IMG/VR virus record: IMGVR_UViG_3300020438_000128
Coordinates: 1 to 34,538 of that record
Direction: 5' to 3' (one strand)
DNA length: 34,538 nucleotides
DNA from: a virus
Numbering within the stretch: position 1 is the stretch's first letter; each line of letters opens with the position of its first letter. Made by a program: the position numbers and the translations under genes. Under the pieces are notes generated by a model that searched no databases, was not told the origin of the DNA, and was given only the letters and a program-made list of their open reading frames with translations. This document shows, one piece after another, positions 1 to 34,538 of this stretch.

Positions 1-675
<675 letters not shown>

Positions 676-679
<4 letters not shown>

Positions 680-1404
680 AAAAATCTCTTCCAGATAGGT
701 TTAAAGAATTAGCAGGAATAAAGCCCCTAAGGGAACAAGGGGCTCCTGTTGATCAACGTACTAAAGAATATGTTGAATTTTATGATTTAGAAGATCTTCA
801 AGATCGTTTAGAACAAGTCTACAGAGAAATGGAACAAGAAGCTGAACCTGAAGGTGGTCCTATAGCAGATGAATATGGAGCAGAAATTGAAGCAATTGAA
901 AATGCTATTAGAATAAAGAAAAAAGAACCAACAAAAGGGGGATTATCATACGATGAAGTATATCTTAAAGATAAATTAGTTGGAATAAAAGATGCATATA
1001 AATATGAGGATGGTGAAATTACAATTTATCCAGATTTAGGTTCTCTTCAATATAAAAGTAGATCTACTCAAGAAATATTATTTAAAAAGGATAGAGGAGA
1101 ATTACAATTTCTTAGAGCTTTTGGATATGAAAAAACATATTATGCACTTAAAGATGTATTACCTGAACTGGGTCAAATGGGGGATTCAAGTTATTCAGGA
1201 TTTATGAATGTAGGTGTAGATGATCAACCTATTCCTGTAGATATAAACACAGCATTAGAAATGATAAAAGCTATGATAAAAGGAAGAGACGCAGAATCAA
1301 AAGCTCAATCAGATTTTTATAGTTCAAGAGGACCAACATCAGGGACTATAGATGAAAACCAAAAATTTAAAAAATCTCTTCTTGAAATTTATAAAAAATA
1401 TTAA
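676..1404 (+). CDS. Hypothetical protein with N-terminal 'RFKELAGI' tag
   Basis: This 242-residue protein is not one I recognise. It opens with MKKSLPDRFKELAGIKPLRE. A nearly identical N-terminus occurs at 12666 (LKERFQQLAGIKPLYE), and related peptides end the proteins at 13741 and 15289. The rest is acidic and charged, with a helical stretch around residues 30-80 (DLQDRLEQVYREMEQEAE) and no signal peptide or membrane segment. The start overlaps the preceding stop by 4 nt and has no Shine-Dalgarno motif. Because the tag is shared with proteins of the head-assembly module, I infer a packaged or prohead-associated protein. Confidence 0.7.
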
Positions 1405-1407
1405 GTT

Positions 1408-2025
1408 ATGCAACAAAAATTCGCAGGATTAAAAAAAGAATTTAAAAGAAAAGACGTTGAAAGAGTACGTAACCTTGTTCAAGGTAAAATAGGTTCATCT
1501 TCTGAATCTCAAGTAGGTTATAAAAAGAAAACTATTAGATATAAAGAAGGTGACGTTTGGACTGAAAATAAAAAAACATGGACTATTAAAAATGGTATTA
1601 AACAAACTATTTCAAAATTAGATAAAATTAAAAAAGAAGTATTTATACCTTTATGTTGTCCTAAATGTAGTAAAGTAATAAAAAGTCAATTAGATAAAGA
1701 TAATTATAAAGTACATAAAAACTGTCATGATTGTGTTATAGAATTTGAACATAAACTTATAATTGAAGGAAAATATGATAATTATAAAAAAGAACTTAAA
1801 ATAAAAAATTCATTAGACATAGTAAATGATATGGAATCTTTTTTATTAAATGCTGTTAATGCTACAAATGAAGGATATGTTTCAGAAGATGGTCATGTAG
1901 AAAGATGGGTGGGAGGTATAGACAAAGAAAAAATGGCTAAAGAAATTGTAAAAAATGCTAAAATAAGAAGAAAATCTATTTTAAAAGAATTAAATGGACA
2001 AAAAGAAACTACAGGAACTAATTAA
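1408..2025 (+). CDS. Zinc-ribbon phage protein (copy A)
   Basis: This 205-residue basic protein starts after TTAAGTTATG. An N-terminal basic region (KRKDVERVRNLVQGKIG) is followed by a conserved block around residues 47-64 (KEGDVW, WTIKNGI). Two cysteine pairs at about C84/C87 and C106/C109 (CPKC and CHDC) look like a four-Cys zinc site. A clear paralogue lies at 32073 with the same order of parts: basic start, KEGD[IV]W, WTIKNGI, CPKC and CxxC. The function of this family is unknown to me. A nucleic-acid-binding role near the packaging genes is possible but unproven. The next gene starts inside its 3' end. Confidence 0.75.
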   Translation: MQQKFAGLKKEFKRKDVERVRNLVQGKIGSSSESQVGYKKKTIRYKEGDVWTENKKTWTIKNGIKQTISKLDKIKKEVFIPLCCPKCSKVIKSQLDKDNYKVHKNCHDCVIEFEHKLIIEGKYDNYKKELKIKNSLDIVNDMESFLLNAVNATNEGYVSEDGHVERWVGGIDKEKMAKEIVKNAKIRRKSILKELNGQKETTGTN

Positions 2026-3616
2026 AAAACTCTTACCTATAAAAGAATACACAGGTACAGGAGATATGGCGTCAACAGGAGCAACTTCTGATGATGGTAA
2101 TAATATGGTTTCACCTAGACCTTTTGCAGATGACGTTGAAGAATTAAAAAATTATATGTATAAGAGTATTTATGGTGGTGATGGTAATCATTATACAAAA
2201 GAGGCCGACCCCCTTAATTATAATAGAACTAAAATGGGAATGTTTGAATCAAATAAAAAAACTAATGAGCAAGCTTACGGGCATGCTACTTTAACTACTC
2301 AAGGAGTCCCTTCTACAAGAGCTATAAAACACACAGACGAATATCCTTTTACAAAAAGACCAAAAAGAACAGCAACTGGTATGATGGAACAAAATAACCC
2401 CTACAAAATGGGTGAACACCCAGATTTTCAATTACTAATAAAAACAACTACAGAAGACTTAAAATTAAAAGTGGATGAAACCGTAAGAGGAGGATCATAT
2501 AACGGTAAAGAAGGATATTATTTACGAATAGACCATAGAGATCTTTCAATGTGGGAAAAAGACCAAGTAGAAATACTTAAAAAAATTTTTGATAAAGTTA
2601 ATGAAATAACAGAAGAATTTACATTTGAATTTCATGGTGTGTCTGATCGTGATGATGAGCCAGGTGAAAGAATTATTGAAGCAAGTTTTAGTTTTTTTGC
2701 TGAATCTAAATTTAAAAAACAATATATGTCTAAAATAAGTCCTGAAGACTTTAAGGATAAAATTAAAGTAGGACGTAAAGTAAAATATATGGGGAGCTCT
2801 TATACTGTAATTAGTAATGATGGATTTGTTTTAGAATTAGAAGATGAAGATGGAGACAAAAAAACAGTAAATTTAAACCAATTTAGTCATGGTGGTATGG
2901 TAACAGAGCAAGCTCAAGACCCAGAAGCAAAGGCATACGAAACAGGATTAAAACGTCTACAAAAAGGTGTTATTCAATATCAATTAAAATATATTGAAAA
3001 ACAAAAAGCTAAAGCAATGGCTCAAGCAGCCACAGCAGGTCAACAAGCTTCAAAAGGATTTGACGAACAAATTGAAGCTTTAAGAGATCAAATAAAAGCT
3101 ATAGACAACCCACCAGAACAACAAAATGAAAATTTACTTGAAAATTATATAAATTCAAGAAAAAACACAAACTTAATGACCCATATAGACATATATAAAC
3201 AAACTGTATTGTTAGAGGGTACTATGAAAAAGTTATTTAGTAGGTTTGAAAAAGGACAAACAAATGAAGAAATTCTTAAATCTTATGCTAAAAAAGGTAT
3301 TTCTATGCCAGAACAGTTTTTATCTAAAGTTAGAAAACAATATGAAAATTTAAAAAAACAAAAATTAGAAATTGATTTTTCAGAACAAGAAGCTAAAGAC
3401 ATAATAAAAATACCTACAAAAGTATCTAATGTAGCTACATTTAATTTAGACGATGATAAAAAATTAGCTACAGGCATTTATCAAGAAAAATTAGATCCAG
3501 TAGGTCAAGAAGATGATGATATAGATAATGATGGTGATGTAGACAAAACAGACAAATATTTAAAAAATAAAAGAAAAAAAACTTCACAAGCAATTAATAA
3601 AAATAAAAACAAATAA
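1994..3616 (+). CDS. Putative virion protein with C-terminal EF-hand-like loop
   Basis: The 540-residue product begins 32 nt before the preceding stop. It starts with a helical tag (MDKKKLQELIKKLLPIKEY), then TGTGDMASTGATSDDGNN, which resembles the TGTGASF motif of the capsid protein and of the protein at 11958. Residues of roughly 310-380 are a Lys/Gln/Ala-rich predicted coiled coil. A later block (about 405-465) contains LEGTMKKLFSRFEKG and FLSKVRKQYENLKKQKLE. Near the C-terminus, DIDNDGDVDKTD (about 509-520) fits a dockerin/EF-hand calcium loop and is followed by a Lys-rich tail. I recall similar DxDNDGDVD endings in marine T4-like phage proteins. No enzymatic motif is visible, so I infer a structural or packaged protein. 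Confidence 0.7.
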   Translation: MDKKKLQELIKKLLPIKEYTGTGDMASTGATSDDGNNMVSPRPFADDVEELKNYMYKSIYGGDGNHYTKEADPLNYNRTKMGMFESNKKTNEQAYGHATLTTQGVPSTRAIKHTDEYPFTKRPKRTATGMMEQNNPYKMGEHPDFQLLIKTTTEDLKLKVDETVRGGSYNGKEGYYLRIDHRDLSMWEKDQVEILKKIFDKVNEITEEFTFEFHGVSDRDDEPGERIIEASFSFFAESKFKKQYMSKISPEDFKDKIKVGRKVKYMGSSYTVISNDGFVLELEDEDGDKKTVNLNQFSHGGMVTEQAQDPEAKAYETGLKRLQKGVIQYQLKYIEKQKAKAMAQAATAGQQASKGFDEQIEALRDQIKAIDNPPEQQNENLLENYINSRKNTNLMTHIDIYKQTVLLEGTMKKLFSRFEKGQTNEEILKSYAKKGISMPEQFLSKVRKQYENLKKQKLEIDFSEQEAKDIIKIPTKVSNVATFNLDDDKKLATGIYQEKLDPVGQEDDDIDNDGDVDKTDKYLKNKRKKTSQAINKNKNK

Positions 3617-3618
3617 TT

Positions 3619-3915
3619 ATGCCAATTATAGACACAGCAGGAACAGGTCCAAAATATGTAAGTGATACCACAGCAACTACAGGTAGTTTTGCTTACATTC
3701 AAATAGTAGAAGGACCCGCTGCTACAACAATCGGAACAGCTGCGGAATTTAAAGATATTCAGTGGGGTAAAGGTGATTTAAATTTAGGATCCGATCACCC
3801 TACAGTACAAACATTCGAACAAATTGCAGACGCTAACATAACAGGATCTATTATTTTGGGACCAATAATAGGATTTAAATTAGCTAATGGAAAAGTATTA
3901 GCATACTACGGATAA
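3619..3915 (+). CDS. Small putative virion protein
   Basis: This 98-residue protein is rich in Gly, Thr, Ala and Ile, with beta-type segments (FAYIQIVEG, ITGSIILGPIIGFKLANG) and no membrane segment or Cys. It starts two bases after the preceding stop in the usual TTATG context. Its stop overlaps the next start. Codon use is a little more GC-rich than in neighbouring hypothetical genes, as also seen for the capsid genes, which may mean high expression. A small decoration or connector protein is possible, but no family is recognised. Confidence 0.6.
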   Translation: MPIIDTAGTGPKYVSDTTATTGSFAYIQIVEGPAATTIGTAAEFKDIQWGKGDLNLGSDHPTVQTFEQIADANITGSIILGPIIGFKLANGKVLAYYG

Positions 3916-4352
3916 TGAAAAAACTTAAAAAATACATACAAGAAGAAATAGTAAATCTTCAGGAAGAAGAGTATAAAGCTCCTCCTGAATTACTTAGTGT
4001 TTTAAAATATAAACTTAAAATAGACCCTTTAAACCGTTTTATAGATAAATTTAAAGCAGTAAATACTATACCACCTTCATACAGAGTATTCTTACTTAAT
4101 GGAGAACATTTTGATGTGTATTATGAATCATTTTCATTATTAGTAAAAATAGGATCTAAAGAATATTTTGTAGGAGATTTAGATGAAAGAAATTATGCAA
4201 TTAAACACATAAATAAATTACTAACAGATCCTTTATTAAAATCAATAGGTGATGAAGAAACAGAAGGAGAAGTTGGGGATACACCCCCAACACCCTCAAC
4301 ACCTCCCCCATCTTCTCCTCCTTCACCACCAGATGAAGAACCAGAAGCGTAA
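3915..4352 (+). CDS. Hypothetical protein with N-terminal helical tag and Pro-rich tail
   Basis: The protein has 145 residues. It opens with KKLKKYIQEEIVNLQEEE, one of a set of amphipathic N-terminal tags in this window. A compact central region (residues 20-110) has alternating hydrophobic strands (YRVFLLNGEHFDVYY, LLVKIGSKEYFVGDL). The last 30 residues are low-complexity Pro/Ser/Thr/Glu (TPPTPSTPPPSSPP). Start and stop overlap the neighbouring genes by one base each, so it is translated with them. Function unknown. Confidence 0.65.
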   Translation: MKKLKKYIQEEIVNLQEEEYKAPPELLSVLKYKLKIDPLNRFIDKFKAVNTIPPSYRVFLLNGEHFDVYYESFSLLVKIGSKEYFVGDLDERNYAIKHINKLLTDPLLKSIGDEETEGEVGDTPPTPSTPPPSSPPSPPDEEPEA

Positions 4353-4729
4353 TGGAATTAAAAGAAGCATTAAAAGAAATATATAAAGTAGCTAAAGAAG
4401 AATATAATCTTCAAACAGCACCTAAATTATATCTTCGTAATGATGAAGAAAATTCTAAAGATATTTTTGGTAGAACAGCATATTATGATCCATCAGACCA
4501 ATCTATTGTGTTATATATAACAAATAGACACCCAAAAGATATTTGTAGGTCTTTTTCTCATGAATTAGTACACCATCACCAAAATGAAAGGGGTGATTTA
4601 GAAATGGGGGATGCGTCCCAATCACTAACTTATGCCCAAGATGATCCTCATATGAGAAAAATGGAAATGGAAGCATATTTAAAAGGAAATATGTTATTTA
4701 GAGACTTTGAAGACAATATTAAATATTAA
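4352..4729 (+). CDS. Zincin-like metallopeptidase-domain protein (HELVH)
   Basis: The 125-residue protein carries a classical zinc-peptidase HExxH motif, H70-E-L-V-H74 within RSFSHELVHHHQNERG. Glutamates in KMEMEAYLKGN (about 105-107) are candidates for the third metal ligand. The strand YYDPSDQSIVLYI (45-57) before the motif fits the usual zincin fold. No signal peptide or prodomain is present, and the length is about that of a minimal catalytic domain. The N-terminus (MELKEALKEIYKVAKEE) is another amphipathic helix like its neighbours' tags. Substrate is unknown; virion maturation or lysis are possible in this context. The family name is my inference from the motif. Confidence 0.75.
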   Translation: MELKEALKEIYKVAKEEYNLQTAPKLYLRNDEENSKDIFGRTAYYDPSDQSIVLYITNRHPKDICRSFSHELVHHHQNERGDLEMGDASQSLTYAQDDPHMRKMEMEAYLKGNMLFRDFEDNIKY

Positions 4730-4743
4730 AAAACTAAAACGTT

Positions 4744-5136
4744 ATGAATATAATAAATAAATTATTTAGTGGTAGCGCTGATAAACTAGTCAAATCTGTA
4801 GGAGGAGTATTAGATAATCTTACCACTACTAAAGATGAAAAATTAGAAGCAAAAAGAAAATTAAAAGAATTACTTTTAAATTATGAAAATGAAATGCAAC
4901 AAAATGTAACAGATCGTTGGAAATCAGACATGAATAGTGATTCTTGGTTATCAAAAAATGTCCGTCCAATGACCCTTATATTCCTTGTTGTTTCTACAGT
5001 ATTAATGATATTTATTGATGCAGGAACTATTAAATTTACAGTTGAAGAAAAATGGACAGATTTATTACAACTTGTATTAATTACAGTGATTGGTGCTTAT
5101 TTTGGCGGTAGATCATTTGAAAAAAGAAAAAAATAA
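4744..5136 (+). CDS. Putative holin (3-TM gene-transfer-agent type family)
   Basis: This 130-residue protein has an N-terminal helical part rich in Lys and Glu, then DRWKSDMNSDSWLSKNVRP (57-75), which is typical of the GTA-type 3-TM holin family (PF11351). Hydrophobic segments follow at about 76-94 and 106-122, and the C-terminus is basic (SFEKRKK). Holins of this type sit in the inner membrane and release endolysin or trigger lysis. No endolysin is recognised beside it, although the zincin-like gene just upstream could be connected. The start follows AACGTTATG without a Shine-Dalgarno motif. Confidence 0.7.
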   Translation: MNIINKLFSGSADKLVKSVGGVLDNLTTTKDEKLEAKRKLKELLLNYENEMQQNVTDRWKSDMNSDSWLSKNVRPMTLIFLVVSTVLMIFIDAGTIKFTVEEKWTDLLQLVLITVIGAYFGGRSFEKRKK

Positions 5137-5140
5137 AATT

Positions 5141-5335
5141 ATGGCAAAAATTGGAGAATTAAAAAAAGCAATTAGGGAAATTTTAAAACAACAAAGAAAT
5201 GAACAACAAGGAGGTGAAAAATTAACAACATACGATTGTATTAATAATTCTTGTACACTTGTTCATAGTAGTAAAGGAAGATATGCTACCTTAAATGATT
5301 GTAAAAAATCAAAATGTGAAGTAAGAAAAAAATAA
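5141..5335 (+). CDS. Small Cys-rich protein with helical tag
   Basis: I place the start at ATG 5141 (AAATTATG), four bases after the upstream stop, rather than at an in-frame ATG at 5090 inside the holin gene. The 64-residue product begins with the amphipathic tag GELKKAIREILKQQ. It then has four cysteines in the pattern YDCINNSC, followed about 20 residues later by DCKKSKC. The spacing suggests a small disulfide or metal knot. I recall similar 'YxCxxxxC...DCxxxC' modules in marine phage and Bacteroidota proteins, but the function is unknown. It ends the first transcription unit before the terminator at 5381. Confidence 0.65.
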   Translation: MAKIGELKKAIREILKQQRNEQQGGEKLTTYDCINNSCTLVHSSKGRYATLNDCKKSKCEVRKK

Positions 5336-5341
5336 CATATA

Positions 5342-5360
5342 GTTCGATTCATAGCCGAAC
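5342..5360 (+). other. Small hairpin upstream of terminator
   Basis: GTTCG and CGAAC form a five-base-pair stem around ATTCATAGC. No U-tract follows, so it is not a terminator by itself. It may stabilise the 3' end of the upstream transcript. Confidence 0.3.
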
Positions 5361-5380
5361 GATTTAAACAAAATTTTGAA

Positions 5381-5416
5381 GAGCTGTGGCCTTATTTGGT
5401 CTACAGCTCTTTTTTT
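5381..5416 (+). terminator. Rho-independent terminator
   Basis: The stem GAGCTGT/ACAGCTC has inner GG/CC pairing around a TTATTT loop and is followed by seven or more T. It lies between the small Cys-rich gene and the FAD oxidoreductase gene and separates two transcription units. Confidence 0.85.
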
Positions 5417-5431
5417 ATTATATACAATAAT

Positions 5432-6760
5432 ATGGAAAAAGAACATTTAGTAATTATAGGAGCAGGAGTTGCAGGAGTAAATGCAGCTACAAAACTAATT
5501 GATAACAATCATAAAGGTAAAATCACCATAATTGATATGGGTAATGATCCCTTTAAACGTAAACCTGAAGAAGTAATGACAGGATTTATGGGTGCTGGTG
5601 GATGGTCAGATGGTAAATTAACTTATCATACATCTATAGGGGGTCATATGTCTAAATACTGTGGTGATGAAAAAGCTATGGAATTAATGGATCAGGTTAT
5701 TGATAATTTTAGAAGATTTCATCCTAAACCTGAAGTAATTCAATGTTCTCATCCAGTAAAAGAACCCGATTTTATCAAGCCTTATTTTGGTTTGCGCCTA
5801 TTCCCCGTATGGCATATAGGAACCGATTATCTACATGAAATTGGCAAGAATTGGTATACATATTTAACTGATAATGGAGTTGAATTTTTATGGAACACTA
5901 AAGTAACTGACATTAATTTTGATACTAATTTAGTTTATGGAGAAAATATTCCTTCAGGAAGAATTTATTATGATAGGTTAATATTTGGTGTGGGTAAATC
6001 AGGAATTGATTTTGGTAAAAAATTAGCTGAAAAATATGATTTACCAACAGAACCTAAACCAGTACAAATAGGAGTTAGATTTGAAGCACCACAACATCAT
6101 TTTCAAAAATTAATTGACATATCATATGATTTTAAATTATATAAAAAACTTGATAATGTAAGTTTAAGATCATTTTGTACAAATAATAATGCTGCTTATG
6201 TTGCTGTAGAAGATACTTATGGAAATCATTCTTATAATGGTCATGCTAAAAAAGATGAAGCATATAGAAATGATATGACTAATTTTGGTATTTTAATGGA
6301 AATTAGAGGTATAGATAAACCATTTGATTGGTCAAGAGAAGCAGTTAAAAAATTACAAATAGCAGGAACTGGTACTTATTATTCACCTAGTAGTAGAATA
6401 CCTTCAAAAACATCAGAAGGTAATTTAGTTAGATGTGTTGTAGTAGAAAATACAGAACCATTATTTGATGCATTAGGAGAACATGGTAATCATATAATAG
6501 ATTTTATTAAAGATATGACAAAAATATTTCCAACATTAAAAGATGATTGGGGTATTTATATGCCTGAAGTAAAATATTTATCACCTGAACCATTGGTAAA
6601 TTACGAAGATTTAAGTCTTACTAGGTTCCCCAATGTTTATTTTGTAGGTGATGCATTATCAGCAAGAGGTATTACAGTATCAGGAGCTCAAGGTACATAT
6701 GTTGCTGAATCATTATTAAAAGTAGTAGAAGAATACCCTGAATTTCATGAACATTTTTAA
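5432..6760 (+). CDS. FAD-dependent oxidoreductase (COG2509-like)
   Basis: The start at ATG 5432 is chosen because the frame upstream runs through a terminator. The 442-residue product opens with the Rossmann FAD motif HLVIIGAGVAGVNAA (GxGxxG at 10-15). GFMGAGGWSDGKLTYH and IGGHMSKYCG follow, matching the GGAGAFSDGKL-type signature of COG2509 FAD dehydrogenases. A central LRSFCTNN...AYVA region corresponds to the YSFCMCPGG segment of that family, but the Cys-Met-Cys is not conserved. The C-terminus has FVGDALSARGITVSGAQG, the second FAD contact. The substrate is unknown. It is a host-type metabolic gene in a phage structural region. A terminator lies upstream, yet its base composition and lack of a Shine-Dalgarno motif match its neighbours. 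Confidence 0.85.
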   Translation: MEKEHLVIIGAGVAGVNAATKLIDNNHKGKITIIDMGNDPFKRKPEEVMTGFMGAGGWSDGKLTYHTSIGGHMSKYCGDEKAMELMDQVIDNFRRFHPKPEVIQCSHPVKEPDFIKPYFGLRLFPVWHIGTDYLHEIGKNWYTYLTDNGVEFLWNTKVTDINFDTNLVYGENIPSGRIYYDRLIFGVGKSGIDFGKKLAEKYDLPTEPKPVQIGVRFEAPQHHFQKLIDISYDFKLYKKLDNVSLRSFCTNNNAAYVAVEDTYGNHSYNGHAKKDEAYRNDMTNFGILMEIRGIDKPFDWSREAVKKLQIAGTGTYYSPSSRIPSKTSEGNLVRCVVVENTEPLFDALGEHGNHIIDFIKDMTKIFPTLKDDWGIYMPEVKYLSPEPLVNYEDLSLTRFPNVYFVGDALSARGITVSGAQGTYVAESLLKVVEEYPEFHEHF

Positions 6761-6769
6761 AATAAAAAT

Positions 6770-7069
6770 ATGGATTTAACAAGAGAAGAATTACAAGCTC
6801 GAAGATGGGCTAAAACTAAAATAAGAAAAGTCTTTAAAATAGAAGAAGATGGATCTAAAACACAAGCAAGAGTTGTAGATTTTGGAAATGGTAGAGCAGT
6901 ACTTCATAATGAAGAAGGTCCTGCTTTAACTAATAAAAAACAAAGAAAAAAAGAATATTATCTAAATGGTATTGAATACAATTATGATAATTGGAATGCT
7001 ATTATGAAAGGTAAAGAAGGTTTACCTTGGTATAAAACAGCAGCAGGAAAAGGAACATCAAGACATTAA
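6770..7069 (+). CDS. Hypothetical protein with HxEGPA-type motif
   Basis: This 99-residue basic protein contains GRAVLHNEEGPAL followed by KKEYYLNGIEYNYDNW (about 43-75). It resembles the 'HREDGPA...YYLNGK' repeat found in many phage and bacterial proteins of unknown function. One repeat unit is present. It lies between the FAD oxidoreductase and the P-loop kinase, nine bases after the former and four before the latter, and is probably cotranscribed. Confidence 0.65.
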   Translation: MDLTREELQARRWAKTKIRKVFKIEEDGSKTQARVVDFGNGRAVLHNEEGPALTNKKQRKKEYYLNGIEYNYDNWNAIMKGKEGLPWYKTAAGKGTSRH

Positions 7070-7072
7070 AAA

Positions 7073-7618
7073 ATGAAAATAGGTTTATGTGGAACAATGA
7101 GTGTAGGTAAAACTACATTAGTAAATGCTTTAAAAGATGATATAGATTTTAAAAATTATATCTTTAGAACAGAAAGAAGTAAATATTTAAATTCAATCGG
7201 AATACCATTAAATACAGATAGTACTTTAAAAGGACAATTAGTATTTGCAGCTGAAAGAGCAGCGGAATTAATGCAAGAAAATATAGTAACTGATAGAACT
7301 ATTATAGATGTAATGGCTTTTTGTGAATTATCTAAATCAATGAATAAAGCTGAAAAACAACATATAAATGGAGTTTTATGGCATCTTATAAAAGAATATG
7401 ATATTATATTTCATATAGATGATTTGTCTGTGCCTATGGAAGATAATGGAGTTAGAGAAACAAATAAAGATTATAGATTAGCTATTCATCAAAAAATATC
7501 ATCTATATTAGGAATGCATAAATGGATGCCTGGTAAAGTAGTTACAATTTCAGGAACTACTAAAGAACGTATAAATCAAATTAAAACATCAATGGCTTCT
7601 TATATGTATAATAAATAA
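7073..7618 (+). CDS. P-loop kinase/ATPase, NadR-kinase-like
   Basis: The protein has 181 residues. MKIGLCGTMSVGKTTLVNAL carries a Walker A motif (GTMSVGKT, 7-14) directly after a first beta strand, as in small nucleoside or nucleotide kinases. FRTERSKYL (about 31-39) and ENIVTDRTIIDVMAF (about 69-83) correspond to substrate-binding and Walker-B-like DR segments of the AAA_28/NadR-type kinases (PF13521). Ribosylnicotinamide kinase or deoxynucleotide kinase activity would be consistent, but the substrate cannot be read from sequence. It ends one base before the terminase start and is likely cotranscribed with it. Confidence 0.75.
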   Translation: MKIGLCGTMSVGKTTLVNALKDDIDFKNYIFRTERSKYLNSIGIPLNTDSTLKGQLVFAAERAAELMQENIVTDRTIIDVMAFCELSKSMNKAEKQHINGVLWHLIKEYDIIFHIDDLSVPMEDNGVRETNKDYRLAIHQKISSILGMHKWMPGKVVTISGTTKERINQIKTSMASYMYNK

Positions 7619-7619
7619 T

Positions 7620-9212
7620 ATGTCTCAACAAAACATAAAACAAATTATAAAACAGGAGTACATTAAATGTGCTCAGGATCCTGTATACTTTATGAAAAAA
7701 TATTGTATGATTCAGCATCCTACTAGAGGGCGTATTAAATTTAATTTATATCCTTTTCAAGAAAAAGTTTTAGGATTATTAAATAAAAATGAAAGAAATA
7801 TTATACTAAAATCACGTCAGTTAGGTATATCTACTTTATCTGCAGGAATGGCTTTATGGCAAATGATATTTCAAAAAGATACAAATGTATTAGTAATTGC
7901 TACTAAACAAGACACAGCAAAAAATCTAGTAACAAAGGTAAAATTTATGTATGAAAATTTACCTTCTTGGCTTAAATTAGGTTTTGAAGAAAATAATAAA
8001 TTAGCACTTAGACTTAAAAATGGCTCTCAAGTAAAAGCAGTATCAGCGGCAAGTGATGCTGGTAGATCAGAAGCAATATCCTTACTAATTATTGATGAAG
8101 CTGCCTTTATTGAAGGAAATAGAATAGAAGAAATTTGGGCATCATCACAGCAAACATTATCAACTGGGGGTAGAGCAATAATTTTATCTACACCTAATGG
8201 TACAGGTAATTTCTTTCATAAAATGTGGGTTAGAGGAGAAGAAGGAACTAATGGATTTACTCCTATAAGATTACCTTGGACAGTACATCCAGAAAGAAAT
8301 GAAGCTTGGAGAACTCAACAAGAAGATGAATTAGGATCAAGAATGGCTGCACAAGAATGTGATTGTGATTTTACAACTTCAGGTAATACTGTTTTTGCTC
8401 CTGACTTAATGTCTTATTATGAAAAAACAACTGTATGTAATCCTGTAGAAAAAAGAGGATTAGATGGCAGTTTGCATATATGGGAATATCCTGATTATAA
8501 TAGAAATTTTATTGTTGTAGCGGATGTTGCAAGAGGAGATAGTAAAGATTATTCAGCATTTCACATTATAGATGTTGAAGAATGTAGACAAATTGGTGAA
8601 TTTAAAGCACAAATTGGTACCAAAGAATTTGGGCATATGTTAGTTGCTATTGCAACTGAATACAATAATGCATTACTTGTAATTGAAAATGCTAATATAG
8701 GATGGAATACAATTCAAGTAGTAATAGATAAAGGATATAAAAATTTATATTACTCACCTAAAGGAGATGCAGCCACAAGTGCTGATGCCTTTTTATCAAA
8801 AGGATACGATATAACAGACACAACTAAAATGGTTCCTGGTTTTACAATGAGTATGAAATCAAGACCATTAGTAATAGGAAAATTAGATGCTTATTTAAGA
8901 GAAAAATCACTTACTATTCAAGGAAAAAGAACGCTAGAAGAAATGCGAACTTTTATTTGGAAAAGTGGAAGAGCAGAAGCTCAAGGGGGATATAATGATG
9001 ATTTAGTAATGTCCCTAGCAACAGCTTGCTATGTAAGAGATACAGCTCTTAAATTTGCACAACAAGGAATTGATATGACAAACGCTGCATTAAATAATTG
9101 GAAACGAAGTACTCCTGCTATTTATACCAGTAAACCAAATAAAAAAGAAGCCGGTTGGACTCAAGACATGGGAGAACATGGACAACAAGATTTGACTTGG
9201 CTTTTAGAATAA
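7620..9212 (+). CDS. terL: Terminase large subunit (copy A, complete)
   Basis: This 530-residue protein is the ATP-driven DNA packaging motor, which docks on the portal and cuts concatemeric DNA. The N-terminal ATPase has Walker A SRQLGIST (65-72), like the T4 gp17 form, and Walker B LLIIDEAAF (155-163). STPNGTGN (about 190-197) fits the coupling motif. The RNase-H-like nuclease has D302 in VVADVARGD, E356 in VIENANIG, and D460/D461 in YNDDLVMSLA. Length and motif spacing match complete T4-like terminases. No small terminase subunit is recognised nearby. A second gene for the same protein begins at 34373: over 46 aligned N-terminal residues, 34 are identical. Confidence 0.96.
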   Translation: MSQQNIKQIIKQEYIKCAQDPVYFMKKYCMIQHPTRGRIKFNLYPFQEKVLGLLNKNERNIILKSRQLGISTLSAGMALWQMIFQKDTNVLVIATKQDTAKNLVTKVKFMYENLPSWLKLGFEENNKLALRLKNGSQVKAVSAASDAGRSEAISLLIIDEAAFIEGNRIEEIWASSQQTLSTGGRAIILSTPNGTGNFFHKMWVRGEEGTNGFTPIRLPWTVHPERNEAWRTQQEDELGSRMAAQECDCDFTTSGNTVFAPDLMSYYEKTTVCNPVEKRGLDGSLHIWEYPDYNRNFIVVADVARGDSKDYSAFHIIDVEECRQIGEFKAQIGTKEFGHMLVAIATEYNNALLVIENANIGWNTIQVVIDKGYKNLYYSPKGDAATSADAFLSKGYDITDTTKMVPGFTMSMKSRPLVIGKLDAYLREKSLTIQGKRTLEEMRTFIWKSGRAEAQGGYNDDLVMSLATACYVRDTALKFAQQGIDMTNAALNNWKRSTPAIYTSKPNKKEAGWTQDMGEHGQQDLTWLLE

Positions 9213-9235
9213 TATGTATAAAAAAAATAATATAA

Positions 9236-11083
9236 ATGGCAGATACTAGTTTATTTTCAAGACTACAGCGATTATTTTCCAGTGATGTAATCATTAGAAA
9301 CATAGGAGGAAAAAATTTAAAAGTAATGGACACAGGTAGGATCCAAAAATATGGAAACCTAGCTACAAATTCACTTTATGATAGATTTACACGTTTACAT
9401 AAACCTGTAGGATCTTCTTTACAATATAACCCAACATTAAATTATCAGTCAATGCGACTGCAGCTTTATAGTGATTATGAAGCTATGGATCATGATCCTA
9501 TTATTGCAGCGGCATTAGACATAATGTCTGATGAAACTACTACAAGAAATGAATATGGGGATGTTTTAAATATTAATTCATCTGATGAAAATGTAAGAAA
9601 AGTATTACAAAATTTATTTTATGATGTTTTAAATGTAGAATTTAATTTAGCTACATGGATTCGTAATATGTGTAAATATGGAGATTTTTATCTAAAATTA
9701 GAAGTATCTGAAAAATTTGGTGTTTATAATGTTTTACCTCTTTCAACTTATGAAGTAGTAAGAGAAGAAGGAACAGATCCCGAAAATCCTTCTTATACTC
9801 GTTTTACTCTTGACCCAAATGGTTTAGCTAGTGGAGCAACAAACACAATTAGAAGAGATCAGTTTACATTAGAAAATTATGAAATCGCTCATTTTAGATT
9901 ACTTACAGACTCTAATTATCTTCCTTATGGTAGATCATTTTTAGAACCAGCTCGTAAAGTATTTAAACAATTAATGTTAATGGAAGATGCTATGTTAATT
10001 CATAGAATTATGAGAGCACCCGAAAAAAGGGTGTTTTATGTTAATGTGGGTAATACAGACGCTGATAAGGTAGAACAATTTATGGCAGATACAGCTAATA
10101 AAATGAAAAAAACACCTTATATAGATCAACAAACAGGAGATTATAATCTTAAATTTAATATCCAAAATATGACTGAAGATTTCTTTATCCCAATTAGGGG
10201 TAATGATGCTTCTACTAGAATTGATACTACTAAAGGTTTAGATTATGATGGTACTACTGATATTGAATATTTAAAAGCTAAAATGATGGCTGCTCTTAAA
10301 GTCCCTAAACCATTTTTAGGTTATGAAGAGGGGGTAGAAGGAAAATCAACATTAGCGGGTATGGATATTCGTTTTGCTCGTACAGTTGAACGTGTTCAAA
10401 GAATAGTAGAATCAGAATTAACAAAAATAGCACTAGTACATTTATATTCTCAAGGATTTAGTGATGATAAATTAACTGATTTTAAATTAGAATTAACAAC
10501 TCCTTCAATTATCTATGAACAAGAAAAAATTGAGCTTTATACATCTAAAACAGCTGTAGCTCAAAATATGTTAGATCAAAAAATGTTTAGTAAAGATTGG
10601 GTATATGAAAATATATTCGGGTTATCCCCTGACCAATATCAAGATCAAAAAGAAGCAATAGCCGAAGATGCTATGGCTAAATTTAGATTATCCCAATTAG
10701 AAAATGAAGGAAACGATCCGGCTGAATCTGGTATATCTTATGGTACTCCTCATGATTTAGCTTCATTATATGGTAATAAAAGAGATAAAGCAGTAGGACC
10801 CGCCCAAGTACCAACGGGGTATGATGAAAAAGATCCAGGTCGTCCTATAGAAAGGCCTCAAAATTATAACTCAGATAAAGGAAATTTAAGTAGAGACCCC
10901 TTAGGTAAAAAAGGATTGTCTATAGATAAAGTAGAAAAACCATCAGAAGGCAATAAAGTTTCAACATTTGAAATTAAAAATTTAAAAAAATCCCTTCAAA
11001 AAGTTAAAAATAAAAAACAAGTTTTAAAAGAAACAGACGAAAAGGGTCTTTTAAGTGAAAAAAATATTAAGCCTCAAGAATAG
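9236..11083 (+). CDS. Portal protein, gp20-like
   Basis: This 615-residue protein forms the dodecameric ring at the packaging vertex. The segment YSDYEAMDHDPIIAAALDIM (about 80-100) is typical of T4-family portals, followed by DETTTRNEYGDVL. EIAHFRLLTDSNYLPYGRSF and a long helical MLMEDAMLIHRIMRAPEKRVF segment match the portal clip/stem region. GVEGKSTLAGMDIRFARTVER follows. The protein is somewhat longer than T4 gp20, with a Pro/Asp-rich then Lys-rich C-terminal tail. It directly follows terminase, as in T4 (17-20 neighbourhood). The start after AATATAAATG lacks a Shine-Dalgarno motif. Confidence 0.93.
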   Translation: MADTSLFSRLQRLFSSDVIIRNIGGKNLKVMDTGRIQKYGNLATNSLYDRFTRLHKPVGSSLQYNPTLNYQSMRLQLYSDYEAMDHDPIIAAALDIMSDETTTRNEYGDVLNINSSDENVRKVLQNLFYDVLNVEFNLATWIRNMCKYGDFYLKLEVSEKFGVYNVLPLSTYEVVREEGTDPENPSYTRFTLDPNGLASGATNTIRRDQFTLENYEIAHFRLLTDSNYLPYGRSFLEPARKVFKQLMLMEDAMLIHRIMRAPEKRVFYVNVGNTDADKVEQFMADTANKMKKTPYIDQQTGDYNLKFNIQNMTEDFFIPIRGNDASTRIDTTKGLDYDGTTDIEYLKAKMMAALKVPKPFLGYEEGVEGKSTLAGMDIRFARTVERVQRIVESELTKIALVHLYSQGFSDDKLTDFKLELTTPSIIYEQEKIELYTSKTAVAQNMLDQKMFSKDWVYENIFGLSPDQYQDQKEAIAEDAMAKFRLSQLENEGNDPAESGISYGTPHDLASLYGNKRDKAVGPAQVPTGYDEKDPGRPIERPQNYNSDKGNLSRDPLGKKGLSIDKVEKPSEGNKVSTFEIKNLKKSLQKVKNKKQVLKETDEKGLLSEKNIKPQE

Positions 11084-11086
11084 TCT

Positions 11087-11095
11087 TATATTTAT
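11087..11095 (+). promoter_or_regulatory. TATATTTAT promoter-like box
   Basis: TATATTTAT lies 27 nt upstream of the gene at 11123, in the gap after the portal gene. The same box recurs before the genes at 18912, 19628 (CATATTTAT), 24074 and 29666. It resembles the Bacteroidota -7 element TAnnTTTG, so it may be a phage late promoter. AT-richness makes single occurrences weak evidence. Confidence 0.45.
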
Positions 11096-11122
11096 ATATA
11101 GATAAATTCGAATTATATCAAT

Positions 11123-11965
11123 ATGAAAGTAAAACATTCTAAGTACAGAAATACTGGAATTTTATTTGAGCTCCTTACTAGGCAATTGACTTCTGACACA
11201 ATAGCAGGCAATCAGCCAAAGTCTTTGTCTTTTTTAAAAAAACATTTTAATTCTAAAACAGAATTATTAAAAGAGTATAAAATTTATCATACTTTAGCTA
11301 CTAAAAAATATGATAAAGACAGTCAAGCTACAATGTTAATAGAAACATTAACAGAAGCTCACCAAAATTTAAATAAAAGTCAATTAAGAAGAGAAAAATA
11401 TAATTTAATTAAAGAAATTAAAGAAAATTATAATGTTAATAATTTTTTTAAATCAAAAATAACTGATTATAAAATTATGGCTTCTATTTTTAATTTATTA
11501 GAAAATAAAAAATTTTCACCTTTATCTATTGTTAATTCTAAAGTAACACTTTTAGAACATATTACTCAAAAAATAAAAAAAGTAAAAAATAATGCTATTT
11601 TAGAAAATTATAATAAACAAGATAAAAATACCAGACTACTAACATATAAAGTTTTACTTGAAAAATTTAATGACAAATATAAAGGCTTAGAAAATAACCA
11701 ACAAACATTATTAAAAGAATATGTTAATAGTGTTACTAATAGCCCTTCTCTTAAATCTTATATTAATCAAGAAATTAAAGAAGTTAAAAAAGTTATTACA
11801 AAATATTCTAAAAAAGTCACAGATAAAGCAATAGTTGTTAAGTTAAATGAAACAAAATCAATGATTAAACCATTATGTAAAAAATCATCAGTAAATGATA
11901 ATAATGTTATTAATTTGTTGAATTATTATGAACTTATTAATGAATTAAAAACAATCCATGGGTAA
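11123..11965 (+). CDS. Conserved phage protein, possible prohead core component
   Basis: This 280-residue, strongly Lys/Asn-rich helical protein starts MKVKHSKYRNTGILFELLTR. I recall similar openings in hypothetical proteins of marine T4-like phages. No catalytic motif, signal peptide or membrane segment is visible. It sits between portal and prohead protease, where T4 encodes its small core proteins gp67 and gp68, so a prohead core role is inferred from position. Its last bases overlap the next start by 8 nt. Confidence 0.65.
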   Translation: MKVKHSKYRNTGILFELLTRQLTSDTIAGNQPKSLSFLKKHFNSKTELLKEYKIYHTLATKKYDKDSQATMLIETLTEAHQNLNKSQLRREKYNLIKEIKENYNVNNFFKSKITDYKIMASIFNLLENKKFSPLSIVNSKVTLLEHITQKIKKVKNNAILENYNKQDKNTRLLTYKVLLEKFNDKYKGLENNQQTLLKEYVNSVTNSPSLKSYINQEIKEVKKVITKYSKKVTDKAIVVKLNETKSMIKPLCKKSSVNDNNVINLLNYYELINELKTIHG

Positions 11966-12662
11966 AAAATTTGACATACACGAATGGCAAGCTAAAATAA
12001 GACTAGCTGAACAAGAGGAATTCACTCCAAATTTAGAGGATGATGAATTAAAGAGAGGAGCAATTCAACAAATGATGGATAAAGAAAAAACAGATCGTAC
12101 TTTAGATTATAAAGGAGGAGCTATATTAGGTCCTAAAATTGCTATGCTTTTACCTGAAGATTATAGTATTAAAAATTTTGCAAGAGACGTAGGAGGTGTT
12201 ATTGAAGTAGAATATGGTAAACATAATATAAAAACTTTTTTAGATGAATTAGAAGATTATTTTTCTATTTACAGTAATGATGAAAGATCTTTAGGAGAAG
12301 AAATGGACGAACAAAATGTAACAGGTACAGGTGCTTCATTTAGTGCTGGAAATAGTCCCGCTTATGCTACACCAAAAGCTTTTGGAAAAAAGAAAGATAA
12401 AGACATAGAAGTTTTAGGATACAAAAAAGTAAATGAAGGACATGGTTTAGAAACAGATGATTTAGAACAACTAAAAACATACACAAATAACCTTCCTGAA
12501 GATACTCTTTCAGATAAGGCTATTAAAAGAATACTTAATTTTCTTATTAAGTCTAACATTAAAGTAGATAAAACTAAAGATTTATCTAAAGAAAAAAATG
12601 AATTAAAAGTACCTCATAGAAAATCAGGATATATGGGATACTCAGAACCTGTAAAAAAATAA
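11958..12662 (+). CDS. Head-module protein with TGTGASF motif
   Basis: The protein has 234 residues, acidic overall. The N-terminus (KFDIHEWQAKIRLAEQE) is helical. After an acidic segment (LGEEMDEQN) comes VTGTGASFSAGNSPAYATPKAFGKKK (about residues 120-145). The same TGTGASF and GNS pattern occurs in the major capsid protein immediately after its likely maturation cleavage site. I recall this peptide class in small head-region proteins of marine T4-like phages. A prohead-associated or protease-processed role is inferred. The start overlaps the upstream gene and has no Shine-Dalgarno motif. Confidence 0.6.
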   Translation: MGKKFDIHEWQAKIRLAEQEEFTPNLEDDELKRGAIQQMMDKEKTDRTLDYKGGAILGPKIAMLLPEDYSIKNFARDVGGVIEVEYGKHNIKTFLDELEDYFSIYSNDERSLGEEMDEQNVTGTGASFSAGNSPAYATPKAFGKKKDKDIEVLGYKKVNEGHGLETDDLEQLKTYTNNLPEDTLSDKAIKRILNFLIKSNIKVDKTKDLSKEKNELKVPHRKSGYMGYSEPVKK

Positions 12663-12665
12663 ATT

Positions 12666-13106
12666 ATGAAACAATTATTAAAAGAAAGATTCCAACAATT
12701 AGCAGGTATTAAACCTTTATATGAAGTTGAAGACTTAGAATTGAAATCATTAGCTAAAAAATTTATCCCTATTATTAAAAAATATAAAATGGGGATTGAA
12801 TACGAAACTGATACAACAGAATTTGAGACAAAACCTGATGATGTTAACCAAACACCCCCAGCTAAATTAATAACAAAAGACGGAATACTAACAGTAGCTG
12901 TATATTTTTTAAGTTTAGCACGTTCATTAAATGAGTTAGATATGGGATCAGGTCCTTCAGAAGAAGATTATAAAAAAGCAGAAAGCCAAGCAGGTAAAAT
13001 GTATAAAGAACTTATAGCATTATTGCCAGAAGATGAATTTGAATTTAAATCAGATCCTGAAATGAATGACTTTGGGTATTATTTACTTCAATTTAGAAAA
13101 AAATAA
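12666..13106 (+). CDS. Hypothetical protein with 'RFQQLAGI' tag
   Basis: This 146-residue acidic protein begins MKQLLKERFQQLAGIKPLYE, almost the same as the N-terminus of the unrelated protein at 676. The remainder has no recognised domain: a beta-like central part (GILTVAVYFLSLARSLNEL), then an acidic C-terminal region (LPEDEFEFKSDPEMNDFGYY). It lies directly before the prohead protease, so it could be a core protein or a packaged internal protein whose N-terminal peptide is cleaved by that protease. Confidence 0.6.
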   Translation: MKQLLKERFQQLAGIKPLYEVEDLELKSLAKKFIPIIKKYKMGIEYETDTTEFETKPDDVNQTPPAKLITKDGILTVAVYFLSLARSLNELDMGSGPSEEDYKKAESQAGKMYKELIALLPEDEFEFKSDPEMNDFGYYLLQFRKK

Positions 13107-13109
13107 AAT

Positions 13110-13736
13110 ATGCTCTTACAAGAATACAGACCTTTTAAGGTAAATAAACGATTAGTAGAACAATCTATTAAAAATAATGAGACTTTAATAGTTACTGGGG
13201 TTTTACAACGTGCTGAAGCCAAAAACCAAAATGGTAGAGTTTATCCAAAAGATATTTTAGCTAGAGAAGTTAAAGCATATATGGAGGGTCCTGTAAAAGA
13301 AAATAGAGCAATGGGTGAATTAGACCATCCAGAATCTTCTGTAATTAACTTACAAAATGTATCACACACCATTAAAAAATGTTGGTGGGATGGAGATGAT
13401 GTAGTAGGTAATGTAGAAATATTAAATACACCCGCGGGAAATATATTGAAAGCATTATTTGCCTCAGGTATTACAGTTGGTATTAGTTCTCGTGGTATGG
13501 GATCAGTAGAAGAAAATATAAATGAAGGCACAGTAGAAGTGCAAGATGATTTTGAATTATTATGTTGGGATTTTGTTTCAACCCCCTCAACACACGGAGC
13601 TTTTATGAAACCAAAAAACATGGATTCAGTAGTAAGTGAAGGTATAGTAAGTTCAGTATCAGAATATAAATATACAAACGTAAATAATATAATTAGAGAT
13701 ATAGTTTGTGATAATACAGGCATGTGTAAATGTTAA
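13110..13736 (+). CDS. Prohead maturation protease, gp21-like
   Basis: The 208-residue protein is close in length to T4 gp21 and belongs to the same serine protease fold as herpesvirus assemblins. NQNGRVYPKDIL (about 39-50) is a hallmark segment. The catalytic His is in MGELDHPE (H73), and the catalytic Ser is in VGISSRGMGS (S126 or S127). LLCWDFVSTPSTHGAFM (about 149-166) is the conserved C-terminal core strand. The enzyme degrades the scaffold and trims capsid and internal proteins inside the prohead. Its place before the scaffold and capsid genes is the T4 order (21-22-23). Confidence 0.92.
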   Translation: MLLQEYRPFKVNKRLVEQSIKNNETLIVTGVLQRAEAKNQNGRVYPKDILAREVKAYMEGPVKENRAMGELDHPESSVINLQNVSHTIKKCWWDGDDVVGNVEILNTPAGNILKALFASGITVGISSRGMGSVEENINEGTVEVQDDFELLCWDFVSTPSTHGAFMKPKNMDSVVSEGIVSSVSEYKYTNVNNIIRDIVCDNTGMCKC

Positions 13737-13740
13737 AACA

Positions 13741-14217
13741 ATGAAATTACAAAAATTAAAAAATATAATTAAAGAGACAATTGATAAATTAAATGAACAA
13801 CAAGATTTTTCATGTCCTCAAGGCACAGTAAATAATATGGGTTCTCAATTTATATCTCCAGGTTTAACAATAAATTGTGACCCCGCAATAGATAATATTA
13901 CTGCAGGTGGAGGAATAGGTGTTGCATACAGTATATGGAACCAAATTTGTTGTGATAGACCTGAAGAACCAGTAGATCCATGTGCTAATTTTGAAAATGA
14001 AATGCAAGCTGCAACAAATACAAATATTAGTATTGATGCGTTTTGTACTAAATGCGCAACTAATTCTTGGGATCCTTGGGGTCAGGAAGTTACACAATAT
14101 TGTGGATGCTGCCAATCCGATGCTGAAGGATTACCTACTGTACCTGGTAAATACCAACAAAAAAATAGAATGCAAAAATTAGCAGGTATTCCAACTAATA
14201 GGAGACCAAAAAAGTAG
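13741..14217 (+). CDS. Cys-rich protein with tags at both ends
   Basis: I choose ATG 13741 (TAAAACAATG), just after the protease stop, over an overlapping upstream frame start. The 158-residue product has an N-terminal amphipathic tag (KLQKLKNIIKETIDKLNEQ) and a C-terminal peptide NRMQKLAGIPTN, so it carries both tag types seen in this window. The middle holds about ten cysteines (FSCPQG, ICCDRP, CTKCATNSWDPWG, YCGCC), suggesting disulfides or metal sites. Function is unknown. It ends the head-assembly unit before a terminator. Confidence 0.65.
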   Translation: MKLQKLKNIIKETIDKLNEQQDFSCPQGTVNNMGSQFISPGLTINCDPAIDNITAGGGIGVAYSIWNQICCDRPEEPVDPCANFENEMQAATNTNISIDAFCTKCATNSWDPWGQEVTQYCGCCQSDAEGLPTVPGKYQQKNRMQKLAGIPTNRRPKK

Positions 14218-14243
14218 TGAACAATTAAATGTTCATAAACATG

Positions 14244-14277
14244 AAAAAAGCCACAAAATATGTGGCTTTTTCATATT
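14244..14277 (+). terminator. Rho-independent terminator
   Basis: The stem AAAAAGCCACA/TGTGGCTTTTT with loop AAATA is followed by a T-rich run. It closes the transcription unit ending with the Cys-rich gene and insulates the membrane cassette that follows. Confidence 0.85.
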
Positions 14278-14282
14278 TTTGT

Positions 14283-14291
14283 TATATGTAT
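14283..14291 (+). promoter_or_regulatory. TATATGTAT promoter-like box
   Basis: TATATGTAT lies just after a terminator and about 130 nt upstream of the outer-membrane barrel gene. Boxes of identical sequence follow the terminators at 15112 and 18057. Repeated placement between a terminator and a gene supports a promoter role, but a transcription start is not shown. Confidence 0.4.
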
Positions 14292-14360
14292 GTATAACAA
14301 TAAAGGTTACAATAATACTCAAGATATTATGAGAGATTAAAAATAAAATATCAAAAGCAC

Positions 14361-14387
14361 AAAAGGAGTTTTCCTGACTTCTTTTCG
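14361..14387 (+). other. Leader hairpin upstream of the barrel gene
   Basis: AAAAGGAGT and ACTTCTTTT pair (one G-T) around TTTCCTG in the 5' leader of the gene at 14424. It could be a weak attenuator or an RNA-stabilising stem. The GGAG inside it is too far from the start to act as its ribosome binding site. Confidence 0.35.
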
Positions 14388-14423
14388 TTTCAATTAACTA
14401 GAATATTAACTAAAACAAAAATT

Positions 14424-14834
14424 ATGAGAAAATTGATTTTAAGTTTAGCTTTAGGACTGCTTTCAGTTACTGGAGTAAACGCACAGGAGAAAGGCGATTG
14501 GTACATTGGTACTGGTGATATCGCTAATACAGCATGGACTGAGTGGTCCGTAAGCCCAACAGTAGGGTATGGTGTAATGGATAACCTAATGATAGGTGTA
14601 AACATTTCACAAGCCGATTCTACTGCTGATATGGCTGTTGATTTACATGCAAGATACTTTTGGAAAGGGTATTTCGCTTATGTTGCAACGTCAGGTTTAA
14701 ACACTGATAATATGAGTATCGGTGCAGGTAAAATGTTTACGTTTCACAAAGGAGTGTATGTAGATCCTAAAGTGGTTTACGACATGACGGCTAAAACTAC
14801 TAATTTACAGTTAGGAGTAGGTCTTAAATTTTAA
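14424..14834 (+). CDS. Secreted outer-membrane beta-barrel protein
   Basis: This 136-residue protein has a clear Sec signal peptide, MRKLILSLALGLLSVTGVNA, with likely cleavage after A20 before QEKGD; the NAQ context is common in Bacteroidota. The mature part alternates polar and hydrophobic residues in short strands (WSVSPTVGYGVMDNLMIGVN, HARYFWKGYFAYVA) and ends LQLGVGLKF, the terminal Phe typical of outer-membrane barrels. About eight strands would fit the length. Codon use is more GC-balanced than its neighbours, which suggests host origin or high expression. It has its own leader between terminators, so it is a moron-like gene. Altering the host surface or excluding other phages is inferred. 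Confidence 0.8.
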   Translation: MRKLILSLALGLLSVTGVNAQEKGDWYIGTGDIANTAWTEWSVSPTVGYGVMDNLMIGVNISQADSTADMAVDLHARYFWKGYFAYVATSGLNTDNMSIGAGKMFTFHKGVYVDPKVVYDMTAKTTNLQLGVGLKF

Positions 14835-14859
14835 TTATTAACTTCAAAAAAAATTAATC

Positions 14860-15087
14860 ATGGAAAAAATATTTTCTTTATTAAATGGATTTTTAAAAGG
14901 ATTAGGGTCATTATTTATGGCTTTTATCCCAGTAACAATCCTTTGGTACGTTTTAACAGGCGGAACCGTGTTTGGAATGGATGCAATTGCTAATCTTACT
15001 ACTTTAGTAGAAGGATTTGGTAATGGTGGCTTCATTGGACTAGTAGTATTAGTTCTTGTAGCATCTTTCTTTACAGACAAAAAATAG
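14860..15087 (+). CDS. Small two-TM membrane protein
   Basis: The 75-residue protein has hydrophobic segments at about 12-33 (LKGLGSLFMAFIPVTILWYVL) and 55-71 (NGGFIGLVVLVLVASFF), with a charged C-terminus (TDKK). It starts 25 nt after the barrel gene in an AAATTAATCATG context and is followed by a strong terminator, so the two genes form one small unit. Function is unknown; a holin, an inner-membrane partner of the barrel protein, or an exclusion factor are all possible. Confidence 0.7.
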   Translation: MEKIFSLLNGFLKGLGSLFMAFIPVTILWYVLTGGTVFGMDAIANLTTLVEGFGNGGFIGLVVLVLVASFFTDKK

Positions 15088-15111
15088 TAATTAAATTAAA
15101 TTAATTATCTT

Positions 15112-15136
15112 AAAAGGCGCCTATGGCGCCTTTTTT
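15112..15136 (+). terminator. Rho-independent terminator
   Basis: The GC-rich stem AAAAGGCGCC/GGCGCCTTTT has a very short loop (TAT) and is followed by T residues. It ends the two-gene membrane cassette. Confidence 0.9.
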
Positions 15137-15153
15137 GGTCTTCTCACCTTTAT

Positions 15154-15162
15154 TATATGTAT
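15154..15162 (+). promoter_or_regulatory. TATATGTAT promoter-like box
   Basis: TATATGTAT lies 18 nt after the previous terminator and about 126 nt before the scaffold gene. It is the same sequence as the boxes at 14283 and 18086, each likewise placed after a terminator. It probably drives the scaffold-capsid unit. Confidence 0.45.
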
Positions 15163-15288
15163 CGGGGAACATACAGACTTTCTAATAAGCTGTCCCTGAC
15201 AAATATAAACCCTATTAAGGTTCCTAATAACCTTACTTCCCGTATAACTTATTAACGAGACTCTAACGAGAAAAAAAACTATATAAAA
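15163..15288 (+). promoter_or_regulatory. Structured 5' leader of the scaffold-capsid unit
   Basis: The leader holds several small inverted repeats: TGTAT/ATACA at 15158-15175, and TAAGGTT/AACCTTA at 15216-15235 with a six-base loop. Two direct copies of TAACGAGA (15253 and 15264) follow, then an A-rich run up to the start. No coding sequence is seen. It may stabilise the mRNA of the two highly expressed head genes or bind a regulator; this is inference. Confidence 0.4.
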
Positions 15289-16287
15289 ATGGCAAAAGAC
15301 ATTTTAAAAGAAGCTATCGCTGACGCTAAAGCTGTTCGAGAAGTTGCTCTTGCAAACGCAAAAGCCGCATTAGAAGAAGCTTTTACTCCCAAACTTCAAT
15401 CTATGTTATCTGCAAAATTATCTGAGGAATTAGATGAAGACATGTATGATGAAGATATGGATGAAATGCATGGAGAAATGCATGATGAAGACATGGATGA
15501 AATGATGTATGATGAAGACATGGAAGAAAAAAACATGGATGAAATGATGTATGATGAAGACATGGAGGAGGAAAAAGAAGATTCAATGGATGAGGAAATT
15601 GATTTGGAAGAAATCCTTAACGAATTAGAATTAGAAGAAGGCGATGAAGAAGAAGAATTAGAAGAAGTTCACAGAGTAGGTCAACCTAATTATAAAGCAG
15701 ATGGTGTTCATGATGTATTAAACAGAGCATCTGATGTAAATGATAATTTGGCTGAATCTGAAGAATTTGATTTAGATTCTCTTCTTAAAGAAATCAATAA
15801 TTTAGAAGAAGAAAAAGAAGAAACTGAAAAAGAAGAAGTAGAAGAAATTAAAACAGAAGGATGTGGCTGCAACGAAGAAAAAGCAGAAGCAACTTCTTTA
15901 ACTACTGAACTTAATAAAACTAAAGCAGTTTTAGACGCTGTAAAAGGTGAATTAAATGAAGTTAATCTTTTAAATTCTAAATTATTATATGTTAACAGAA
16001 TCTTTAAATCTAACAATTTATCTGAATCACAAAAACTACGTGTAGTTGAAACTTTAGATAATGCGTCAAATGTTAAAGAAGCTAAATTAATATATGAAAC
16101 TATTAAGGATACGTTTACTATCTCAAAAGGAAAGAAAACAACACCTAAAAAATCAATCAGAGAAAATTTTGGAATGGCTTCAAAAGCAGCAGGCACATCT
16201 ACTGCTCCTAAAAAAGAAGTAATCTCAGAATCAACTGACATGGTAGCTAGATTTAAAAAACTAGCAAACATTAAAATAAACGAATAA
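15289..16287 (+). CDS. Prohead core scaffold protein, gp22-like
   Basis: This 332-residue protein is very acidic. A helical N-terminus (KDILKEAIADAKAVREVALA) leads into Asp/Glu/Met repeats at about 45-105, with DEDMDEM and MMYDEDMEE units. The C-terminal third contains VNLLNSKLLYVNRIFKSNNL and SESQKLRVVETLDNA, characteristic of gp22-type scaffolds. The protein ends MVARFKKLANIKINE, related to the LAGI tags elsewhere in this window. Scaffold is assembled inside the prohead and removed by the gp21-type protease. It lies 20 nt upstream of the capsid gene with no terminator between them, so the two are probably cotranscribed. Confidence 0.88.
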   Translation: MAKDILKEAIADAKAVREVALANAKAALEEAFTPKLQSMLSAKLSEELDEDMYDEDMDEMHGEMHDEDMDEMMYDEDMEEKNMDEMMYDEDMEEEKEDSMDEEIDLEEILNELELEEGDEEEELEEVHRVGQPNYKADGVHDVLNRASDVNDNLAESEEFDLDSLLKEINNLEEEKEETEKEEVEEIKTEGCGCNEEKAEATSLTTELNKTKAVLDAVKGELNEVNLLNSKLLYVNRIFKSNNLSESQKLRVVETLDNASNVKEAKLIYETIKDTFTISKGKKTTPKKSIRENFGMASKAAGTSTAPKKEVISESTDMVARFKKLANIKINE

Positions 16288-16307
16288 TAACTTAAATAAT
16301 TTTTAAA

Positions 16308-18035
16308 ATGAACACAGTAAATTCATTATTAGAAGGAGCAGCTCCTTATAAAGTTCTTCAAGACCAGTCAGCTAAATTAGCAGGTAAATGGTCAAAATCG
16401 GGACTTTTAGAAGGAATTGAAAATTCTACAGAAAAGAACAACATGTCAATGTTGTTAGAAAATCAAGCTAAACAGCTTGTAAATGAAGCAAACACAACTG
16501 GTACAGGCGCTAGTTTCCAATCAGGAAATAGTGAAGCATGGGCAGGTGTAGCGCTTCCATTGGTACGAAGAGTATTTGGTGAAATTGTTGCTAAAGATTT
16601 AGTTTCAGTTCAACCAATGAACTTACCAGCAGGATTAATTTTCTATCTTGATTTCCAATATGGACAAGCAGGATTAGGAAAAGCAGCTGGTGAATCACTT
16701 TATGGTGCATCTGCAGATCTTAAGAGAACTGACGGTGGGTTAGATAAAGGTCTTTATGGTGCTGGTGAGTATGGTTACTCATCAATGCTTACATCATCAA
16801 TTGCAGCATTTGGTACAAACGCTGTTGCTAATGTAAGAACAGCTTCTGCAACAATAGGAGATATTTTCCAAAATGATGTAGAATTCTTATCTAGTTCTGT
16901 TGCAGTTGGATTATTTGGTACAAACGCTGATGCAGCAACTGCACAAATTTGTACACTAAAATTTCCAACAGCTTCATTAACAGACTTTGATATTGAAGGG
17001 CTTAAAGCATTTTCAGTTGAATCAGCTACAGATACTACAATGACTCACTTCCCTAAGTATACAAGACTTAATGGTGGTGACGTTGAATTTGTAGTTAAAA
17101 CATCTGCTGCTGAAGCAGTACTTGGAAATGTTACATGTAACTTCTCAAAAGGACCAGACAACTTAAATGATGTAGGTGACTTTGAGGACTCTTCTGCAAA
17201 CACAACAACTTCAGACGGCTTTACAAACTCTTCATTAGACATCCCAACAATCGATGTTCAATTAAAGAGTGATACAGTTGCTGCTAAAACACGTAAATTG
17301 AAAGCACAATGGACTCCTGAGTTCGCTCAAGACCTGAATGCTTATCATTCAATTGACGCTGAAGCAGAATTAACATCTATCTTAAGTGAGTACATTTCAA
17401 TGGAAATTGATTTAGAAATCCTAGACATGTTAATGAGAAACGCTGACACAGTTGATTCATGGTCTGCAAGAGTAGGATATGACATGGAACTTACAGAGTT
17501 AACTGATGCTAATACTACAGCAGGTGGTACTGATCACCCAACAGTAACTCGAGTTAAAAACACAGATGGTGTATATTACACTAAAATGTCTTGGTTCCAA
17601 ACATTAGGCGTTAAACTACAGAAAGTATCAAACATTATTCACCAGAAAACTCTTAGGGGTGGTGCTAATTGGATGGTAATTTCTCCAAAAATGTCTACTG
17701 TATTAGAATCAATCCCAGGATTTGCTGCTGACTCTGCTGGAGACAGCGACAAGTACAACATGGGTGTACAAAAAGTTGGTGCAGTTAATAACAGATACAC
17801 AGTTTACAAAAACCCTTACATGACAGAAAATACAATCTTGATGGGTTATAAAGGAAGTCAATTCCTTGAAACTGGTGCTGTTTTTGCTCCATACATTCCT
17901 TTAATTATGACACCTCTAGTGTACGATCCTAACTCATTCACACCGAGAAAAGGTATCATGACTAGATATGCTAAGAAAATGGTTCGTCCAGATTTCTACG
18001 GTAAAGTCATCGTTGATGGTATGGATCAAATATAA
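16308..18035 (+). CDS. Major capsid protein, gp23-like
   Basis: The 575-residue protein has the T4 gp23 architecture. A helical pro-sequence of about 60 residues ends LVNE60-A61, a likely maturation-protease site. TGTGASFQSGNSEAW follows, then VALPLVRRVFGEIVAKDLVSVQ and MNLPAGLIFYLDFQYG, hallmark N-terminal capsid segments. The HK97-type core is supported by LKAQWTPEFAQDLNAYH, MEIDLEILDMLMRNA, ANWMVISPKMSTVLESIPGF and a C-terminal GIMTRYAKKMVRPDFYGKV. It is slightly longer than T4 gp23, with an Asn/Thr/Asp-rich insertion around residues 265-310. Codon use is more GC-balanced than neighbours, fitting very high expression. A strong terminator follows. Confidence 0.96.
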   Translation: MNTVNSLLEGAAPYKVLQDQSAKLAGKWSKSGLLEGIENSTEKNNMSMLLENQAKQLVNEANTTGTGASFQSGNSEAWAGVALPLVRRVFGEIVAKDLVSVQPMNLPAGLIFYLDFQYGQAGLGKAAGESLYGASADLKRTDGGLDKGLYGAGEYGYSSMLTSSIAAFGTNAVANVRTASATIGDIFQNDVEFLSSSVAVGLFGTNADAATAQICTLKFPTASLTDFDIEGLKAFSVESATDTTMTHFPKYTRLNGGDVEFVVKTSAAEAVLGNVTCNFSKGPDNLNDVGDFEDSSANTTTSDGFTNSSLDIPTIDVQLKSDTVAAKTRKLKAQWTPEFAQDLNAYHSIDAEAELTSILSEYISMEIDLEILDMLMRNADTVDSWSARVGYDMELTELTDANTTAGGTDHPTVTRVKNTDGVYYTKMSWFQTLGVKLQKVSNIIHQKTLRGGANWMVISPKMSTVLESIPGFAADSAGDSDKYNMGVQKVGAVNNRYTVYKNPYMTENTILMGYKGSQFLETGAVFAPYIPLIMTPLVYDPNSFTPRKGIMTRYAKKMVRPDFYGKVIVDGMDQI

Positions 18036-18056
18036 TTTATATTTGTATCTTTTTTT

Positions 18057-18087
18057 AAAGAGAGCCGCATTAGCGGCTCTTTTTTTA
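18057..18087 (+). terminator. Rho-independent terminator after the capsid gene
   Basis: Stem AGAGCCGC/GCGGCTCT, loop ATTA, then seven T. The 38 bases from 18053 to 18090 recur at 18853-18890 with a single mismatch in the loop. Confidence 0.95.
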
Positions 18088-18099
18088 TATGTATATTTG
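18086..18099 (+). promoter_or_regulatory. Promoter-like box (TATATGTAT overlapping TATATTTG)
   Basis: TATATGTAT (18086-18094) overlaps TATATTTG (18092-18099). The latter is a perfect match to the Bacteroidota -7 consensus TAnnTTTG. It follows the capsid terminator and precedes the gene at 18210 by about 110 nt. Confidence 0.5.
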
Positions 18100-18209
18100 A
18101 AAACAATGAATGGTCGATATTGTTAAATAATATTAAAAACGGGGAAAATAGGCTCTATGGATTGACCACTATAGTTCTATCCTTATAATGTCAAAAAAAA
18201 TAAAATAAA
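18100..18209 (+). promoter_or_regulatory. 5' leader of the gene at 18210
   Basis: A leader of about 110 nt with no coding sequence. TGGTC (about 18112) and GACCA (about 18163) could pair over a long loop, and an A-rich run precedes the start. It probably sets mRNA stability for a highly expressed gene. Confidence 0.35.
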
Positions 18210-18836
18210 ATGGCAATTAAAACAAAATCATTTTTAAAGGACTCAAACAAGGACTTTAATAACGTCTTAGACTCAATGGTAGTCATTGGAGACGCAAACG
18301 CAATTACAGGTGCAAACACATTTTCAGCTGTAAACACATTTAGTGCTGGAGCTAAAAGCTTTAATGCTAACATTACTGAACAATCAGGAACAGCAGCAGA
18401 AGATTTAACAGCAACTGCACAGGATTTAGTTTGGTATTCAAACGCAGCACAAGCAGGAGCTATTACATTACCAGATGCTACAGCAGCTAATGCAGGTATG
18501 AAAATTACTTGTATAGTAGGAACTACATCTTGGGCAACTTCAGCATTTAAACTTGGGTTTGCAGATTCAGGTACTTGTGTGTTAGTAGGACAAATTCTAT
18601 TAAGCGCACTAGATGGAGATGCTACTGACGCAACTGCAGGGTTTACCATTACAGCAAACGCACAATCGTTAGAAATTGACGCAGATGCAGTAACAGATGC
18701 AGGTGGAGCAATTGGTTCAAAATATGTATTCCAATATCTTGAAGCTAATTTAGTTCACTGTATGGCATTTGGTATGATTACTACAGGTACACCAGCACCA
18801 ACAGCAGACGCTTCAACTACTACAGGTACTTCATAA
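18210..18836 (+). CDS. Putative abundant virion protein (capsid decoration or similar)
   Basis: This 208-residue protein is rich in Ala, Thr, Gly and Asp, almost without aromatic clusters, and more GC-rich than most neighbours. The N-terminus (MAIKTKSFLKDSNKDFNNVL) is basic. The rest is beta-type with repeated small-residue segments (ANAITGANTFSAVNTFSAGA) and a Thr/Ser-rich end (ADASTTTGTS). It stands alone between two near-identical terminators with its own promoter-like box, beside the capsid gene. Independent strong expression suggests a structural protein made in high copy. No specific family is recognised. Confidence 0.65.
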   Translation: MAIKTKSFLKDSNKDFNNVLDSMVVIGDANAITGANTFSAVNTFSAGAKSFNANITEQSGTAAEDLTATAQDLVWYSNAAQAGAITLPDATAANAGMKITCIVGTTSWATSAFKLGFADSGTCVLVGQILLSALDGDATDATAGFTITANAQSLEIDADAVTDAGGAIGSKYVFQYLEANLVHCMAFGMITTGTPAPTADASTTTGTS

Positions 18837-18856
18837 TAAACAGTACTTATTGTTTT

Positions 18857-18887
18857 AAAGAGAGCCGCAATAGCGGCTCTTTTTTTA
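18857..18887 (+). terminator. Rho-independent terminator (copy of the one at 18057)
   Basis: Stem AGAGCCGC/GCGGCTCT, loop AATA, then seven T. It lies exactly 800 bp after the capsid terminator and shares 37 of 38 bases with it. Confidence 0.95.
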
Positions 18888-18894
18888 TATTTAT
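18886..18894 (+). promoter_or_regulatory. TATATTTAT promoter-like box
   Basis: TATATTTAT directly follows the terminator T-run and lies 17 nt upstream of the phoH start. It is one of the recurring boxes described at 11087. Confidence 0.45.
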
Positions 18895-18911
18895 TATCAA
18901 ACGTTATATTC

Positions 18912-19574
18912 ATGAGTAAACAAAACATTTATAAAAAACCACCAAAAGGTTCTGTTAGATTTTCATTATCTCTTTCACCAGAACAAAAATCAGCTAAACA
19001 AGCTATATTACACCACCCTTATAATTTTATTGTAGGTAAAGCAGGTTCAGGTAAAACTTTATTAGCATGTCAAATAGCATTAGATATGTTTTTTAAAAGA
19101 ATGATTAATAAAATTATTATAACTAGACCAACAGTATCTACAGAAGACAATGGTTTTTTACCAGGTTCAGAAAAAGAAAAAATGGAACCATGGTTAGTAC
19201 CCATTCGTTCAAACATGAGAAAAGTTTACAATAAACCTCTTATTTTGGAAAAATTAGAACAAGATGAAAAAATTGAATTAGTTTCTTTAGCACATTTTAG
19301 AGGTAGAACTTTTGAAAATTCTTTAGTTATAGTTGATGAATTTCAAAATTTAACTAAATCACAATTAAGAATGACCTTAGGTAGATTAGGAAAAGGATCA
19401 ACAATGATATTTACAGGAGACAATCAACAAGTAGACTTAAAAGACAAAAATTATTCTGCAATTCATGAATTACCTAAAATCAATAATTCCCAATATGTTT
19501 ATAAAAGAGTATTAGAAGACAATCACCGTCATAAAGCAATAGACGAAGTGTTTGCTCTACTAAATGGAATGTAA
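18912..19574 (+). CDS. phoH: PhoH-like ATPase
   Basis: This 220-residue P-loop ATPase of the PhoH family is very common in marine phages. Walker A is VGKAGSGKTLLA (GKAGSGKT at 42-49). IIITRPTVSTEDNGFLPGS (about 68-86) is the family signature with the TRP and LPG elements. Walker B is LVIVDEFQN (138-146), and FTGDNQQVDL follows as the sensor motif. The length matches the short phage form without extra RNA-binding domains. An RNA helicase or phosphate-stress role is proposed for the family but unproven in phages. It has its own upstream terminator and promoter-like box. Confidence 0.95.
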   Translation: MSKQNIYKKPPKGSVRFSLSLSPEQKSAKQAILHHPYNFIVGKAGSGKTLLACQIALDMFFKRMINKIIITRPTVSTEDNGFLPGSEKEKMEPWLVPIRSNMRKVYNKPLILEKLEQDEKIELVSLAHFRGRTFENSLVIVDEFQNLTKSQLRMTLGRLGKGSTMIFTGDNQQVDLKDKNYSAIHELPKINNSQYVYKRVLEDNHRHKAIDEVFALLNGM

Positions 19575-19592
19575 ATTCCTCCATATTTTTTT

Positions 19593-19601
19593 CATATTTA
19601 T
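19593..19601 (+). promoter_or_regulatory. CATATTTAT promoter-like box
   Basis: CATATTTAT lies in the 53-nt gap between phoH and the neck-protein gene, 26 nt before its start. It differs from the recurring TATATTTAT box only in its first base. Confidence 0.35.
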
Positions 19602-19627
19602 AATGGAACAACCTAATTCATTAAAAA

Positions 19628-20824
19628 ATGGCAAAAATACCTATTTGGCCCGGCTCTTCATCTTTTGGTTTAATAAGCAAACCAACACCTTTTGGTTTTT
19701 ACGATGATGATCAAGACTTTCAAAACGATGCAGATAAAGTATCTGTATGGTGTGCACAAAGACTAGGTTATCCCCTTATAGACATAGAATTACAACAAAT
19801 TAATTTTTATTCTTGTTTTGAAGAATCTGTAAGCGAATATGGTTCTCAAGTATATAATTTTCAAATTATTGATAATTTAGGTAAAATAGTAGGAACCCCT
19901 ACAGGATCTAATTTAAACCAAATTAATATTAAAGAAGATTTAAGTACTAATTTTCAAAATGTAGGAGGAAATAGTATAGGAGATTATGCTACTGAACAAA
20001 GAATTTATTCAGCTTCTTTAGCTGTAAAACAAGGAACACAAAAATATGATTTGCTTACAACAGGTAGTGTTAGTTGGGAAACAGGATCAGCTGATATATC
20101 CACAGGAAGTTTAAATATTAGAGTTAAAAAAATATATCATTATTCACCTGCAGCTATTAATAGATATTTTGACCCTTATGCGGGTACTGGTACAGGAATT
20201 CAATCATTAATGCAAACTTTTGGTTTTGGTAATTATTCACCAGGTGTAAACTTTATGTTAATGCCTACATATTTTGATGCTTTAAAATTACAAGCAATTG
20301 AACTTAATGATACTATAAGAAAATCATCATATCATTATGAAATAAATTCTGAAAGATTTTTAAAACTATTCCCTATACCCACAAGTGATTATACTTTATG
20401 GTTTGATTATGTAATAGATGCCTCCTCTCAAGGAGCAGACTATGATGGATCTACGGGGGAACTCGCAAAAACTAATTTAGTCACAGACATATCAAACGCT
20501 CCTTATTCTAATCCAACTTATGCTTATATAAATGAACCAGGAAGACAATGGATTAGAAAATACACTTTAGCTTTAGCTAAAGAAATGTTAGGTAGTATTA
20601 GAGGTAAATATCAATCATTACCTATTCCTGGATCTGAATCAACTTTAGATTATACAAGATTATTATCAGAAGCAGCAACTGAAAAAGAAGCATTAATAAC
20701 CCAATTAAGAGAAGACCTAACAGGTGTAACAACACAAGCACAATTAGAAAGAACTACATCTGAAAATGAATCAAGACAATCAGGTCTTCAAGCTCAAGGT
20801 AGATATCAAATTTATATACACTAA
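19628..20824 (+). CDS. Neck protein, gp13-like
   Basis: The 398-residue protein begins with an N-terminal region matching marine T4-like neck proteins: FGFYDDDQDFQNDADKVSVW then CAQRLGYPLIDIELQQINFY, with an FEESVSEYGSQV helix after it. Such proteins sit under the portal and complete the head before tail joining. A later stretch includes WIRKYTLALAKEMLGSIRGK (about 302-321), typical of the same family. The C-terminal region is Gln/Glu-rich and helical. The order gp13-, gp14- and gp15-like genes supports the call. T4 gp13 itself is shorter, so this is an extended form. Confidence 0.75.
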   Translation: MAKIPIWPGSSSFGLISKPTPFGFYDDDQDFQNDADKVSVWCAQRLGYPLIDIELQQINFYSCFEESVSEYGSQVYNFQIIDNLGKIVGTPTGSNLNQINIKEDLSTNFQNVGGNSIGDYATEQRIYSASLAVKQGTQKYDLLTTGSVSWETGSADISTGSLNIRVKKIYHYSPAAINRYFDPYAGTGTGIQSLMQTFGFGNYSPGVNFMLMPTYFDALKLQAIELNDTIRKSSYHYEINSERFLKLFPIPTSDYTLWFDYVIDASSQGADYDGSTGELAKTNLVTDISNAPYSNPTYAYINEPGRQWIRKYTLALAKEMLGSIRGKYQSLPIPGSESTLDYTRLLSEAATEKEALITQLREDLTGVTTQAQLERTTSENESRQSGLQAQGRYQIYIH

Positions 20825-21168
20825 TGATTAAATTAAAAGATATATTATTAGAAATTCTTAATACTTTTCAAGTAGAAGCAGATTTATTTGTAGATAAAAC
20901 ATCTTCCCATTATGAAATTACTAATGAAGTTAGAGCATTAAAAGGTATAACAATTGTAAATATTATAACTCCTGAAGATTATGTTCAAAAAGTGGGATCC
21001 TCGGATGAATACATGAGACTTAAATTAAAATTTGTTACAAGAGGAGAAGCTAAAGAACTTATGCAAACTTTTCTAGATAATGCTTTAGCTAAAGATGATA
21101 AAGATACTATAAGAATACAAGGAATAAAATCTATGAAATTTAGAGAAAATACATTAAAAAGAATATAA
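20824..21168 (+). CDS. Small protein between neck genes, with N-terminal helical tag
   Basis: The 114-residue protein starts MIKLKDILLEILNTF, resembling the amphipathic tags of other genes here. The body has a beta-alpha-beta pattern (GITIVNIITPEDYVQKV, EYMRLKLKFVTRGEAKELMQ, TIRIQGIKSMKF), perhaps a ferredoxin-like fold. One-base overlaps with both neighbours imply coupled translation. Position between the gp13- and gp14-like genes suggests a head-tail connector or a chaperone for it. No family is recognised with confidence. Confidence 0.6.
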   Translation: MIKLKDILLEILNTFQVEADLFVDKTSSHYEITNEVRALKGITIVNIITPEDYVQKVGSSDEYMRLKLKFVTRGEAKELMQTFLDNALAKDDKDTIRIQGIKSMKFRENTLKRI

Positions 21169-21716
21169 TGGCATTATTTGGAGGATCAAGAGACATATCA
21201 TTATTTAATACAGTAAACAAAGAACTTATAAAGGATATAATCCAAACAGAAATTGCTTACTATAAATTTGCTTTAGAACAAACAACTAGTAATGTTTATG
21301 GAGAATCTATGGGTAAAAATTACTATGAACCTATGAAAATAGCTTGTTTAATTAATAGAGATGATCAATCATGGTCATCTGACGATTTTGGTCCTGATAT
21401 TAATCAAGGAATTAATTTTAGTTTTTTAAAAGATGATTTAAAAGAAATAAATTTAAAACCAGAAGTAGGAGACATATTACTTTTTAGAAATAATTTTTTT
21501 GAAGCAAGTAGCACAAATGAAAACCAACTTATATTAGGAAGAGATTCAGATTATTCTATATCAACCGAAACACAAGATCATGGTTCAAGTTTTTCAATAA
21601 TAATTAATGCTCATATGTCTAGAGTAGATAAATTAAATTTAATCCCATTAAGAGAGGGAAAATACCCAACAACAAACTTATTTGATGGGGAATTAGCAAA
21701 TAAAACAGCTGAATAA
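21168..21716 (+). CDS. Neck protein, gp14-like
   Basis: The protein has 182 residues. The N-terminus (MALFGGSRDISLFNTVNKEL) and YGESMGKNYYEPMKIACLIN fit T4-like gp14 neck proteins. PEVGDILLFRNNFFEASSTN and NENQLILGRDSDYSI, followed by HGSSFSIIINAHMSR, are the conserved C-terminal half. The protein closes the head-tail interface with the gp13-like protein. It is shorter than T4 gp14. Confidence 0.75.
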   Translation: MALFGGSRDISLFNTVNKELIKDIIQTEIAYYKFALEQTTSNVYGESMGKNYYEPMKIACLINRDDQSWSSDDFGPDINQGINFSFLKDDLKEINLKPEVGDILLFRNNFFEASSTNENQLILGRDSDYSISTETQDHGSSFSIIINAHMSRVDKLNLIPLREGKYPTTNLFDGELANKTAE

Positions 21717-21717
21717 A

Positions 21718-22734
21718 ATGGCAGACAGAAAAAACATAAATCCTCGAAGACCTATACCCTCTAGTGGTTACGATAGGTTAAGAGAAAATATGAAAGCTAA
21801 CTTTAGAGACGGTTTTCCTATTGACATTGAGGGAAAAAATTATGGAGGTTTTCCAGGTCCCGACAATAGATCTCTTATAGGAAAGGGAAATGACACTAAC
21901 AGAAAAAAAGACACAGTACAAGACGTTTCTATAGGTTTACAAGACCATGATGAAGCTATAATGTATTATTTTAATAATGTAATAAAACCTTCAGTTATAG
22001 TAAATGGTAATAGAACTAATGTTCCATTAATTTATGGATCTCCTGAAAGGTGGAAAAGTGTCCAAAAAGATGGCTTCTACAGAGATAAAGAGGGCAAAAT
22101 TCAAACACCTCTTATTATGTTTAAAAGAGACAGTGTAGAAAAAAGAAGAGATTTAGGTAATAAATTAGACGCAAATAATCCCCAATTATATTATACATTT
22201 CAAGAAAGATATTCTAAAAGAAATATATATGATAATTTTTCGGTTTTACAAGGAAAAAAACCACAAAAAGAAATGTATAAAGTAGTAGTACCTGATTTTG
22301 TAAAATTACAATATACCTGTACTATTTGGTGTGATTTTGTAGCCCAAATGAATAGATTAGTTGAAAATATAAATTACACTTCAGACACTTATTGGGGTGA
22401 TGGAGAAAATTTCAAATTTAATGCAAAAATTGATACGTATAATAACCAAACAGAATTAAATAATGGAGAAGACAGAGTAGTTAAAACCAATTTCGGTTTA
22501 ACAATACAAGGATACCTAGTACCAGATAATTTAAATAAATATCTAACAGGTACTAATATGAGGAAATCATATAGTAGATCTATGGTAACGTTTAACCAAG
22601 AATTAATAGTAGAACCTACAGGTATATCTAGAACAAGAGAAGAAGTAAGAAATTTACCTTTGGGACAAAATATAAAACAAACAGGAAATGGAGTAGGATT
22701 TCAACAAATAGGACTTACAAATTCAATAGGATAA
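21718..22734 (+). CDS. Tail completion/sheath stabiliser protein, gp15-like
   Basis: This 338-residue protein has IMYYFNNVIKPSVI then VPLIYGSPERWKSVQ (about 80-120) and later TPLIMFKRD. The core YKVVVPDFVKLQYTCTIWCD, with FVAQMNRLVENINY, and the TYWGDGENFKFNAKID, KTNFGLTIQGYLVP segments follow. This order matches the T4 gp15 pattern: a small variable entry, VP-xY segment, a tyrosine-rich strand followed by a 'MxxLVExI' helix, then a G-x-L-V-P strand. Gp15 caps the tail tube and sheath and binds the neck. The assignment rests on remembered patterns and the 13-14-15 order, not on a search. Confidence 0.6.
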   Translation: MADRKNINPRRPIPSSGYDRLRENMKANFRDGFPIDIEGKNYGGFPGPDNRSLIGKGNDTNRKKDTVQDVSIGLQDHDEAIMYYFNNVIKPSVIVNGNRTNVPLIYGSPERWKSVQKDGFYRDKEGKIQTPLIMFKRDSVEKRRDLGNKLDANNPQLYYTFQERYSKRNIYDNFSVLQGKKPQKEMYKVVVPDFVKLQYTCTIWCDFVAQMNRLVENINYTSDTYWGDGENFKFNAKIDTYNNQTELNNGEDRVVKTNFGLTIQGYLVPDNLNKYLTGTNMRKSYSRSMVTFNQELIVEPTGISRTREEVRNLPLGQNIKQTGNGVGFQQIGLTNSIG

Positions 22735-22735
22735 T

Positions 22736-23668
22736 ATGGCAAAACAAATAAGAACAACATTAAAAGGATATTTTCAAACAGGAAATATACCAGTAGAACA
22801 ACATTATATAGATTTTATAGATTCTACTCTCAATTTTTCAGAAAGCAACACAGGTGATATAAACTTAATAGGTAATATAACATCCTCAGGTAATATAAGT
22901 GCTAGTGGTGAAACAGGACAACATACTTTTGGGGGAACTATATTTGATATTAAAGGAAATGTATCAGCTTCGGGTGATATAAGTTCAAGTGCTTTAGTAA
23001 CTGCAAAAAATATGGAAATTTATGGAAACATAACTGCCAGTGGTAATATAAAATGTGGTAATTTTGATGTAGGAGGATCAGTAAGCGCACAAAATGTTGA
23101 TTATACTTATATTAGTAGTAGTAAAATAACAGTAGTAGGACCTGTTACATCAGAAACATTAGACACAGGTCAAGGAGCAAATGAATTATATAAGATGGAT
23201 CAAAATGTTAGAACTATTGATGCAGTTACATTTGCAACTGTTGATACAGGTCAAGGTGCTAATGAATTGTATGATATGGATCAAAATGTTAAAACAACAT
23301 CCACACCTGCATTTAGTGGATTAAATCTTGGAAATACGCTTGTCAGTGCCCGAAATTGGACTAATGGAAAATTTGAAAATACTGATGCTACTAAATTTCA
23401 CCATCAGTTAACACTTAATAATGTTCCAGTAATAAACCCATCAAAAGGTGGAATAGGTTTTGCTAATGGTCCAGAAATCTTTACCATACAATCCGCTAAT
23501 ATTACTGCTGGTGCTATTATAATTGCTACTACTTCAGTATATAATATACATGCATTCATAAATATTATAACAGTTGGTGAAGCAGGTTTATCTTTAGGTA
23601 CTACAGGTGGACTTAGTTATGGTGGTGGTACTGTAGTTGTAAACTTTGCTATAATGAATTTGGCTTAA
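22736..23668 (+). CDS. Short tail fibre/tail spike-like protein with NITASG repeats
   Basis: This 310-residue protein has an N-terminal MAKQIRTTLKGYFQTGNIPV region, probably for attachment to the baseplate or another fibre. Repeats of the form NITSSGNISASG (about 45-105) are shared with the giant protein at 24647. Two copies of DTGQGANELYxMDQNVxT (encoded near 23162 and 23244) form a second repeat type known from marine phage fibres. The C-terminal domain is Gly/Thr-rich and hydrophobic (AGLSLGTTGGLSYGGGTVVV). Receptor binding at the tail end is inferred. Confidence 0.75.
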   Translation: MAKQIRTTLKGYFQTGNIPVEQHYIDFIDSTLNFSESNTGDINLIGNITSSGNISASGETGQHTFGGTIFDIKGNVSASGDISSSALVTAKNMEIYGNITASGNIKCGNFDVGGSVSAQNVDYTYISSSKITVVGPVTSETLDTGQGANELYKMDQNVRTIDAVTFATVDTGQGANELYDMDQNVKTTSTPAFSGLNLGNTLVSARNWTNGKFENTDATKFHHQLTLNNVPVINPSKGGIGFANGPEIFTIQSANITAGAIIIATTSVYNIHAFINIITVGEAGLSLGTTGGLSYGGGTVVVNFAIMNLA

Positions 23669-23681
23669 TTTGATATAATAA

Positions 23682-24041
23682 ATGTCAGAAGAAAAATTTC
23701 CCATAAAATGGAAAGACGCAGATTTTAAATGGAATATTGCCCCTCCTAATGAAGGATATAAACCTGGTTTTAAACCATCAAAAATTCCCTACACATGGAA
23801 TGACGTAGCATTAATTGAGGCCGCTGTAGGTATAGGGGGTGACTTAATAGATGATATGCCATGGCAAAAGTGGGAAGACGAAAAGAAAAAAAGTCTTATA
23901 AAACTCATTTGTAAAATAAAAGGAAAAACATATAAAGAATCTAAATATGTTGGTGATTATAAAATAAAAATAAGTGACGTAAAATTAGCAGCTAAAGAAA
24001 TATTGGGAATTGAAGTAATAACAGAAAATATTAAGTTTTGA
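23682..24041 (+). CDS. Hypothetical protein between fibre genes
   Basis: This 119-residue protein has a Trp/Pro/Lys-rich N-terminal half (FPIKWKDADFKWNIAPPNEG) and a helical C-terminal half (DEKKKSLIKLICKIKGKTYK). I recall similar 'DEKK..LIKLI.K.KG' proteins next to tail genes in marine phages but know no function. An adaptor or chaperone for the fibre proteins is possible from position. Confidence 0.55.
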   Translation: MSEEKFPIKWKDADFKWNIAPPNEGYKPGFKPSKIPYTWNDVALIEAAVGIGGDLIDDMPWQKWEDEKKKSLIKLICKIKGKTYKESKYVGDYKIKISDVKLAAKEILGIEVITENIKF

Positions 24042-24050
24042 TAACCATTT

Positions 24051-24059
24051 TATATTTAT
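24051..24059 (+). promoter_or_regulatory. TATATTTAT promoter-like box
   Basis: TATATTTAT ends 14 nt upstream of the start at 24074, in the 32-nt gap after the previous gene. The spacing resembles that of T4 late promoters to their genes. Confidence 0.4.
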
Positions 24060-24073
24060 GACAAAACAACTTT

Positions 24074-24634
24074 ATGTATAAATTATTTACAGACAAGTCT
24101 GAACTCTTCGAGTGTGACATTAAATTAGAAGGTGCAAGCTTAAGTAAATCAAAAGCACGTTTAGTAGTTGAAACCTCTGATTATTCATTATTATTTAAAG
24201 GAACAATTTCTAAAGGAGGTAAATGTGAAATTCCCATTAGAAAATTAAAAGGTTTAATTGATGAAAACACTTCAGGTAATATTCGTTTAGAAGTTATTGC
24301 CGAAGACACTTACTTTACACCTTGGGAATCAGATTTTGAAGTAGACGCAAGTAAAAAAGTAACTGTTGAAGTTAAATCACAAACAACTAAAAAACCTATT
24401 GTAGAAGCTAAAGTAAAGGTTAAAGTTAAAAATAAAAAACCAACAATTACTGAAAAAGATCACGTTATAAATTTATTTAAACTTTTAATAAAAGAAGATA
24501 TAAACGTAGACAATATTTCATACAAGCGTAATGAACTAAACAATATAGTAGCAACGTATCTCAAAGAAAATACCGTGAAAAACACAAGTAAAATTATCAA
24601 CGGTGTATTAAATATTCTTGAAAAAAAGAAATAA
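24074..24634 (+). CDS. Conserved phage protein, two-domain, possibly structural
   Basis: The 186-residue protein has an N-terminal beta-sandwich-like half (LFECDIKLEGASLSKSKARL, IRLEVIAEDTYFTPWESDFE). A Lys/Val-rich linker (EAKVKVKVKNKKP) and a helical C-terminal domain (DHVINLFKLLIKEDINVDN) follow. I recall the FEC.....EGASL and DTYFTPWES segments from hypothetical proteins of marine T4-like phages. The role is unknown. Position between fibre genes suggests tail assembly. Confidence 0.6.
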   Translation: MYKLFTDKSELFECDIKLEGASLSKSKARLVVETSDYSLLFKGTISKGGKCEIPIRKLKGLIDENTSGNIRLEVIAEDTYFTPWESDFEVDASKKVTVEVKSQTTKKPIVEAKVKVKVKNKKPTITEKDHVINLFKLLIKEDINVDNISYKRNELNNIVATYLKENTVKNTSKIINGVLNILEKKK

Positions 24635-24646
24635 AAATGGTTATAA

Positions 24647-27600
24647 ATGGCAGTAAACGATTTTTCGAATCAAAATATACAGGACACTTACCAAAGAGTA
24701 GTCCAAACAGATGGAACTGATTTATCTGATGGTACGGGTAGTCTTTTACCTATAAAATTTGATGGTCCTGATCTTATAGTTTCGGGTGCTGTTAGAGCAA
24801 ATTCCTATATAGTTTCTGAAAGTATTACTAGTGTTTCTTCTGGATCTACAGCATTTGGAAATTCAACAGATGATACCCACACATTTACCGGTAATATAAC
24901 AGCCTCGAATCGTATAAGTGCAAGTGGTCATGTATATGCAGATGTTTATATATCCAATAATCAACATATTGCAAGTAACACTGATAGTAAATCATTTTTC
25001 GCTTATGATGGTGCTTTAACACAGATTAACATAGGAAAAGGACCTGAACAAAGTACATTGTTTAGTGGAAAAATAACATCATCACAACTTATTACATCCC
25101 CAACATACATTATAGATAGTGAAGATGCCAATGGTGGAAAAATAACACTAAACGGTAATGGAGTTATAAATGTTACTGCTGGTAATGAAGGAGGGCTAAA
25201 TAATGTTTATTTTAAAAGCAGTGAACTAGAAGTCACTGGTGATGTAATAATAGATGGTAGTTTAATACATCGAGGTGATACTGACACAAAAATCACCTTT
25301 GGAACAGATCAAATAGATTTTATAGCTGGGAATGTTACTATGATAACTTTAAATGAAACCGATGATGGGGACAGTATAAAATTGGAGGTACCTGTAACAG
25401 CATCAGGTGCTATAAGCTCAAGTGGGATAATATCTACTCCCCAATTAAATACACGATCAATAACAGGTATAAATCCAGACGGTACATTAGATCCAGACAC
25501 TAAAATTGACATTGGGCCAACCGCAAACAGAATAGATTTTACGAATGGGGGTAGTATTTTATTAAGATTAGATCCTCAAGGTGATGAACCAATCATTCTA
25601 AATGATGATAGTTTAGTAAATGGGTATTTAACTACTCAAGGCAACATAACATCCTCAGGTAACATTAGTGCAAGTGGAGTAATATCAGCTGATCAAGGTA
25701 ATTTTGATCATTTACTTACAGGGGTTGAAATAGGAGAAGATCAAGTATCAGGTACAAATGTCGACGGCGTATTAAATATAGCAGCTTCAAGTTTAGCATA
25801 TAAATCACAGATATCATTTAAAGGAGCAGGCACCCAACAATGGGCAATAGGTTTTCCTGCTAACTCTTTAGATACTGATTTTGTTATACAAGAAGGAACA
25901 AATGCAGCATTATCGGCAACAGATGCTTTTATAATAACAAAAGACAATAAAAATGTTGGTATTAATTACCAAGCAGGAACTGATTTACCTGCAAAATTAT
26001 CAGTAGATGGAAACATAAACACAACATCTCATATAACAGCCTCAGGAAATATAAGTGCAAGTAATAATATATTAGGAAAAAAAGCAGTTATAGGTCAAAG
26101 TGATAGTGGTCACATTTATACCCCTACTAGTTTGGCAGCAGATAATCCCCATATACATTTGTCTTCTAACAATGAAGTTACTTTAGGTGACAATGAAGAT
26201 GCAATAAGTGCAACTAAAATTACAATTAGCCCAAATAATAGTAGAATTAGTTATGAAATTCCAACTACTGGTAAATTTAATGTTGTTGCTAACACATTAG
26301 AATTTGACGGTGTAGGTAATTTTATAGCAAGAAGTGGAAGTTTTTCTAAAAGAATTGAAACAGTTGGGGCAAATATAGAACACGCAGTAATTACACAAAT
26401 TAATACTAGTGATGCTGGTGTTGAAGAAGGTTTAAATATAGATGGCTCAATAGGAGCACAAATAGGTACTACTTTTATTGTAGCTCCTAGTTTATCTGTG
26501 GGGGGTATTATAGAAGCAAAAGACATATCTGCTAAATTAATAAAAATTAGTTATGAAAGTATAGGAGAAGCAGTAATAGGAACTAATTTTATGGTAGGTC
26601 CTGGTTTAGATATTGATGGCGACATAAGTGTGGGTAATATAACATCCTTAGGTGATATAAGTTCAAGTGGTGATATTTATGGAACAACCTTTTATGGTGG
26701 AGGTGGAAGAATATATGCAGACTATAATTTATCAAATGCTCATTTTTTAAGAACAACAACTATAAATAATCCAATACTAAGTGCAGTAGGAGGATTTAAT
26801 GTAGTTGGAAATGTAACAGCCTCAGGTGATATAAGTTCAAGTGGTCAAATATATGGTACAAATTTTTATTCATATAATAAAGACTTTATGAACTACCATG
26901 CAGGTGATGATATATTTAGAGTATCTGCAGATGGAACTCCAGTTGAGTTTTTTACAAGTATAAAAGCTACAAATATAACAGCCTCAGGTAATATAAGTGC
27001 AAGTGGTGATATACTCGGAAATGAATATAAAATTGCAGGAGGTGCATTTGGAACTTATCTTTCAATAGTTGATACTATAAGATTAGCAGATCAATCAAAA
27101 AAGACAATAATTGATGGAAGTACCATAACATTTTTTGATGCACCAACAAAAATTGTAGGACATATAACAGCATCAGCTAATATAAGTTCAAGTGGAAATA
27201 TATTAACTAGTGGGGATGTAACTGCTTTAGGAACAGTAACAGCAGCAACATTAGATGCAACAGCAGTTACAGATGGGTTAGCAGCAGCAATAGTTGCAGA
27301 AATTGATAACGACGAAATTCCAATTGCTAAATTAGCTGAAGATGCCGTAACAATAACAGCAGGAGATGGATTAAAAACAGGAGGTTCAGTTACTCTTGGA
27401 GGTTCAGTTACTTTAGATGTAGATGTTGATGTTATAGCAGGTGTAGGTTTAACAGCAGATAATACAAATGAAGAATTAGATGTATCAGCTGCTCAAACAG
27501 GAATAACATCAGTTACAAATACAGGTTTAAAAGTAGGTAGAGCTACTGACGATACTTACATTGATTTTGGAACAGATGATAAAATTCAATTAAAACCAGC

Positions 27601-28663
27601 TAATGCAATTGCTTTAGAAGTAGAAACAACAGGTATTGACGTAACAGGTCACATAACAGCCTCAGGTAATATAAGTGCAAGTGGAGATATAACAGCCGAT
27701 GATATTTTTATTCCTAAACTTGGTGGTAAAATTCAATTTGCCGGAGACCCCCAAACCTATATAGGAACAACCGGAACACCAGAACAATTAGAAATACATG
27801 CTGATTCAGATATAAGACTTCAACCAGATGAAGATCTAATTATATATCAATCCGGTACTGAATGGGTAAGATTTAGTGGTGACAATAGAGGTCTAAACAT
27901 AGAAGGAAACATTACAGCTTCAGGTGATATAAGTTCAAGTGGAGATGTAAGTACAACTGGAACTTTACAAGCAGGAAACACAAACATTACAGATCTTACT
28001 TTAGGTATAGATGGTTCAACAGGTGGTCAAATAGGAACTTCCTTTGTTATAGGTCCTACTTTACAAGTTGGGGGGACTATAGAAACAGAATATATAAAAA
28101 TTAAAAATGAAGGTATAGAAGAAGCAGTAATAGGAACTAGTTTTATAGTAGGTCCTTCTTTACAAGTTGAGGGAACTATAGATTCAGATGAAATAACAAC
28201 AACAGCTATAACAACAACAACTGTAGAATCTCAGTATAATCTTCTTGATGTAAATTCATCAGCATTAAATGGTAGTAAACGTGGAACTATGGGGGACATA
28301 GTTAAATTTGGAAACACTAGTACTACAGCGGGTAAAATATATTATTTAAAAAATGATGGAACTTGGGGTGATGCTAATGCTACTAACACATCAGCTTCAA
28401 CAGGATCTCTTGCAGTAGCTGTAGGAGTTAATTCTTCTACAAGTGGTATGTTATTAAGAGGTATGTGTAATATACACACAGGTCCTTCAGCAGGAATAGG
28501 TAATCCAATTTTCTTAGCTACACAGGCAAATCGAGCTCAAGCAGCTGCCCCTGACACTTCAGGAAACATTGTAAGAATTCTTGGACATCAATTTGGTGAC
28601 GGTGGTACTGCAGATCCTATTTATTATTTTAACCCTTCACCAGATTTTATAGAAGTAGCATAA
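24647..28663 (+). CDS. Large repeat-rich tail fibre protein
   Basis: At 1338 residues this is the longest gene in the window. Repeats of the form NITASGNISASGDI recur about ten times and alternate with beta-rich spacers, a layout expected of a trimeric fibre shaft. A second repeat, Ig..GxxIGTxFxVgPxLxVxGxIe, occurs as two pairs (near 26440 and 26563, and near 28008 and 28118). A coiled linker (about 870-960) has IPIAKLAEDAVTITAGDGLK. The C-terminal region, STSGMLLRGMCNIHTGPSAG to YYFNPSPDFIEVA, is typical of marine phage fibre tips that end after 'VRILG'. The fibre would contact the host surface. No C-type lectin variable domain or reverse transcriptase is seen, so this is not a diversity-generating element. 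Confidence 0.88.
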   Translation: MAVNDFSNQNIQDTYQRVVQTDGTDLSDGTGSLLPIKFDGPDLIVSGAVRANSYIVSESITSVSSGSTAFGNSTDDTHTFTGNITASNRISASGHVYADVYISNNQHIASNTDSKSFFAYDGALTQINIGKGPEQSTLFSGKITSSQLITSPTYIIDSEDANGGKITLNGNGVINVTAGNEGGLNNVYFKSSELEVTGDVIIDGSLIHRGDTDTKITFGTDQIDFIAGNVTMITLNETDDGDSIKLEVPVTASGAISSSGIISTPQLNTRSITGINPDGTLDPDTKIDIGPTANRIDFTNGGSILLRLDPQGDEPIILNDDSLVNGYLTTQGNITSSGNISASGVISADQGNFDHLLTGVEIGEDQVSGTNVDGVLNIAASSLAYKSQISFKGAGTQQWAIGFPANSLDTDFVIQEGTNAALSATDAFIITKDNKNVGINYQAGTDLPAKLSVDGNINTTSHITASGNISASNNILGKKAVIGQSDSGHIYTPTSLAADNPHIHLSSNNEVTLGDNEDAISATKITISPNNSRISYEIPTTGKFNVVANTLEFDGVGNFIARSGSFSKRIETVGANIEHAVITQINTSDAGVEEGLNIDGSIGAQIGTTFIVAPSLSVGGIIEAKDISAKLIKISYESIGEAVIGTNFMVGPGLDIDGDISVGNITSLGDISSSGDIYGTTFYGGGGRIYADYNLSNAHFLRTTTINNPILSAVGGFNVVGNVTASGDISSSGQIYGTNFYSYNKDFMNYHAGDDIFRVSADGTPVEFFTSIKATNITASGNISASGDILGNEYKIAGGAFGTYLSIVDTIRLADQSKKTIIDGSTITFFDAPTKIVGHITASANISSSGNILTSGDVTALGTVTAATLDATAVTDGLAAAIVAEIDNDEIPIAKLAEDAVTITAGDGLKTGGSVTLGGSVTLDVDVDVIAGVGLTADNTNEELDVSAAQTGITSVTNTGLKVGRATDDTYIDFGTDDKIQLKPANAIALEVETTGIDVTGHITASGNISASGDITADDIFIPKLGGKIQFAGDPQTYIGTTGTPEQLEIHADSDIRLQPDEDLIIYQSGTEWVRFSGDNRGLNIEGNITASGDISSSGDVSTTGTLQAGNTNITDLTLGIDGSTGGQIGTSFVIGPTLQVGGTIETEYIKIKNEGIEEAVIGTSFIVGPSLQVEGTIDSDEITTTAITTTTVESQYNLLDVNSSALNGSKRGTMGDIVKFGNTSTTAGKIYYLKNDGTWGDANATNTSASTGSLAVAVGVNSSTSGMLLRGMCNIHTGPSAGIGNPIFLATQANRAQAAAPDTSGNIVRILGHQFGDGGTADPIYYFNPSPDFIEVA
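26975..27684 (+). repeat. Example exact 32-nt repeat pair in the fibre gene
   Basis: Bases 26975-27006 and 27653-27684 are identical over 32 nt and encode ITASGNISASG. About eight further diverged copies exist through the gene and in the fibre gene at 22736. The identity extends to synonymous positions. Confidence 0.8.
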
Positions 28664-28932
28664 TGGGATATATAAGAGCAATACAAAAATATAATAGCAC
28701 ATCAAATGTATGGGAAACTATACAATCAGGAAATAATACTATATTAAAAACAGAATCTACTAGTAATGTTCCTACTGATGATTCCTCAATTGAATTAATT
28801 AATGGAGAATATTATAACGGAGTTTATTATGAAGAAGGAGATTATTTTATAGCAGACTGGGATTACGATAATAATACAGGCTGGTTATGTCCAGACGAAA
28901 CACAATTTAATATATATAATGCCAACAACTAG
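28663..28932 (+). CDS. Small tail-associated hypothetical protein
   Basis: This 89-residue acidic, Tyr/Asn-rich protein contains INGEYYNGVYYEEGDYFIAD and later WDYDNNTGWLCP. It overlaps the fibre stop by one base (ATAATG) and the next gene by 14 nt, so it belongs to the fibre operon. An adhesin tip, chaperone or fibre accessory role is inferred from position only. Confidence 0.6.
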   Translation: MGYIRAIQKYNSTSNVWETIQSGNNTILKTESTSNVPTDDSSIELINGEYYNGVYYEEGDYFIADWDYDNNTGWLCPDETQFNIYNANN

Positions 28933-29638
28933 TATAGAAGGACCACATAGCACTGGAAATGTAGGCACCGATATTGGTGATGGGGTAAATTATGCTTCAA
29001 TATCTTCTACTCAAAGAAATAGAGTTAAAGAAAATTCATCAGGCGCTAGTGCTATGGCAGCTACATCTACACCATCAGGTGCAAAATTTTTTAACTTTTT
29101 TAATGATAACCAAATACCATTAACCGCAACTATTCTAGGAGTAGAATTAGTATTTGGAACTGACTTTGATGGAACAGGTAATTCAAATATAGGATCTTTT
29201 GGTTCAAGTACAGGTACATTTGATGTTGAATGTTATTTACATAATGGAACTTCATACTCATCAAAGTTAACTTTTAAAAGTGTACCACTTACTAGTATAG
29301 GTGGTTCTGGAGGTACTTTAAGTAACTCGGACACTACAGCTGAATTTAATGGTGCTAATATTAGATATGTTAATAATTCTTCAGGAGATGATGTAGGATT
29401 TGGTGGAACAGATGATTTATCTGGTTTAAGTTGGGATCCTGTAAATCAAGCTGCTTTTGGGTTTGCTCTTACATTTCAAAATGAAAGTAGTGCTATGGTT
29501 GCTGGAATTACAAGAGGCTTTGGGTTACGAGTTACATATAGTGATTTTGTAGATCCTAACCCTCCTTATGACAACTCAGGCAGTATTAAATTAAAAACTG
29601 GAAATATAACAATAACTTCAGGTAATTTGGTAATTTAA
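28919..29638 (+). CDS. Putative tail fibre/adhesin tip protein
   Basis: The 239-residue protein is rich in Gly, Ser, Thr and Asn with many beta strands (LTATILGVELVFGTDFDG, FGFALTFQNESS, GFGLRVTYSDFV), suggesting a beta-sandwich carbohydrate-binding or tip domain. No signal peptide or Cys cluster is seen (one Cys only). It is the last gene before the apparent junction at about 29640. Family not recognised. Confidence 0.6.
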   Translation: MPTTSIEGPHSTGNVGTDIGDGVNYASISSTQRNRVKENSSGASAMAATSTPSGAKFFNFFNDNQIPLTATILGVELVFGTDFDGTGNSNIGSFGSSTGTFDVECYLHNGTSYSSKLTFKSVPLTSIGGSGGTLSNSDTTAEFNGANIRYVNNSSGDDVGFGGTDDLSGLSWDPVNQAAFGFALTFQNESSAMVAGITRGFGLRVTYSDFVDPNPPYDNSGSIKLKTGNITITSGNLVI

Positions 29639-29640
29639 TC

Positions 29641-29649
29641 GATATTTAT
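29641..29649 (+). promoter_or_regulatory. ATATTTAT promoter-like box at the junction
   Basis: GATATTTATATATATGG follows the stop of the last fibre gene. A 16-nt match, ATATTTATATATATGG, occurs again at 34362 just before the second terminase. The box lies 16 nt before the preferred start at 29666. Confidence 0.35.
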
Positions 29650-29665
29650 ATATATGGAGAAAACT

Positions 29666-32065
29666 ATGAATTTAGGCAATTGGTTAGCAGATAAGATTAT
29701 AGCAGAAGAAAAAACTGTTATAAAAACTATTGTCGCTATATACCCTGGCAGATTTCAGCCTATGGGCAAGCATCATGCTCAAGCATATAAATGGCTTAAA
29801 TCTAAATTTAAAGATGCACATGTTGTAACTTCTGATAAAGTAGATTTACCTAAATCACCATTTTCATTTAATGAAAAGAAAAAAATAATAAATTCTTATG
29901 GTATACTAAATATAGTTAAAGTAAAAAATCCATATCAAGCAACGGAATTACTTAAAAAGTACGACCCTAAAACAACAGCAGCTATATTTATGGTAGGTGA
30001 AAAAGATGCAAGTAGATTAGGTGGTAAGTTTTTTAGACCTTGGAAAGGAAAAGCAGATGTTGGATATAAAGATGGTGCATATACAATTATAGCACCACAT
30101 GTATCATTAAAAGTACCAGGTCATGGAGAAATGAGTGGTACAGCAATTAGAACTTCTCTAGGTGCAAAAGCTATTACAGATAAAGAGCGAGCTCAATTAT
30201 TTAAACATATATTTGGACATATGAAAAATTACAGTTTAATAACTAAAAAATTAGGCATTACAGAATCAATAGCTAATTTTATAGCAACAGGAAAAGTTCA
30301 AAAGATAATAATTGAAAATAGTAATATGGCAGGCTCTGAAGTTGATGATGGACCACAAACATGGTATTATAATCAAGCTCACTACAAACAATCAACTAAA
30401 GCTATTGCAAAAAAATTAGGAATGCAGGTGCTTGACTATTTATCAGGTGATAATGAAGTATTACGAGAGCCATCAAGGTATAACGCTAATGAAAGACAGC
30501 CTTCTTATTATCCTTCTGGTGTACCTGGCAAGACATCAAAAACCAATCCTAAAATATATCGTACTTTAACAGCATTTGGTAAATGGAAGAAAGAACAAGA
30601 TAAATTAGCTAATACTCTAGGATATGAATTATTAGATTATATGGGTGCAGAAATGTCTGTTGGATATCCAGAACCTAATACCGAAGATAAAACACCTACA
30701 AATATTGAAGAGGATATTACTATACCAATTAATATAGGAGATACGGTATTAGGTGGTAAGTTTAAAAATAAGCGTATTGTTGTTAAGCATATAGGAAAAA
30801 ATGAGAAAGGTGATATTACTATAAATGGTAGACCTCTTATGAAGTATAGATTAATTGCAGAAGGATTAATTACAGAAGGTGGGGCGTATGGTCACATGTC
30901 ACATCCATTCGATGATAGAGGATTAACATTTGGAGAATTTAAAGAAATTATTAATATATCATTACAAGGTAAATTAGATCTTGATGCAGCAGCAACAGAA
31001 AAAACAGATGGCCAAAATTTATTTATATCATGGAATAATGAACTTCGTGCAGCTAGAAATGCTGGCGATATTAAGCGTGGTGGTATGGATGCAAGGTCTT
31101 TTGCTGCTAAATGGAAAGGTAGGGGTAATATAGAAAAAGCTTTTACTTACGCATTTAAAGATCTATCTAAAGCTATACAAAAATTATCTGATAAACAACG
31201 TAATAAAATATTTGGTGATGGTAATAATTGGATGAATATGGAAATAATGTATCCTGCATCGCAAAATGTTATTGTTTATGATGCTCCAAACTTACAATTC
31301 CACGGAGTACTTAAATATGAAAAAGGCGTACCAGTTGGCACAGTTAAAGATGGTGCAAGAATACTTGCTGGAATGATTAAACAGGTAGATGCTAATATAC
31401 AAAAGAATTTTAGTATTATTGGTCCACAAGTTCTTAAAGTTGATCCACATCAAGATTTTGGTAAAAAGATACCTTATTTTACATCCAAATTAAAAAAGCT
31501 AATGTCTAAATATAATATGAAAGATTCACAAACGTTTGCAGAATATCATCAAGTGTGGTGGGAAACGTACATTCAAAAGAATTTCAAGAATCTTGATACA
31601 CGAACTAAAATGGGACTAGTTAAAAGATGGGCATTTCACGATAAGTCGTTTAGATTAAATAAACAAAACTTTAATGATGCAGATCTATTAGCTAAAGTTA
31701 TAGAGTTTGATAAACAAAAACATAAAGGCACAGTACAGGATACAATGAAACCATTTGAGGTATTATTCTTTGAATTAGGTGCTGAGGTACTAAAAAATGT
31801 ACAAGGGTTTTTAACCGTAAGTCCTGATAAAGCAGTTCAACATATTAAAAAGCAGGTATCAAAAGCTATTAGTGATGTGCGTAAAGGTGGTGATATTAAA
31901 AAATTAAATCGTATGGGTCAACAGTTGAGCAAGCTAAATGCAATTGGTGGATGGAAAGCTGTTATTCCATCAGAAGGCTTGGTATTTATATATAAAGGCA
32001 AAACTTATAAATTAACCGGTGCATTTGGTCCAATAAATCAAATTGCAGGTATGATGACGTTTTAG
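29666..32065 (+). CDS. Nucleotidyltransferase-ligase-like fusion protein
   Basis: I prefer ATG 29666 because GGAG lies six bases before it; ATG 29654 in frame is the alternative. The product has about 799 residues. Domain 1 (about 20-180) is a cytidylyltransferase fold: AIYPGRFQPMGKHHAQAY has the GRFQP motif with a degenerate HxGH, and EMSGTAIRTSL is the S-x-T-x-I-R motif. A middle region holds KOW-like INIGDTVLGGKFKNKRIVVK. Domain 3 (from about 405) contains ATEKTDGQNLFISW, the K-x-D-G motif I of the nucleic acid ligase superfamily, and MNMEIMYP. Nucleotide transfer or RNA/DNA end repair is inferred. It is the first gene of the SD-bearing region and has more AAG and CGT codons than the genes to its left. 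Confidence 0.75.
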   Translation: MNLGNWLADKIIAEEKTVIKTIVAIYPGRFQPMGKHHAQAYKWLKSKFKDAHVVTSDKVDLPKSPFSFNEKKKIINSYGILNIVKVKNPYQATELLKKYDPKTTAAIFMVGEKDASRLGGKFFRPWKGKADVGYKDGAYTIIAPHVSLKVPGHGEMSGTAIRTSLGAKAITDKERAQLFKHIFGHMKNYSLITKKLGITESIANFIATGKVQKIIIENSNMAGSEVDDGPQTWYYNQAHYKQSTKAIAKKLGMQVLDYLSGDNEVLREPSRYNANERQPSYYPSGVPGKTSKTNPKIYRTLTAFGKWKKEQDKLANTLGYELLDYMGAEMSVGYPEPNTEDKTPTNIEEDITIPINIGDTVLGGKFKNKRIVVKHIGKNEKGDITINGRPLMKYRLIAEGLITEGGAYGHMSHPFDDRGLTFGEFKEIINISLQGKLDLDAAATEKTDGQNLFISWNNELRAARNAGDIKRGGMDARSFAAKWKGRGNIEKAFTYAFKDLSKAIQKLSDKQRNKIFGDGNNWMNMEIMYPASQNVIVYDAPNLQFHGVLKYEKGVPVGTVKDGARILAGMIKQVDANIQKNFSIIGPQVLKVDPHQDFGKKIPYFTSKLKKLMSKYNMKDSQTFAEYHQVWWETYIQKNFKNLDTRTKMGLVKRWAFHDKSFRLNKQNFNDADLLAKVIEFDKQKHKGTVQDTMKPFEVLFFELGAEVLKNVQGFLTVSPDKAVQHIKKQVSKAISDVRKGGDIKKLNRMGQQLSKLNAIGGWKAVIPSEGLVFIYKGKTYKLTGAFGPINQIAGMMTF

Positions 32066-32072
32066 GGAAGTT

Positions 32073-32645
32073 ATGAAAAAAGGTATTACAAAAAATAAAG
32101 TTCAGAGAATGAGAAATATTATCTCTGGTAATTATAATGCAAAAAGCAAAATAAGTAGTGGTTATACAAAAAGAAATGTAACCCGTAAAGAGGGTGATAT
32201 TTGGGAAGAGCGTGGTAAAGAGTGGACAATTAAGAATGGTATACGTAGAACGGTAGATAAACTTGCATACGCGAGGAAAATAAATAAAATACCATTTACA
32301 TGTCCTAAATGTCCTAAAACATTAAACCACCCTGCTCATAGAAAAATGTTTAAGAGGTGGGGTATGTGCCTTACATGTGTAGTAAAGTGGGAGCAAGAAA
32401 TGCAAGCGAATGGTACTTATGATGAGTGGCATGCGCAATTTGATACAACCAATTTTAATGCTTTTATAAAAGATATTAAAGGTGAATATGAAGAATGGTT
32501 AGATAAGCGAAATTCAAAACACTATATTAGTGAAGCAGGAGATATTGAAGATTGGGGTGGTGGTAAAACAGATAAAGAACTAACAGAAGAATTTAACAAA
32601 TCTTTAGAAGATGCAATGGAGAAGCGAAATGCCAAGATTGACTAA
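32073..32645 (+). CDS. Zinc-ribbon phage protein (copy B)
   Basis: This 190-residue paralogue of the gene at 1408 shares the basic N-terminus (KNKVQRMRNIISGNY), RKEGDIWEERGKEWTIKNGI (about 39-57), and the Cys pairs C77/C80 (CPKC) and C99/C102 (CLTC). GDIEDWGGGKTDKEL near its end matches GHVERWVGGIDKEKM in copy A. AGGGAAG seven bases before ATG is a Shine-Dalgarno-like signal that copy A lacks. The two copies have diverged clearly, so they are not a recent duplication. The next gene starts 17 nt inside its 3' end. Confidence 0.75.
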   Translation: MKKGITKNKVQRMRNIISGNYNAKSKISSGYTKRNVTRKEGDIWEERGKEWTIKNGIRRTVDKLAYARKINKIPFTCPKCPKTLNHPAHRKMFKRWGMCLTCVVKWEQEMQANGTYDEWHAQFDTTNFNAFIKDIKGEYEEWLDKRNSKHYISEAGDIEDWGGGKTDKELTEEFNKSLEDAMEKRNAKID

Positions 32646-32883
32646 TGAACACTTGCATAATGAAATAAATTTAGTTAAACAAGAGTTAGAGTATGTTAAG
32701 AGAAATCAAGATAAAATGCAACAAGATTTATCTATGATAAAGGAAAGGATACTTAATCCGGATGAGGGTGCTATTGCTAGAGTAAATAAAAATACACAAT
32801 TTAGAAAATCAACAACTAAAGTATTGTGGTCAATTTGGATTGCGTTGATTGGAATTTTAACTAAAATGATTTTTTGGGATTAA
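32629..32883 (+). CDS. XhlA-like/holin-associated small membrane protein
   Basis: I choose ATG 32629 because GGAG lies seven bases upstream; ATG 32611 in frame lacks a site. The 84-residue protein has an N-terminal coiled coil (EINLVKQELEYVKRNQDKM), a linker PDEGAIARVNKNTQ, and a C-terminal membrane helix (about 65-82, VLWSIWIALIGILTKMIFW). This layout is that of XhlA-type lysis or holin-helper proteins. It begins inside the zinc-ribbon gene, as in an operon. Confidence 0.7.
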   Translation: MPRLTNEHLHNEINLVKQELEYVKRNQDKMQQDLSMIKERILNPDEGAIARVNKNTQFRKSTTKVLWSIWIALIGILTKMIFWD

Positions 32884-32885
32884 TT

Positions 32886-33656
32886 ATGAAAATAAAAGAC
32901 TTAATAAAAGAAGAAGTACAAAAGATGTTAGAAGCATCTATGACAAAAGGATTTAGAAAAGCAGTAGAAGCTCTTCAAGATATTCAACTTAAACAACAAC
33001 AATTGCGTAAAGCTTTTGTTGCTGAAAAAGATCCTAAAAAGAAAGAAAAATATAAACAAGCATTAATAAAGATGCATAAAATTGTACAAAAAGTAGAACT
33101 AGATTTCAACAGAGCTATATCAAATGAACCAGTTGAGTTAGAGGAAACTTTATTTGAAAGCAAAATGAAAATAAACAAGAATGTATATAGAGATTTTGAT
33201 GAGTTAGAAATATCTCAGGATAATAGAGTCCAGTTTAAAAAACAGGGAAGCAATTATCTTGTAAGATATGTTAGTTCAAATTCATATATGGATGATGATA
33301 TTATGAAGATCTTACCTAGAACAGGTGAAACAAGATTTGCAGGTAGATATTATTATACATATGATGATAATCTTAATCCTATAAAATTAAACAAATCAAA
33401 GTTTAATAAATTATTATCTGCAATTGATAAAGGATTTAAACAACATGCTAAATCATTTGCTGATTTTTATGCAAATAGACAAGTTGCTGATGGTGTTAAC
33501 GAACTTGATGTAAGAAAAGTACACGGTGATAAAAGAATAGAAAATCCTAAAACAGGTAACAAGGTAAAATTAAGAACTGCATTGAAAGGTAAAAAAGGTT
33601 CTAAAGTTTACCAAACAGCAAAAAAAATATATAATAGGTTAAAAGATGGAGAATAA
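32886..33656 (+). CDS. Hypothetical protein with helical N-terminal tag
   Basis: I choose ATG 32886 (TAATTATG), two bases after the upstream stop, over 32874 inside that gene. The 256-residue product starts with KIKDLIKEEVQKMLEAS, the same tag class as genes in the left part of the window. A Lys/Gln-rich helical domain (about 20-85) is followed by beta-rich RVQFKKQGSNYLVRYV and RYYYTYDDNLNPIKLNKS, and the C-terminus is basic (KTGNKVKLRTALKGKKGSK). I recall similar YYTYDDNLNPI segments in marine phage proteins of unknown function. Confidence 0.65.
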   Translation: MKIKDLIKEEVQKMLEASMTKGFRKAVEALQDIQLKQQQLRKAFVAEKDPKKKEKYKQALIKMHKIVQKVELDFNRAISNEPVELEETLFESKMKINKNVYRDFDELEISQDNRVQFKKQGSNYLVRYVSSNSYMDDDIMKILPRTGETRFAGRYYYTYDDNLNPIKLNKSKFNKLLSAIDKGFKQHAKSFADFYANRQVADGVNELDVRKVHGDKRIENPKTGNKVKLRTALKGKKGSKVYQTAKKIYNRLKDGE

Positions 33657-33659
33657 GTT

Positions 33660-33953
33660 ATGAAAAAGCTATGGTCATATATAATAGCTGGAGGTGCTTT
33701 ATTAGCAGCAATACTATGGGCATCCAGTACTACTAGTAAAAAGAAGTTTAAAAAAGATCTTAAAGATAATAAAAATAAAATAAAAGATGTAAAAAATAAA
33801 ACTGAAGAGGCTAAACAAGAGAAAAAGAAAATTAACGAAAAGATTGTTAAGCAAGATAAAAAAATTAAAGATATAAAAAAGAACGTTAAAACAACAACTT
33901 CAGCTAAAAAAACAATTAGTAATTTTGAAAATAAATACAGGAGTAAAAAGTAA
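33660..33953 (+). CDS. Lys-rich single-TM protein of the lysis region
   Basis: This 97-residue protein has an N-terminal membrane segment (about 4-22, LWSYIIAGGALLAAILWAS) followed by a very Lys-rich coiled coil with repeated KDxKxKxxEAKQEKKK. The layout resembles inner-membrane spanin (Rz-like) or holin-helper proteins. It follows GGAG eight bases before ATG. It overlaps the next gene, a lipoprotein, by one base, as Rz-type and Rz1-type genes often do, though the neighbour also has its own second membrane segment. Confidence 0.65.
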   Translation: MKKLWSYIIAGGALLAAILWASSTTSKKKFKKDLKDNKNKIKDVKNKTEEAKQEKKKINEKIVKQDKKIKDIKKNVKTTTSAKKTISNFENKYRSKK

Positions 33954-34345
33954 TGAAAAAAATAATTTATATACTAGGAATTATATTACTTGCTTCATGT
34001 GCTACTCCTAAAAAGTGTTGTGCACAAGATAAAATTATTAAAATACCACAATCAGAATTAGATGCTTTCTTTTTAGCAGTAGATACTCTTGAGCAACAAG
34101 ATTCTATAAAAACTATATTAATTGCTGAACTCGAATTACAATTGCTAAATAAAACTAATTTAGAATTCACTAATAAAACAATTTTACTAAATCAAGGATA
34201 TGAAATTGAGATGTTAAACGATCAAATTAAATTATACGAAGATAGGTTGAAAATAACAGACGCTTGGTATAACAAACGATGGTTTGGTATAGTTGTAGGG
34301 ATTGCTGGTACATCAACTGCTATTTATCTTGCAGGTCAGCTCTAA
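33953..34345 (+). CDS. Candidate u-spanin lipoprotein
   Basis: The 130-residue protein has a lipoprotein signal, MKKIIYILGIILLASC with lipobox LASC and C16 as the lipidated residue. It has a second hydrophobic segment at the C-terminus (about 110-128, WFGIVVGIAGTSTAIYLAG). The middle is a predicted coiled coil (AELELQLLNKTN, EIEMLNDQIKLYEDRLK). An outer-membrane lipid anchor plus an inner-membrane helix in one chain is the design of unimolecular spanins, which fuse the two membranes at the end of lysis. AGGAG lies nine bases before ATG. Confirmation by prediction tools was not possible. Confidence 0.65.
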   Translation: MKKIIYILGIILLASCATPKKCCAQDKIIKIPQSELDAFFLAVDTLEQQDSIKTILIAELELQLLNKTNLEFTNKTILLNQGYEIEMLNDQIKLYEDRLKITDAWYNKRWFGIVVGIAGTSTAIYLAGQL

Positions 34346-34359
34346 TAATATAACTTTTA

Positions 34360-34368
34360 TATATTTAT
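34360..34368 (+). promoter_or_regulatory. TATATTTAT box before the second terminase
   Basis: TATATTTAT ends four bases before the terminase ATG at 34373. That is too close for a promoter of this gene unless transcription starts at or beyond the ATG, so this copy argues for caution about the box as a promoter. Confidence 0.25.
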
Positions 34369-34372
34369 ATAT

Positions 34373-34538
34373 ATGGCGAAAGATATTAAACAAATAGTAG
34401 CAGATGAGTATTTAAAGTGTGCAAAAGATCCTGTGCACTTTATGAGAAAGTATTGTAAAATACAACACCCTACCCGGGGTAAAATTAACTTTGATTTATA
34501 TCCATTTCAAGAAAAAGCTCTCACGCAATTTAAAGATA
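34373..34538 (+). CDS. terL: Terminase large subunit (copy B, 3' truncated by window end)
   Basis: The first 55 residues of a second large terminase are visible before the window ends. KCAKDPVHFMRKYCKIQHPT and RGKINFDLYPFQEKAL align with the same region of copy A, with 34 of 46 residues identical. The start is supported by that alignment; no Shine-Dalgarno motif is seen. The ATPase and nuclease motifs lie beyond the window. Two terminase genes in one phage would be very unusual. Confidence 0.9.
   Translation, partial: MAKDIKQIVADEYLKCAKDPVHFMRKYCKIQHPTRGKINFDLYPFQEKALTQFKD

Follow-up and report, generated by a model that had tools for sequence, protein, structure and literature searches.

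Jumbo Xanthomonas phages are reported to have two terminase homologues in tandem (PMC11273794), and a split terminase has been reported for phiPDS1, whose authors also raised the possibility of an assembly problem (PMC10773633). In simulated viromes, chimeric contigs are frequent, and coexisting similar genomes are detrimental to genome reconstruction (PMC4247695). The viral contig considered here (IMG/VR record IMGVR_UViG_3300020438_000128), whose entire 34,538 nt we call the window, resembles neither the tandem terminases of the Xanthomonas phages nor the split terminase of phiPDS1. As judged from sequence comparisons, it joins two lineages of T4-like marine phages, which we call A and B, and the second terminase gene most likely comes from a different, related ocean phage that was joined to the contig end by assembly software. 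The likeness is to the chimeric contigs of virome assembly, in which reads of more than one related genome are joined in one contig (PMC4247695), with the difference that the present chimera is inferred from comparative genomics.

Among isolates, the nearest to the left part of the window is Flavobacterium phage vB_FspM_immuto (Immutovirus), whose terminase is 58% identical over its full length and whose genes follow the same order (terminase, gp20 portal, protease, gp23 capsid, PhoH and head completion protein). It differs in having one terminase, which, unlike that of the left part, is not preceded by an FAD oxidoreductase gene, and its shared structural genes are only ∼40–58% identical. For the right part, the nearest isolate is Microcystis phage Mel-JY01, which has in common the order cytidylyltransferase-like gene, zinc-ribbon relative (22% identical), small genes, large terminase and portal. 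Mel-JY01 differs in that it has one terminase, its NMNAT-like protein is ∼46% identical, and it lacks the fibre/neck join of the window.

The lineage A segment comprises positions 1–29538 (plus strand, as are the lineage B segment, the junction interval, the fibre cassette and the zinc-ribbon, holin, terminase, NMNAT-like, r5 and r6 genes described below), and contains the end of a Hint-domain gene, a zinc ribbon, a holin, an FAD oxidoreductase, terminase 1, portal, protease, scaffold, capsid, PhoH, neck, g27–g32 and fibre genes. Lineage A contigs, which were gathered with queries from the window’s left part, have the same order: zinc ribbon, peptidase, holin, FAD oxidoreductase, terminase, portal, capsid, PhoH, neck, g27–g32 and fibre. 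Contig L086 of this group matches window positions 5–9991 at 99.8% identity, and its locus reaches 8.6 kb further left, so the window’s left end is that of a normal lineage A genome. The window itself opens within a GGC repeat, translated as poly-glycine, after which comes a Hint/Vint (intein-like) domain (both within 1–679), and L086 runs on through the repeat. Genes of a T4-like (gp17/gp20/gp23) myovirus occur in order in this segment, namely a T4-type terminase, gp20 portal, S77 prohead protease and gp23 capsid, with Pfam matches to Portal_T4 (1e-69), Peptidase_S77 (1e-32) and Gp23 (3e-77). No contractile tail genes (sheath, tube) were seen in the window; lineage A relatives have them next to the fibre cassette, and presumably they were cut off at the join. 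Two other features of the segment may be mentioned. In lineage A phages, holin and terminase are separated by a gene for an FAD/NAD-dependent oxidoreductase (5432–6760), which is ∼73–90% conserved in some 20 contigs and is possibly a metabolic gene. Terminator-like hairpins (AGAGAGCCGC..GCGGCTCTTTTTTT) also follow both the capsid gene (18050–18094) and the gene downstream of it (18850–18894), and these two are nearly identical (93%).

The lineage B segment (29641–34538) consists of a promoter, an NMNAT-like/ligase-like fusion gene, zinc ribbon 2, r3, r4, the spanin-like genes r5 and r6, and the N-terminus of terminase 2. Its first gene (29654–32065) encodes an 803-aa protein with an N-terminal NMNAT/cytidylyltransferase-like domain (GRFQPMGKHH) and a C-terminal ligase-like part with EKTDG, and so seems to be a fusion of the two. 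The KTDG ligase-like motif was read from the sequence, and the protein’s match to Pfam CTP_transf_like (E 0.0018) is weak and does not reach the family’s cut-off; no PHROG family matches the protein, and a PDB search returned one marginal match. Relatives are encoded in at least 122 viral contigs. When the window’s genes were mapped onto 80 viral contigs gathered through this protein, a conserved lineage B order was found: g31, g32, fibre, NMNAT-like, zinc ribbon, small genes, terminase, portal, protease and scaffold. Eight uncultivated IMG/VR contigs (L003–L008, L057 and L082) have the same gene order as the window across the whole right end, with 89–96% identity for the terminase N-terminus and 76–92% for the NMNAT-like protein. 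Unlike the window, they have a single terminase, and what precedes the NMNAT-like gene, where in view, is a gene of a lineage B fibre cassette.

The two terminases are assigned to different lineages. Terminase 1 (TER1; 7620–9212) is a complete large terminase of 530 aa (phrog_2, E 5e-50; Pfam Terminase_6N, E 8e-15), and is 100% identical to that of L086, 80–88% identical to lineage A terminases, and 57–61% identical to full-length lineage B terminases. Terminase 2 (TER2; 34373–34538) is represented by its N-terminal 55 codons (34373–34537), and its frame is unbroken and still open where the contig ends. TER2 matches the PHROG terminase family phrog_5989 (E 2e-10) and aligns with TER1 at 34 of 48 positions (71% identities, 90% positives, E 7e-27), which agrees with the resemblance described in the initial annotation. 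It is 87–96% identical to the nearest lineage B terminases (L003–L008, L048, L057 and L082) and 67–75% identical to those of lineage A, and the reverse is seen for the N-terminus of TER1, which averages 91% identity to lineage A and 68% to lineage B. The same annotation had proposed to check whether the two genes sit in different phage clades, and here they belong to different lineages. None of the 97 terminase-bearing loci has a second terminase, and none of the contigs compared carries more than one. A wrap-around of a circularly permuted genome was rejected because the two copies differ, with a 75% DNA match across 133 bp. A split or intron-broken terminase, of the kind considered for phiPDS1, was likewise rejected, TER1 being complete and TER2 being an N-terminus from the other lineage.

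Upstream of each terminase is a zinc-ribbon gene. The lineage A copy (1408–2025) is 100% identical in L086 and 54–71% in most other contigs with the gene, and the lineage B copy (32073–32645) is 60–69% identical in the closest lineage B contigs; the two are paralogues, as had been noted from the sequence, with 57 of 177 residues identical (32%, E 5e-35). The initial annotation had also described a shared order of zinc ribbon, holin-type protein and terminase. This holds in the broader form of zinc ribbon, membrane/lysis genes and terminase, but the holins do not correspond: the lineage A holin (4744–5136) matches phrog_3427 (E 2e-31), and no homology to it was detected for the right-hand 90-aa protein (32611), which we do not call a holin. 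The lysis genes on the right are probably r5 (33660–33953), an inner-membrane spanin-like coiled-coil protein with a weak match to the Rz-like spanins of phrog_6197 (E 0.004), and r6 (33953–34345), which as read from its sequence has a lipobox and a C-terminal hydrophobic segment and is unimolecular-spanin-like. The lysis slot upstream of the terminase holds a 3-TM holin in 48 loci and r6 in 21 loci, and in no locus do the two occur together. Holin and r6 are alternatives in this slot, and the window has one of each.

The change of lineage occurs at the end of the fibre cassette (g31, g32, g33, g34 and g35; 23682–29638), which is followed by the tail sheath in lineage A and by the NMNAT-like gene in lineage B. 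In lineage A the cassette lies between neck and tail sheath, and in lineage B it lies upstream of NMNAT-zinc ribbon-terminase, with neck and sheath after the capsid. A neck gene precedes A-type g32 in 25 of 25 loci, and the sheath comes next in all three with enough flank; where B-type g32 and the NMNAT-like gene are both present, the NMNAT-like gene is next and no neck precedes in 21 of 21 loci. Longer contigs agree with the placement of the cassette in each lineage. Three loci with g32 of ∼60% identity (L205, L206 and L214) have a neck before it and no NMNAT-like gene in view. The window’s g34–g35 are closest to L083–L085, in which sheath, tube and tape-measure genes come next. Among the loci compared, the window alone has a neck and an A-type cassette followed by the NMNAT-like gene.

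Nucleotide homology to L083–L085 stops inside g35, at 29538, and homology to lineage B begins at 29623–29641, at the promoter-like GATATTTATATATATGGAG, which lineage B conserves upstream of its NMNAT-like gene. The junction interval (29539–29640) takes in the end of g35, whose C-terminus is of the ...SGSIKLKTGNITITSGNLVI type, and extends as far as the lineage B promoter, close to the position of 29640 at which the initial annotation had guessed a break. Its 102 bases encode a fibre C-terminus. Similar C-termini are found just before the NMNAT-like gene in L040, L041, L051 and L056, and also in the lineage A contigs L124 and L173, and on this comparison the 102 bases may derive from either lineage. 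If from lineage B, the switch would be inside g35, the body of which may be common to both lineages. The reading frame of g35 is intact and closes with a clean stop codon, 16 bases short of the next start. The only repeat found within the window that might bridge the join is a 16-base promoter repeat. A 48-base junction pattern has no exact match in the other viral contigs searched, which is weak evidence since the collection may omit records very near the window; the lineage B promoter pattern alone occurs in one lineage B contig. No near-identical contig was found that shows the true continuation, either of the lineage B phage or of lineage A past 9991. The ATATTTATA motif occurs at 11088, 19594, 29642 and 34361, shortly upstream of structural genes of both lineages, and is possibly a late promoter; its right flanks are often lineage-specific (AACAAA in A, TATATGG in B).

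Codon usage also steps at the join (∼29.65 kb). From left to right, the use of GAG for Glu rises from 6% to 27% (37/624 versus 25/94; Fisher p 1e-8) and that of AAG for Lys from 6% to 21% (44/742 versus 47/229; p 1e-9), and GAC for Asp falls from 24% to 5% (146/604 versus 5/94; p 6e-6). A global statistic separates the right end less clearly, the capsid region being unusual as well: the whole-block G statistic is 180 for the right block and 46–211 for the left blocks, the highest value being that of the capsid block, so codon usage varies inside lineage A too and the right end is not singled out, as it is by the individual codon pairs.

Taken together, the two parts of the contig are nearest to different genomes, the signature changes abruptly at the join, and the junction is absent from the independent contigs searched. 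We consider a chimera, in which two co-occurring T4-like marine phages are joined through a tail-fibre gene, the highly probable origin of the contig, and we infer that it was an assembler, and not natural recombination, that made the join at sequence common to both phages (a fibre domain or the ATATTTATA promoter). The contig would start in lineage A, running from its zinc-ribbon/holin module past terminase, portal and capsid to the neck and on into the fibre cassette, leave it via the end of the fibre gene (∼29.54–29.64 kb), and continue in lineage B with the NMNAT-like gene, zinc ribbon, spanin-like genes and terminase. Since both lineages have fibre genes at the join, a short-read assembler could enter via lineage A and exit via lineage B. 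The initial annotation’s suggestion of a related but different phage as the source of the right end is supported; of the two origins that it offered for such a join, the assembly chimera is favoured, though not proven, and a true recombinant is possible but unlikely.

Such a recombinant would have arisen on coinfection, when recombination in the shared tail-fibre gene joined genomes of lineages A and B and placed both terminase regions on one molecule, possibly a non-viable intermediate or a concatemer. Fibre genes are recombination hot spots, related fibre proteins adjoin the join in both lineages, the frame of g35 is preserved across the region, and recombination in a fibre gene would leave the same sequence. 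A single crossover at this position, however, duplicates the head genes and parts the neck/fibre region from the tail sheath, and the arrangement is seen in no other contig of either lineage, nor is the junction found elsewhere; for these reasons we regard this origin as unlikely. It is very unlikely that the window represents a real, packaged recombinant of two T4-like lineages that arose within a tail-fibre gene common to both and has a complete terminase/head module from each.

Acquisition by a lineage A phage of a lineage B cassette (NMNAT-like gene, zinc ribbon, lysis genes and a terminase N-terminal remnant) between fibre and sheath, with TER2 as a truncated passenger, would be compatible with a contig that ends inside TER2, and the only cytidylyltransferase that lineage A contigs have of their own is distant (27–29%). 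Yet TER2 is uninterrupted up to the contig end, the codon-usage step requires a very recent transfer, and no lineage A contig examined has such an insertion, which makes this origin highly improbable. The fact that terminase and zinc-ribbon genes each occur twice in the contig, and the precedent of the jumbo Xanthomonas phages (PMC11273794), might instead suggest that the phage truly has two terminases, or that its packaging/lysis module was duplicated long ago inside a single genome, both of which the initial annotation had entertained. These we consider exceedingly improbable. The two copies have their nearest relatives in different phage lineages and not in each other, codon usage differs, and the holin and r6 lysis types never co-occur. 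An ancient internal duplication was rejected because TER2 (up to 96% identical to lineage B) and its neighbours are closest to another lineage and TER1 (80–88% to lineage A) is in its own. Nor is a stable double-terminase phage supported, given the absence of a second terminase from all 97 loci and a join that would part the neck and fibre genes from the lineage A tail sheath.

With the assembly chimera as the preferred reading, in which the terminase at the contig end belongs to another phage and was joined on, the window is not evidence for a phage with two packaging motors. Two terminases in one contig are easily misread as novel biology, and chimeric contigs distort viral gene-sharing and taxonomy. 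In practical terms, a shared fibre gene should be checked as an assembly trap when the position of the cassette differs between related lineages. Should the junction prove genuine, it would be a documented case of fibre-gene recombination between T4-like lineages.
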